A DNA stretch of 64,000 nt from Panorpa germanica. Its lineage: Eukaryota; Arthropoda; Insecta; Mecoptera; Panorpidae. Under the pieces are notes generated by a model. That model searched no databases, was not told where the DNA came from, and was given only the letters and a program-made list of their open reading frames with translations. Numbering within the stretch: position 1 is the stretch's first letter; each line of letters begins with the position of its first letter. Below, one piece after another: positions 1 to 64,000 of this stretch. The translations under genes were made by a program, and so were the position numbers. The DNA is taken from positions 2,728,001 to 2,792,000 of the forward strand of contig OY783205.1 of the NCBI GenBank assembly GCA_963678705.1, written 5' to 3'.

Positions 1-1846
1 GATCATGTGTGGTGGGTCTAAAAAAACGCAATTGAGTTTCTTTTGATCTTTACCGACTCCGTGTTGTGTTGCAAACAACTGCAATAAATGACAAAAAAGT
101 TGTAAAAACTGTCTAGTTGGTGTAAACAGTGATGCAACTTTTAATAAAAACAAGTTTTTGTTGCAGTTTTATGCAACTGTCTATCTGGTGTAAAACCGGC
201 ATAACACTACATTTTTATTTGTTTAAATATCTTGAAATTGACGGAGTTCTAACTATATCAATTTGAATTTAAGTTTTGCATCATGTTTTAGCTCTGTCGT
301 TATTTAAATATGTATAATGGGCTTGTGTCCCATGTCATAATTTCTATAAAACTGTACTACATATTGATAAAGTGGGTTACTAGAACCTCAAATGTTCAAT
401 TTTTTTTAATAACTCCTTATATGTTAAGAGATATTAACAATTAATAAAGTCATTTTGTCTCTTTAATTATTAAAGGGATTGAACGTTGTACACATTCCAA
501 GTGCATGTGACATCACAATCCTTGTGTAAGGTTACCAACCTTACAGATCATAAATCTCTGCTATATGTATTTATATATCAAAATGTCAATTATTATTTAC
601 AGGTATTTCGAGGAACCATAAAATTTCAATATTATGTCTCCCTTAGCAGGGTTAAATAAAATAAAAACTTATTATTCGTTGATTTGACTTGATTATTTGA
701 CTACCAACAGCTACAAAACATTACCACAGTACTGACCTACTCAACAAATAACTGAAGTTAAAATGCATTTCACATCATACTAATAGCGCTAAAACTACAA
801 TTCAATTTTTTAATTGCTATATCTCCGTCAACATTTAGATATTTAATAAAATAGACACGCCAATACACATTTATTAACATCAATTTCAATCAACAATTGA
901 AAAATCGACCACTAAAAAATGAGGACACAAGCCCATTTGTCTTTAAATAAAGCAAAGATAAGAAGACACAGTGGCCGATAATGGCAGTGCTTGATGGGAG
1001 TATAGCATTATATTTTCTGGATTTAATTTTGTTATCAAAGCTTAATGTATACATTATCACAAAATTATTAACACCACTAGCACACGGGTTGGTAAGTACC
1101 AAGCAAAATTTTGCATCAAGCACGTACACGGGTCGGTGCGGTAGTAGTGCAATGCGACTTGTACGCGGTATGCGGGAATGCAACATTCACATTCAGCAGA
1201 GGCTCGACATTTGTAGGATGCAGATTGGTTTTGTTTTCTGTACAAGGTGGCTGAACTCAAACTAATAGAAGAAATAGAGGAATATCCTTCGATAAATAAC
1301 TTAATTCAAATAAAGTTTTAGTTGAAAAAGCGTGAAATATTATTGCAAATATTATTATAATATAGAAATATAATTATAATTATATATTATAGATATAATT
1401 CTTATATAATAGTATCGTTTCATTCTAAAATAATTATATATTACAATTGTATGCCACGGACCTAAGTAATTAATAAAAATCCAATTGAAATTATTGTAAA
1501 TTCAATTAATACATTCGCAGAAGCATCACTTGAGTTCGGAGTTCTCGCCTCTAAATCACCGTGCAAGAGTAAAGCCTTTTGATGACATTGATTCGTTTGA
1601 TGACATTGATTCGTTTGATGACATTTTGATTCATGTTTGGAAACAAATGAAGATCAATAGAATAGAAGTAATTTATAGCTAATTTTACAATTACATATAT
1701 ATGTGAGATTAAAAAATGAACAAGCTATTCTGAACTCTTCTGGCAACTGGTGAATTCTATTGCGTTCTCATGAGAATTAATGTTACGATTATTAAGATTA
1801 ATGGAATTGTTTAATAGGTAAATATATCGATCTTCAAAACTCATAA
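1..1846. other. AT-rich intergenic DNA, no gene recognised
   Basis: No reading frame here resembles a known protein. Short open frames at about 890-1265 overlap one another on both strands and look like chance. About 1,280-1,500 is especially AT-rich. A small 18-bp tandem repeat near 1,581 is listed separately. Confidence 0.6.
1581..1632. repeat. 18-bp tandem repeat, about 2.9 copies
   Basis: The unit gatgacattgattcgttt occurs at 1581-1598 and 1599-1616. A partial, slightly altered third unit runs to 1632. It looks like a simple minisatellite with no visible function. Confidence 0.85.
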
Positions 1847-1918
1847 GGGGATGTAGCTCAGTGGTAGAGCGTTCGCTTTGCATGTGAAAGGCCCCGGGTT
1901 CGATCCCCGGCATCTCCA
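1847..1918 (+). tRNA. tRNA-Ala (anticodon TGC)
   Basis: The 72-nt sequence folds into a full cloverleaf. The seven-pair acceptor stem GGGGATG/CATCTCC includes a G3:T70 wobble pair, the main identity element of alanine tRNAs. The D arm is GCTC/GAGC. The anticodon arm is TTCGC-TTTGCAT-GTGAA with TGC in the loop. The T arm is CCGGG-TTCGATC-CCCGG, and the discriminator base is A. The internal A box (TAGCTCAGTGG) and B box (GGTTCGATCCC) are intact. A run of nine T residues starting at 1920 fits an RNA polymerase III terminator. There is no intron, and CCA is not encoded, as usual in eukaryotes. Nothing suggests a pseudogene or a tRNA-derived SINE. Confidence 0.97.
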
Positions 1919-1919
1919 A

Positions 1920-1928
1920 TTTTTTTTT
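1920..1928 (+). terminator. Pol III T-run terminator of tRNA-Ala
   Basis: Nine consecutive T residues begin two bases after the tRNA discriminator base, the normal RNA polymerase III termination signal. Confidence 0.85.
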
Positions 1929-3095
1929 ACTAGACTTTAAAAAATGTACAGGTACAATCTTTCTCAAACTGTAAGTCGCGAAAGACTACAGCTGGAACTT
2001 CTAATTTTTATTTATTCAATTTATTATTATACGAAAAATGTACCTTCAAGAGTTGACCTTCTCTTTTTATAATATATTAGTAGTGTAGTACCTCTAAAGA
2101 TTTCAGAATTTTGGATTTAAAACTTTAGGGACCAGTTTAACTCATTGACCAAAAACTTAGAATTCGTATTTCATCCCGTTGTCAGAAAAACCACCCTTTC
2201 TATTTGAACCCTTCAACCATAAAATTTCTGATAATTAAATACCATTTTCGATCAACCCAGTTCTAATCCCAATGCCTCTTTTAGGATCGATGGACCGCTT
2301 GACACAACTAGTGGTGCGAGCCGCTCGCCGCTATGAATTTTGAAACCCCAGGCTTGAATTTTTCGTATGTTTATTTTTTGTGGCGAGAGGCTTTCGGCAG
2401 TCGTGTCTGCGGTTCCCAAAGACATCAGAGAGAACAAGGAAATCTTGTATATCTTGTATACTTTACTGTCCAAAAATGAAGTTTGCCACTTTTATGAAAT
2501 TAATGTCAAAACAAAAGTTAAAAAGAGATTGTTTTGGTTTGCATGTTTATATTTTACACATTTAAGTAAACACCCAAATAATGTGTATAAATTGCTGATG
2601 TTTCGTCTAATCTTATAAAAACCATTAAAATTATTAAACTTTTATTTAAAAATATTTAAATTATTAATGAAAAATGAACACACTATTATAACTAAATTTA
2701 AATTAATTAATTCATGAAATAAATGAAAAAATTAATTAATGAAACAAAATAATTAAGGTAATGTGATTAACAAAATGGTAAGATGACTGTGATAATATAA
2801 AATAATTTAACAATAAAAGGTGGTTATGGAGTTTGGACCTTATAGAGATCTGCGATCTGTCGGCGGTATCCAAGTTCTTGAACGGCAAATGTCGCTCAGT
2901 TCCTTTCAATAGCTTAGTGGGCGCACAATTTGATTATGAAGGACCTTTTAGCTATTAACTAATTAATAGCATTTTTTATTTATATCAAAAGACACAGCAA
3001 GACATCAGAACTTTTTTAGATTACATTTATTTTAAACTACACTATTTACTACACACTTAAATATTTTAGTTAATAAGAATACTAGTTAAGACACT
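1929..3095. other. Intergenic DNA, nothing recognised
   Basis: Small overlapping open frames at 2252-2618 on both strands have no recognisable motif. A less AT-rich patch lies at about 2,820-2,940. I see no gene or element boundary until homology to the F-box/LRR segment starts near 3,096. Confidence 0.5.
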
Positions 3096-4562
3096 GATGC
3101 AAAACTTTGGAAACTGTTAGAATAATACGTTGTACCGGTATTGAAGAAAACTTTTCATTACCGCTGCTGGTGAATGACACACTTGAAGTAAGTATCAACA
3201 CTAACTAATTTCATTAGTCAACAATTTAAAATTTAATTGAGTAGATTCCTATTATTTAATTTAAATATGTTAAAGCTTTAATGAATGTTTCAATTGAAAA
3301 CGGTTTTTACGCTACAGACCATCGTCTGCTAGTTTAAATATTATCAGTGCGACATAAGCGCATTTGATAGAAACCTTTCTATTTATATTAGTTTAACTTA
3401 TATACAACTAAAACAGAAATGTGAATCAAAAGATTTGAACGATGTTTTCTTTTATAAATTTCTATATAATAAAATAGGATTCTGCTAAATAATCTGTTCT
3501 GACTTGTTTATTCACAGTTTATTGAATTCGTGAACAGTGACACTGAATACTCCAATGACGATTTTACTCAGATTGTTGAAAGAATAGTGGATAAAATCAA
3601 TCAACAGACTGACCGGAAGCAGATTTTAACAGTGACTTTTCCATTTTATCTATAACAACTAAATGGGGTATGTACAAATTTAGCAGATATTTTAAACGAT
3701 TTGCAAATATTTAAGTAAATATTTAAATATTGAACCACAAATACATGGTTCACAATCCAATTGATCGGGAATTCTTGTTAATGAAATCTGGCAAGCTGTC
3801 AGCAGCGTCAGCGTTTTTTCAACGAATTTTAAGAGTGAGGACATCCAATTAGCAATAGAAACGGAATGCAGAAATGAAAGTAAGGCTAGATCGAATTCAT
3901 ATAATGATGGAAGTAGAAGAAGTAAAGGAGAAAAGGAGAATACAAGTTGTGAACGAGGTTAGAAACAGACATATGAGGAAATGTTTAAGAAGATCCTGCA
4001 AAGACGATGTTAATTAATGGTATTGTAATTTACAGAGCAAAAAAAACCGTGGCTTTAAAAGAAGCCCATCAAATTATAATAAAGTAAATAAAAAAATGTT
4101 AGGTTATGTGTCAGAAGATATATTTGACATAAATTAATAAAGTTTTTTGTGTAAGATTATATATTGATAAATTAATTATTGGTAAAAGACATTTTATATC
4201 TTTTGCATTTTGTGTAACGGTAATATGGTGAATGCCAACGTATATACCATATGCATAATTTCGGAAAATAACAAAATGTAACATTAGATAAAAAACATTA
4301 CTTTAAATAATAAGTTGAAACAAGAGTATTTCAAGAGTTTTGTCCAACCACTTTTACCGATTACGATTTTACAGCTTTTTGTCATTTTTATAATAATCTA
4401 ACAAATTTTATTTTTCAGATTCTTCGAATGCCAAGGTTACCTCGTTTACTGCAGTTGAGAGATTTCATAGACAACGATATTTATTTAAATGAAACATATT
4501 CTAGTGAAGACATTTTTTTATTCTTTAAACTCAGCACGCAAATATTACATGCAATAATTTGA
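3096..4562 (+). pseudogene. Truncated third copy of the F-box/LRR-like gene (3' exons only)
   Basis: The sequence is collinear with the 3' half of the intact gene at 15,669-18,251. It contains the last ~90 bp of exon 1 up to a GTAAGT donor near 3,188, exon 2 starting after TTCACAG near 3,521, and exon 3 starting at 4,419 after TTTTTCAG. The F-box and nearly all LRRs are missing. Exon 2 carries an in-frame TAA at 3653-3655 where the paralogues encode Gln. Exon 3 has one extra T in the run before the normal stop, so the frame reads on to TGA at 4560-4562. Intron 2 contains about 130 bp (3,825-3,955) absent from the other copies. It is a nonfunctional duplicate fragment in the same orientation as the left-arm gene. 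Its exon-1 tail reads Ile-Glu-Glu, like the right-arm copy and unlike the left-arm copy. Confidence 0.85.
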
Positions 4563-4838
4563 AGAAGTTTGCGTTTGTTCATGGTAAAAGTGTTAAATAT
4601 TATTAATGTGCAATAACAGCTGTTTATCATTTCTTCTTATAATAAAATAAAATGTATAAATAATAATATTATATGTTTTTAATCATTAGCTTATAAGAAA
4701 AGGTACATTTTCTGATATTCAGTATTACAAAGAAATATCAAATAGCTGAAGATTTTCGAAAAAAAATTAAACGTTGTTTTTTAAAAAATTTGAAAATTAA
4801 GCGTTAGAATGGATTTTCTTAGAAATTAATTATTAGGA

Positions 4839-5210
4839 ATGAAAAAGTCTGCAGAAAATTCGATGGGCACCGGGGTTACGCGACTTGTAAAACTGCTGCA
4901 TATCATAAACGCTTCTCTTCGATTGAAATATGTCCTTAGGAATTGGAAAGTGACTGAACTAATCATGATACTGAAACCGAGCAAGGATACAAATGACAAA
5001 AAATCTTACCGTCCTATATCACTGTTGCCAATAATATCTAAGATCTTTAAGAAACTATTGCTTAAGCGCCTGAAGCCTATAATAAAAGAGAGAGACCTAA
5101 TCTCAACCTACTAATTTGGCTTTATGGACAATCACTCAACTATCGACCAGATGCACAGAATAGTTGACATAATTGAAGAAAACCGAATCAAAATTTTGGA
5201 TCTATCGTGA
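4839..5210 (+). pseudogene. Jockey-type LINE reverse transcriptase fragment
   Basis: The translation contains the N-terminal RT signature SYRPISLLPIISKIFKKLLL followed by RLKPIIKERDL, typical of Jockey-clade non-LTR retrotransposons. An in-frame TAA near 5,112 interrupts it where Gln of the conserved 'QFGF' motif is expected, and the frame then continues as FGFMDNHST to a TGA at 5208-5210. Only the fingers region of the RT is present; the FADD catalytic box is absent. The fragment lies in the segment shared with the palindrome arms, downstream of the F-box exons, so it was part of the ancestral duplicated unit. It is less damaged here than in either arm. Confidence 0.85.
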
Positions 5211-5419
5211 TCCTAAAAGGGAACTATACTTCTCTTTTCATACTAAATAAAGTAATTAGATGATGACGATGACGAAGAAGATAACAAGAATGACACAACA
5301 ATGAAGTAGTTTAATCAAAATATATAAAATATCTTTGCATATTAATTTTATAATTAATTTATTATTAAAGTTTTAAACTGAAAATATAAGAAAGAAATTT
5401 TTATATATATTAAATATAT

Positions 5420-6196
5420 TGTTACGAACTTGCAGGCGTCTGAAGATACAAAAATTATAATTATGAAATATTAACAGGAATTAGCATAAAGGGTTGCACA
5501 TCCCTGTAGTAATATCTCGGCGACATAAAATAAACTAACGGATGTTTACGCTGCATAACTTGTTACGCGCAGTTCTGGAATATAACACAATAAAGAGTGC
5601 ATAAACAAATAGATACCGCGTAGATTTGTTATTGTTTATGTGTGATCTTTCTAGAACCAAATACTACGCGTGTTAAGTGGGACGTCATAGAAATAGTCAG
5701 AAGATCAAACAGCATACCACATAATTGCATATAGAATTACTCTCGAAAGTCAAAGATGTCAAGAGAAGCGATATGCTTCTACGTCACGCCAGGGTATAAA
5801 AGGAGTGACTGCTCTGCTGCGATACAGAGTCAGTCCGCGAAAGCAGTTCAGTCAACAACAGTCAGTCAGCAATGAATAAGTGAAATATTAAACAGTTATT
5901 GTAAATAGTTGTAATTGTTTTGTGTAATAAATAAAGTCTGTAAATAGTGCAAATCGTTCTTATTATTTTAATTGTGGCTAATCATAAATTTATAAGTTAC
6001 AACCCGACTAAATAGTTCAAAATAATTACTCGGCTCGGTGAATAAAGAACCCAAAGTCGCAGGCGTAATATCCAGAGCCAGACTCCCTTCCTCCCCTTTC
6101 ACGCCCCTAAAAGTTTGTATCCTTTGGCGTTTAAAGCTGTAGAGGATACTTGCTACGTGCACACAAGCCGTTTTCGCGCCCCGTAAAATTGTAACA
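5420..6196 (+). mobile_element. Solo LTR of an LTR retrotransposon (777 bp)
   Basis: The segment starts TGTTACGAAC and ends TTGTAACA, giving TG...CA ends within a short terminal inverted repeat. It is flanked by a 4-bp direct repeat ATAT (5416-5419 and 6197-6200). Inside is a TATA box (5795-5801), then a GTCAGT-rich stretch that may be the start/DPE region, and an AATAAATAAA polyadenylation signal near 5,926-5,935, in the order expected for U3-R-U5 on the plus strand. No internal gag or pol sequence lies beside it, so it most likely arose by LTR-LTR recombination. A minus-strand open frame at 5968-6312 crosses its end and is treated as chance. I cannot assign Gypsy versus BEL with confidence. 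Confidence 0.75.
5795..5801 (+). promoter_or_regulatory. TATA box of the solo LTR
   Basis: TATAAAA lies about 375 bp into the LTR and about 130 bp upstream of an AATAAA signal, consistent with an LTR promoter. Confidence 0.6.
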
Positions 6197-6439
6197 ATAT
6201 ATGTATATACATATAATATCAGTATATAGAGAGTGTCCCAATATTCAACGATATGCGGGTACCAGAGGGTGGTCCTGCTCATGACAACACAAGAAAAAAT
6301 GAAAAAAAACATTTATCTCATTTTGTTTAGGTATTAGAAAATAATTTTTTTTTTTCGAAAACTGAAACACCTTAAGATATTTTTAACTACCATGACAACA
6401 ATTTTTTAAATATTTCTGATTTTTTTTTGTATCAGCAAC
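6197..6439. other. Short AT-rich spacer, nothing recognised
   Basis: This lies between the solo LTR and the inverted LINE segment. It is rich in A and T runs, with no coding match. Confidence 0.5.
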
Positions 6440-6897
6440 CTAAATAGTCGTATTTGTAGTCGTAACCCGGAGCTTTATGGCGATCCAGTTTTTTAATTAC
6501 TGTACGAATTTTCAGATCCAGTTGGTGTGTTTGACCTAATATGCTGACTATGTCGTTCTCCTTTCTAGAGAGTCCTTTATTTGGGTTTGGAACAAAGACT
6601 TCCGTCTGTGTTTAATGACAACTTGATATTAATAGAGGAAGCTACTAGTTGCTTAAAATAACCCCAGTCTGTTTTATGGTTATGCAGTCGACATGATTTT
6701 TCAGCTTGAGAAATTTTCCTATTCAATATTATTATAACGGGAGGATGATCGGATGATAGATCTAAACTAGATTGGCATTCTACATATGCATTAGGAATAC
6801 CTTTAGTTATGCAAAAATCTGTTAGGTCTGGAGTCTTTTTTGTATCCGTAGGCCAATATGTTGGTGTAGCCGACCTTATTACGGCTGAAATACTCAA
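6440..6897 (-). pseudogene. Inverted 5' part of a Jockey-type LINE: endonuclease C-terminus and RT linker
   Basis: On the minus strand the frame from 6,897 reads ATPTYWPTDTKKTPDLTDF followed by SSLDLSSDHPPVIIIL, the C-terminal half of the apurinic-like endonuclease (EN) of Jockey LINEs with its Asp-His catalytic pair (SSDHPPV). After a frame interruption near 6,577 it continues to about 6,455 with LDRHKAPGYD, the conserved pre-RT motif. The order is correct for a LINE ORF2, but the strand is opposite to the RT that begins a few bases away at about 6,905. Confidence 0.8.
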
Positions 6898-6904
6898 ACA
6901 GTTG

Positions 6905-8093
6905 CCCGACTTATGCTAATCATTAATGAGGACAAATTATTACCTGATCACCAGTTCGGATTTAGACCAAAACATGGCACTATATTGAACAAGTTCACCA
7001 ACTCATTCACAATATAAATACAAGCTTTGAAAAGAAACAGTAATGAGTAGCAGCCTTTTTAGACATTTCTCTGCCCTTTGACCGAGTTTTGCATGAAGGG
7101 CTGCTTTGTAAGTTCAAAAATATGTTACCTATAAACTATTATATCTTCATTAGATCATATCTTAGTGATAGACATTTTTTTGTGAAAAAACGGAGAAGAA
7201 ACAACAAACCTCTATAAGATACAGGCTAGAGTTCCTCAAGGCAGTGTGATGGGTCCAACATTGTACCTACTATACACCGCAGATCTCACTATGACAGCGG
7301 GAGTAGTTACAGAAATATTCGCCGATGATACGGAAGTATTAGCCGTGGTCACAAATGCAATAGATGCCTCTGCTAAGTTGCAGATAAGTCTAAACAACAT
7401 AACCGACTGGCTTCATGACAGGCGTATTAAGGCAAATGAAACTAAATCAGTACAAGTGACGTTTACCACCAAACGTGATACATGCCCACCTGTGAAGCTA
7501 AATGGAATCCAAATACCACAAGCAAATGAAGCAAGATATCTGGGAATTTACTTAGATAGGCGCCTCACATGGAGGAAACATATATTTACAAAACGTAAGG
7601 CCCTAGGATTACAACTACGAAAATTATACTGGCTTATAAACAAGAACTCTAAGTTATCCTTAGAGAACAAAATATCATTGTAAAAATGTATACTTAAACC
7701 AATATGGACTTATGGATTACAACTATGGAGCGCGTCAGCGAACTCAAACACAGAGATCGTGTAAAGGTTTCAATCAAGAACACTACATATGATTGTAGAC
7801 ATACCATGGTATATTACAAACCAGGGACTGTATCACGATCTAGACATAGCTACAGTGAAAGACCGTTTAGAGAACCACCCAAATACATTAGTGCGCAACC
7901 TATGGAAGATAGGACTATTTTCAGCAGACTGAAGAGGAGGGCGTCTCAGGACCTAATCAAATAATATAATTTAAATAGAACGGACGTGTCACTGAACGTA
8001 TACCGTGCAAGAAGTACTTATTGTAAACCTTATTGTTAAATGCCAATAGACAGATCGCAATATAAATAATTTATATATAAAAAAAAAAAAACT
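6905..8093 (+). pseudogene. 3' part of a Jockey-type LINE: RT, C-terminus and poly(A) tail
   Basis: Translation starts with LLPDHQFGFRPKHGT near 6,945 and runs through broken frames to an open stretch (7246-7683). That stretch contains FADDTEV (the catalytic Asp-Asp box in Jockey form), RIKANETKS, YLGIYLDRRLTWRKHI and the conserved KLYWLINKNSKLS. Later frames read WTYGLQLWSASANSN and end with RLKRRASQDL near 7,963. A short 3' UTR and a run of 13 A residues (8081-8093) follow, the expected LINE end. Several stops and frameshifts make it nonfunctional. RT residues between the KAPGYD and QFGF motifs (roughly 100 codons) are missing at the junction with the inverted 5' segment. Confidence 0.88.
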
Positions 8094-8244
8094 TTACAAG
8101 AGCCATTCTTAATGATCATGGATGAAATAATATTGTTATCTTATTTATCTTCAAAAAAATAATATCTCAACCACACCAGAAATGCTAAAAACTAAAGTTT
8201 CTTGCTAAATAAAACCGTCTATTAAAAGTGCATCGTAAAGAAGC

Positions 8245-8520
8245 ATGATCCTAAAGTATTGCATCCATCTTTCACCTTATCACTGCGATTTAGTACAGGC
8301 CAACTGTAAAGAATTTTATATCAAAAACATTGGCAGAGATAGACTGAGAAAAGAAAATATTTTATCCATGTGGCAAGAATCGTTAAATAGTGGATGCGGT
8401 ATATTGGAGAAATTGCATAAAGACTGTAGAAAACAAGATGTTGCAATGCTGGGATATTATAAAACAGCACAACCGAAGATTTTGTTATCTCTATTGTGCC
8501 ATTGTAATACACCCCCCTCC
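8245..8520 (+). pseudogene. C-terminal fragment of a DDE-superfamily transposase
   Basis: The frame contains HLSPYHCDL followed by a stretch ending EFYIKNIG. This resembles the region around the last catalytic Asp/Glu of DDE transposases that carry a PPYH-x-D-L-N-P-I-E type motif. The catalytic Glu region is altered here (VQANCKEF). In another frame the sequence WRNCIKTVENK near 8,405 looks like the short C-terminal helix of the same family, implying a frameshift. No terminal inverted repeats were identified. This is a weak relic call; the alternative is a chance open frame. Confidence 0.4.
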
Positions 8521-8629
8521 CCCACCCTTGGCTGGAGTAGTGCTTTTCGTTTAAACATTTATCTTTTGTTTTTATTTTTGTCAAACTATTTTACTGATTT
8601 AAGCTACTCGTTTAATTAATCTTTTAACT

Positions 8630-8974
8630 AATTCTATAACGTTATTTAGCAGCGCCACCTAATTTAAATTTAAGCTGTAAATTAGGAAATCAGCTAATAA
8701 AATGCTAAAGTTATAAATGAACAAAAAGAATAATTAAATACAACTATTGATTAGCCATATGGGCTAATCAACCCCGCCTTTCGGTTCGATCTAAAACAGT
8801 TTTGCGATCAATATAAAGCGTACAAGTATTTCCAAATCATTAATAAAAATATGGTTTAAACAATGCCGGAATCCGACACTACGCGATGCACATTGGATAT
8901 GGGAAAATTAGGGTATATTACGTACTTACATGTTAAAATAAACAAAACACTCATATTCCAAACACTATAATATA
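8630..8974. other. Noncoding flank of the left palindrome arm
   Basis: No gene is visible. Homology to the right arm stops abruptly at 8,975. Confidence 0.5.
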
Positions 8975-9641
8975 ATTTATACAAAAAAATAGAAATCTCA
9001 ACATTACATAAAAAAAAGAGAATTATAAAACAATCGTGAAATTATTCGGCCCCTCCGAGAAGGCCAAAGTGTTAAAAATTTATAGTCTACTTTCAGTTGT
9101 AAATATCGTTCTTAAAAGTGATAATATGGAGTTTGTACATTTGAATGTTCCCTTTTCCATCGGGTTCTTGTGTTTTTATACTCTTTTGTAATACGCCTTC
9201 TTCCACTTCTGTTTTTTCATTGACTTTATTATCTTATATTTGTTTTATTACAAATAGAGCTTAACCCTCGATCTCCAAAAGACAAATATTTATTTATCCA
9301 AATATCACTTTTACTCATCCTTAATGATATTTGTTTTATTACAACCTAATTTGTTTAACTATAAACTTTCTTCTGTCTTAATCTTTAGTCCACTCATCTT
9401 TGGACTCAACGACTTTGGATGTTTACAATTTAATGTATAATGTCGCTGATAGTCCAGTGGCGTGCGATGTCATCATTATTAATTGTAAATATTACATTAT
9501 AAACAATTATATAAAGAATTAATTTTTAAATCAGTTATTTATTATTTACAAAAATTAAATGCATTGAAAATATGTCAATATGTATAAATATTAATTAATA
9601 AATAAGAAGTGCTTTACAACTAAATTCTTAATAAGTTAATT
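8975..9641. other. Noncoding outer end of the left arm
   Basis: AT-rich, with no coding match. It mirrors 40,251-40,917. Confidence 0.5.
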
Positions 9642-9960
9642 TCAATATGAGTAATTTCTAAACGTACTTTTTTTATATATTCCCAATCTAAACCTTGCTG
9701 TCCTTCTTATGTGTTTTATATCTTTTTCTATAAGGTACTGAGGTACATTACTTTCCCAAATCCTTTTATATCTTGTATTGTAGTTGCTTTTTTCGATTTT
9801 TCCCATTCTCTCCTGTTGTTGTATCTCCCTATCCCTTCTCCTTAGCTCCTTTTCCACACTTGCGCTTTCTTATCTTCTCTCTGCCTCCACGATTGCCAGT
9901 CTATTCCTTTCAAAATACTCCTTTCTACCGCGACCTGTCTACTTCTATTAGGATTTTATA
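9642..9960 (-). pseudogene. LINE ORF2 C-terminal relic, left-arm copy
   Basis: On the minus strand an arginine-rich frame reads RRRDREIQQQERMGKIEKSN and then RFRLGIYKKSTFRN. Upstream in a neighbouring frame is KEYFERNRLA. This arrangement (QxERW-like segment, N/Y-rich linker, R-RFRLG) matches the region after the RT in R1/Jockey-like insect LINEs, just before the C-terminal zinc knuckle. That knuckle and the RT itself are missing. The piece is mirrored at 39,932-40,250, so it predates the inverted duplication. Confidence 0.5.
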
Positions 9961-10920
9961 ACAAGTATAAACTAAATTATTGAAAATATTTATTGATATT
10001 ATAGATTCATCTAGTCTATTGGCATAACTGGATTCATAAGGTAGTTTCTTTGTTTTTTTTAACATTATAAAAACAGCAATCAAAACTAACTTTATTTAAA
10101 TATACCAACAAAATTAAGTAAAAATAACAAATCTTTAACAATAATAATTAACCCAAGTGTATTGCTCAAATATCCAAAAAGCCTCTTTCAGTTCCTCAAT
10201 TATTTACCGTTGCTGACAGATAACGTGGAATAAGTGAAGGGATAAGCAAGGGATTACAACCAAACTGATTTTCATCGCGAAATTACTCCATTAGTTAGAA
10301 ACAAGTAACCTTATACGATTTGGATTTTACTCTGCGATTAAAACAACTTTCCGTGTTCCACACGACACTAGTTTTTATTCTTCGCTGAAAACTAATTAAA
10401 AATAAGTCTCTCTCTTTCTCTATTGAACTAGTAAAAGGGATGATTGGTTATAAAGAGCTAAATTAATTTATGGAGACACTTTTATCTACCAACGTATGAA
10501 ACATATTTTGAATACAAACGCTCAGTTGTGTATTAATAAATAACATAATATAAACTGTCTCTTATGATAAAGAGCGCTAAGGTGATTTCACCCTATTGAA
10601 AAGTTATAGATCACAGGTATGTATACACAGTCAAGGTACCAACACAATTACGTTCTGAACCGGTTTGGGACTCGCGTTGCAAATCAGTCGACCCGTGTGC
10701 GGACGCGCTAAGACTTCAACGAGCTTATGAACCATGTGTTCATTTGTATAAACTGTACTATGCATACAAAAAGTCAATATTAAATATCGAACTACCTATG
10801 TGGACCTCGAGTGTTTATTATTGTGTAATTATTAGTTGCAATATTAAAAAAGATGTTTACAATTCAAATAGTCATTTTGCCCCTTTCACCGTTAAAGGAA
10901 TCAAAAAAATATAATCTTGT
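9961..10920. other. Noncoding arm sequence, nothing recognised
   Basis: No open frame of note. It mirrors 38,970-39,930. Confidence 0.5.
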
Positions 10921-10959
10921 GAGATCATATTCGTTTCCTTCCCTATTTATGAATAGTCG

Positions 10960-11745
10960 TCCAATATATTTGGTGCATCTTTTGTTGCCTCGAATGTAAT
11001 TGGGCAACACGGAAAACCATTTATTGTTGGCGAATACCAATTTTGTTTGAACATTTTAAAAACAATGAAAACACCCTTTAAAAGAATAAAAGATATGCGT
11101 TTGGCTAGAAACGCTGTGAAAGACAGAATCTTGGAAATGGCTATAAATATAAGTCTCCAGCAAAAATGGGCATAAATTTTTCCGGTATATTTTCTTTCTG
11201 TCTTGATGAGAGCATTGTCATAACTGGATCAGCGCGTTTAGCAATTTTTATTCGTTACGCAGTTGGAAATAATATCAAAGAAGAAATGGTTAATCTAACA
11301 TTATTAGCAACAACAACAAAAGGAATAGATAGGATGAAAAAGAAATTGATCCTTGCAGAATTGTTTCTGTAACGACTGATGGTGCCCGCAATGTATTCTA
11401 GGTTTTCATTGTATCATACACCAACAGGCTTTGTCTGCAAAGGCCGGTTTAAAGTCACTAGACGGTATTATGATTCTTGTTACACAACTAGTCAATTTAA
11501 TATCTGCACTCGATGTTTTACTGATGTAACATACAACAACGTCCGATGGTTAAGTTGTGGAAGAGTTCTTCAGAGACTCTTTGATTGTTTAGATGAAATT
11601 AGACTTCTTTTAAATAATGAACATTGAATGGATTTCAAAACTCATGTTCTTTATCGACGTGTGCTCGCACTTAAATGAATTAAATATGAAGCTGAAAGGT
11701 GGTACTAAGACAAATATTATAATGTTTGATATTAATAAAGGTTTT
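10960..11745 (+). pseudogene. hAT-like transposase relic, left-arm copy
   Basis: Fragments in shifting frames are in the correct order for a hAT/ZBED-SCAND3-type transposase: NVIGQHGKPFIVGEY, then FSFCLDESIVITGSARLAIF (catalytic-region Asp), then VSVTTDGARNVF, then NNVRWLSCGRVLQRLFDCLD, and finally WISKLMFFIDVCSHLNELNM. Several stops and frameshifts separate them, so it is inactive. The N-terminal BED finger and the terminal inverted repeats were not found. The identical relic in the right arm (38,147-38,932, minus strand) is equally decayed, so decay preceded the duplication. Confidence 0.75.
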
Positions 11746-11782
11746 TTAAACTAAATTAGACATTATTTGGATTATATATAAA

Positions 11783-12110
11783 CTAGAGTTTACCCCCGTC
11801 GCAAGCGACGACTATCTATTGTGTGAATTGAATTTCATTTCAAATTTTAATTCCATTTTTAAATTAAAATATTTAAATCGTTCTATATAAATTTGACATA
11901 TAAAAACAAATAATTTTTCGTAAAAATTTACAAAAAAATAATTTTTTTTCAACAAAATATAAAATATTTTCAATTTATTCGTTATTTCACCGATTTTTTT
12001 TCAAAATTTTTTTTTCGATTTATAAATTACTTACGAAAGTAGCCCATATATAAAATTTCAACTTCCTAGCACAACCCCCGGGCCCCTAAATCGAACTTTG
12101 AAATTATTAA
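11783..12110 (-). mobile_element. Helitron-like non-autonomous repeat (3' part), left-arm copy
   Basis: Read on the minus strand it ends with the hairpin CGTCGCTTGCGACG, then GGGGTAAACT and CTAG, next to a T-side flank. These are the 3' signature of Helitron-type elements (hairpin about 10 nt before CTRR). Upstream it shares the 'CTAGGAAGTTGAAATTTTATA' type core with the array at 40.9-49.5 kb but is more diverged. The 5' end is not located. It mirrors the copy ending at 38,093. Confidence 0.6.
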
Positions 12111-13580
12111 TTGATTATTAGTTTACCAGCCTTTTGCTAACACATTTAAAAAAGCTTATTACAAACCCATTGCAATTGGACGAAAACCAACATTAGCACC
12201 ATCTATGGTTCAAAACCATAGTACAATTGTTGTTTATTTCTTATTGGAAATGATAGATGTACCTGCTAGTTAGACCCCTGCTATTACCCCCACCCTAAAT
12301 TATTCTGATTCTCTTTTACCAAAACGTGTTTATGGCTTAAGCTGGTTCATTATTTTCTACACTCAAGTGAGTTCGTACCAACACAAACCTTTTCAATCCT
12401 ACTCAAATGCACATGCATAAATACTTTCTTTACCTAATTCAACTACCTAAAAATAATAATTGTGAAACCAGTTCTGCGACATTATATATATCACAATACC
12501 GTTGTACTATCGACGGAGAAACGTTACACTGAAGACTAGCTTGCTGCCATCCGAGTCTACAATCTAGACAATCAGGTACGTGTCCAGCTTATTTTATTCA
12601 ACATCCTTTCTTTAATTTAATATCCACATGCATCATATAATACTTACATCATACATCTTGATCCTTTCCTTACAAAATCTCGCAACTTCGCATCGTTCAT
12701 GTTAGACATATTTAAGGGTGGACTAGAATTTTCAAAAAAACGATTTTTTTAATTATTGATATTTCGAAAGTATTGTCTGTTAAGAATATAATTTTAATTT
12801 TTTTTAAGAATATTGCCGATAGCTTCGTTTCCACAGCCGTTTAAGCATATATCTATAGCCATATAGCCATAGCATATTTAAAACTTTGTTCTTATTTATT
12901 TCAAAAGTACTTTTTTCAGAATGGTGTTGTAGGAAAAAATGAAACTATTCAACCGAATTGTAGTAAATTTTAATATGTTATTCACAACATCGGTAGCTAT
13001 CATTGAAACTAGAATCATTTCTTTATTTCAATAATTTGGTGTCTTTTTCGTTAAGCAACTGGTCAAAAAACACCGTTTATAGAATTCCTATTTCAAAAGC
13101 GCGCCAGTTTGTCAATTTTCAATATTTCTTTTTTCTCTTGTTCCGACCATAACTATACTAATACTAATTAATAATAGTCTTGGTATTTAATTCTCAGATA
13201 AATAGAAGAGTCAAAATCGGCAACACCGCCCAGGTCTAATTTTTTGACAGGATCTACATTATTTAGGGTCTCAATATTTTTGAATTTCAAAACTTTTGTT
13301 CAAACAAATGTTTGTATATAGAATAAGGGTAATAATAAGTCTAAAATGTTAAAATATCGTTTTTCGTTAATTTTATTATAGAAATACAATCCTCACCGTC
13401 TCTCCTTAAGTACCAGACGATAAATACCTCAACACAATCCTTTGACCGGACGGCGCCACTTTTATTAAACTTAAGGGATCAGGTAGCAACCCTTAATAAA
13501 TACCCTATTTAAATTCAATTTATTACTACACTTAAACATTTCTAAAAACTGCCATATTAAAGTCCATTCATTTCATTCTC
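12111..13580. other. Noncoding arm sequence
   Basis: No gene recognised. A patch at 12,520-12,580 reads like an exon end with a GTACGTG donor and may belong to the leader of the decayed BEL/Pao element downstream, but this is speculation. It mirrors about 36,300-37,770. Confidence 0.4.
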
Positions 13581-13589
13581 TAATGAACT

Positions 13590-14393
13590 ATTCCATCATG
13601 TCAGCACTAAAAAAATTAAAAAGTAAGAGCGCTGCATTAAAGGAAGACTTATAGCCACATGGTACGTATTGTGAAACCTCTGACATACATAAACGCAATA
13701 ACTACGATCTTTGTGTGATTAAGATTAAAAAGGCCTATCTTGTTCCGCTCTTAGAGCAATTTAAGCACATGAAAATAAACAGTTCTATCACTGAAAGCGA
13801 CAAAAAACAAAGTAGGGTTATAGGTTTTCAAGAAAATTACTTCAAAATAGTAGCCAAATATGATAAACTAATTGCACTTGAATAATAATCCTCATCCTTT
13901 AAGTTCAATAGTCGATCAGATGTTTTCTTGCCAAATATAGAGATACTCGTACCATCCCCCCACGGGAATATAGGCCAATGGGAGTCCTTTAAAGAAACCG
14001 TCACGAGTTTGGTACATAACGAAATAAGTCTCGTAACTAACCTACTAACACCAACAAAGAAATTAAAAATACCATTTAATAAGGGAGATGTATTAGTTCT
14101 GGATCTAAGCACTACAAGAACTCAAATAACTAATTCAATAACAACAGATATAATATCTACACAAAACCCCTTTCATAGAAAAATTTGACTGCCCTGTTTT
14201 GAAAAAAGCCACAGGTAATATTGCTGCCTCTGATCAAGAAAATATCAACTTAGTCGATCCACTGTTTAACAAGTCTGAAGGGATACATTCCTTACATTCT
14301 TTGCAAACCTCTCACTCACAAAAGAACTACCTAGCACAAACATTTTTCCCAATACCTATAAACGACACTGTTGTATCAGGTATATTAAAGTGA
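13590..14393 (+). pseudogene. BEL/Pao-type Gag relic, left-arm copy
   Basis: Frames on the plus strand read ENYFKIVAKYDKLIALE, then FLPNIEILVPSPHGNIGQWE and SFKETVTSLVHNEISLV. This matches the BEL/Pao Gag pattern of a leading coiled region, then 'LPK...F.G....W..F...F...VH'. The following ~80 codons (LDLSTTRTQITNS and on) are open but unrecognised. Stops at about 13,885 and 14,186 break the frame, and no zinc knuckle, protease or RT follows. It is mirrored at 35,483-36,300. Confidence 0.5.
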
Positions 14394-14399
14394 ATATTA

Positions 14400-15630
14400 A
14401 ATTGTTTAAATATTTTGTTTCTGTATACGGTCCAAACTGATTTCCAACCAGTTATGGAATACGAGATCACCAACGCGTCGATCATATCAGTAAAAAAGTA
14501 CATTTCACCGGTTTCGCATGTTAGTTAAAATAATTTTTATATATTTGTGAAAATATTATGCAATAATATTTTGTTTCAATTTAAGGTTGATTGTTATTAT
14601 TAAATCTATGAAAAGGACAACCCTCTCATTTTGTATGCTTGTTGCTGTACTATTTGCATCATACGTATCAAAGTTGCCTTTGTTCCCTATACAGGCTTGC
14701 CGTTTTATTATACATGTACATATATGTTGATGCTCGGCTCATGTTGGCTGTGGTACTGTGACGGGTGAAACGACACAGGGTGTTTAACCGAATCGACCTT
14801 GAAATTTTTATTAAATATTACGCTGAGGAACAAATATCTAACTGTAGTAAACTCGATACACTCTGGTCAAAAAATTAAAGCAGCTTATATTAACGCCTAA
14901 TATATTTATACATTTTCATTTAAAGATTAATATTAGTTATACATGAGTGTACTAAATGTGTTGCACTTTTAACGTACAGACTAGTGTGACATAAACATGC
15001 GATACTAATAAAACTCTTGCTTATACTATTTTAAAAAGTTTTAGGTAGTATTATTATGAAACAAGAATGTTGCAATCCTAAGTCGGAACTTCTAAAGAAA
15101 TTACGGTTTTAAATGTAATCTCGAACAAAATGGTCAAGTACCTACTCTGCAAAATAATCTCATTGTGCATTGACGTTCTTTTTATTTGTGTTTAGTAAAT
15201 AAATAAAAATAGTTGAAAATGGTGTTGAAATCGACAAATGAAATAGATCTGAACAATAAACCCTGGTCAAACCCTGTTTGACAAACGGACAAACAAAGTT
15301 GATTTAATTGTTACATCTTAAACAGCAGATTGTTGTAGCAAGCAGCATGTGTAGGCTAAGATTGAATGGTTTGTTCTTGAATCCATTTATTAACGTAGTC
15401 ATTATCCTAAACAGTTTACATTTTACGAGTACAAATGGTGTTATATTTTAAGAATTATAATATAATAAGACAATTAATTTCACGTCCAGATAACTATTGC
15501 TGTAATGACCATTACAATTACAATGAAAGGGCCACCCCGCTCCGGCAAATTTTAAAATGTAGTACATAAGCTAACTGTTCTGTTAAAACTTTTCTAGCGA
15601 CAAATATAATTTTAAATTCACATTTGCATT
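14400..15630. other. Upstream region of the left F-box/LRR-like gene
   Basis: No open frame. The sequence is essentially identical in the right arm (34,210-35,480). It may hold the promoter and 5' UTR exon of the gene, but I cannot place either. Confidence 0.4.
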
Positions 15631-15668
15631 TTTATAGGTGTAATCAAGATCTCCTCAACGCAATCGTC

Positions 15669-18251
15669 ATGGAAACGTCCATGGAATCTTTAGATACTTA
15701 TAGTGTGTTGCTGATACTGTCACATCTACAGTACAACGACGTACTTAATTTTAATACAGTGTTTCGTGGACAATTCGAAACTGTGGATAAACATTGGCAG
15801 AGTCTTCGAGTGCTCGATGTTGACGAATTTCTAGACAACCAAATCTCTACAATTGATTTATCATTGATTAAGAATTTACAGACTCTGAAGTTAACTAGAA
15901 AGCGATATTTGGAGTTTAAAGGGGAGTTTGATGAACTTCCTATTTCCATCAGCACACATTGTCATCAAATAGAAGTTTTGAACATACCCGGGATACCATT
16001 GATAAATGAAGATGTGGTAGCATTAGGCAGTCTGACCACGTTGAAGTCACTTTCAATTACCTGCGGAGACGTTGATGATAATGTGTTGGGACAGTTATTT
16101 CAAAGCAATCCCGGGCTTCAGGAAGTGACCATTCGCGATTTTAATCGATTCACACTTGTTAATGGAATGTGTTTTGAGAAATTAGGAAGCTCACTTAAGT
16201 CACTAACATTGATTGATTTCGTAGAACTAAATCTTAACATACTTTTAAGGTGCATGGAAAATTGGCAGTTGGAATTACTGTATTTAGATACCAGATCGGA
16301 ACTACAACCAGATCAGATGCGCATGTTAAGTAGATATACCAGTTTCAAATCAGTGCGTATTGCATTGACAGATGACTCAATGTTACCAATATTATTACAA
16401 AATAATCCTCAACTTGTCGAGTTACATGTTGAATTTGAGAACGGTGAAAATAGTCACTTCTTTAGATATTTGCCTCTAAAATTAAAAAAACTTAGTGTCA
16501 AAGGATATTTTTCATTTTATACTAATATCTTATTTGAGCGTTTGAAAATTTTGGATCTGGATTCGTTGGAGATAGGTGACAATGTATTCCTTTTACACGA
16601 ACACCACACCTCACCACTTGAATACAACTTGGTTGGAAGTTTAGTGGAACTATTACCTAACATACGGACACTTACGCTTCCTGTGTTTCAATCGATGTCA
16701 TTCCAGTCACTAAGAGAATTAACAAAACTAACAACTCTTCGATTGCATGTACCGGCTATAGAAATTGACAACGTATTAAAAGTGATTTCCGAAAATTGTC
16801 TAAATTTAAAAGATATTAATTTATTCGAACCTACAAATCTTTCAAAAGAAGGAGTAGAGCATCTTATTAAATTACCAAAATTAAAGAAATTTAGCATAAC
16901 TGAGGCAGGAGACTTATTTAACCCGGACTGTCTGACCATTTTAAGTGGATGCAAAACTTTGGAAACTGTTAGAATAATACGTTGTACCGTTATTAATCAA
17001 AGCTTTTCATTACCGCTGCTGGTGAATGACACACTTAAAGTAAGTATCAACACTAACTAATTTCTTTCGTCAACAATTTAAAATTTAATTGGGAAGATTC
17101 CTATTTTTAAAATTAAATATGTTAAAGCTTTAATGAATGTTTCAATTGAAAACGGTTTTTACGCTACAGACCATCGTCTGCTAGTTTAAATATTATCAGT
17201 GCGACATAAGCGCATTTGATAGAAACCTTTCTATTTATATTAGTTTAACTTATATACAACTAAAACAGAAATGTGAATCAAAAGATTTGAACGATGTTTT
17301 CTTTTATAAATTTCTATATAATAAAATAGGATTCTACCAAATAATCTGTTCTGACTTGTTTGTTCACAGTTTATTGAATTCGTGAACGGTGACACTGAAT
17401 ACTCTAATGACAATTATACTCAGATTGTTGAAAGAATAGTGGATAAAATCAATCAACAGACTGACCGGAAGCAGATTTTAACAGTGACTTTGCCATTTTA
17501 TTTTCAACAACTGACTGGGGTATGTACAAATTTGACAGATATTTTAAACGATTTGCAAATATTTAAGTAAATATTTAAATATTGAACTACAAATACATGG
17601 ATCTCAATCCAATTGATCGGGAATTCTTGTTAATGAAATCTGGCAAGCTGTCAGCAGCGTCAGCGGTTTTTCAGCGAATGTGACCGAGGTTAGAAACAAA
17701 CATATGAGGAAATGTTTAAGAAGATCCTGCAAAGACGATGTTAATTAATGGTATTGTAATTTACAGAGCAAAAAAAACCGTGGCTTTAAAAGAAGCCCAT
17801 CAAATTATAATAAAGTAAATAAAAAAATGTTAGGTTATGTATCAGAAGATATATTTGACATAAATTAATAAAGTTTTTTGTGTAAGATTATATATTGATA
17901 AATTAATTATTGGTAAAAGACATTTTATATCTTTTGCATTTTGTGTAACGGTAATATGGTGAATGCCAACGTATATACCATATGCATAATTTCGGAAAAT
18001 AACAAAATGTAACATTAGGTAAAAAACACTACTTTAAATAATAAGTTGAAACAAGAGTATTTCAAGAGTTTTGTCCAACCACTTTTACCGATTACGATTT
18101 TACAGCTTTTTGTCATTTTTATAATAATCTAACAAATTTTATTTTTCAGATTCTTCGAATGCCAAGGTTACCTCGTTTACTGCAGTTGAGAGATTTCATA
18201 GACAACGATGATTATTTAAATGAAACATATTCTAGTGAAGACATTTTTTAA
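15669..18251 (+). CDS. F-box/LRR-like protein, left-arm copy (three exons)
   Basis: The proposed protein has about 540 residues. Exon 1 is 15,669-17,039 (457 codons), exon 2 is 17,370-17,519 (50 codons) and exon 3 is 18,150-18,251 (33 codons plus TAA). All junctions are phase 0, with donors GTAAGT and GTATGT and acceptors TTCACAG and TTTTTCAG. I chose ATG 15,669 (METSMESLDTY) because an acceptor (TTTTTATAG) lies just upstream, near 15,637, with an in-frame stop after it, and the paralogue starts at the same ATG. Residues ~5-45 (SVLLILSHLQYNDVLNF) look like an F-box. The rest is leucine-rich repeats such as LTTLKSLSITCGDVDDNVLG and LPKLKKFSI. F-box/LRR proteins usually act as SCF ubiquitin-ligase substrate receptors, so that role is inferred. 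The exon-2 and exon-3 tail is not a recognised domain. Intron 2 is uninterrupted; the Helitron lies just downstream of the gene. Confidence 0.8.
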
Positions 18252-18403
18252 TTCTTTAAACACAGCACGCAAATATTACATGCAATAATTTGAAGAAGTT
18301 TGCGTTTGTTCATGGTAAAAGTTAAATATTATTAATGTGCAATAACATTTGTTTATCATTTCTTCTTATAATAAAATAAAATGTATAACTAACTAGCAAA
18401 CCC

Positions 18404-18421
18404 GGCGAACTCCGTTTCGCC
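18404..18421 (-). repeat. 3' hairpin of Helitron copy A
   Basis: GGCGAAACGGAGTTCGCC (minus strand) is an imperfect palindrome eight to eleven bases before the terminal CTAG, as required for Helitron ends. Confidence 0.85.
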
Positions 18422-18642
18422 ATCAGATGGTTTCGTTTTATGTAACATTTCGTTTGGTGATTAAAAGATGAAGAAAATTTTTGTTTGTTTTATATTTGAA
18501 AAGGAAAATTTTTATTTCATTTCACAACAGTAATGAATTCATTTCGATTAGTGTTATTTAGTTGAACTTCTCTAAGTAAATGAAAGTGAATCCAAAGTGA
18601 ATACTGAATCGAAGCGTTATACGTGTCCGCAAATTATCCGTT

Positions 18643-20289
18643 TCATTGAAGTGCTCTTTGGTAAACCACATTTTTTGTTTTTTGGTCTGACGTTAACACA
18701 AACAAAGCGGATGGTTTCCCAACTCGTGAACACGCAACGTATAACTGCCCAAGTGAAAAACAATGATTTTCTAAATTTATCCCGCAAACACTAAGCGATT
18801 GGCCTTGCGACTTGTTAATTGTCATTGCGAACGCAAGGCGAACTGGAAATTGCAATCGTTTGAAGTCAAACGGAAGATCAGTCGGAATCATTGGTATTCG
18901 AGGAATACATACATTTTCACCTGCGTACTTTCCGTTAATAATGGTTGCCTCAATCAAATTCGGCATAAGTGTTTTTATCGAAAGTCGAGTACCGTTGCAA
19001 AGTCGCGGTGGATTCAAACTACGCAATATCGTAATAACTGTACCAACTTTGAGTTGCAAGTTATGTGGTGGAAATCCTGGTAACTCCAGAGAGTTCAAAA
19101 ACTCCGTTGGATAATTTACTACATCATCGGGATTTGTTATGGAATCAACGGATTTGTATGTCACCAAATCGCCAGCAATTTTTGATTGAATGGTGAAATT
19201 CAGTGCGTGTACATCATTATTCTTTGCGGCAAGAATTGCTCGTTGACTTAACCAAGCATAATTCTGATAATTCTCACTAATGTTTGGGAAAACATTTTCA
19301 ATAAGAGCTAATTGAGAGTCTACAAATCGGCAAAAGTCGTTTGTAAGAGTAATTAATCCAGATGTCGCATTAACTGGGACTTTTCCATTTCCAACAGCTA
19401 ACAATTGTTTGGAAAATTGTGCAGCACTTTGATCGTTTTGAAGTTGAACTCTCATATTAGTGGTTAGCGATAATGTTTTTACGTTATTCCATAAAGGTGA
19501 TGCCTTCAGGCAAGCATTCAATTCATCTGCAGGCGTTCCACGGGGAATTACTGGCAACGTCTGCCTGAAATCGCCTGCCAACAATATCATCAAGCCGCCA
19601 AAGATGTTGTTATTTCGCCGAAGATCCTTCAGTGTGAAGTTAAGTGCTTCAAGTGATTTCTTATGTGCCATTGTGCACTTATCCCAAACAATGAAGTTGC
19701 ATTGCATCAACAATTTTCCCATTGCACTGGATCGGGAAATATTGCATGTTGGAGTATCAATTGTGTTTAAATTGAGTGGCAACTTAAGCGCAGAATGTGC
19801 AGTACGACCGCCATCTAGAAGAGTCGCCGCAATTCCAGATGATGCTAACGCCAAAGCTATGTTACATCTTGATCGAATAGTGGCCAAAATCAATGAAATG
19901 ACAAATGTTTTCCCTGTTCCTCCAGATGCGTCCAGGAAGAATAGACCACCAGTATTATTGTCCACCGCTTGCATTAATGTTTCGTATACTTGTTTTTGCT
20001 GTTCATTCAGCAACGGCACATTATTTCGAACGAATTCCTGCAATGTATCAACATTGTATTGCAGCTCTCTATTTAATTCTTGGTTGAATGCATCGTGCAT
20101 CGATCGATTTGGCGCAATCATTCCTACTTCAATCAGTAGCTTGTTTGCAATAGTCAAGCATTGATCCTCAATCAGAATCAATCCTTCATTGTAGATTTTA
20201 TCGGTAATTTGGATGTCAGGATTATTCGTTTGAATGCGCAAGCGATGCAAGATATCTTCACATATGTCGTCTTTGTATTTGTTCCATAA
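18643..20289 (-). pseudogene. Helitron copy A, PIF1-type helicase portion
   Basis: This in-frame continuation of the Rep reading frame follows an internal TAG at 20290-20292. It begins LWNKYKDDICEDILHRLRI and carries Walker A (GGTGKTF), LLAGDFRQTLPVIPRGT, and AFAMTINKSQGQSLSVCG near the C-terminus, with a typical VVYQRAL ending. This is superfamily 1B PIF1-like helicase, which would unwind DNA during rolling-circle transposition. It is open for 535 codons from the first internal Met. Because of the upstream stops it can be made as part of RepHel only by readthrough. Confidence 0.9.
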
Positions 20290-23190
20290 CTAAATTGGTT
20301 GTGAAGGAAAACATGTGGTGATGATAATTGCGAACAGCGTTCGTATTTGGTACGCATTTGATGAAACAACTGAATCCGCAAATGTTAAATCCCAATGAGA
20401 ATCGTTCTCCAGCAAACCCAATAGTTGACATGCTTCTCGATATGTTTGGCATTGGTGGCCATTCACAGTTTTCAAATGCGCAAATGATTTTGGTCCACGT
20501 ACATTTACCAACAGCAGTCGCAAATAAAAACATTCATCATTTCTAGGATGAACAGTATACATGCGACCTAGTGCATCAGTGGAAAACACCTGTGGCCAAT
20601 CTGGAACTGGGGTTCCTTGTTTGCGACGTTGGAATTTCTTTGTTGATTGATTCCAAGTGTAATACTTGGGCATTTCAACGTACATCAGCGTCGCTGCGAA
20701 TGGATCTGCTTCACTCATTGCAAAGAAGCTAGTCAATGTTGTCGATGGTGGTCTCTCAGCTCGTTGTGCCGCATTAGCCTCAGTGAAGTAAACTCTTTGG
20801 CCATTTTCCAAATGCACTGCTAAATGTACAACTGTGGGATATCTTTCATGAATTTGAAATGACAATAATCGCCACAGTGCTTCATTAGTACTGACGTATC
20901 TGCCCATTTGGAAGTTGCTGATTTCGTCATTCGCATTTTCCGACGCAATACCAAACACAGCCATGTCGCTGCCTTTTGTGACGTACTTGCACAAATACTT
21001 GATTGATTTGGCCGAATGACAACTCTCAACGTTTGCATGTGTTTTGAAAATTCGTGATAGCAGCGGGCAATATGGTACAATGAATTCATTTCCGATCTCA
21101 ATCTCTTGATTTTTAACTTTAACTTTAATAGTTCGACTATTATCTTCTTTTGAACGCCGACGATAAACTGGATATCCATCGTTCCTTGTGACTGTTTCAG
21201 CAACTAACGGTCGCGGATATCGTTTTGTGCACTTTCCATCAGCCATGCAAGGCGATAATGGATTTAATGCACCGCACGGTCCATGCACCATCTGTGTCGT
21301 CACAATGTCGTGTAGATGGGGATCAGTGACTGGATCAGGAATTTCAGCTGATATGATGTCATCCACTTCATTTGAATGTAATTTGTTTAGCAATCAAATT
21401 AGGATATGAGCATGCGGTAGTCCACGCTTCTGCCATTCCACCGAGTACATATAACAACGTGTGTCACCAAAAACTCGATACTTAGTAAGCACATCCATCA
21501 TAACCTTGAGTTTTTGCTGAAATACTCTGGCGATTATGTCATGGCGATCTTGCGGTTTTTGGCCCGGTTCCAACTCACGTTCAATTTCCGTCCACTTCGG
21601 ATTGCATGTGAACGTAATAAATAAATCCGGAGTTCCATAATTTCGCACGTACGTCATAGCGTCTTGAGCGTATTCGTGCATGTGTCGTGGGCTTCCGATG
21701 TAAGATGATGGGAGAATCGTCAGACGTCCAATATTCTGAACATCACCATCTGAATGAATAGCATCACGCAAGTGTATATAGTCCTCAGATCGTAGCTTTG
21801 CCTGATTGAATCGGATGAATGCTAAACGTTCGGTCTCGACTTTGACATACATGTCGACAGCGAATTGCTGGAATAGCCGACGGCACTTCAGAATGACATT
21901 CTCCTCATGTGTACGAATCATTATACGATACGCATAGTAATTCATTGCGCTTAGATTTTTATTCGTTGATACACCTGAAAATGCAAAATGAAATGAATTG
22001 TTAATGGAAACCAATAATAGCAATAATAGCAATAATTAGTGTGTGAATATTGTACCAGTAATTGGATCTTCTACGACCATCTTCAACGTGATGTCGTATC
22101 CGTCTTGCCCTTGCCAATAAATGATTGGATATTGTAACGCATCGTACAAACGATGTGTCTCGTTTACACGATGCATGATATTGCTTCTTCGCTGAACGAC
22201 AATGTCTCGCGATTTAGTTGGATCGCCAACAATAATTGCAGCAACATCATTAACGGTGGAAGCATTGAATCTTCGCACATGTTCACCTGTTGGGGTACAA
22301 TCCGCTCTTATGACAAATTTGTGCGTATCCGATGGCATTCGTTCCAATGCTGTTTTGAACATATTAACCACAGCATTATTAGTGTGAAAAAATGCTTGCA
22401 ACTGTTCAATAATTCGTCTCTTTAACTGTTGTGTTCCCTGTATATTGCACCGCACATTCAGCTGATCCACCATCGACGAAATGAAATATATTTGCAGAAA
22501 TTGATGCGGTTCATCTGGTGTTGGCACCATTGAACCATGCAAAATGATATATTTGTCCTTGTATCTGTAATTGCAAACAATCATTTGTTGAAGAATACGG
22601 TGTAACTTCTGATCGTGTGATGGTGTAGTGTGTGGTGTATATGTAGTTGTTATGTGCTGCAATTCATTGTGTTGGTGTGAGTGATTGGTTATGTGTGTTG
22701 TATCTTTTACCTTGCAAGTCGGCATGAAGCCGCCTTCTCGAATGATATTAGCTCCAAAGGAAGTCATGCGAAAGCAGTTATTGTATTCAAGGATGTGTTG
22801 AAGAAAATGGCTGGAATCGGGATCACTTCCATCGAACAATGGTTTCAGTGGCTGTGGTGGTGTAAGTAATGGATCCAGTTTGACTTTTCCACTTGCGCAG
22901 CACAATCCAGCCGTTTCTCTTTTGAACTTTAACGCATTGCAATATCGGCATATAGTCGTCGTTCGTCCAATATCTAAATTTTCATCATCACTGTAGTTCG
23001 CAGTGGGATCATATTGGAATGCCAAGCGATTGTATGATGCCAATGATCTTCGTGTGCTCACGCGTTGTCTCAATCGGGCATTTTCTGTTATTATATTTTG
23101 TCTTTCTTTGCTTAAGTTCTGTGAATACAGTTGTTGCTGGCTTGCATGTCTTGCGCGGCGGCCGATGTTCGCACGTCGTCCTCTAGGCAT
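20290..23190 (-). pseudogene. Helitron copy A, N-terminal and HUH Rep portion, two stops
   Basis: Exon 1 starts MPRGRRANIGRRARHAS at 23,190 and includes a Cys cluster (CRYCNALKF...LCCASGKV). An 81-bp GT-AG intron (21,975-22,055) joins it to the Rep domain with NPKWTEIERE and QKRGLPHAHILI (HUH motif), then IKYLCKYVTKG with the two Rep tyrosines. Just after the HUH motif the Trp codon of copy B is TGA here (21394-21396). A second stop (TAG, 20290-20292), shared with copy B, separates Rep from the helicase. Copy A is therefore doubly disabled. The HUH nuclease would nick and join Helitron ends. Confidence 0.9.
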
Positions 23191-23738
23191 TTTGGACTAT
23201 GGACAGAGTGGTGAATGTAACCTTAAATGCACGATCCACATAATTTACACAGTTCAACTTACCACCTTAAAGACAAATGCCTGCTGTTGAAATTGAATAA
23301 AAATTTGCACAATACACGTGATTGATTTGATGGTTTCCAATTTAAATGTTACGAAATGAATAACTTATTTTTTTAACTTTTTTTTCACAATTTCACAATG
23401 AACACAATACCGGTTTGTCACATGAAATTAATTAACTGAGCAGAGAATAATGAGTAGCTGTCAAACAATGTATCACGCACCGGCGCCTACTACTTAAAAC
23501 ACCGGTCTACTTAAAATATTGGTTTGTATATATGCTATGTATCAGAGTAGGCGCTGTATGTGAAAAAAGATTTTTCCGCTTCTCTGTTGAAATTTTTCCT
23601 GAATTCCTGAATTTTCTTTGCTATAAACCTCACGGAGCCCGAGACCTTTCCAACGAATGCAAAACCGTGGAAATCGGTTCGTGTGTTCTGGAGTTATAAC
23701 GTCAGGAAGGAAAACCCGACTTATTTTTATATAGTAGA

Positions 23739-24390
23739 TAATATTATAGGTTTTTAATCATTAGCTTATAAGAAAAGGTACATTTTCTGATATTCAGTAT
23801 TACAAAGATATATCAAATAGCTGAAGATTTTCGAAAAAAAATTAAACGTTGTTTTTTAAAAAATTTGAAAATTAAGCGTTAGAATGGATTTTCTTAGAAA
23901 TTAATTATTAGGAATGAAAAAGTCTGCAGAAAATTCGATGGGCACCGGGGTTACGCGACTTGTAAAACTGCTGCATATCATAAACGCTTCTCTTCGATTG
24001 AAATATGTCCCCAGCATTGGAAAGTGACTGAACTAATCATGATACTGAAACCGAGCGAGGATCCAAATGACAAGAAATCTTACCGTCCTATATCACTGTT
24101 CCAATAATATCTAAGATCTTTAAGAAACTATTGCTAAAGCGCCTGAAGCCTATAATAAAAGAGAGAGACCTAATCCTAAACTACCAATTTGGCTTTAGGG
24201 ACAATCACTCAACTATCGATTGTTGACATAATTGAAGAAAACCGAGTGAAAATTTTAGATCTATCGTGATCCTAAATAGGATCTATACTCCTCTTTTCAT
24301 GCTAAGTAAAGTAGTTAGATGATGACGATGACGAAGAAGATAACAAGAATGACACAACAATGAAGTAGTTTAATCAAAATATACAAAATA
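23739..24390 (+). pseudogene. Jockey-type RT fragment, left-arm copy, with flanks
   Basis: The sequence from about 23,911 is nearly identical to 4,836-5,210. It begins MKKSAENSMGTGVTRLVKLL, but small deletions near 24,010 and 24,100 shift the frame within the SYRPISLL region. It is mirrored by 31,010-31,356. The surrounding AT-rich DNA is the continuation of the duplicated segment. Confidence 0.8.
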
Positions 24391-25085
24391 CTAGCTTTTA
24401 CCCCCGTCGCAAGCGACGTCTGTCTTTTGTGTGTGGCTTGAACTTCATGTAAAAATTTAAATTCCAGTAACGTTTACCCCCGTCGCAAGGCGACGTCTTT
24501 TTGGCGTGTATGATTTGAAACCAATAAAATAATTTGTAATTACATTTCATATTTAACTCTATTTTTAAATTGAAATAATAAACTCGCTTAATAATAAATT
24601 GACTAAAAAAATATATTTTTTTTATCAAAATAAAAATAATTTTCAATTTATGCGTTATTTGACCAACTTTTCTTCAAAATTTAGGATTTTTTTTTTCGAT
24701 TCGTAAATAAGTTACCAAGGTTAGCCTATATACAAAATTTCAACTTTCTAGCACAATTTTTACTCTCGGCAAATACTGCCCCCGTGCCCCAAATAAAATT
24801 TTGAAATTTTTAATATTTTTTTTACTAATAATACACTTAATTACTCTAGAATTCAGAATATCAACTTTCTCCAAAGTTCCCTACCGGAACCCCGAATTTC
24901 TTCAGCCCCCCCTTTTTAATTTTTGAATTTCTAATTTTTAATTATGGCAAATATGCACATACATAGTTTTCAAGTCCTTTACTTTTCTTCCTCTCGCCCG
25001 ATTTCGTAGCACTTTGCCTACAAACTCACTAAATATTAATCTAAATCTGCTACTGTATAAAATTTGAATTTCTAAAATTGATTAT
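24391..25085 (-). mobile_element. Helitron-like repeat in the left arm (continues 29,508-29,750)
   Basis: The 3' end CTAG at 24,391 is preceded (minus strand) by the hairpin CGTCGCTTGCGACG and GGGGGTAAAAG. The third copy of the segment (near 5,322) shows the empty A/T site AAATA-TCTTTG, which confirms insertion without a target duplication. A second gacggggg block at 24,476 marks a nested or tandem end. The LTR retrotransposon is inserted into it at TCTA (25,086-25,089). Its 5' end is lost at the palindrome centre. Confidence 0.7.
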
Positions 25086-25089
25086 CTAT

Positions 25090-26003
25090 GTAGACTTTTT
25101 TAATTATCTACATTAGTAGTTTTTGAATCTATTACCATCCCGGTACAGACTCCGCTTTGCAGGTTAGAATTTACAACCACGTGTTGCGATTCTATTATGC
25201 AGCCTAGAACTATTCAATCACTGTTGATAGCTCACAATTTGTAGGTTATATCTCTAACCATCTGTTGAGATCCTAATTTGTAGGTACTTTCCCACAATTA
25301 CAAGTTACAATTAACATCAGCCTAGGTTAATGTACAATACAACAATATAGTTTCTTTTAAAACGAGTAAACACATAATTTGGCTATTAATAGTTTAATCA
25401 CTTATCAAAGTCACAATATTACATCTAAATAAAGTTAATTAATCTTAATTATATTCACAACAAAATACACTAGATTAAATACAATATAGTTCTTTACAAT
25501 GTTTTTACATTACACCCGTAATTCGTAGTACAATTGTCCATAGTTAACAACACAATATTCTTAATGAAAATACACCTTAGTACTAAACATTAAATTTGCT
25601 GTCTAACTCTATTGTTTACGCTAATCACAATATCAATTATATTACACCTAGTAATTAATTTAAACTATGATTTTAATACACAAAAATAACAACCAAATGC
25701 AACTAGCATTCTTCTATCGCCATTTTTTACTTCTCTACTTTTGCACACGACTCGTCGTACGTGTTCATGAGACAACGCCTTTGATGACTCATAAGCATAC
25801 GCCGTTCGGCTGTTTGCTGTAAGCGAACTGGTAAGTATCTTTCTGTGAACGGGTATACTGTCTGTCACTGGTTTATTTAATCATTTAAATATACCCCCGT
25901 TCTTATCCAAGATCTTAACCTATATTACAGATAACTTATTTCTATTTCTTAAAACTAAATATAATTTAACTTAAAACTAATCTTTTTAAAAAATAACCCC
26001 ACA
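25090..26003 (-). repeat. 3' LTR of the Gypsy-type element
   Basis: On the minus strand the LTR begins TGTGGGGTTATT and ends GTCTACA. It matches 28,589-29,503 except for about four positions (for example near 25,383, 25,523 and 25,852). Confidence 0.92.
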
Positions 26004-26017
26004 TCTCGGCCCTTCCT
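26004..26017 (-). promoter_or_regulatory. Polypurine tract next to the 3' LTR
   Basis: AGGAAGGGCCGAGA on the minus strand ends directly against the TGTGGGG start of the 3' LTR, the usual place for the plus-strand primer. It is interrupted by two C residues, so the match is imperfect. Confidence 0.5.
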
Positions 26018-26039
26018 GACTCGTAACTGTCCTCAGTTG

Positions 26040-28247
26040 CTACATCATTCTTGCCCTTGATGTCATCTTGTCTGCAGATGTAGAAGTCCTGTCTGGCCCT
26101 TCACACTCTCCTGCTTCCTCCACGTCATAACGATCATTTCCTTTAATTCTCGTTATTTTGTATGGTCCTTTGGTTTTAGCTTTAGCTTTAGCTCCTGTTG
26201 CTTTAGTAGGTAACAACCAAACAAACTTTGTAAAAGCATTTACTTTAACGAGAATATGTTTATACTTTTTGCTTGTTGTCTTACATTTTCTATCGTAGCT
26301 AATTCTGTTTTCTTGCTGAACTTTTAGAATAATTCCTTTATCCTCTTCTCTCAGCTTCTTGCGTTTTTCTACAAACTCATTTTGTATTTCTGCTGCTTGT
26401 ATCCTCTCCTTCGGCTTCGGAAAATGCTTAATGGCTTCATCCTTATCCTTCGAGGAACGAACAGTGTCTTGATTGGTTTTCATTTTAACCCCAATCTTCA
26501 ATTCATTTTCTGTTATACACTTCCTTGTATAATTCTTTGCTTGTTGCGTCTTCTTCGGCTTCGGAAAATGCTTGTCTGCTTTGACCTTATCCTTAGAGGG
26601 ACGAACATTGCCTTGTTTCCTCATCTTCGGCTTCGGAAAATGCTTGGCTGCTTTTACCTCACCCTTAGATAGACGAACAATGTCTTGTTTCACTGCACAA
26701 CCTAGGTCATCCATTTCCTGGGCTGCCTGTATGACATCCTTTTCTAACCCCTCACCCCGCTGCTCTGCAACAACTAGTCGATCTGCAGGTGGTAGTTTAA
26801 GCGATCTAGAAAATATAGGAGTATCAATTTTCAATGTAATTGTCTTTTCACTTTCAGAGTTACGTAACTCTTTACGTTTGTCATTGTCCACTGACTCGGG
26901 TATTTTATTAACAACAATTTTATCGTTTATATGAGATAAGTCTAATTCACTTTCTTTATCACCATAGTCTATTTTCATTGTCATTAATTGTTTAACCTCA
27001 CTTTCATCTACATCTTTATCACTATAAAGTTTATGAAATTTAACCCCGGTTTTATCAATAACTACTTTAGCTTTAGCTATAATGTCCAATCCTATCACCA
27101 TGTTCATATGCATTGCATGAGATGGCAACACTTCAAAATAACCCACGTAAGGTTCTGAATCAATTTCAATGTCCAATTCAATTCTACCTATAGAATTTAC
27201 TCTTGAGTTTGATAAACCACGTATTGTTATTTTAGAGTCATATAATTTAACATTCTTTAATGTTTTAAAATAATCTTCCCGCACTGCTGACAAATCACTG
27301 CCAGTGTCTATTAAAGCATTTACATTACTCCTGTTATTAACACAAATTGATTTTATCATTTCAATTTTCATAACATTATGTTCCGCTTTAACAGTTTTTA
27401 TTTTAGTATTACAGTTTCGGCTAACATGTCCATAATTACCACAATTAAAACACTTATAACCCTTGTCTTTATCAGGACACACTTTAGATGAGTGTGATAT
27501 CGAACCACAATTAAAACATTTAATCTTCTCACCTGTTGTCTCGATTTTAGTTTTTGTACCTGGCCTAGATCTCCTATCATAGTCCTGGGTATCCATTTTC
27601 ATTTTTTCATATTGTTCCAGCTTACGTCTAAGTTGTCCAATATTCTCAGCTCCATAAAGTATTACCTTGTTGGCTGCACTGTCGCGAATTCCTGCTATGA
27701 TATAGTCCATGATAGCTGCTTCTTCGACGTCTGCTTGTCTAGCTATATCTAAAATATCATACACATATTGACGGATACTTTCACCAGCTCTCTTCACCCT
27801 TTGTTGAAGCATTTTGTGAACCTGTGCGCTATTTAAACTCGTATCGAATTCATCAATCAAATACGATTTAAATGTATCCCAATTTATTATCCTGGTTTCA
27901 AAATTAACAAATTGTTTTGCTGTATCAGTCAACAATCTCCTGGCATACAAATATCTGTATTTTGCATCTATTTCTGCCTGGTCGCAGAAATCATCAAATT
28001 GTTTAATCCACAATCTGACATTTTTAAGCCCATCATATTTAGGTAAAGCCAATTCTAAATCTAAAAATGTATAATTAGTTTTATTGACTGTTTCATTGTT
28101 TACAGACCTATTCTGTTCACCGACACGGCTATTAAATGAGTTCATTCTTGACAACAATTCTGCACGATTCCCACGTTGACTAAGTCCAACAAAATTGAGT
28201 TCTTGCCGTAGCTCTGCCACTGACAAATTGTCTAATTCTTGTGTCAT
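26040..28247 (-). CDS. Gag-protease protein with fused remnants of pol (735 aa)
   Basis: Residues ~8-35 (LSVAELRQELNFVGLSQRGN) form a SAP-like DNA-binding motif. Residues ~75-190 resemble Ty3/Gypsy Gag. Two CCHC zinc knuckles (CFNCGSISHSSKVC, CFNCGNYGHVSRNC) lie near 244-285, and a retroviral-type aspartic protease with ALIDTGSDLSAV near 311-322 follows. A stretch near 480-500 (DTPIFSRSLKLPPADRLVV) resembles the lead-in to RT. There the frame jumps into a Lys-rich section with three HFPKPK repeats. It then continues into YKHILVKVNAFTKFVWLLPT (about 660-680), an integrase-core strand, and GPYKITRIKGNDRYDVEE (about 697-714), an integrase GPY/F-type C-terminus. The fusion is in frame, so a deletion removed the RT, RNase H and most of the integrase. 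The product could make particles but would need enzymes from elsewhere. Confidence 0.85.
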   Translation of the reverse strand: MTQELDNLSVAELRQELNFVGLSQRGNRAELLSRMNSFNSRVGEQNRSVNNETVNKTNYTFLDLELALPKYDGLKNVRLWIKQFDDFCDQAEIDAKYRYLYARRLLTDTAKQFVNFETRIINWDTFKSYLIDEFDTSLNSAQVHKMLQQRVKRAGESIRQYVYDILDIARQADVEEAAIMDYIIAGIRDSAANKVILYGAENIGQLRRKLEQYEKMKMDTQDYDRRSRPGTKTKIETTGEKIKCFNCGSISHSSKVCPDKDKGYKCFNCGNYGHVSRNCNTKIKTVKAEHNVMKIEMIKSICVNNRSNVNALIDTGSDLSAVREDYFKTLKNVKLYDSKITIRGLSNSRVNSIGRIELDIEIDSEPYVGYFEVLPSHAMHMNMVIGLDIIAKAKVVIDKTGVKFHKLYSDKDVDESEVKQLMTMKIDYGDKESELDLSHINDKIVVNKIPESVDNDKRKELRNSESEKTITLKIDTPIFSRSLKLPPADRLVVAEQRGEGLEKDVIQAAQEMDDLGCAVKQDIVRLSKGEVKAAKHFPKPKMRKQGNVRPSKDKVKADKHFPKPKKTQQAKNYTRKCITENELKIGVKMKTNQDTVRSSKDKDEAIKHFPKPKERIQAAEIQNEFVEKRKKLREEDKGIILKVQQENRISYDRKCKTTSKKYKHILVKVNAFTKFVWLLPTKATGAKAKAKTKGPYKITRIKGNDRYDVEEAGECEGPDRTSTSADKMTSRARMM

Positions 28248-28274
28248 GGTTATAATTTTCAGTTTTCCTCTTGA

Positions 28275-28580
28275 TTCCGCTGATCAATAAGTCTGGATCT
28301 AAGGTTAAATATATTTTTGACTAAATATACTTGGTTTCGCCCTTATCCCGGTTCGATCAATTAGTCTGGTTCTAAGGTTAAATATATTTTTGACTAAATA
28401 TACTTGGTTTCGCCCTTATCCCGGTTCTGATCAATTAGTCTGGTTCTAAGGTTAAATATATTTTTGACTAAATATACTTGGTTTCGCCCTTATCCCGGTT
28501 CTGAGCAATTAGTCTGGTTCTAAGGTTAAATATATTTTTGACTAAATATACTTGGTTTCGCCCTTATCCCGGTTCTGAGC
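28275..28580 (-). repeat. Four 73-74-bp tandem repeats in the LTR-element leader
   Basis: The landmark cccggttc recurs at about 28,347, 28,420, 28,494 and 28,568 (spacings 73, 74, 74). Each unit contains ggttaaatatatttttgact and ttggtttcgcccttatccc. The last copy runs into the primer-binding site, so each unit carries part of that site. The array lies between the 5' LTR and the gag start. Confidence 0.9.
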
Positions 28581-28585
28581 CCCCA
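28568..28585 (-). promoter_or_regulatory. Candidate primer-binding site, tRNA-Pro-like
   Basis: Three bases after the end of the 5' LTR the minus strand reads TGGGGGCTCAGAACCGGG. The first nine bases match the complement of a tRNA-Pro 3' end. The rest matches only if a small indel is allowed. Position supports the call; the exact primer is uncertain. Confidence 0.55.
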
Positions 28586-28588
28586 AAT

Positions 28589-29503
28589 TGTAGACTTTTT
28601 TAATTATCTACATTAGTAGTTTTTGAATCTATTACCATCCCGGTACAGACTCCGCTTTGCAGGTTAGAATTTACAACCACGTGTTGCGATTCTATTATGC
28701 AGCCTAGAACTATTCAATCACTGTTGATAGCTCACAATTTGTAGGTTATATCTCTAACCATCTGTTGAGATCCTAATTTGTAGGTACTTTCCCACAATTA
28801 CAAGTTACAATTAACATCAGCCTAGGTTAATGTACAATACAACAATATAGTTTCTTTTAAAACGAGTAAACACATAATTTGACTATTAATAGTTTAATCA
28901 CTTATCAAAGTCACAATATTACATCTAAATAAAGTTAATTAATCTTAATTATATTCACAACAAAATACACTAGATTAAATACAATATAGTTCTTTACAAT
29001 GTTTTTACATTACACCCGTAATACGTAGTACAATTGTCCATAGTTAACAACACAATATTCTTAATGAAAATACACCTTAGTACTAAACATTAAATTTGCT
29101 GTCTAACTCTATTGTTTACGCTAATCACAATATCAATTATATTACACCTAGTAATTAATTTAAACTATGATTTTAATACACAAAAATAACAACCAAATGC
29201 AACTAGCATTCTTCTATCGCCATTTTTTACTTCTCTACTTTTGCACACGACTCGTCGTACGTGTTCATGAGACAACGCCTTTGATGACTCATAAGCATAC
29301 GCCGTTCGGCTGTTTGCTGTAAGCGAACTGGTAAGTATCTTTCTGTGAACGGCTATACTGTCTGTCACTGGTTTATTTAATCATTTAAATATACCCCCGT
29401 TCTTATCCAAGATCTTAACCTATATTACAGATAACTTATTTCTATTTCTTAAAACTAAATATAATTTAACTTAAAACTAATCTTTTTAAAAAATAACCCC
29501 ACA
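28589..29503 (-). repeat. 5' LTR of the Gypsy-type element
   Basis: This is a direct repeat of 25,090-26,003 with about four differences. It carries the same small open frame (29,165-29,368) as the other LTR, which is not considered a gene. Confidence 0.92.
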
Positions 29504-29507
29504 TCTA

Positions 29508-29750
29508 TTTAATATTTTACATGCAAAATATCATTGTTGAACCCCTACATTGGTATTATACTCGGTTTATCACCCCCTGCTCTAATGGTACACATAAGAA
29601 AATGTAGTTTCTTTATATTTTCATTATTAATATGTCAATCTATATCTGCATACTAAATTTCAGCTTTGTATTTATATTTTGGCATTAGTACCCCCCACAT
29701 ACCACCGCTACTGAAGAAGTTTGTCAAATTTTAGCACGGGGATCTATTTT
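29508..29750 (-). mobile_element. Inner end of the left arm (Helitron-like repeat remainder)
   Basis: This continues the repeat interrupted by the LTR element. It is the reverse complement of 29,949-30,191. It includes the palindrome-edge block ttagcacggggatctatttt (29,731-29,750). Confidence 0.8.
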
Positions 29751-29948
29751 GTTTGTACCTAAGAACATATATTCTAAACTATAGCCATTCATCCCTATAT
29801 ATTTCATATTTCTGGTTTTTAGCCCCCAGCGCCCGCCGCCTCTGGAAAGTTTCAGTTTTCTATAGTTTGTCTTTAATGACACTCTATATAGGGCCTACGT
29901 TCCAAATATCAACTTGCTATCTCTATTGCGACATTGCCTAGATGTGCT
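29751..29948. other. 198-bp spacer of the palindrome
   Basis: Unique sequence lies between the inverted copies of the 20-bp edge block (29,731-29,750 and 29,949-29,968). No gene is visible. A small open frame at 29,753-29,941 lies almost exactly within it, with no recognised motif. Confidence 0.85.
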
Positions 29949-30887
29949 AAAATAGATCCCCGTGCTAAAATTTGACAAACTTCTTCAGTAGCGGTGGTAT
30001 GTGGGGGGTACTAATGCCAAAATATAAATACAAAGCTGAAATTTAGTATGCAGATATAGATTGACATATTAATAATGAAAATATAAAGAAACTACATTTT
30101 CTTATGTGTACCATTAGAGCAGGGGGTGATAAACCGAGTATAATACCAATGTAAGGGTTCAACAATGATATTTTGCATGTAAAATATTAAATAGATAATC
30201 AATTTTAGAAATTCAAATTTTATACAGTAGCAGATTTAGATTAATATTTAGTGAGTTTGTAGGCAAAGTGCTACGAAATCGGGCGAGAGGAAGAAAAGTA
30301 AAGGACTTGAAAACTAGGTATGTGCATATTTGCCATAATTAAAAATTAGAAATTCAAAAATTAAAAAGGGGGGGCTGAAGAAATTCGGGGTTCCGGTAGG
30401 GAACTTTGGAGAAAGTTGATATTCTGAATTCTAGAGTATTTAAGTATATTATTAGTAAAAAAAAAATTAAAAATTTCAAAATTTTATTTGGGGCACGGGG
30501 GCAGTATTTGCCGAGAGTAAAAATTGTGCTAGAAAGTTGAAATTTTGTATATAGGCTGACCTTGGTAACTTATTTACGAATCAAAAAAAAATCCTAAATT
30601 TTGAAAAAAAGTTGGTCAAATAACGCATAAATTGAAAATTATTTTTATTTTGATAAAAAAAATATATTTTTTTAGTCAATTTATTATTAAGCGAGTTTAT
30701 TATTTCAATTTAAAAATAGAGTTAAATATGAAATGTAATTACAAATTAATTTATTGGTTTCAAATCATACACGCCGAAAAGACGTCGCCTTGCGACGGGG
30801 GTAACCGTTACTGGAATTTAAATTTTTACATGAAGTTCAAGCCACACACAAAAGACAGACGTCGCTTGCGACGGGGGTAAAAGCTAG
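29949..30887 (+). mobile_element. Helitron-like repeat, right-arm copy
   Basis: It ends at 30,884-30,887 with CTAG after the hairpin cgtcgcttgcgacg and gggggtaaaag. It includes the family core (ggggcacgggggcagtattt; gtgctagaaagttgaaattt). It has no LTR insertion and so supplies the empty site (ttaaatagataatc near 30,186-30,200). Confidence 0.75.
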
Positions 30888-31009
30888 TATTTTGTATATT
30901 TTGATTAAACTACTTCATTGTTGTGTCATTCTTGTTATCTTCTTCGTCATCGTCATCATCTAACTACTTTACTTAGCATGAAAAGAGGAGTATAGATCCC
31001 TTTTAGGAT

Positions 31010-31356
31010 CACGATAGATCTAAAATTTTCACTCGGTTTTCTTCAATTATGTCAACAATCGATAGTTGAGTGATTGTCCCTAAAGCCAAATTGGTAGTTT
31101 AGGATTAGGTCTCTCTCTTTTATTATAGGCTTCAGGCGCTTTAGCAATAGTTTCTTAAAGATCTTAGATATTATTGGAACAGTGATATAGGACGGTAAGA
31201 TTTTTTGTCATTTGGATCCTCGCTCGGTTTCAGTATCATGATTACTTCAGTCACTTTCCAATGCTGGGGACATATTTCAATCGAAGAGAAGCGTTTATGA
31301 TATGCAACAAGTCCCGTAACCCCGGTGCCCATCGAATTTTCGGCAGACTTTTCATT
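31010..31356 (-). pseudogene. Jockey-type RT fragment, right-arm copy
   Basis: It mirrors 23,914-24,270. It shares the deletion after AAATATGTCCCCAGC with the left arm, not with the third copy at 4.8 kb. Frameshifts leave no useful frame. The Helitron empty site lies just outside it, near 31,490. Confidence 0.8.
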
Positions 31357-31635
31357 TCTAAAAATTTTTTGAAAAACAACGTTTAATTTTTTTTCGAAAA
31401 TCTTCAGCTATTTGGTATATATCTTTATAATACAGAATATCAAAAAATGTACCCTTTCTTATTAACTAATGATTAAAAACCAATAATATAATTATTTATA
31501 CATTTTATTTTATTATAAGAAGAAATTAATGCACAGCTGTTATTGCACATTAATAATATTTAACACTTTTACCATGAACAAACGCAAACTTCTTCAAATT
31601 ATTGCATGTAATATTTGCGTGCTGTGTTTAAAGAA

Positions 31636-34207
31636 TTAAAAAATGTCTTCACTAGAATATGTTTCATTTAAATAAATATCATTCTCTATGAAATCTCTCA
31701 ACTGCAGTAAACGAGGTAACCTTGGCATTCGAAGAATCTGAAAAATAAAATTTGTTAGATTATTATAACAATGACAAAAAGCTGTAAAATCGTAATCGGT
31801 AAAAGTGGTTGGACAAAACTCTTAAAATACTCTTGTTTCAACTTATTATTTAAAGTAGTGTTTTTTACCTAATGTTACATTTTGTTATTTTCCGAAATTA
31901 TGCATATGGTATATACGTTGGCATTCACCATATTACCGTTACACAAAATGCAAAAGATATAAAATGTCTTTTACCAATAATTAATTTATCAATATATAAT
32001 CTTACACAAAAAACTTTATTAATTTATGTCAAATATATCTTCTGATACATAACCTAACATTTTTTAATTTACTTTATTATAATTTGATGGGCTTCTTTTA
32101 AAGCAACGGTTTTTTTTCGCTCTGTAAATTACAATACCATTAATTAACATCGTCTTTGCAGGATCTTCTTAAACATTTCCTCATATGTTTGTTTCTAACC
32201 TCGGTCACATTCGCTGAAAAACCGCTGACGCTGCTGACAGCTTGCCAGATTTCATTAACAAGAATTCCCGATCAATTGGATTGAGATCCATGTATTTGTA
32301 GTTCAATATTTAAATATTTACTTAAATATTTGCAAATCGTTTAAAATATCTGTCAAATTTGTACATACCCCAGTCAGTTGTTGTAGATAAAATGCAGAAG
32401 TCACTGTTAAAATCTGCTTCCGGTCAGTCTGTTGATTGATTTTATCCACTATTCTTTCAACAATCTGGGCATAATTGTCATTAGAGTATTCAGTTTGACC
32501 GTTCACGAATTCAATAAACTGTGAACAAACAAGTCAGAACAGATTATTTAGCAGAATCCTATTTTATTATATAGAAATTTATAAAAGAAAACATCGTTCA
32601 AATCTTTTGATTCACATTTCTGTTTTAGTTGTATATAAGTTAAACTAATATAAATAGAAAGGTTTCTATCAAATGCGCTTATGTCGCACTGAAAATATTT
32701 AAACTAGCAGACGATGGTCTGAAGCGTAAGAACACTTTTCAATTAAAACATTCATTAAAGCTTTAACATATTTAATTTTAAAAATAGGAATCTTCCCAAT
32801 TAAATTTTAAATTGTTGACGAAAGAAATTAGTCAGTGTTGATACTTACTTTTAGTGTGTCATTCACCAGCAGCGGTAATGAAAAGCTTTCTTCAATAACG
32901 GTACAACATATTATTCTAACAGTTTCCAAAGTTTTGCATCCACTTAAAATGGTCAGACAGTCCGGGTTAAATAAGTCTCCTGCCTTAGTTATGCTAAATT
33001 TCTTTAATTTTGGTAATTTAATAAGATGCTCTACTCCTTCTTTTGAAAGATTTGTAGGTTCGAATAAATTAATATCTTTTAAATTTAGACAATTTTCGGA
33101 AATCACTTTTAATACGTTGTCAATTTCTATAGCCGGTACATGCAATCGAAGAGTTGTTAGTTTTGTTAATTCTCTTAGTGACTGGAATGACATCGATTGA
33201 AACACAGGAAGCGTAAGTGTCCGTATGTTAGGTAATAGTTCCACTAAACTTCTAACCAAGTTGTATTCAAGTGGTGAGGTGTGGTGTTCGTGTAAAAGGA
33301 ATACATTGTCACCTATCTCCAACGAATCCAGATCCAAGATTTTCAAACGCTCAAATAAGATATTAGTATAAAACGAAAAATATCCTTTGACACTAAGTTT
33401 TTTTAATTTTAGAGGCAAATATCTAAAGAAGTGACTATATTCACCGTTCTCAAATTCAACATGTAACTCGACAAGTTGAGGATTATTTTGTAATAATATT
33501 GGTAACATTGAGTCATCTGTCAATGCAATACGCACTGATTTGAAACTGGTATATCTACTTAACATGCTTATCTGATCTGGTTGTAGTTCTGATCTGGTAT
33601 CTAAATACAGTAATTCCAACTGCCAATTTTGCATGCACCTTAAAAGTATGTTAAGATTTAGTTCTACGAAATCAATCAATGTTAGTGACTTAAGTGAGCT
33701 TCCTAATTTCTCAAAACACATTCCATTAACAGGTGTGTCATTAAAATCGCGAATGGTCACTTCCTGAAGCCCGGGATTGCTTTGAAATAACTGTCCCAAC
33801 ACATTATCATCAACGTCTCCGCAGGTAATTGAAAGTGACTTCAACGTGGTCAGACTGCCTAATGCTACCACATCTTCATTTATCAATGGTATCCCGGGTA
33901 TGTTCAAAACTTCTATTTGATGACAATGTGTGCTGATGGAAATAGGAAACTCCCCTTTAAACTCCAAATATCGCCTTCTAGTTAACTTCAGAGTCTGTAA
34001 ATTCTTAATCAATGATAAATCAATTGTAGAGATTTGGTTGTCTAGAAATTCGTCAACATCGAGCACTCGAAGACTCTGCCAATGTTTATCCACAGTTTCG
34101 AATTGTCCACGAAACACTGTATTAAAATTAAGTACATCGTTGTACTGTAGATATGACAGTATCAGCAACACACTATAAGTATCTAAAGATTCCATGGACG
34201 TTTCCAT
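31636..34207 (-). CDS. F-box/LRR-like protein, right-arm copy (three exons)
   Basis: Exon 1 is 32,849-34,207 (453 codons from METSMESLDTY), exon 2 is 32,369-32,518 (50 codons) and exon 3 is 31,636-31,737 (33 codons plus TAA). All splice sites are intact and phase 0, giving about 536 residues. Domain structure matches the left copy: F-box-like N-terminus, then leucine-rich repeats. Relative to the left copy it lacks Asp-Glu-Leu after GEF, reads DTP for RFTL, and has about a dozen further substitutions (His/Tyr near the F-box, Gly/Arg, Glu/Lys, Asn-Gln/Glu-Glu near the end of exon 1). Both copies look functional; SCF substrate-receptor function is inferred from the family. Confidence 0.8.
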
Positions 34208-34214
34208 GACGATT

Positions 34215-35480
34215 GCGTTGAGGAGATCTTGATTACACCTATAAAAATGTAAATGTGAATTTAAAATTATATTTGTCGCTAGAAAAGTTTTAACAGAACA
34301 GTTAGCTTATGTACTACATTTTAAAATTTGCCGGAGCGGGGTGGCCCTTTCATTGTAATTGTAATGGTCATTACAGCAATAGTTATCTGGACGTGAAATT
34401 AATTGTCTTATTATATTATAATTCTTAAAATATAACACCATTTGTACTCGTAAAATGTAAACTGTTTAGGATAATGACTACGTTAATAAATGGATTCAAG
34501 AACAAACCATTCAATCTTAGCCTACACATGCTGCTTGCTACAACAATCTGCTGTTTAAGATGTAACAATTAAATCAACTTTGTTTGTCCGTTTGTCAAAC
34601 AGGGTTTGACCAGGGTTTATTGTTCAGATCTATTTCATTTGTCGATTTCAACACCATTTTCAACTATTTTTATTTATTTACTAAACACAAATAAAAAGAA
34701 CGTCAATGCACAATGAGATTATTTTGCAGAGTAGGTACTTGACCATTTTGTTCGAGATTACATTTAAAACCGTAATTTCTTTAGAAGTTCCGACTTAGGA
34801 TTGCAACATTCTTGTTTCATAATAATACTACCTAAAACTTTTTAAAATAGTATAAGCAAGAGTTTTATTAGTATCGCATGTTTATGTCACACTAGTCTGT
34901 ACGTTAAAAGTGCAACACATTTAGTACACTCATGTATAACTAATATTAATCTTTAAATGAAAATGTATAAATATATTAGGCGTTAATATAAGCTGCTTTA
35001 ATTTTTTGACCAGAGTGTATCGAGTTTACTACAGTTAGATATTTGTTCCTCAGCGTAATATTTAATAAAAATTTCAAGGTCGATTCGGTTAAACACCCTG
35101 TGTCGTTTCACCCGTCACAGTACCACAGCCAACATGAGCCGAGCATCAACATATATGTACATGTATAATAAAACGGCAAGCCTGTATAGGGAACAAAGGC
35201 AACTTTGATACGTATGATGCAAATAGTACAGCAACAAGCATACAAAATGAGAGGGTTGTCCTTTTCATAGATTTAATAATAACAATCAACCTTAAATTGA
35301 AACAAAATATTATTGCATAATATTTTCACAAATATATAAAAATTATTTTAACTAACATGCGAAACCGGTGAAATGTACTTTTTTACTGATATGATCGACG
35401 CGTTGGTGATCTCGTATTCCATAACTGGTTGGAAATCAGTTTGGACCGTATACAGAAACAAAATATTTAAACAATTTAAT
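34215..35480. other. Upstream region of the right F-box/LRR-like gene
   Basis: Noncoding, and essentially identical to 14,400-15,630. Confidence 0.4.
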
Positions 35481-35482
35481 AT

Positions 35483-36300
35483 TCACTTTAATATACCTGA
35501 TACAACAGTGTCGTTTATAGGTATTGGGAAAAATGTTTGTGCTAGGTAGTTCTTTTGTGAGTGAGAGGTTTGCAAAGAATGTAAGGAATGTATCCCTTCA
35601 GACTTGTTAAACAGTGGATCGACTAAGTTGATATTTTCTTGATCAGAGGCAGCAATATTACCTGTGGCTTTTTTCAAAACAGGGCAGTCAAATTTTTCTA
35701 TGAAAGGGGTTTTGTGTAGATATTATATCTGTTGTTATTGAATTAGTTATTTGAGTTCTTGTAGTGCTTAGATCCAGAACTAATACATCTCCCTTATTAA
35801 ATGGTATTTTTAATTTCTTTGTTGGTGTTAGTAGGTTAGTTACGAGACTTATTTCGTTATGTACCAAACTCGTGACGGTTTCTTTAAAGGACTCCCATTG
35901 GCCTATATTCCCGTGGGGGGATGGTACGAGTATCTCTATATTTGGCAAGAAAACATCTGATCGACTATTGAACTTAAAGGATGAGGATTATTATTCAAGT
36001 GCAATTAGTTTATCATATTTGGCTACTATTTTGAAGTAATTTTCTTGAAAACCTATAACCCTACTTTGTTTTTTGTCGCTTTCAGTGATAGAACTGTTTA
36101 TTTTCATGTGCTTAAATTGCTCTAAGAGCGGAACAAGATAGGCCTTTTTAATCTTAATCACACAAAGATCGTAGTTATTGCGTTTATGTATGTCAGAGGT
36201 TTCACAATACGTACCATGTGGCTATAAGTCTTCCTTTAATGCAGCGCTCTTACTTTTTAATTTTTTTAGTGCTGACATGATGGAATAGTTCATTAGAGAA
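35483..36300 (-). pseudogene. BEL/Pao-type Gag relic, right-arm copy
   Basis: Mirror of 13,590-14,393 with the same stops. The two open segments (35,688-35,948 and 35,483-35,677) translate identically to those in the left arm. Confidence 0.5.
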
Positions 36301-37770
36301 TGAAATGAATGGACTTTAATATGGCAGTTTTTAGAAATGTTTAAGTGTAGTAATAAATTGAATTTAAATAGGGTATTTATTAAGGGTTGCTACCTGATCC
36401 CTTAAGTTTAATAAAAGTGGCGCCGTCCGGTCAAAGGATTGTGTTGAGGTATTTATCGTCTGGTACTTAAGGAGAGACGGTGAGGATTGTATTTCTATAA
36501 TAAAATTAACGAAAAACGATATTTTAACATTTTAGACTTATTATTACCCTTATTCTATATACAAACATTTGTTTGAACAAAAGTTTTGAAATTCAAAAAT
36601 ATTGAGACCCTAAATAATGTAGATCCTGTCAAAAAATTAGACCTGGGCGGTGTTGCCGATTTTGACTCTTCTATTTATCTGAGAATTAAATACCAAGACT
36701 ATTATTAATTAGTATTAGTATAGTTATGGTCGGAACAAGAGAAAAAAGAAATATTGAAAATTGACAAACTGGCGCGCTTTTGAAATAGGAATTCTATAAA
36801 CGGTGTTTTTTGACCAGTTGCTTAACGAAAAAGACACCAAATTATTGAAATAAAGAAATGATTCTAGTTTCAATGATAGCTACCGATGTTGTGAATAACA
36901 TATTAAAATTTACTACAATTCGGTTGAATAGTTTCATTTTTTCCTACAACACCATTCTGAAAAAAGTACTTTTGAAATAAATAAGAACAAAGTTTTAAAT
37001 ATGCTATGGCTATATGGCTATAGATATATGCTTAAACGGCTGTGGAAACGAAGCTATCGGCAATATTCTTAAAAAAAATTAAAATTATATTCTTAACAGA
37101 CAATACTTTCGAAATATCAATAATTAAAAAAATCGTTTTTTTGAAAATTCTAGTCCACCCTTAAATATGTCTAACATGAACGATGCGAAGTTGCGAGATT
37201 TTGTAAGGAAAGGATCAAGATGTATGATGTAAGTATTATATGATGCATGTGGATATTAAATTAAAGAAAGGATGTTGAATAAAATAAGCTGGACACGTAC
37301 CTGATTGTCTAGATTGTAGACTCGGATGGCAGCAAGCTAGTCTTCAGTGTAACGTTTCTCCGTCGATAGTACAACGGTATTGTGATATATATAATGTCGC
37401 AGAACTGGTTTCACAATTATTATTTTTAGGTAGTTGAATTAGGTAAAGAAAGTATTTATGCATGTGCATTTGAGTAGGATTGAAAAGGTTTGTGTTGGTA
37501 CGAACTCACTTGAGTGTAGAAAATAATGAACCAGCTTAAGCCATAAACACGTTTTGGTAAAAGAGAATCAGAATAATTTAGGGTGGGGGTAATAGCAGGG
37601 GTCTAACTAGCAGGTACATCTATCATTTCCAATAAGAAATAAACAACAATTGTACTATGGTTTTGAACCATAGATGGTGCTAATGTTGGTTTTCGTCCAA
37701 TTGCAATGGGTTTGTAATAAGCTTTTTTAAATGTGTTAGCAAAAGGCTGGTAAACTAATAATCAATTAAT
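36301..37770. other. Noncoding arm sequence
   Basis: Mirror of 12,111-13,580. No gene seen. Confidence 0.4.
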
Positions 37771-37774
37771 AATT

Positions 37775-38093
37775 TCAAAGTTCGATTTAGGGGCCCGGGG
37801 GTTGTGCTAGGAAGTTGAAATTTTATATATGGGCTACTTTCGTAAGTAATTTATAAATCGAAAAAAAAATTTTGAAAAAAAATCGGTGAAATAACGAATA
37901 AATTGAAAATATTTTATATTTTGTTGAAAAAAAATTATTTTTTTGTAAATTTTTACGAAAAATTATTTGTTTTTATATGTCAAATTTATATAGAACGATT
38001 TAAATATTTTAATTTAAAAATGGAATTAAAATTTGAAATGAAATTCAATTCACACAATAGATAGTCGTCGCTTGCGACGGGGGTAAACTCTAG
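37775..38093 (+). mobile_element. Helitron-like repeat (3' part), right-arm copy
   Basis: It ends gggggtaaactCTAG at 38,090-38,093 after the hairpin cgtcgcttgcgacg, with a T next in the flank. Mirror of 11,783-12,110. Confidence 0.6.
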
Positions 38094-38146
38094 TTTATAT
38101 ATAATCCAAATAATGTCTAATTTAGTTAAATTTCTAATTTAGTTTC

Positions 38147-38932
38147 CAAACCTTTATTAATATCAAACATTATAATATTTGTCTTAGTACCACCTTTCAG
38201 CTTCATATTTAATTCATTTAAGTGCGAGCACACGTCGATAAAGAACATGAGTTTTGAAATCCATTCAATGTTCATTATTTAAAAGAAGTCTAATTTCATC
38301 TAAACAATCAAAGAGTCTCTGAAGAACTCTTCCACAACTTAACCATCGGACGTTGTTGTATGTTACATCAGTAAAACATCGAGTGCAGATATTAAATTGA
38401 CTAGTTGTGTAACAAGAATCATAATACCGTCTAGTGACTTTAAACCGGCCTTTGCAGACAAAGCCTGTTGGTGTATGATACAATGAAAACCTAGAATACA
38501 TTGCGGGCACCATCAGTCGTTACAGAAACAATTCTGCAAGGATCAATTTCTTTTTCATCCTATCTATTCCTTTTGTTGTTGTTGCTAATAATGTTAGATT
38601 AACCATTTCTTCTTTGATATTATTTCCAACTGCGTAACGAATAAAAATTGCTAAACGCGCTGATCCAGTTATGACAATGCTCTCATCAAGACAGAGAGAA
38701 AATATACCGGAAAAATTTATGCCCATTTTTGCTGGAGACTTATATTTGTAGCCATTTCCAAGATTCTGTCTTTCACAGCGTTTCTAGCCAAACGCATATC
38801 TTTTATTCTTTTAAAGGGTGTTTTCATTGTTTTTAAAATGTTCAAACAAAATTGGTATTCGCCAACAATAAATGGTTTTCCGTGTTGCCCAATTACATTC
38901 GAGGCAACAAAAGATACACCAAATATATTGGA
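38147..38932 (-). pseudogene. hAT-like transposase relic, right-arm copy
   Basis: Mirror of 10,960-11,745. The open pieces (38,520-38,726 and 38,265-38,513) differ from the left copy by one residue (Phe/Leu in FSxCLDES). Confidence 0.75.
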
Positions 38933-38939
38933 CGACTAT

Positions 38940-39930
38940 TCATAAATAGGGAAGGAAACGAATATGATCTCACAAGATTATATTTTTTTGATTCCTTTAA
39001 CGGTGAAAGGGGCAAAATGACTATTTGAATTGTAAACATCTTTTTTAATATTGCAACTAATAATTACACAATAATAAACACTTGAGGTCCACATAGGTAG
39101 TTCGATATTTAATATTGACTTTTTGTATGCATAGTACAGTTTATACAAATGAACACATGGTTCATAAGCTCGTTGAAGTCTTAGCGCGTCCGCACACGGG
39201 TCGACTGATTTGCAACGCGAGTCCCAAACCGGTTCAGAACGTAATTGTGTTGGTACCTTGACTGTGTATACATACCTGTGATCTATAACTTTTCAATAGG
39301 GTGAAATCACCTTAGCGCTCTTTATCATAAGAGACAGTTTATATTATGTTATTTATTAATACACAACTGAGCGTTTGTATTCAAAATATGTTTCATACGT
39401 TGGTAGATAAAAGTGTCTCCATAAATTAATTTAGCTCTTTATAACCAATCATCCCTTTTACTAGTTCAATAGAGAAAGAGAGAGACTTATTTTTAATTAG
39501 TTTTCAGCGAAGAATAAAAACTAGTGTCGTGTGGAACACGGAAAGTTGTTTTAATCGCAGAGTAAAATCCAAATCGTATAAGGTTACTTGTTTCTAACTA
39601 ATGGAGTAATTTCGCGATGAAAATCAGGTTGGTTGTAATCCCTTGCTTATCCCTTCACTTATTCCACGTTATCTGTCAGCAACGGTAAATAATTGAGGAA
39701 CTGAAAGAGGCTTTTTGGATATTTGAGCAATACACTTGGGTTAATTATTATTGTTAAAGATTTGTTATTTTTACTTAATTTTGTTGGTATATTTAAATAA
39801 AGTTAGTTTTGATTGCTGTTTTTATAATGTTAAAAAAAACAAAGAAACTACCTTATGAATCCAGTTATGCCAATAGACTAGATGAATCTATAATATCAAT
39901 AAATATTTTCAATAATTTAGTTTATACTTG
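38940..39930. other. Noncoding arm sequence
   Basis: Mirror of about 9,961-10,950. No gene seen. Confidence 0.4.
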
Positions 39931-39931
39931 T

Positions 39932-40250
39932 TATAAAATCCTAATAGAAGTAGACAGGTCGCGGTAGAAAGGAGTATTTTGAAAGGAATAGACTGGCAAT
40001 CATGGAGGCAGAGAGAAGATAAGAAAGCGCAAGTGTGGAAAAGGAGCTAAGGAGAAGGGATAGGGAGATACAACAACAGGAGAGAATGGGAAAAATCGAA
40101 AAAAGCAACTACAATACAAGATATAAAAGGATTTGGGAAAGTAATGTACCTCAGTACCTTATAGAAAAAGATATAAAACACATAAGAAGGACAGCAAGGT
40201 TTAGATTGGGAATATATAAAAAAAGTACGTTTAGAAATTACTCATATTGA
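39932..40250 (+). pseudogene. LINE ORF2 C-terminal relic, right-arm copy
   Basis: Mirror of 9,642-9,960. The 71-codon open piece is identical at the protein level to the left copy. Confidence 0.5.
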
Positions 40251-40916
40251 AATTAACTTATTAAGAATTTAGTTGTAAAGCACTTCTTATTTATTAATTA
40301 ATATTTATACATATTGACATATTTTCAATGCATTTAATTTTTGTAAATAATAAATAACTGATTTAAAAATTAATTCTTTATATAATTGTTTATAATGTAA
40401 TATTTACAATTAATAATGATGACATCGCACGCCACTGGACTATCAGCGACATTATACATTAAATTGTAAACATCCAAAGTCGTTGAGTCCAAAGATGAGT
40501 GGACTAAAGATTAAGACAGAAGAAAGTTTATAGTTAAACAAATTAGGTTGTAATAAAACAAATATCATTAAGGATGAGTAAAAGTGATATTTGGATAAAT
40601 AAATATTTGTCTTTTGGAGATCGAGGGTTAAGCTCTATTTGTAATAAAACAAATATAAGATAATAAAGTCAATGAAAAAACAGAAGTGGAAGAAGGCGTA
40701 TTACAAAAGAGTATAAAAACACAAGAACCCGATGGAAAAGGGAACATTCAAATGTACAAACTCCATATTATCACTTTTAAGAACGATATTTACAACTGAA
40801 AGTAGACTATAAATTTTTAACACTTTGGCCTTCTCGGAGGGGCCGAATAATTTCACGATTGTTTTATAATTCTCTTTTTTTTATGTAATGTTGAGATTTC
40901 TATTTTTTTGTATAAA
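40251..40916. other. Noncoding outer end of the right arm
   Basis: Mirror of 8,975-9,641. No gene seen. Confidence 0.5.
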
Positions 40917-41660
40917 TCTACTATTATAATCTACTATTATAATGTTCGTAATGTTCCAATTTAACATGGAAAACTCATAAGAACTCATAGATATTTATAT
41001 ATATATATATATTTCCGGTAACAAAATCTGTATGGTATCTTCTAAACGGCGCCTACAAAGTTTTTTAAATTTTGATATTATGTAAAGGACGAATTTCTAA
41101 GACTTTCTACGTCCCTGAATTTTTCCCTGAATTTCCCTGGAACAAATTATTCTGGAAAAACTGGAAAATTCGAAAAAATACTTTTGCAAATATCTGACGA
41201 ACTAGAAAAGAAAGAAAACTGAAATTTGGTGTGTGTATTAAGGTATTCAATGCTGACATTTCTCAAAAATTAGAAATTCAAAAATTGAAAAAGGGGGGGT
41301 TACAGAAATTTGGGGGCCCGTTACGGAACTTTGGAGAAAGTTCATATTCTGGATTCTAGAATAATTAAGTATATTAATAATAAAAAAAATTTCAAAATTT
41401 CAAAATTTTATTGGGGGGCACGGGGGCAGTATTTTTCGAGAGTAAAAATTGTGCTAGAAAGTTAAAATTTTGTATATAGGCTAACCTTGGTAACTTATTT
41501 ACGAATCGAAAAAAAAAATCCCAAATTTTGAAAAAAAGTTGGTCATTTAACGCATAAATTGAAAATATTTTTTATTTTGATAAAAAAAAAATATTTTTTT
41601 AATCAATTTATATGTGTGTATATGTGCGCGAGTTTATTTATTATTTCAACTAGCAAACCC

Positions 41661-41678
41661 GGCGAACTCCGTTTCGCC
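41661..41678 (-). repeat. 3' hairpin of Helitron copy B
   Basis: The same 18-bp palindrome as in copy A, just before the CTAG terminus. Confidence 0.85.
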
Positions 41679-41899
41679 ATCAGATGGTTTCGTTTTATGT
41701 AACATTTCGTTTGGTGATTAAAAGATGAAGAAAATTTTTGTTTGTTTTATATTTGAAAAGGAAAAATTTTATTTCATTTCACAACAGTAATGAATTCATT
41801 TCGATTAGTGTTATTTAGTTGAACTTCTCTAAGTAAATGAAAGTGAATCCAAAGTGAATACTGAATCGAAGCGTTATACGTGTCCGCAAATTATCCGTT

Positions 41900-43546
41900 T
41901 CATTGAAGTGCTCTTTGGTAAACCACATTTTTTGTTTTTTGGTCTGACGTTAACACAAACAAAGCGGATGGTTTCCCAACTCGTGAACACGCAACGTATA
42001 ACTGCCCAAGTGAAAAACAATGATTTTCTAAATTTATCCCGCAAACACTAAGCGATTGGCCTTGCGACTTGTTAATTGTCATTGCGAACGCAAGGCGAAC
42101 TGGAAATTGCAATCGTTTGAAGTCAAACGGAAGATCAGTCGGAATCATTGGTATTCGAGGAATACATACATTTTCACCTGCGTACTTTCCGTTAATAATG
42201 GTTGCCTCAATCAAATTCGGCATAAGTGTTTTTATCGAAAGTCGAGTACCGTTGCAAAGTCGCGGTGGATTCAAACTACGCAATATCGTAATAACTGTAC
42301 CAACTTTGAGTTGCAAGTTATGTGGTGGAAATCCTGGTAACTCCAGAGAGTTCAAAAACTCCGTTGGATAATTTACTACATCATCGGGATTTGTTATGGA
42401 ATCAACGGATTTGTATGTCACCAAATCGCCAGCAATTTTTGATTGAATGGTGAAATTTAGTGCGTGTACATCATTATTCTTTGCGGCAAGAATTGCTCGT
42501 TGACTTAACCAAGCATAATTCTGATAATTCTCACTAATGTTTGGGAAAACATTTTCAATAAGAGCTAATTGAGAGTCTACAAATCGGCAAAAGTCGTTTG
42601 TAAGAGTAATTAATCCAGATGTCGCATTAACTGGGACTTTTCCATTTCCAACAGCTAACAATTGTTTGGAAAATTGTGCAGCACTTTGATCGTTTTGAAG
42701 TTGAACTCTCATATTAGTGGTTAGCGATAATGTTTTTACGTTATTCCATAAAGGTGATGCCTTCAGGCAAGCATTCAATTCATCTGCAGGCGTTCCACGG
42801 GGAATTACTGGCAACGTCTGCCTGAAATCGCCTGCCAACAATATCATCAAGCCGCCAAAGATGTTGTTATTTCGCCGAAGATCCTTCAGTGTGAAGTTAA
42901 GTGCTTCAAGTGATTTCTTATGTGCCATTGTGCACTTATCCCAAACAATGAAGTTGCATTGCATCAACAATTTTCCCATTGCACTGGATCGGGAAATATT
43001 GCATGTTGGAGTATCAATTGTGTTTAAATTGAGTGGCAACTTAAGCGCAGAATGTGCAGTACGACCGCCATCTAGAAGAGTCGCCGCAATTCCAGATGAT
43101 GCTAACGCCAAAGCTATGTTACATCTTGATCGAATAGTGGCCAAAATCAATGAAATGACAAATGTTTTCCCTGTTCCTCCAGATGCGTCCAGGAAGAATA
43201 GACCACCAGTATTATTGTCCACCGCTTGCATTAATGTTTCGTATACTTGTTTTTGCTGTTCATTCAGCAACGGCACATTATTTCGAACGAATTCCTGCAA
43301 TGTATCAACATTGTATTGCAGCTCTCTATTTAATTCTTGGTTGAATGCATCGTGCATCGATCGATTTGGCGCAATCATTCCTACTTCAATCAGTAGCTTG
43401 TTTGCAATAGTCAAGCATTGATCCTCAATCAGAATCAATCCTTCATTGTAGATTTCATCGGTAATTTGGATGTCAGGATTATTCGTTTGAATGCGCAAGC
43501 GATGCAAGATATCTTCACATATGTCGTCTTTGTATTTGTTCCATAA
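41900..43546 (-). pseudogene. Helitron copy B, PIF1-type helicase portion
   Basis: It is in the same frame as the Rep portion and follows TAG at 43547-43549. It starts LWNKYKDDICEDIL and has GGTGKTF, LLAGDFRQTLPVI and AFAMTINKSQGQSL. It differs from copy A by Glu for Lys in QITDEIYNEG. Motifs Ia to VI of a PIF1-like helicase appear intact. Confidence 0.9.
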
Positions 43547-46447
43547 CTAAATTGGTTGTGAAGGAAAACATGTGGTGATGATAATTGCGAACAGCGTTCG
43601 TATTTGGTACGCATTTGATGAAACAACTGAATCCGCAAATGTTAAATCCCAATGAGAATCGTTCTCCAGCAAACCCAATAGTTGACATGCTTCTCGATAT
43701 GTTTGGCATTGGTGGCCATTCACAGTTTTCAAATGCGCAAATGATTTTGGTCCACGTACATTTACCAACAGCAGTCGCAAATAAAAACATTCATCATTTC
43801 TAGGATGAACAGTATACATGCGACCTAGTGCATCAGTGGAAAACACCTGTGGCCAATCTGGAACTGGGGTTCCTTGTTTGCGACGTTGGAATTTCTTTGT
43901 TGATTGATTCCAAGTGTAATACTTGGGCATTTCAACGTACATCAGCGTCGCTGCGAATGGATCTGCTTCACTCATTGCAAAGAAGCTAGTCAATGTTGTC
44001 GATGGTGGTCTCTCAGCTCGTTGTGCCGCATTAGCCTCAGTGAAGTAAACTCTTTGGCCATTTTCCAAATGCACTGCTAAATGTACAACTGTGGGATATC
44101 TTTCATGAATTTGAAATGACAATAATCGCCACAGTGCTTCATTAGTACTGACGTATCTGCCCATTTGGAAGTTGCTGATTTCGTCATTCGCATTTTCCGA
44201 CGCAATACCAAACACAGCCATGTCGCTGCCTTTTGTGACGTACTTGCACAAATACTTGATTGATTTGGCCGAATGACAACTCTCAACGTTTGCATGTGTT
44301 TTGAAAATTCGTGATAGCAGCGGGCAATATGGTACAATGAATTCATTTCCGATCTCAATCTCTTGATTTTTAACTTTAACTTTAATAGTTCGACTATTAT
44401 CTTCTTTTGAACGCCGACGATAAACTGGATATCCATCGTTCCTTGTGACTGTTTCAGCAACTAACGGTCGCGGATATCGTTTTGTGCACTTTCCATCAGC
44501 CATGCAAGGCGATAATGGATTTAATGCACCGCACGGTCCATGCACCATCTGTGTCGTCACAATGTCGTGTAGATGGGGATCAGTGACTGGATCAGGAATT
44601 TCAGCTGATATGATGTCATCCACTTCATTTGAATGTAATTTGTTTAGCAACCAAATTAGGATATGAGCATGCGGTAGTCCACGCTTCTGCCATTCCACCG
44701 AGTACATATAACAACGTGTGTCACCAAAAACTCGATACTTAGTAAGCACATCCATCATAACCTTGAGTTTTTGCTGAAATACTCTGGCGATTATGTCATG
44801 GCGATCTTGCGGTTTTTGGCCCGGTTCCAACTCACGTTCAATTTCCGTCCACTTCGGATTGCATGTGAACGTAATAAATAAATCCGGAGTTCCATAATTT
44901 CGCACGTACGTCATAGCGTCTTGAGCGTATTCGTGCATGTGTCGTGGGCTTCCGATGTAAGATGATGGGAGAATCGTCAGACGTCCAATATTCTGAACAT
45001 CACCATCTGAATGAATAGCATCACGCAAGTGTATATAGTCCTCAGATCGTAGCTTTGCCTGATTGAATCGGATGAATGCTAAACGTTCGGTCTCGACTTT
45101 GACATACATGTCGACAGCGAATTGCTGGAATAGCCGACGGCACTTCAGAATGACATTCTCCTCATGTGTACGAATCATTATACGATACGCATAGTAATTC
45201 ATTGCGCTTAGATTTTTATTCGTTGATACACCTGAAAATGCAAAATTAAATGAATTGTTAATGGAAACCAATAATAGCAATAATAGCAATAATTAGTGTG
45301 TGAATATTGTACCAGTAATTGGATCTTCTACGACCATCTTCAACGTGATGTCGTATCCGTCTTGCCCTTGCCAATAAATGATTGGATATTGTAACGCATC
45401 GTACAAACGATGTGTCTCGTTTACACGATGCATGATATTGCTTCTTCGCTGAACGACAATGTCTCGCGATTTAGTTGGATCGCCAACAATAATTGCAGCA
45501 ACATCATTAACGGTGGAAGCATTGAATCTTCGCACATGTTCACCTGTTGGGGTACAATCCGCTCTTATGACAAATTTGTGCGTATCCGATGGCATTCGTT
45601 CCAATGCTGTTTTGAACATATTAACCACAGCATTATTAGCGTGAAAAAATGCTTGCAACTGTTCAATAATTCGTCTCTTTAACTGTTGTGTTCCCTGTAT
45701 ATTGCACCGCACATTCAGCTGATCCACCATCGACGAAATGAAATATATTTGCAGAAATTGATGCGGTTCATCTGGTGTTGGCACCATTGAACCATGCAAA
45801 ATGATATATTTGTCCTTGTATCTGTAATTGCAAACAATCATTTGTTGAAGAATACGGTGTAACTTCTGATCGTGTGATGGTGTAGTGTGTGGTGTATATG
45901 TAGTTGTTATGTGCTGCAATTCATTGTGTTGGTGTGAGTGATTGGTTATGTGTGTTGTATCTTTTACCTTGCAAGTCGGCATGAAGCCGCCTTCTCGAAT
46001 GATATTAGCTCCAAAGGAAGTCATGCGAAAGCAGTTATTGTATTCAAGGATGTGTTGAAGAAAATGGCTGGAATCGGGATCACTTCCATCGAACAATGGT
46101 TTCAGTGGCTGTGGTGGTGTAAGTAATGGATCCAGTTTGACTTTTCCACTTGCGCAGCACAATCCAGCCGTTTCTCTTTTGAACTTTAACGCATTGCAAT
46201 ATCGGCATATAGTCGTCGTTCGTCCAATATCTAAATTTTCATCATCACTGTAGTTCGCAGTGGGATCATATTGGAATGCCAAGCGATTGTATGATGCCAA
46301 TGATCTTCGTGTGCTCACGCGTTGTCTCAATCGGGCATTTTCTGTTATTATATTTTGTCTTTCTTTGCTTAAGTTCTGTGAATACAGTTGTTGCTGGCTT
46401 GCATGTCTTGCGCGGCGGCCGATGTTCGCACGTCGTCCTCTAGGCAT
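43547..46447 (-). pseudogene. Helitron copy B, N-terminal and HUH Rep portion (one spliced frame)
   Basis: Exon 1 (45,313-46,447) starts MPRGRRANIGRRARHAS and ends EDPITG. An 81-bp GT-AG intron (45,232-45,312) joins it in frame to VSTNKNLSAMNYYAYR. The Rep domain has PDLFITFTCNPKWTEIE, the HUH motif GLPHAHILIWLL (Trp intact) and KYLCKYVTKG with both tyrosines. Together with the helicase the full RepHel would be about 1,490 codons, a normal size, broken only by TAG 43547-43549. The position is within PSQPI-stop-LWNKY, where relatives encode an amino acid. Function without readthrough or suppression is doubtful. Confidence 0.88.
45232..45312 (-). other. Intron of Helitron copy B RepHel
   Basis: The donor is G|GTACAA and the acceptor TTTTCAG|GTGTATC on the minus strand. 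Splicing restores a continuous frame (EDPITG-VSTNKN) across an otherwise stop-containing 81 bp. The equivalent in copy A is 21,975-22,055. Confidence 0.75.
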
Positions 46448-47095
46448 TTTGGACTATGGACAGAGTGGTGAATGTAACCTTAAATGCACGATCCACATAA
46501 TTTACACAGTTCAACTTACCACCTTAAAGACAAATGCCTGCTGTTGAAATTGAATAAAAATTTGCACAATACACGTGATTGATTTGATGGTTTCCAATTT
46601 AAATGTTACGAAATGAATAACTTATTTTTTTAACTTTTTTTTCACAATTTCACAATGAACACAATACCGGTTTGTCACATGAAATTAATTAACTGAGCAG
46701 AGAATAATGAGTAGCTGTCAAACAATGTATCACGCACCGGCGCCTACTACTTAAAACACCGGTCTACTTAAAATATTGGTTTGTATATATGCTATGTATC
46801 AGAGTAGGCGCTGTATGTGAAAAAAGATTTTTCCGCTTCTCTGTTGAAATTTTTCCTGAATTCCTGAATTTTCTTTGCTATAAACCTCACGGAGCCCGAG
46901 ACCTTTCCAACGAATGCAAAACCGTGGAAATCGGTTCGTGTGTTCTGGAGTTATAACGTCAGGAAGGAAAACCCGACTTATTTTTATATAGTAGATTTAA
47001 AAATAGAACAGTTAAATATGAAATTTAATTACGAATTATTTTATTGGATTTAAATGATACACGCCAAAAAGACATCGCTCTGCGACGGGGGTAAA

Positions 47096-49490
47096 CCTTA
47101 GACTTTAAAAGGGACTTTAAAGAGAAAAAAATCTAAGACTTCTAGCATCCCCGGATTTTTCCCTGAATTTCCTGGAAACCCGTATTTTGGGAAAAAATGG
47201 AAAAAAAGTGAGCCCTTTTTTTCTGTATTACTTTTAATTCGTAAATTATAGAAAGATGAAATTTTGCATGTGTATTAAGGTATTCAATGCTGACATTTCT
47301 CAAAAATTAGAAATTAAAAAATTAAAAAAGGGGGGGTTGAAGAAATTCGGGGGCCCGGTAGGAAACGTCAAAGAAAGTTCATATTCTAAATTCTAGAATA
47401 AATAAGTATATTATCAATAATAGAAAATTCAAAATTTTATTTGGGGGCACGGGGGACAATATTTTTCGAATGTAAAAATTGTGCTAGAAAGTTGAAATTT
47501 TGTATATAGGCTAACCTTGGTAACTTATTTACTAATCAAAAAAAATCCCAAATTTTGAAAAAAAGTTGGTCAAATAACGCATAAATTGAAAATATTTTTT
47601 ATTTTAATATAAAAAATATATTTTTTTGGTCAGTTTGTATGAAAAATTAATTGTTATTATTTGTAAAATTAATATAGGACTAGTTTATTTATTATTTCAA
47701 TTTAAAAATGAGTTTAAATTTTGACATGAAATTCAAGCCACACACAAAAAACAGACGTCGCTTGCGACGGGGGTAAAAGCTAGTCCTATATTATAATGTT
47801 CCAACTGTTTGTTTATATTCTTATCATCCTATATTATAATGTTCCAACTGTATGTTTATTTTCTTATATTCTTATATTCTTATGATCTTATATGTTTGGT
47901 ACTGAATTTTGTATGGCAGCGCGAAAACGGCTCCAGGGAAGTTTTTAAAAATTTCCTATTTCGTAGAGAAAAAAATTCTAAGACTTTTGGCGTCCTCGGA
48001 TTTTTCCCTGAATTTCCTGGAAACCCGTAATTTTGGAAAAACTGGAAAAAAAGTGAACCCTTTTTTGCTGTATTACTTTTAATTCGTAAAAGATAGAAAG
48101 TTGAAATTTTGAATGTGTATTAAGGTATTCAATTCTGACATTTCTCAAAAATTAGAAATTCAAAAAGTGAAAAAGGGGGGGTTGAAGAAATTCGGGAGCC
48201 CGGTAGGGAACTTTCGAGAAAGTTCATATTCTGGATTCTAGAATAATTAAGTATATTATTAATAAAAAAAAATTCAAAATTTCAAAATTTTATTTGGGGG
48301 CACGGGGGCAGTATTTTCCGAGAGTAAAAATTGTGCTAGAAAGTTGAAATTTTGTATATAGGCTAACCTTGGTAACTTATTTACGAATCGAAAAAAAAAT
48401 CCCAAATTTTGAAAAAAAGTTGGTCAAATAACGCATAAATTGAAAATATTTTTTATTTTGATAAAAAAATAATATTTTTTTAGTCAATTTATATGTGTGT
48501 ATATGTGCGCGAGTTTATTTATTATTTCAATTTAAAAATAGAACAGTTAAATATGAAATTTAATTACGAATTATTTTATTGGATTCAAATGATACACGCC
48601 AAAAAGACGTCGCATTGCGATAAGGGTAAACTCAAGTATATTATAATGTCCCAAGTGTATATTATCCTATATTATAATGTCCCAGGTGTATATTTATATT
48701 CTTATGATCTTATTTTCTTATATTCTTATCATCATATATTATAATGTCCCAGGTGTTTGAATCTATTCTTATATGTTTATATTCTTATATTCTTATATTC
48801 TTATATGTTTGGTACTGAATTTTGTATGGCAGCGCGAAAACGGCTCCGGCGATCTTTTTAAAAATTTCCTATTTCGTAGAGAAAAAAATTCTAAGACCTT
48901 TGGCGTCCCCGGATTTTTCCCTGAATTTCCTGGAAACCCGTAATTTTGGAAAAACTGGAAAAAAGTGATCCCTTTTTTGCTCTATAACTTTTAATTAGTA
49001 AAAGATAGAAAGTTGAAATTTTGCATGTGTATTAAGGTACTCAATGCTGACATTTCTCAAAAAAAAAAAATAAAAAAATTGAAAAAGGGGGGGTTCAAGA
49101 AATTCGGGGGCCCGGTAGGGAACTTTTGAGAAAGTTCATATTCTGGATTCTAGAATAATTAAGTATATTATTAATAAAAAAAAATTCAAAATTTCAAAAT
49201 TTTGTTTGGGGGCACGGGGGGCAGTATTTGCCGAGAGTAAAAATTGTGCTAGAAAGTTGAAATTTTGTATATAGGCTAACCTTGGTAACTTATTTCCGAA
49301 TCGAAAAAAAAAATCCCAAATTTTGAAAAAAAGTTGGTCAAATAACGCATAAATTGAAAATATTTTTTATTTTGATAAAAAAGTTTGTATGAAAAATTAT
49401 TTGTTTTTATATGTAGAATTTATATAGAACGATTTGAATATTTCAATTTAAAAAGGGAATTAAATTTTGACATGAAATAAAAACCACACA
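47096..49490 (+). mobile_element. Head-to-tail array of Helitron-like non-autonomous repeat units
   Basis: Roughly 0.7-0.85-kb units follow each other, with ends near 47,785 (gcgacgggggtaaaagCTAG), 48,640 (a decayed end, gcgataagggtaaactc) and a truncated unit stopping near 49,490. Each has a start such as tggcagcgcgaaaacggctc, a poly-G block (ggggggttgaagaaattcgg), a gcacgggggcagtattt block, gtgctagaaagttgaaattt, and a tail ending in the hairpin. Between units are (ttatattc)n-like simple repeats and ttataatgtccc motifs. No coding capacity is visible; frames at 47,809-48,030 and 48,493-48,744 are considered chance. Confidence 0.7.
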
Positions 49491-52391
49491 CTTGTGTACT
49501 GTAACTGTAACGACATACCACCACAAAAATACAATAAATCGTAATACAATTAAAATTCACGCCAAGCAGAACTCAGATATATAAAAAATGCTAAAGTCTC
49601 TTTAATACCAATGGTGTATCGATAAAAATTAAAGTAAAAGTTTACTCTCATGATAAATTATATTAGTGTAAAACAACTCCAATACACCCCCTACAGTACA
49701 CAAGTTGCTAGGAGTACTGTCATATCGGTACGGAGTATGTATGTGTTATAACACACAGAGTCGGTTTGCTTTGAGAATAGTAGCCGCTCATCCAACCCGC
49801 TGATTTACGTCGGAATTCGCCGTCGCTTAAATACGGTTTCGTACTGCGACTGGCCTAAGAACCCAACTATTTAAAGAACGTCACTATTTAAAATGTTTAC
49901 ACAACGTAATTATACTAAATTTTAAAAGATTTTTTTTTTAAATGTAAACAAATGAACACATATTAACAGTTTATTGATATAAAAACTTTGGGGCTAGATT
50001 CCTGTAAACATTTATATACTCGGTGTGACGGTGCATATGCATATGGATCTGTATTGTAATATACAATATATATGTTTGCCATACATGTATAAGTTTAACT
50101 GGTTGAATGTATGGTAATTGTTTACTAATGCTCTACTGCAATGTTTTATATTTTTCATGTTGGCTCCCTGTACTGTGTACTGTGTGTATTGTATTTGTTA
50201 ATAGCGGGAAACGTTGGTTTCGTTTTTTTTATGTTGCATTCTTTGCAAATATTTTGGAGGGAATACATACAAATAAACAAAGTGAATATCTTCAGTCTGT
50301 TAAAGTCAGTGCAGTTGGTTGGATCAGATTATTATATTTTTTGCATAAAGTTATAAATATTAATTGTTTTCTTAAGTGGTTAATAATAATTTCTTTATGT
50401 AATAAATCTATACATATTGATTTATATTACGTTTTAATTGATATAAGGTAAGTTTTCTTTAATCTTATTTTATATTTGCAGTTATATTTCTACGTTGTTA
50501 CAATATGAGTTGTGTAAACCTTTTTTAACGATAGTAATAATTGTCTGATACTCTATGTAATATTACAGGATTCATGAGTATTAGTTTAGAAATATTTCAA
50601 TAGTAAATAAAAATGTTATATTTCCGTACCAAATATAGAAACATATTAATAGTGTAAAATGTTCTGTAGTAAATAACAATTACTATGACAGTACTTAAAA
50701 TATAACTTTTGTTACTCGCTAATAGATAAAATTTAACTGTGCTAAAAGTGAAACTTTCAAATATTTACATTATTTACTGATGATAACAAAATGCTTTAAT
50801 TAACAATGCAACTTATTTAAAATATGGTTTAATAATTATACTATGTTTTTCAGGTATTGAGACATATATTGTGTTTCCCTTGCTGTCAAAGTAAAGTGGT
50901 CCGTGATATATTTAGTAAAGGTAAGTTATTAATAATTTACAGTTATTAATCTAATCTATTTCTGTATATTATTCTAAATTAATTCAATCTTTCATATTTT
51001 TTTTATCTGTGGCTCGATGCAAAAAGGCAAATGTCAAAACTTCCACATTTTAGAAAGGCTTATTACCAATGTTATTAAAAATTATTTTAATTCTAACATA
51101 TTTAGTCTATGGTTCAAACAGAAAAGGACTATTTTAGTATGGTTTGGTAGTTGTTAAAGTTAACAGTTCAGTATTGATGTTTAACACTTTTAGCTTCTAC
51201 TGATATTAGTTAATTGATATCGATATTGGCCAAACATACATCTCTGTTATTGATTGAGATCTAAATTTGACTGCTTACCATTTTAAGCATTGCAGAAATG
51301 ATTCAGTCAGAACTCCAGTTTACATGTCATATGGCTGGAAATTATACATGTTTCAGTATTGAAACGAAAATGTGAAATTCAAATCAAAGACAGACAAGTC
51401 ATTCAGACAGCAGTTTTACCAAATCTGTTTGACATTGCATAATTACACCTGTCATTACATAACTAAAATGATTTGTAATCTGTTTTCGATATTCATAACA
51501 TATTTAATACCTTCAGTAAAAATTACATGAGGCTAATTTTGCTTTTAGAAAAATGAAATTCTTTTATTTGTTTCAGATTCTTGAATGATACACATTATAC
51601 TTATTATATATTGCTGCTATATTAATTTTGAGCTAAGACGAGTATAATTTTTATTACTGGTTTGTTAATTTTATTTATTTATAAATGTTTTATATTCTAC
51701 ATTGTAAAAATATTCGTCGAAATAATGCTTTAGACACCTCTTTCTTATGCTAAAGCTACACTGCGAAAAAGAATAGTACTGAAATAAATCCATCACTTGA
51801 ATCATACAAATGTATATATGGTACATTTAAATTCAAATTTAAAAGTAGGCGGAAATAATTTATATTTTTATTGTTATTATTTCTGGAGTATTCTTTTCCG
51901 CAGTGCAGCCCTAGCGTAAGAAAAAGGCGTCTAAAGCATGTTTTCAATCCATTCTGTTTACAGTGCATGTTTTATTATTCGTGTTTCACATTTATTATTC
52001 ACATTTTAAATAAACTTATGTTCTTGCATGTTACTTTAGTTTCCACAAAATATTTTAGTTTCCATAATCATTTACCTTTATGTTATAGATTAACGTAGCC
52101 ATATATATTTTTAATTATCGTATTGTTTTTTTTTAATTTTAGGAAAATAAGAATTTAAATCACTCCATTGGACATATGTTTATATAAGTATATATTACAA
52201 TATACGTGAGGACAAATTTTTCTGTGGCGTATGTTACATTCCAGAGATCTTTTAAGGAGCTAAGTATATTATATTAAAATATTTGCTTATTTCTTTTATT
52301 TAATCTTTATTCATTACCTATATCTAATAATAGTTTAGTTAATACTTTTAAATTTTATTTTATATATAACATATTTATTTGTTTCTTCAAT
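49491..52391 (+). other. Noncoding region upstream of the giant ORF, with possible spliced leader
   Basis: No convincing protein is seen. Canonical splice signals are present: a donor aag|GTAAGT at 50,447/50,448, a possible 67-bp exon 50,854-50,920 (acceptor tttttcag, donor GTAAGT), an acceptor ttgtttcag at 51,576, and another, ttttaattttag, at 52,142. They could belong to an untranslated leader of the downstream ORF or to an unrelated transcript. The small open frame at 50,107-50,451 has no motif. I could not identify the 5' terminus of the element carrying the ORF. Confidence 0.35.
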
Positions 52392-55300
52392 ATGTCTAAA
52401 TCTTTATTCGGATTTGGAAGGAAACGAAATGTGTCTTCTGTTAATATTAGGAATTTAAAAACTAATGCAAATGAACTAAAGAAGCCATTATCAATTGTAA
52501 GAGGTAGTTTCAGTCAATTTGACAAAAGATTTTGTGATACGTCCCTTGGTAAGCAGTGTACTTTCAATTGCTTTGTCGCAATATGTGTAAACGAAACTAC
52601 TGCATTAAATACGTGGCATTCAGAAACTTTAAATGATATTTTAAAATTAGGAGATCGATGTTACTTAGATAATTTTGTAGGTAATCAACACGATTTGTTA
52701 TTAGCTGATAAACTCAAACAAAACATCTCCGTAAAAGGTCACACATACGTCGTATATTGTGACAAATCAAAAACTCTGTGTGGTGACATTATAAATGCAA
52801 AGGCAGGTATTAATAAATTAACAATTTCATTTCTAGAATCATTTTTCGTAGAACATGAAAAAGGACTATTTACAATTAGTAATGAGACTTTTGTTATTTT
52901 TAAAGAATCTGATTTATTTTGGGTGTTCGATTCACATCCAAGAGGTATTAAAGGACAAATTGTTTGTGAAAAAAATGGAAAATCCGTTCTTTTATGTTTT
53001 AATGACCTTCTAGATGTCATAAACTTGATTAAATTTAATTTTAGTAACTGTGAAAACACTCAATTTTCTATTGTTCCTGTTAGTATATTAAGCACTATGG
53101 ACAATACTACTTTAATAGAAATAAATAATTCTACAAACTCTGTAAACATGGAGGAAATCGTGACAACTTCCATTTATAGTTCTCCAAATCTTAATGTCTC
53201 TGAATTAGGTGTAACTGAATTCAAATTGCCTGAACCTTATAAAATAGTGCAAGCTAATTTTAATCAAGCAAGTGATATTTTTACAAATTTTAATAAAAAT
53301 TCTCAATGTACGGCAATAGCTACATTCAGTATATGTATACATGCATTAATTGCATTAAATAACTGGACCACTCACATATTAGATTATATTTTAATACTAG
53401 GAGACAATTGTTATCGAAAAAATTTAAAACCCGGCTGTCACCCATTTTTACTGATCGAAGAGATTAATCCAATTATATCGATTGGTAATGGTACATGTAA
53501 AATTAGTCATGATCTTATGAACACTGCACAAGGTGATCTTAATATATTAACAGGAGACTTTTTAGAAAAATATTTTAAAAAATACAACAACGGGCTATTC
53601 ACTACTTGCAGTCAAACATTTGCAATCTTTAAACATAACAGTCTTTTTTGGATCTTTGATTCCCATTCCAGGGGTTTAAAGGGACAATCTACTTCAAATT
53701 CTAATGGCAAAGCAGTACTTTTGTGTTATAAATATGTAACTGATTTAGTCGACTTGATTAAATACAATTTTCGGAATTCTGCGGGTTCTTTATTATTTAC
53801 AATTAACCCAATTACCATAACAAGTATTACAGGTAATATTAATATTTCAGAAATTTGTGAATATTCTTACTCAAAGTTTACCAGTGAAATTAGTGAAATA
53901 AGTGCCAATATAAATAGTGATAGTGTAATATGTGATAATGTAGCATGTGATATTTTAGTAAGTGATTATAATGTGCAGTTAAATAAATTAGAAAAAGTTA
54001 GTGATACAGTATTATCAATAGAAGAAAACCAAGGACGATGTACTATATTAAAAACAAGAGTAAGTGAAAGGCTCTTAAAAAAGGCGAAACAAGCCGAATG
54101 TGTACGAAGGAAAACAATATTGGAGGCTCAATGTGATGAAGACAAAAATAAACGCTTACAAAAACAGATTTTAAGAAATAGGGATAATTTTAGTCAAGAA
54201 ACTAAAGGTGAAAGGCAAAAGAGATTAAAAGAACTGAAGACATATTTTGAAAAGAAATTAGACAGCGAAACAAGTGAGTTAAAACAAATTCGTTTAAAAG
54301 AACAGGCGGTGAGAGATAGCAAGAGATTCAGAAGAGAGACGCCTGACAAAAGAAGAACAAGACTAGAGAAACTGAAAGCAGATTTGATGAAGAAATTAAA
54401 TAAGGAAACAAGTGAGTTAAAACAAATTCGCTTAAAAGAACAGGCGGTGAGAGATAGCAAGAAATTCAGAAGAGAGACGCCTGACAAAAGAAGAACAAGA
54501 CTAGAGAAACTTAAAGCAGATTTTAAGAAGAAATTAAATAAGGAAACAAGTGAGTTAAAACAAATTCGCTTAAAAGAACAGACGGTGAGAAATAGCAGGA
54601 GATTCAGAAGAGAAACGCCTGACCAAAGAAGAACAAGACTAGAGAAACTTAAAGCAGATTTTAAGAAGAAATTAACTAAGGAAACGAATGAATTAAAACA
54701 AATTCGCTTAAAGGAACAGGCAGTTAGAGATACTAAAAGATTCAAAAGAGAAACGCCTGACAAAAGAAGAACAAGACTAGAGAAACTGAAAGTAGATTTT
54801 AAGAAGAGATTTATTTTGGAAACAAGAAACGCAAGACAAGTTCGTCTAAAGAAGCTGAATTTAATAAACAAAAAGCGATTGTTACAGGAAAGTACAAAAG
54901 AAAAAGAAAGAAGAAAAAAAAAAATATTATTTCGCAAAAGAATTAGGTTAGCCAGTGAAAAAGAAGAGACAAAGCGCAATAGATTAAATAATATAGCCTT
55001 GCAAAAGCAAAGCAAATTAGATAAAGCGTTAGAACTTGAAACACAAAGAGAAAAGGAAACACAAAATATTGCACCATCCATATCGCAACAAACATTCAGC
55101 ACAGCCCTTCAAGAAATAGACGATGAAGTACTTGTAATACAACATAACTGTGGATCTATGAACGTTATCTGTCAATTTTGTGAAGCAACTCATTTCAAAA
55201 ATGAGAAGCCAACAGATGGGAAATTTTCATTATGCTGTTCAAAAGGCAAAGTTTCAATTCCGAACTCTTCTAACCATTTTCCAGAGCTGTTAATGGAATT

Positions 55301-58300
55301 AATGACTAATATGCATCCCCTTTCTGCCAATTTTATGGATAACATCAGAAATTACAATAGTTCGCTTGCATTTGCTTCATTGGGAGCACATATTGATCAC
55401 CGTTCAGGCACACGTGGGCCGTACTGTTTCAGGATATGTGGTCAGGTTTACCATAGAATATCATCGGCACACCCTACAGAAGGAAAACAGCCACAATATG
55501 GTCAGCTGTATATTCTAGATCCTGATGAGGCCATATGTAAAAGAATGCAAGGCGATGTTAACCGTAAATGCAAGAGACAACTATTTGAGCAATTGGATTC
55601 TTTAATAAGAAAAGTAAATCCATACGCTGCTGCATATAAAATGATGGCTGAAGTAGAAAGAGAGGAGATTGCAAAAGCTAATTTAGAAGGTAGAAACCCT
55701 TTTGATGTGCAGATGAATATTGTTCAGCAGCTCACAAAAGATCCACGGCGATACAACGTGCCGTCTACTAATGAAGTAGCTTTAATTTTTACAAGCAAAG
55801 ATGGATTACCACCTTCTGATAGAGATATTTGTGTCTATCAAAAAGATGGTATTCTACGTAGCATAAATATTCTTAATGAAAATTGCGATCCAATGACTTA
55901 TCCGTTGTTATGTCCAACCGGTGAACTCGGCCATTCGGAACATTTACTAAATGTTTCATTAGCAAGAAGAATTTCTCATCGTCAATTTTATTCTTATAAA
56001 CTTAGATGCACGGGCTCTTTTAATCCATTTCTTAGTGCCGGAAAACTTACTCAACAGTATATTGTTGACGCATATTCCAAAATCGAAGGTAATAGACTTA
56101 ATTTCATTCGGAACGCAAATACACAAAAGAAATTGCGGTCAGAAATGTATTTTGGGTTAATGGATTATGTCAAAAATAAATCCAATAATGAAGGTATTAT
56201 ACCTGGCAGAATGGTTATTTTACCAAGTACATTTGTCGGAAGTCCACGTAGCATGTCACAACATTATCTTGATGCTATGGGAATTATTTGTAAATATGGT
56301 TCACCGGATTTGTTTATTACAATGACATGTAATCCCGAGTGGCCAGAAATTAAAAGTAATTTACTTAATAATCAACGAACCGAAAATCGTCCCGATTTAG
56401 TTGTTAGAGTATTTCAATTAAAAGTGAAAGAACTCTTTGACGATCTATTGAAAAGACATATTTTCGGTAAGGTAACAGCTATCGTTTCTGTTATTGAATT
56501 TCAAAAACGCGGTTTACCTCACATTCACATTCTAATAATTTTAAATAATCAAAATAAAATTCGAAACACGGAACTTATTGATAAAGTTGTATCTGCAGAA
56601 ATTCCAGATAGTGAAACTCATCCCATTTTATTTGATGTGGTCAAGAAATGTATGATTCACGGTCCATGTGGACCATATAATTTAAATGCTCCATGCATGA
56701 AAGACAATAAATGCAGTAAAGATTTTCCGAAATCATTTCAAGCTTCCACTGTAAATAACAGTAACGGGTATCCTTTGTACAGACGTCGGGATAATAATTC
56801 AAAAATAGATTTTTATACGGCAAAAGGCACTATAAAACATACAGTAGATAATAGATGGGTTGTACCGTACAATAGATTCCTTTCCTTGAAATATAGATGC
56901 CACATTAATGTTGAAATTTGCGCTTCGGTTAAAAGCGTAAAATATTTATTTAAATATATATATAAGGGCCATGATTGTGCCAATGTTAAAATAACATCTG
57001 AAGGACAAGCACAATTAGACTGGGATGAAGTTTCATTTTATTTAGACGCGCGATATGTATCACCACCGGAAGCCATGTGGAGAATATTTGCATTCGATCT
57101 GCAATATAAAACACACACTATATATAGGTTAGCAGTTCATTTAGAAAACCAACAAAATATTTTATTTACTGAAGGAAATGAAGAATCTGCATTAGCAAAG
57201 TCTTCAGAAACTACATTAACGGCTTGGTTTAAATTAAATTCAACATCGGTAGAGGCTAAAACTTATTTGTATACGGAAATACCCGAACATTACATTTTTG
57301 ATCGCAAAAAGACATGGACTTTAAGACAGCGCATAAGTCATTTGATAATTCCGAGAATGTATAGTGTTAGTCCTAAAGAAGGTGAAAGGTTTTATTTAAG
57401 GTTATTGTTGCTTCATGTACGCGGCGCTACATGTTTCAAAGACTTGCGAACTCTCAATGGAATCGAATATTCCACTTTCCACGAAACAGCAAAACAATTA
57501 GGTTTATTGAATGATGCTACTCAATGGGATCGTTGTTTAGATGATGCTTCAATTTGTAAAATGCCCAAACAGCTACGACAGCTATTTGCTTTTATTTGTA
57601 TTTTTTGCGAACCCTGCGATCCTAATTTATTATGGGATAACCATAAAGTAACTTTATGCGAGGATTATAGTTTAACTTATAACCAAGAAACTGCGGAACA
57701 GTTAGCTATCAATGACATCATTGATATTTTTAAATTACATAATTTCAATTATACTGATTTTGGATTTCTGGAATATCATAATGTAAATTTAGTTTTAGTT
57801 AGGGAAACATTTAACCAAACAGAAGAATTTGAGCAAGGGGTTAATTTTAGTAATCAATTAAATTCGGAACAGAAAAACATATTTGATGAAATAATGCTTT
57901 GCATAAACAATGATAATGAAGAGCAAAGATATTTCTTTATTCATGGGTCGGGTGGTTCTGGGAAAACATTTCTTTATACTGCTTTACTACACGTCGTACG
58001 TGGAATGGGATTAACTGCTATACCTGTGGCTTGGACAGGGATAGCTGCGACTTTACTGAAAGCGGGGAGGACAATTCATTCACAGTTTAAATTACCGGTT
58101 CCCCTAGATGGAAATTCAACTTCATCCATAAGGCACAACTCTATTGATGGGAAGTTATTAAAATCAGCTAAGTTAATTATATGGGACGAGGTTACAATGG
58201 CGCCTTACTTTGCTTTAGATGTAGTAGATATGTGCCTTCGCGATTTAATGAAAAATAATAAGCCATTTGGTAATAAAATCATTTTACTAGGAGGAGATTT

Positions 58301-59246
58301 TCGACAATGTCTTCCTGTTGTTAAACGCGGAACGGTTGCAGATATAGTTTCAACGTGTATTCAAAATAGCAGGTTATGGTCACTTTTCAAAATTAAGCAT
58401 CTGACAATTAACATGAGAGTTGCGCAAGAAGAAATCGATTTTAAAACGTGGTTATTACAACTTGGAGATGGACTAATTAATGATTGTCCAGGTAGTGTAG
58501 TAAACATGGTTAAAATTCCAAATAAATTCATTTCCGCCAAACCTTTAGTCGATGAAATATACGGCGATATTAATTTAGTTACTCTTGATGAATTAAAATC
58601 TCGCGTAATTTTATGTCCATTAAATGAAGACACATTACAGATTAATGAAAAAATTTTAAATTTATTGGATGGGGAACAAATTTGCTCTTTAAGTCATGAC
58701 TCTGTTTCAACTGATTCTGATACAGAACAAAATCATTTCCCAGTAGAATTTTTAAATAGTTTGACACCATCGGGTATGCCTCCACATAAATTAAATTTAA
58801 AAATAGGTGCAATCATAATGCTTTTAAGAAATATGAATGCTAATAGTGGACTTTGCAATGGAACCCGTTTAATTGTAAAACATATCTATACATCTGTAAT
58901 AGATGCAGAAATAATTACTGGAAGTCACACCGGTGATCGCGCTCTTATTCCTAAAATAGTGTTAGCTCCTTCTGATATAAATCTTCCATTTATACTTAAA
59001 AGAGTTCAGTTTCCTGTTCGATTAGCATTTGCTATGACAATAAATAAATCACAAGGTCAAACTTTTGAAAAAGTAGGTGTTTTATTACGGGAACCCGTTT
59101 TTACTCATGGCCAATTATATGTAGCGTTTTCAAGGGTTAAATCATCCAATAATTTAAAAATTGAAACATTAACTTCTGTTACTAAATCAAAGAAGGATAC
59201 ATTTACTTCCAATGTTGTTTATAAAAATGTACTTCTATTAGAATAG
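52392..59246 (+). CDS. Helitron-type protease-Rep-helicase polyprotein (2,284 aa), intact
   Basis: One uninterrupted frame starts at ATG 52,392. Two similar N-terminal domains (about 35-235 and 285-480) each carry a Gln-Cys-Thr (Cys56, Cys306) and an FDSH motif (Asp180/His182, Asp423/His425). This Cys plus Asp-x-His layout suggests papain-fold cysteine proteases of the kind related to C76-type deubiquitinases (family assignment inferred). Residues ~560-890 are highly charged, probably coiled coil, with four 46-residue repeats. From ~920 comes the Helitron N-terminal Cys cluster (ICQFCEATHF), then the HUH Rep domain with GLPHIHILI (His1377, His1379) and the YLFKY tyrosines (1518, 1522). A PIF1-like helicase follows, with Walker A GSGGSGKTF (Lys1858), Walker B IIWDE (Asp1932) and MTINKSQGQTF (about 2,217). 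It should nick, unwind and re-join DNA in rolling-circle transposition; the protease role is unknown. No catalytic residue appears lost. Confidence 0.93.
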   Translation: MSKSLFGFGRKRNVSSVNIRNLKTNANELKKPLSIVRGSFSQFDKRFCDTSLGKQCTFNCFVAICVNETTALNTWHSETLNDILKLGDRCYLDNFVGNQHDLLLADKLKQNISVKGHTYVVYCDKSKTLCGDIINAKAGINKLTISFLESFFVEHEKGLFTISNETFVIFKESDLFWVFDSHPRGIKGQIVCEKNGKSVLLCFNDLLDVINLIKFNFSNCENTQFSIVPVSILSTMDNTTLIEINNSTNSVNMEEIVTTSIYSSPNLNVSELGVTEFKLPEPYKIVQANFNQASDIFTNFNKNSQCTAIATFSICIHALIALNNWTTHILDYILILGDNCYRKNLKPGCHPFLLIEEINPIISIGNGTCKISHDLMNTAQGDLNILTGDFLEKYFKKYNNGLFTTCSQTFAIFKHNSLFWIFDSHSRGLKGQSTSNSNGKAVLLCYKYVTDLVDLIKYNFRNSAGSLLFTINPITITSITGNINISEICEYSYSKFTSEISEISANINSDSVICDNVACDILVSDYNVQLNKLEKVSDTVLSIEENQGRCTILKTRVSERLLKKAKQAECVRRKTILEAQCDEDKNKRLQKQILRNRDNFSQETKGERQKRLKELKTYFEKKLDSETSELKQIRLKEQAVRDSKRFRRETPDKRRTRLEKLKADLMKKLNKETSELKQIRLKEQAVRDSKKFRRETPDKRRTRLEKLKADFKKKLNKETSELKQIRLKEQTVRNSRRFRRETPDQRRTRLEKLKADFKKKLTKETNELKQIRLKEQAVRDTKRFKRETPDKRRTRLEKLKVDFKKRFILETRNARQVRLKKLNLINKKRLLQESTKEKERRKKKILFRKRIRLASEKEETKRNRLNNIALQKQSKLDKALELETQREKETQNIAPSISQQTFSTALQEIDDEVLVIQHNCGSMNVICQFCEATHFKNEKPTDGKFSLCCSKGKVSIPNSSNHFPELLMELMTNMHPLSANFMDNIRNYNSSLAFASLGAHIDHRSGTRGPYCFRICGQVYHRISSAHPTEGKQPQYGQLYILDPDEAICKRMQGDVNRKCKRQLFEQLDSLIRKVNPYAAAYKMMAEVEREEIAKANLEGRNPFDVQMNIVQQLTKDPRRYNVPSTNEVALIFTSKDGLPPSDRDICVYQKDGILRSINILNENCDPMTYPLLCPTGELGHSEHLLNVSLARRISHRQFYSYKLRCTGSFNPFLSAGKLTQQYIVDAYSKIEGNRLNFIRNANTQKKLRSEMYFGLMDYVKNKSNNEGIIPGRMVILPSTFVGSPRSMSQHYLDAMGIICKYGSPDLFITMTCNPEWPEIKSNLLNNQRTENRPDLVVRVFQLKVKELFDDLLKRHIFGKVTAIVSVIEFQKRGLPHIHILIILNNQNKIRNTELIDKVVSAEIPDSETHPILFDVVKKCMIHGPCGPYNLNAPCMKDNKCSKDFPKSFQASTVNNSNGYPLYRRRDNNSKIDFYTAKGTIKHTVDNRWVVPYNRFLSLKYRCHINVEICASVKSVKYLFKYIYKGHDCANVKITSEGQAQLDWDEVSFYLDARYVSPPEAMWRIFAFDLQYKTHTIYRLAVHLENQQNILFTEGNEESALAKSSETTLTAWFKLNSTSVEAKTYLYTEIPEHYIFDRKKTWTLRQRISHLIIPRMYSVSPKEGERFYLRLLLLHVRGATCFKDLRTLNGIEYSTFHETAKQLGLLNDATQWDRCLDDASICKMPKQLRQLFAFICIFCEPCDPNLLWDNHKVTLCEDYSLTYNQETAEQLAINDIIDIFKLHNFNYTDFGFLEYHNVNLVLVRETFNQTEEFEQGVNFSNQLNSEQKNIFDEIMLCINNDNEEQRYFFIHGSGGSGKTFLYTALLHVVRGMGLTAIPVAWTGIAATLLKAGRTIHSQFKLPVPLDGNSTSSIRHNSIDGKLLKSAKLIIWDEVTMAPYFALDVVDMCLRDLMKNNKPFGNKIILLGGDFRQCLPVVKRGTVADIVSTCIQNSRLWSLFKIKHLTINMRVAQEEIDFKTWLLQLGDGLINDCPGSVVNMVKIPNKFISAKPLVDEIYGDINLVTLDELKSRVILCPLNEDTLQINEKILNLLDGEQICSLSHDSVSTDSDTEQNHFPVEFLNSLTPSGMPPHKLNLKIGAIIMLLRNMNANSGLCNGTRLIVKHIYTSVIDAEIITGSHTGDRALIPKIVLAPSDINLPFILKRVQFPVRLAFAMTINKSQGQTFEKVGVLLREPVFTHGQLYVAFSRVKSSNNLKIETLTSVTKSKKDTFTSNVVYKNVLLLE
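54250..54830 (+). repeat. Four 138-bp (46-codon) tandem repeats inside the giant ORF
   Basis: The landmark GATAGC-like codons recur at 54,315, 54,453, 54,591 and 54,729, exactly 138 bp apart. The protein unit includes RRETPDKRRTRLEKLKAD and ELKQIRLKEQAVRD. Divergence increases toward the 3' unit. The length is a multiple of three, so copy-number change keeps the frame. The sequence predicts a long charged helix. Confidence 0.93.
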
Positions 59247-60730
59247 ATACCTCCAAATTATTCGAAATTATTTACTTTTTGCTATTTCATCTGCTATTCG
59301 AGTTTTATAAGTAATAATATTATAATTCATCATGTTCAGGTCAAATAATAGTGTCCTTAAATTTTAGATTCTCTTTACGTATTTTTCTTTTAGCAGTCAT
59401 TTGTTAAACAAATACTCTATTCGGGAGAGTGAGATTATCATTTAATTGCTTCTAGATAGATATAATTGAGATTTATTTTTTAAGTTCTCATTATTTTTTT
59501 ATTATATAGTTCAGATTAATTTTTACTTAATTAAACTATTAACCTTAAAAACCTTCCATCGTTTTTACGGTTCGAAATTATTTAATCTTTGCGATTTCAC
59601 CCGTTTTCCGTGTTTTATAAGTAATGATGTTTTATTTTATCAGTTTTAACCCAAATAGTGCTTTAAATTTTAGATTCTCTTTACGTATTTTTCTTTTAGC
59701 AGTCATTTGTTAAACAAATACTCTATTCGGGAGAGTGAGATTATCATTTAATTGCTTCTAGATAGATATAATTGAGATTTATTATTTAAGTTCTCATTAT
59801 TATTTTATTATTTACTCTTAAATTTTAGATTATCTTTACGTATTTTTCTTTTGGCAGTCATTTGGTAAACAAATACTCTGGTCGGGAGAGTGAGATTATC
59901 ATTTAATTGCTTTTAGATAGGTATAATTGAGATTTATTATTTAAGTTCTTATTATTATTTCATTGTTTACTCTTAAATTTTAGATTCTCTTTACGTATTT
60001 TTCTATTGGCTTTCATTTGTTAAACAAATACTCTGGTCGGGAGAGTGAGATTATCATTTGATTGCTTTTAGATAGGTATAATTGAGATTTATTATTTAAG
60101 TTTTTATTATTATTTTATTATTTACTCTTAAATTTTAGATTCTCTTTACGTATTTTTCTATTGGCTTTCATTTGTTAAACAAATACTCTGGTCGGGAGAG
60201 TGAGATTATCATTTGATTGCTTTTAGATAGGTATAATTGAGATTTATTATTTAAGTTCTTATTATTATTTTATTGTTTACTCTTAAATTTTAGATTCTCT
60301 TTACGTATTTTTCTATTGGCTTTCATTTGTTAAACAAATACTCTGGTCGGGAGAGTGAGATTATCATTTGATTGCTTTTAGATAGGTATAATTGAGATTT
60401 ATTATTTGAGTTCTCATTTTTATTTTATTATTTACCGCTAGATGAAAGTGTTATATATATTATATCGTGCGTACGAAGTGATGTACTCTTTGCCATTTTA
60501 CCTGCCTTTCGTGTTTACTTAGTAATAGTGTTATATTTCATTGTTTTCAAGCCAAATAGTAGTGTTCTTAAATTTTAAATTCTCTTTCCGTATTCTTCTT
60601 TTAGCAGTCATTTGTTAAACAAATACTCTGATCGGGAGAGTGAGATTATCATTTAATTGCTTTTAGATAGGTATAATTGAGATTTATTATTTAAGTACTC
60701 ATTATTACTTTATTATTAACTTTTAGATGT
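59247..60730 (+). repeat. Satellite-like array following the giant ORF (about 155-bp B units with A spacers)
   Basis: The motif tcgggagagtgagattatca recurs at about 59,422, 59,728, 59,883, 60,038, 60,193, 60,348 and 60,633 (spacings 306, 155, 155, 155, 155, 285). The 155-bp B unit includes ttttagattctctttacg, ttgttaaacaaatactct and ataattgagatttatt. The longer spacings contain a second unit A (near 59,255, 59,565 and 60,470; tttgc-atttcacc-ttttataagtaat). The order is A-B, A-B-B-B-B-B, A-B. It begins right after the stop codon and so is probably the 3' noncoding part of the same element. Confidence 0.9.
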
Positions 60731-62460
60731 AAGTGTTATATATATTATATTGTATGTTATTGGCATTTTAATTGTTTTCAGATTACCACATATCCTTTTA
60801 TGAATTCTTTCCTTTTTATAATCCTATGTTGGTCCTCTCCTCTCCCGACAACGAAGTTTCAAATTTATAAAATTCAGTCATATTCATATTGAAATAACTT
60901 CTACATAACTACATGCATGCTTAATTATCCTATGAATAATATATTTTAAAAATTTGTTTCATATTCTTTACCTGCTCGCTGGTGTTGTCGCATGATTTAT
61001 TTGATAACGTTTAGAAAAATACTCTTATTTACAAATCATTAATCGTAAAATTTTTAACTGTAGTCTAATGTGTAATAATTGTTACCAGATCAGTATTTTT
61101 ATTACAACGTTTGCAGATAAATTAACTAAAAAGAATATTTCCTTTTTAAATTATAAATTATGCTTTCATATTATTAATTATTAATACGAATATTGCTATT
61201 ACAAATAATTAACATTAAATATTAATATTAATATAGTACATATTAAGTTTTAGGTCTTTGCAACTAAGAAGTGTATAAAGTGTGTCTAGACCTACCAGTA
61301 CGAAAGAATCATTTGTCTGAAATTCGTTAAAAAGTAACCTAAAATACCTTTATGACACAATTATATATATCATCATGATGATACAATCATATCATTATGC
61401 TGAGATTCTTTAAAATGCTAACATAACATTCTCAGGTATTATGCTTTTTAAATAGATTTTTAAACAAATGAATTAATACGTTTGATGTTGCAAAACATTA
61501 TTTTTGTATTTAATTTTTGTGAAATAACTACTACAAACATTATTACTATTCTATATTATCATTTTATTAAAAATAAATACAATATATTCTTCATGTTGTT
61601 TAAGACGATCATGCAAGTACGATGTAAATTAATGTTATTGTAATTTACAGAGCGAAAAAAGGGCCGTGGCAATAAGAAGATTTTAGTTGATCGTGTATAT
61701 TTATAAAATACAACAAAGACCCGGCTTACGGGAAATTCATTATCTATTATTCTGATAAACAATTCAATGAAGCAGATATTGGTGCTGTTCATCACATGTA
61801 CAAACTGTAAGTGCATAATTTATTTGTTTTGCATTCAGTATATTTTCTTTATTTATTTATTAAGAATGCTTCTTTTAGGAGGGGAATAATAAAGTGCTAC
61901 TATTTAAAATGCTAAACCTGGAATAGTAATGAGATAATAACCGCTAACATCACAGAAGACTACTGTCCTACTATCACAGAAGATGTTATATCCACACCGA
62001 TTAAGGCATGACAATCTGAAACGACAGTGCGTTAATAGCTATACGTTTATGAAGAAACAACAAGAAAGATAACAACATAAAAAATACAAAGAATACTGTT
62101 TACTGGTCAATGAAGAAATAATTTTAATTATGTATATTAAAGTGTACGAAAAATGAAGACGATGTATATAAATATATAATTAATATACGAGTATTTAACA
62201 GAAATATTAAAATTTAATTATGAAACATTTATTATATTTATTTATAAAACTAGAATTTTAAATTTTTTTGATATGATATAATAAGTAAATCCTGTAGAAT
62301 ATTTGTTCCAATAAGCAATTTTAAAGTAGTAGATCATATTATAAGATGAATTACAACATTTTCAATTTAAAATATTTATTCATTTTATGTACGAGTATGA
62401 TATCTCAAAAATAGCGACAGTGCTTTTCTAATTTTAATATGAAAAATTTAAAATGAAATT
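60731..62460. other. AT-rich region; 3' terminus of the protease Helitron not located
   Basis: At 60,838-60,850 ctctcccgac is the inverse complement of the gtcgggagag core of the satellite units. At about 61,605-61,680 a stretch (ttattgtaatttacagagcg...ccgtgg) is similar to intron 2 of the F-box/LRR-like copies. A 39-codon frame at about 61,700-61,810 (NKDPAYGKFIIYYSD) ends beside a GTAAGT and could be an exon, but I recognise no family. Nothing else is seen. Confidence 0.4.
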
Positions 62461-62464
62461 ACGT

Positions 62465-64000
62465 ATTACTTTATGAAATTCAAATAATATATATTAAATA
62501 GACGTCGCTTTGCGACGGGGTAAAAGCTAGTATGTTTATATGTTTGGTTCGAATTTTGTATGGCATCTCGAAAACGGCTCCAGGGAAGTTTTTAAAAATT
62601 TCCTATTTCGTAGAGAAAAAAATTCTAAGACTTTTGGCGTCCCCGGATTTTTCCCTGAATTTCCTGGAAACCCGTAATTTTGGAAAAACTGGAAAAAAGT
62701 GATCCCTTTTTTGCTGTATTACTTTTAATTCGTAAAAGATAGAAAGTTGAAATTTTGCATGTGTATTAAGCTATTTAATGCTGACATTTTCCAAAAATTA
62801 TAAATTCAAAAATTCAAAAAGGGGGGGTTCAAGAAATTCGGGGGCCCGGTAGGGAACTTTTAAGAAAGTTTATATTCTGGATTCTAGAATAATTAAGTAT
62901 ATTATTAATAAAAAAAAAATTCAAAATTTCAAAATTTTGTTTGGGGCACGGGGGGCAGCATTTGCCGAGAGTAAAAATTGTGCTAGAAAGTTGAAATTTT
63001 GTATATTGGCTAACCTTGGTAACTTATTTACGAATCGAAAAAAAAAATCCCAAATTTTGAAAAAAAGTTGGTCAAATAACGCATAAATTGAAAATATTTT
63101 TTATTTTGTTAAAAAAATAATATTTTTTTAGTCAATTTATATGTGTGTATATGTGCGCGAGTTTATTTATTATTTCAATTTAAAAATAGAACAGTTAAAT
63201 ATGAAATTTAATAACGAATTATTTTATTGGATTCAAATCATACACGCCAAAAAGACGTCACTTTGCGACGGGGGTAAACTCTAGACTTTAAAAGAGACTT
63301 TAAAGACTTTAAAGAGAAAAAAATTCTAAGACTTTTAGCGTCCCTAGATTTTTCCCTGAATTTCCTGGAAACCCGTAATTTTGGAAAAACTGGAAAAAAA
63401 GTGATCCCTTTTTTGCTGTATTACTTTTAATTCGTAAAAGATAGAAAGTTGAAATTTTGCATGTGTATTAAGGTATTCAATGCTGATATTTCTCAAAAAT
63501 TAGAAATTCAAAAATTGAAAAAGGGGGGGTTGAAGAAATTCGGGGGCCCGGTAGGAAACTTTGGAGAAAGTTCATATTCTGAATTCTAGAATAATTAATT
63601 ATATTATTAATAAAAAAAAATTCAAAACTCCAAAATTTTATTTGGGGGCACGGGGGCAGTATTTGCCGAGAGCAAAAATTGTGCTAGAAAGTTGAAATTT
63701 TGTGTATAGGCTAATCTTGGTAACTTATTTACGAATCGAAAAAAAAAATCCCAAATTTTGAAAAAAAGTTGGTCAAATAACGCATAAATTGAAAATATTT
63801 TTTATTTTGTTAAAAAAAATATTTTTTTTTAGTCAATTTATATGTCATGTATATGTGTGCGAGTTTATTTATTATTTCAATTTAAAAATAGAATTAAATA
63901 TGAAATGTAATTACGAATTATTTTATTGGTTTCAAATCATACACGCCAAAAAGACTTCGCTGTGCGACGGGGGTAAACGTTACTGGACATTAAATTTTTA
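62465..64000 (+). mobile_element. Second array of Helitron-like non-autonomous repeat units
   Basis: A unit end (gacgtcgctttgcgacggggtaaaagCTAG) lies at about 62,503-62,531. A full ~755-bp unit follows, ending gcgacgggggtaaactCTAG near 63,284. A third unit runs to the window edge with gtgcgacgggggtaaacg near 63,976. The cores match those at 40.9-49.5 kb closely. The array continues beyond the window. Confidence 0.7.

Follow-up and report, generated by a model that had tools for sequence, protein, structure and literature searches.

Tandem VTD-family domains, putative deubiquitinases, in a canonical-type Helitron of Panorpa germanica

The window analysed here, a 64,000-bp stretch of Panorpa germanica contig OY783205.1, contains a Helitron copy with a single long polyprotein ORF, in which two related N-terminal domains and a repeat array precede the Rep-helicase (Table 1). 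The 5' TC end was placed at 48665, immediately after an A, with an alternative at ~48731 depending on how a 67-bp tandem unit is counted. At the other end, CTAG ends at 62530 with T as the next base, and the hairpin that precedes it folds as single-stranded DNA (z -2.7).

Table 1. Coordinates of the Helitron and its features, numbered from the first base of the window
Feature	Position	Strand	Details
Whole Helitron copy	48665..62530	+	about 13.9 kb; bounded by where homology to close genomic copies stops and by terminal motifs
Polyprotein ORF, 2284 aa	52392..59246	+	single, ATG start, no internal stop
VTD1, viral-tegument-like deubiquitinase domain (putative)	52473..53111	+	residues 28-240; 8ADD E 2e-8 over residues 32-233; Foldseek top hit 8ADD
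VTD1 putative catalytic Cys56 codon	52557..52559	+	aligns with DrT1-VTD2 Cys322
VTD1 Asp180-Ser181-His182	52929..52937	+	aligns with DrT1-VTD2 Asp451-x-His453
VTD2	53223..53861	+	residues 278-490; 8ADD E 3.5e-5
VTD2 putative catalytic Cys306 codon	53307..53309	+	aligns with DrT1-VTD2 Cys322
VTD2 Asp423-Ser424-His425	53658..53666	+	aligns with DrT1-VTD2 Asp451-x-His453
138-bp (46-aa) tandem repeats coding for STPR	54232..54826	+	TRF; Pfam STPRs 2.4e-25, 7 stretches
Helitron_like_N / HUH Rep domain	56013..56537	+	residues 1208-1382; Pfam
PIF1 helicase and 2B domain (Pif1_2B)	57855..58880	+	residues 1822-2031 and 2119-2163; Pfam
155-bp tandem repeats, 5 copies	59663..60435	+	3' non-coding part of Helitron; TRF
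3' terminus: hairpin, then CTAG and T	62501..62531	+	

The termini were compared with those of 10 close copies, taken with their flanks from the same genome. Five of these (c011, c012, c014, c018 and c029) begin with TCCTATATT, as the window copy does; the start of c020 differs, and four copies have no match to this pattern. The base before the shared 5' end is A in four of the five; in c018 the terminal CTAG of another Helitron comes directly before it. The 3' hairpin and CTAG were found in 7/10 close copies, neither being found within the stretch fetched for the remaining three, and T follows in all seven copies in which the 3' end was seen. The window Helitron thus has the ends of a canonical Helitron, a 5' TC and a 3' hairpin followed by CTRR. 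The 155-bp repeat array seems to have a higher copy number in c018.

A first-pass annotation of this DNA had described an uninterrupted 2284-codon frame with HUH and helicase motifs, and both observations held: the frame runs from its ATG to its end without a stop and contains PHIHI (HUH) at residue 1376, YLFKYIYKG at 1518 and the Walker A motif GSGGSGKT at 1852, with later helicase motifs at residues 1929, 1967, 2217 and 2243. The start of the frame, ATGTCTAAA, is common to 10/10 close copies. Length varies through the STPR array, as the ORFs of other close copies differ from the 2284-aa window ORF by one or two whole 46-aa units (2330 aa in two, 2192 aa in one). STPR repeats are probably DNA-binding, and a literature search for a Helitron with STPR found none.

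Residues 1-500 gave nothing significant against Pfam, with one match there at E 0.42. The first-pass annotation had read this region as two homologous cysteine-protease-like domains, each with a Gln-Cys-Thr and an Asp-Ser-His, and direct comparison agreed: the domains, here VTD1 and VTD2, share 38% identity over 229 residues (E 4e-50 in a single comparison), far beyond chance, and both have QCT (residues 55 and 305) and DSH (180 and 423), which puts the two cysteines exactly 250 residues apart. Its proposal of a C76-type layout, which is that of the herpes tegument enzymes, in place of a typical OTU signature was also upheld, since each domain separately matches the zebrafish Helitron VTD 8ADD in sequence. 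A profile search against 8ADD with both domains jointly gave 1.5e-14, and neither a DGxC nor a D[AGS][DN]C string, nor any OTU Pfam match, occurs in residues 1-500.

Template-free models of each domain ranked 8ADD first and herpesviral M48 next, at low confidence (mean pLDDT 46 and 51, and below 50 around the Cys-bearing segment in both models); the M48 matches for the VTD1 model were not significant, and the fold alignments gave 20-24% identity with 8ADD. M48, the herpesviral large tegument deubiquitinase of peptidase family C76 (PDB 2J7Q), is a fold neighbour by model search with the same Asp-x-His order. It differs in being a domain of a viral tegument protein, and the Pfam herpes model PF04843 (Herpes_teg_N) matched neither the window polyprotein nor the genome, nor the control genomes. 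Upstream of its Cys box, each domain has a Gln (Gln42 in VTD1, Gln292 in VTD2) that aligns with a Gln of 8ADD and is kept in 33/34 genomic copies of VTD1 and 34/34 of VTD2; in M48, a Gln at this position is part of the oxyanion hole. By their sequences, both domains are members of the VTD family and putative deubiquitinases. For 8ADD itself, mutation showed that the Cys and the Asp-x-His are required for ubiquitin cleavage (PMC9741609).

The polyprotein ORF terminates after the helicase, and the C-terminal AP endonuclease that characterizes Helentrons was not found: no endonuclease family matched the polyprotein at E up to 1 (Pfam), and the downstream interval 59240-62540 holds just short frames (<90 aa). 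Residues 913-2281 align with residues 111-1495 of the 1496 residues of the bat Helitron Helraiser (PDB 7LCC) at 1413 bits, and an HUH Rep is joined to a PIF1 helicase as in canonical Helitrons. The window Helitron shares the Rep-helicase with Helraiser and adds the tandem VTD and STPR extension upstream of the aligned part. Because of this co-linearity, the lack of an endonuclease and the TC and hairpin-CTAG ends, we assign the window element to the canonical Helitron type. The literature would predict otherwise, since PMC9741609 states that a C-terminal AP endonuclease is present in Helitrons with recognizable VTDs and places these, for that reason, in the Helentron subclass. Against the ends, the downstream frames and an alignment that reaches residue 1495 of 1496, a Helentron identity for the window element receives next to no credence from us.

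The VTD family was described in Helitrons of vertebrates, insects, cnidarians and molluscs by Erven et al. 2022 (PMC9741609). The zebrafish Helitron DrT1, whose VTD2 is 8ADD, likewise has two VTDs per Helitron protein with Cys and Asp-x-His and no OTU; both react with ubiquitin and NEDD8 probes, their preferred chains are K48 and K63, and their K11 activity is substantial (PMC9741609). Since DrT1 already provides a published Helitron with two active VTDs, a tandem VTD protease is not new. The novelty implied by the first-pass annotation therefore fails in part: the tandem protease is in print, which comes near to the earlier cataloguing of the architecture that the annotation itself said would count against it. 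The annotation had overlooked the canonical Helitron setting and the mosaic modules. What differs here is the presence of tandem VTDs in a canonical-type Helitron, together with VTD modules that are mosaic between subfamilies. A search of open-licence papers by titles and the openings of abstracts found, among the papers listed, no VTDs in a canonical Helitron, which does not prove their absence from print. In the window Helitron the VTDs are followed by STPR repeats.

Other transposons bear partial resemblance. The OTU-carrying Helentrons, as described in PMC4067079, are also rolling-circle elements with a deubiquitinase-like cysteine protease, but of another protease family and in another Helitron subclass. 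The Pleurotus Helitron helpo1.3 carries a captured gene, capD, annotated by the herpes UL36 model PHA03247 (PMC4289320); unlike the VTDs, this UL36-like gene is not a domain of the Rep-helicase but stands by itself in a single enlarged copy. A figure legend dealing with D. virilis elements also names UL36 (PMC12910113). The passages naming UL36 in PMC12910113 and PMC4289320 do not mention VTDs within a Rep-helicase.

Searching the same genome (464 Mb) with residues 1-495 gave at least 88 matches, counted as 86 places because two pairs of matches belong together. At least 76 of the 88 cover both VTDs (first residue no later than 27, last no earlier than 493), and among these two-domain matches at least 53 have no stop across both VTDs. 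Of the 88, at least 23 lie in frames open for 2100 aa or more. Triad residues were counted in 34 alignable copies, the window copy included, and were kept almost throughout, both in VTD1 (Cys 33/34, Asp 34/34, His 33/34) and in VTD2 (Cys 34/34, Asp 34/34, His 33/34). The exceptions are L024 and L026, each of which also has a stop, and L018, in which a 2330-aa frame is open yet VTD1 His182 is changed to Tyr.

Pairwise comparison of 8 representatives of the 34 copies gave dN/dS of 0.29-0.39 for VTD1 (pairs at dS 0.48-0.59) and 0.11-0.28 for VTD2 (pairs at dS >0.3), showing that both domains are under purifying selection between subfamilies. Values for the 37-residue linker were noisy, from 0.38 to 5.5, and the close pair L009/L027 gave 1.52 for VTD1 on few changes. 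Helitrons are apt to capture gene fragments (PMC6431247), and the VTD pair might on this ground be captured sequence carried as a passive rider; with frame and start identical in 10/10 close copies, conserved triads and purifying selection on both domains, we find this very unlikely. Early stops occur in two of the 10 close copies (c010, 637 aa; c016, 1396 aa), the other eight encoding 2192-2330 aa, and full-length protein identity is 95-97% in seven of those eight. These open frames and high identities suggest that the element was probably active recently.

In DrT1-VTD2, Asp376-Glu377 is proposed to hold the ubiquitin tail, and E377A strongly lowers activity (PMC9741609). VTD2 has Glu356-Glu357 at these positions in 34/34 copies, whereas VTD1 has Asp106 in 34/34 and Lys107 in 33/34, with Asp-Glu in L059. 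Because Lys107 replaces the second acidic residue, VTD1 may, by analogy with DrT1, have weaker activity or another target. Taken further, the substitution would fit an arrangement in which only VTD2 is a true deubiquitinase and VTD1 has either come to specialise in a different ubiquitin-like modifier or taken on a role in binding or regulation. The higher dN/dS of VTD1 than VTD2 between most subfamilies and the loss of the VTD1 His in the open-frame copy L018 point the same way, but the VTD1 triad is otherwise kept, 8ADD is matched better by VTD1 than by VTD2, and the Asp-Glu of L059 shows the acidic pair in VTD1 as well. We regard such a division of labour as possible but doubtful.

VTD1 and VTD2 do not share one history across subfamilies. 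Between L009 and L037, dS is 0.54 in VTD1 and 0.08 in VTD2; the pattern is reversed for L009 and L034 (0.12 in VTD1, 0.75 in VTD2), and the values for L059 and L061 are 0.58 in VTD1 and 0.19 in VTD2. Identity profiles rise and fall stepwise along the frame, and the trees of residues 1-180 and 230-495, built from 11 representatives of the 34 copies, reject each other (AU p 4e-6 and 2e-38). Conflict between the VTD1 and VTD2 trees thus indicates that modules recombined between subfamilies, which is the simplest reading of the mosaic. Either template switching in rolling-circle replication or gene conversion is a candidate route for the exchange.

Taken together, we think it likely that this element is an autonomous Helitron of the canonical Helraiser type, probably active in the recent past, whose N-terminal VTD pair, followed by STPR repeats, would serve to strip ubiquitin. 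The VTDs would act in cis or on host proteins close by, removing chains of the K48, K63 and K11 types if they behave like those of zebrafish DrT1. Loss of degradative ubiquitin would keep the Rep-helicase or required host factors from being degraded by the proteasome, so that transposase or host proteins would live longer during transposition, while HUH nicking and PIF1 unwinding would drive the rolling-circle process. The same role, prolonging the life of the transposase or nearby host proteins, was suggested for Helitron VTDs in PMC9741609.

The first-pass annotation had also raised polyprotein processing, in which the two VTDs would cut the Helitron protein into separate functional pieces. 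The N-terminal place of the domains in a polyprotein of 2284 aa, beside a variable linker, would suit such a role, but the polyprotein has no LRGG or RGG string, and Helraiser functions as a single Rep-helicase chain without a protease. Cleavage into Rep, helicase and endonuclease subunits is given as one possible role of the Helentron OTU proteases (PMC4067079); by contrast, all VTD proteins characterised so far cleave ubiquitin according to PMC9741609, and processing is unreported for the VTD family in the literature consulted. Self-processing is thus unsupported here and in our judgement unlikely, and ubiquitin removal remains the preferred role for the VTD pair.

More tentatively, deubiquitinase modules might be a toolkit that rolling-circle transposons share and exchange: tandem VTDs would occur in canonical Helitrons and Helentrons alike, VTD1 and VTD2 would be reshuffled independently within one genome, and VTD1 would be drifting to a different ubiquitin-like target, much as if the transposons were in an arms race with hosts that control the transposase through ubiquitin. 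With this element, transposon-borne domains of deubiquitinase families reach beyond Helentrons into a canonical Helitron, suggesting that removal of ubiquitin may aid rolling-circle transposition generally. The open-frame copies with swapped VTD1/VTD2 pairs offer a natural series for testing what VTDs do for the transposon.

Several other features were seen in the window. Short Helitron-like repeats adjoin the element on both sides (47784-48664 and 62531-64000), share its 5' subterminal 0.5-0.7 kb at 85-95% identity and in part have a similar 3' hairpin; they are probably non-autonomous relatives that the window Helitron could mobilise. Another Helitron family is represented on the minus strand by two copies (18643-23190 and 41900-46447), both split into several frames; they are much alike, with the same ORF lengths and Pfam scores, are ~35% identical to the window Rep-helicase, and showed no VTD match in a tblastn search. 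Two ORFs without a Pfam match at E 0.01 lie at 15624-17060 (plus strand, 478 aa) and 32828-34207 (minus strand, 459 aa). A retrotransposon gag-like ORF at 26040-28247 on the minus strand has a SAP domain and zinc knuckles, with an aspartyl-protease match under the curated cut-off, and a tRNA-Ala gene lies at 1847-1918.
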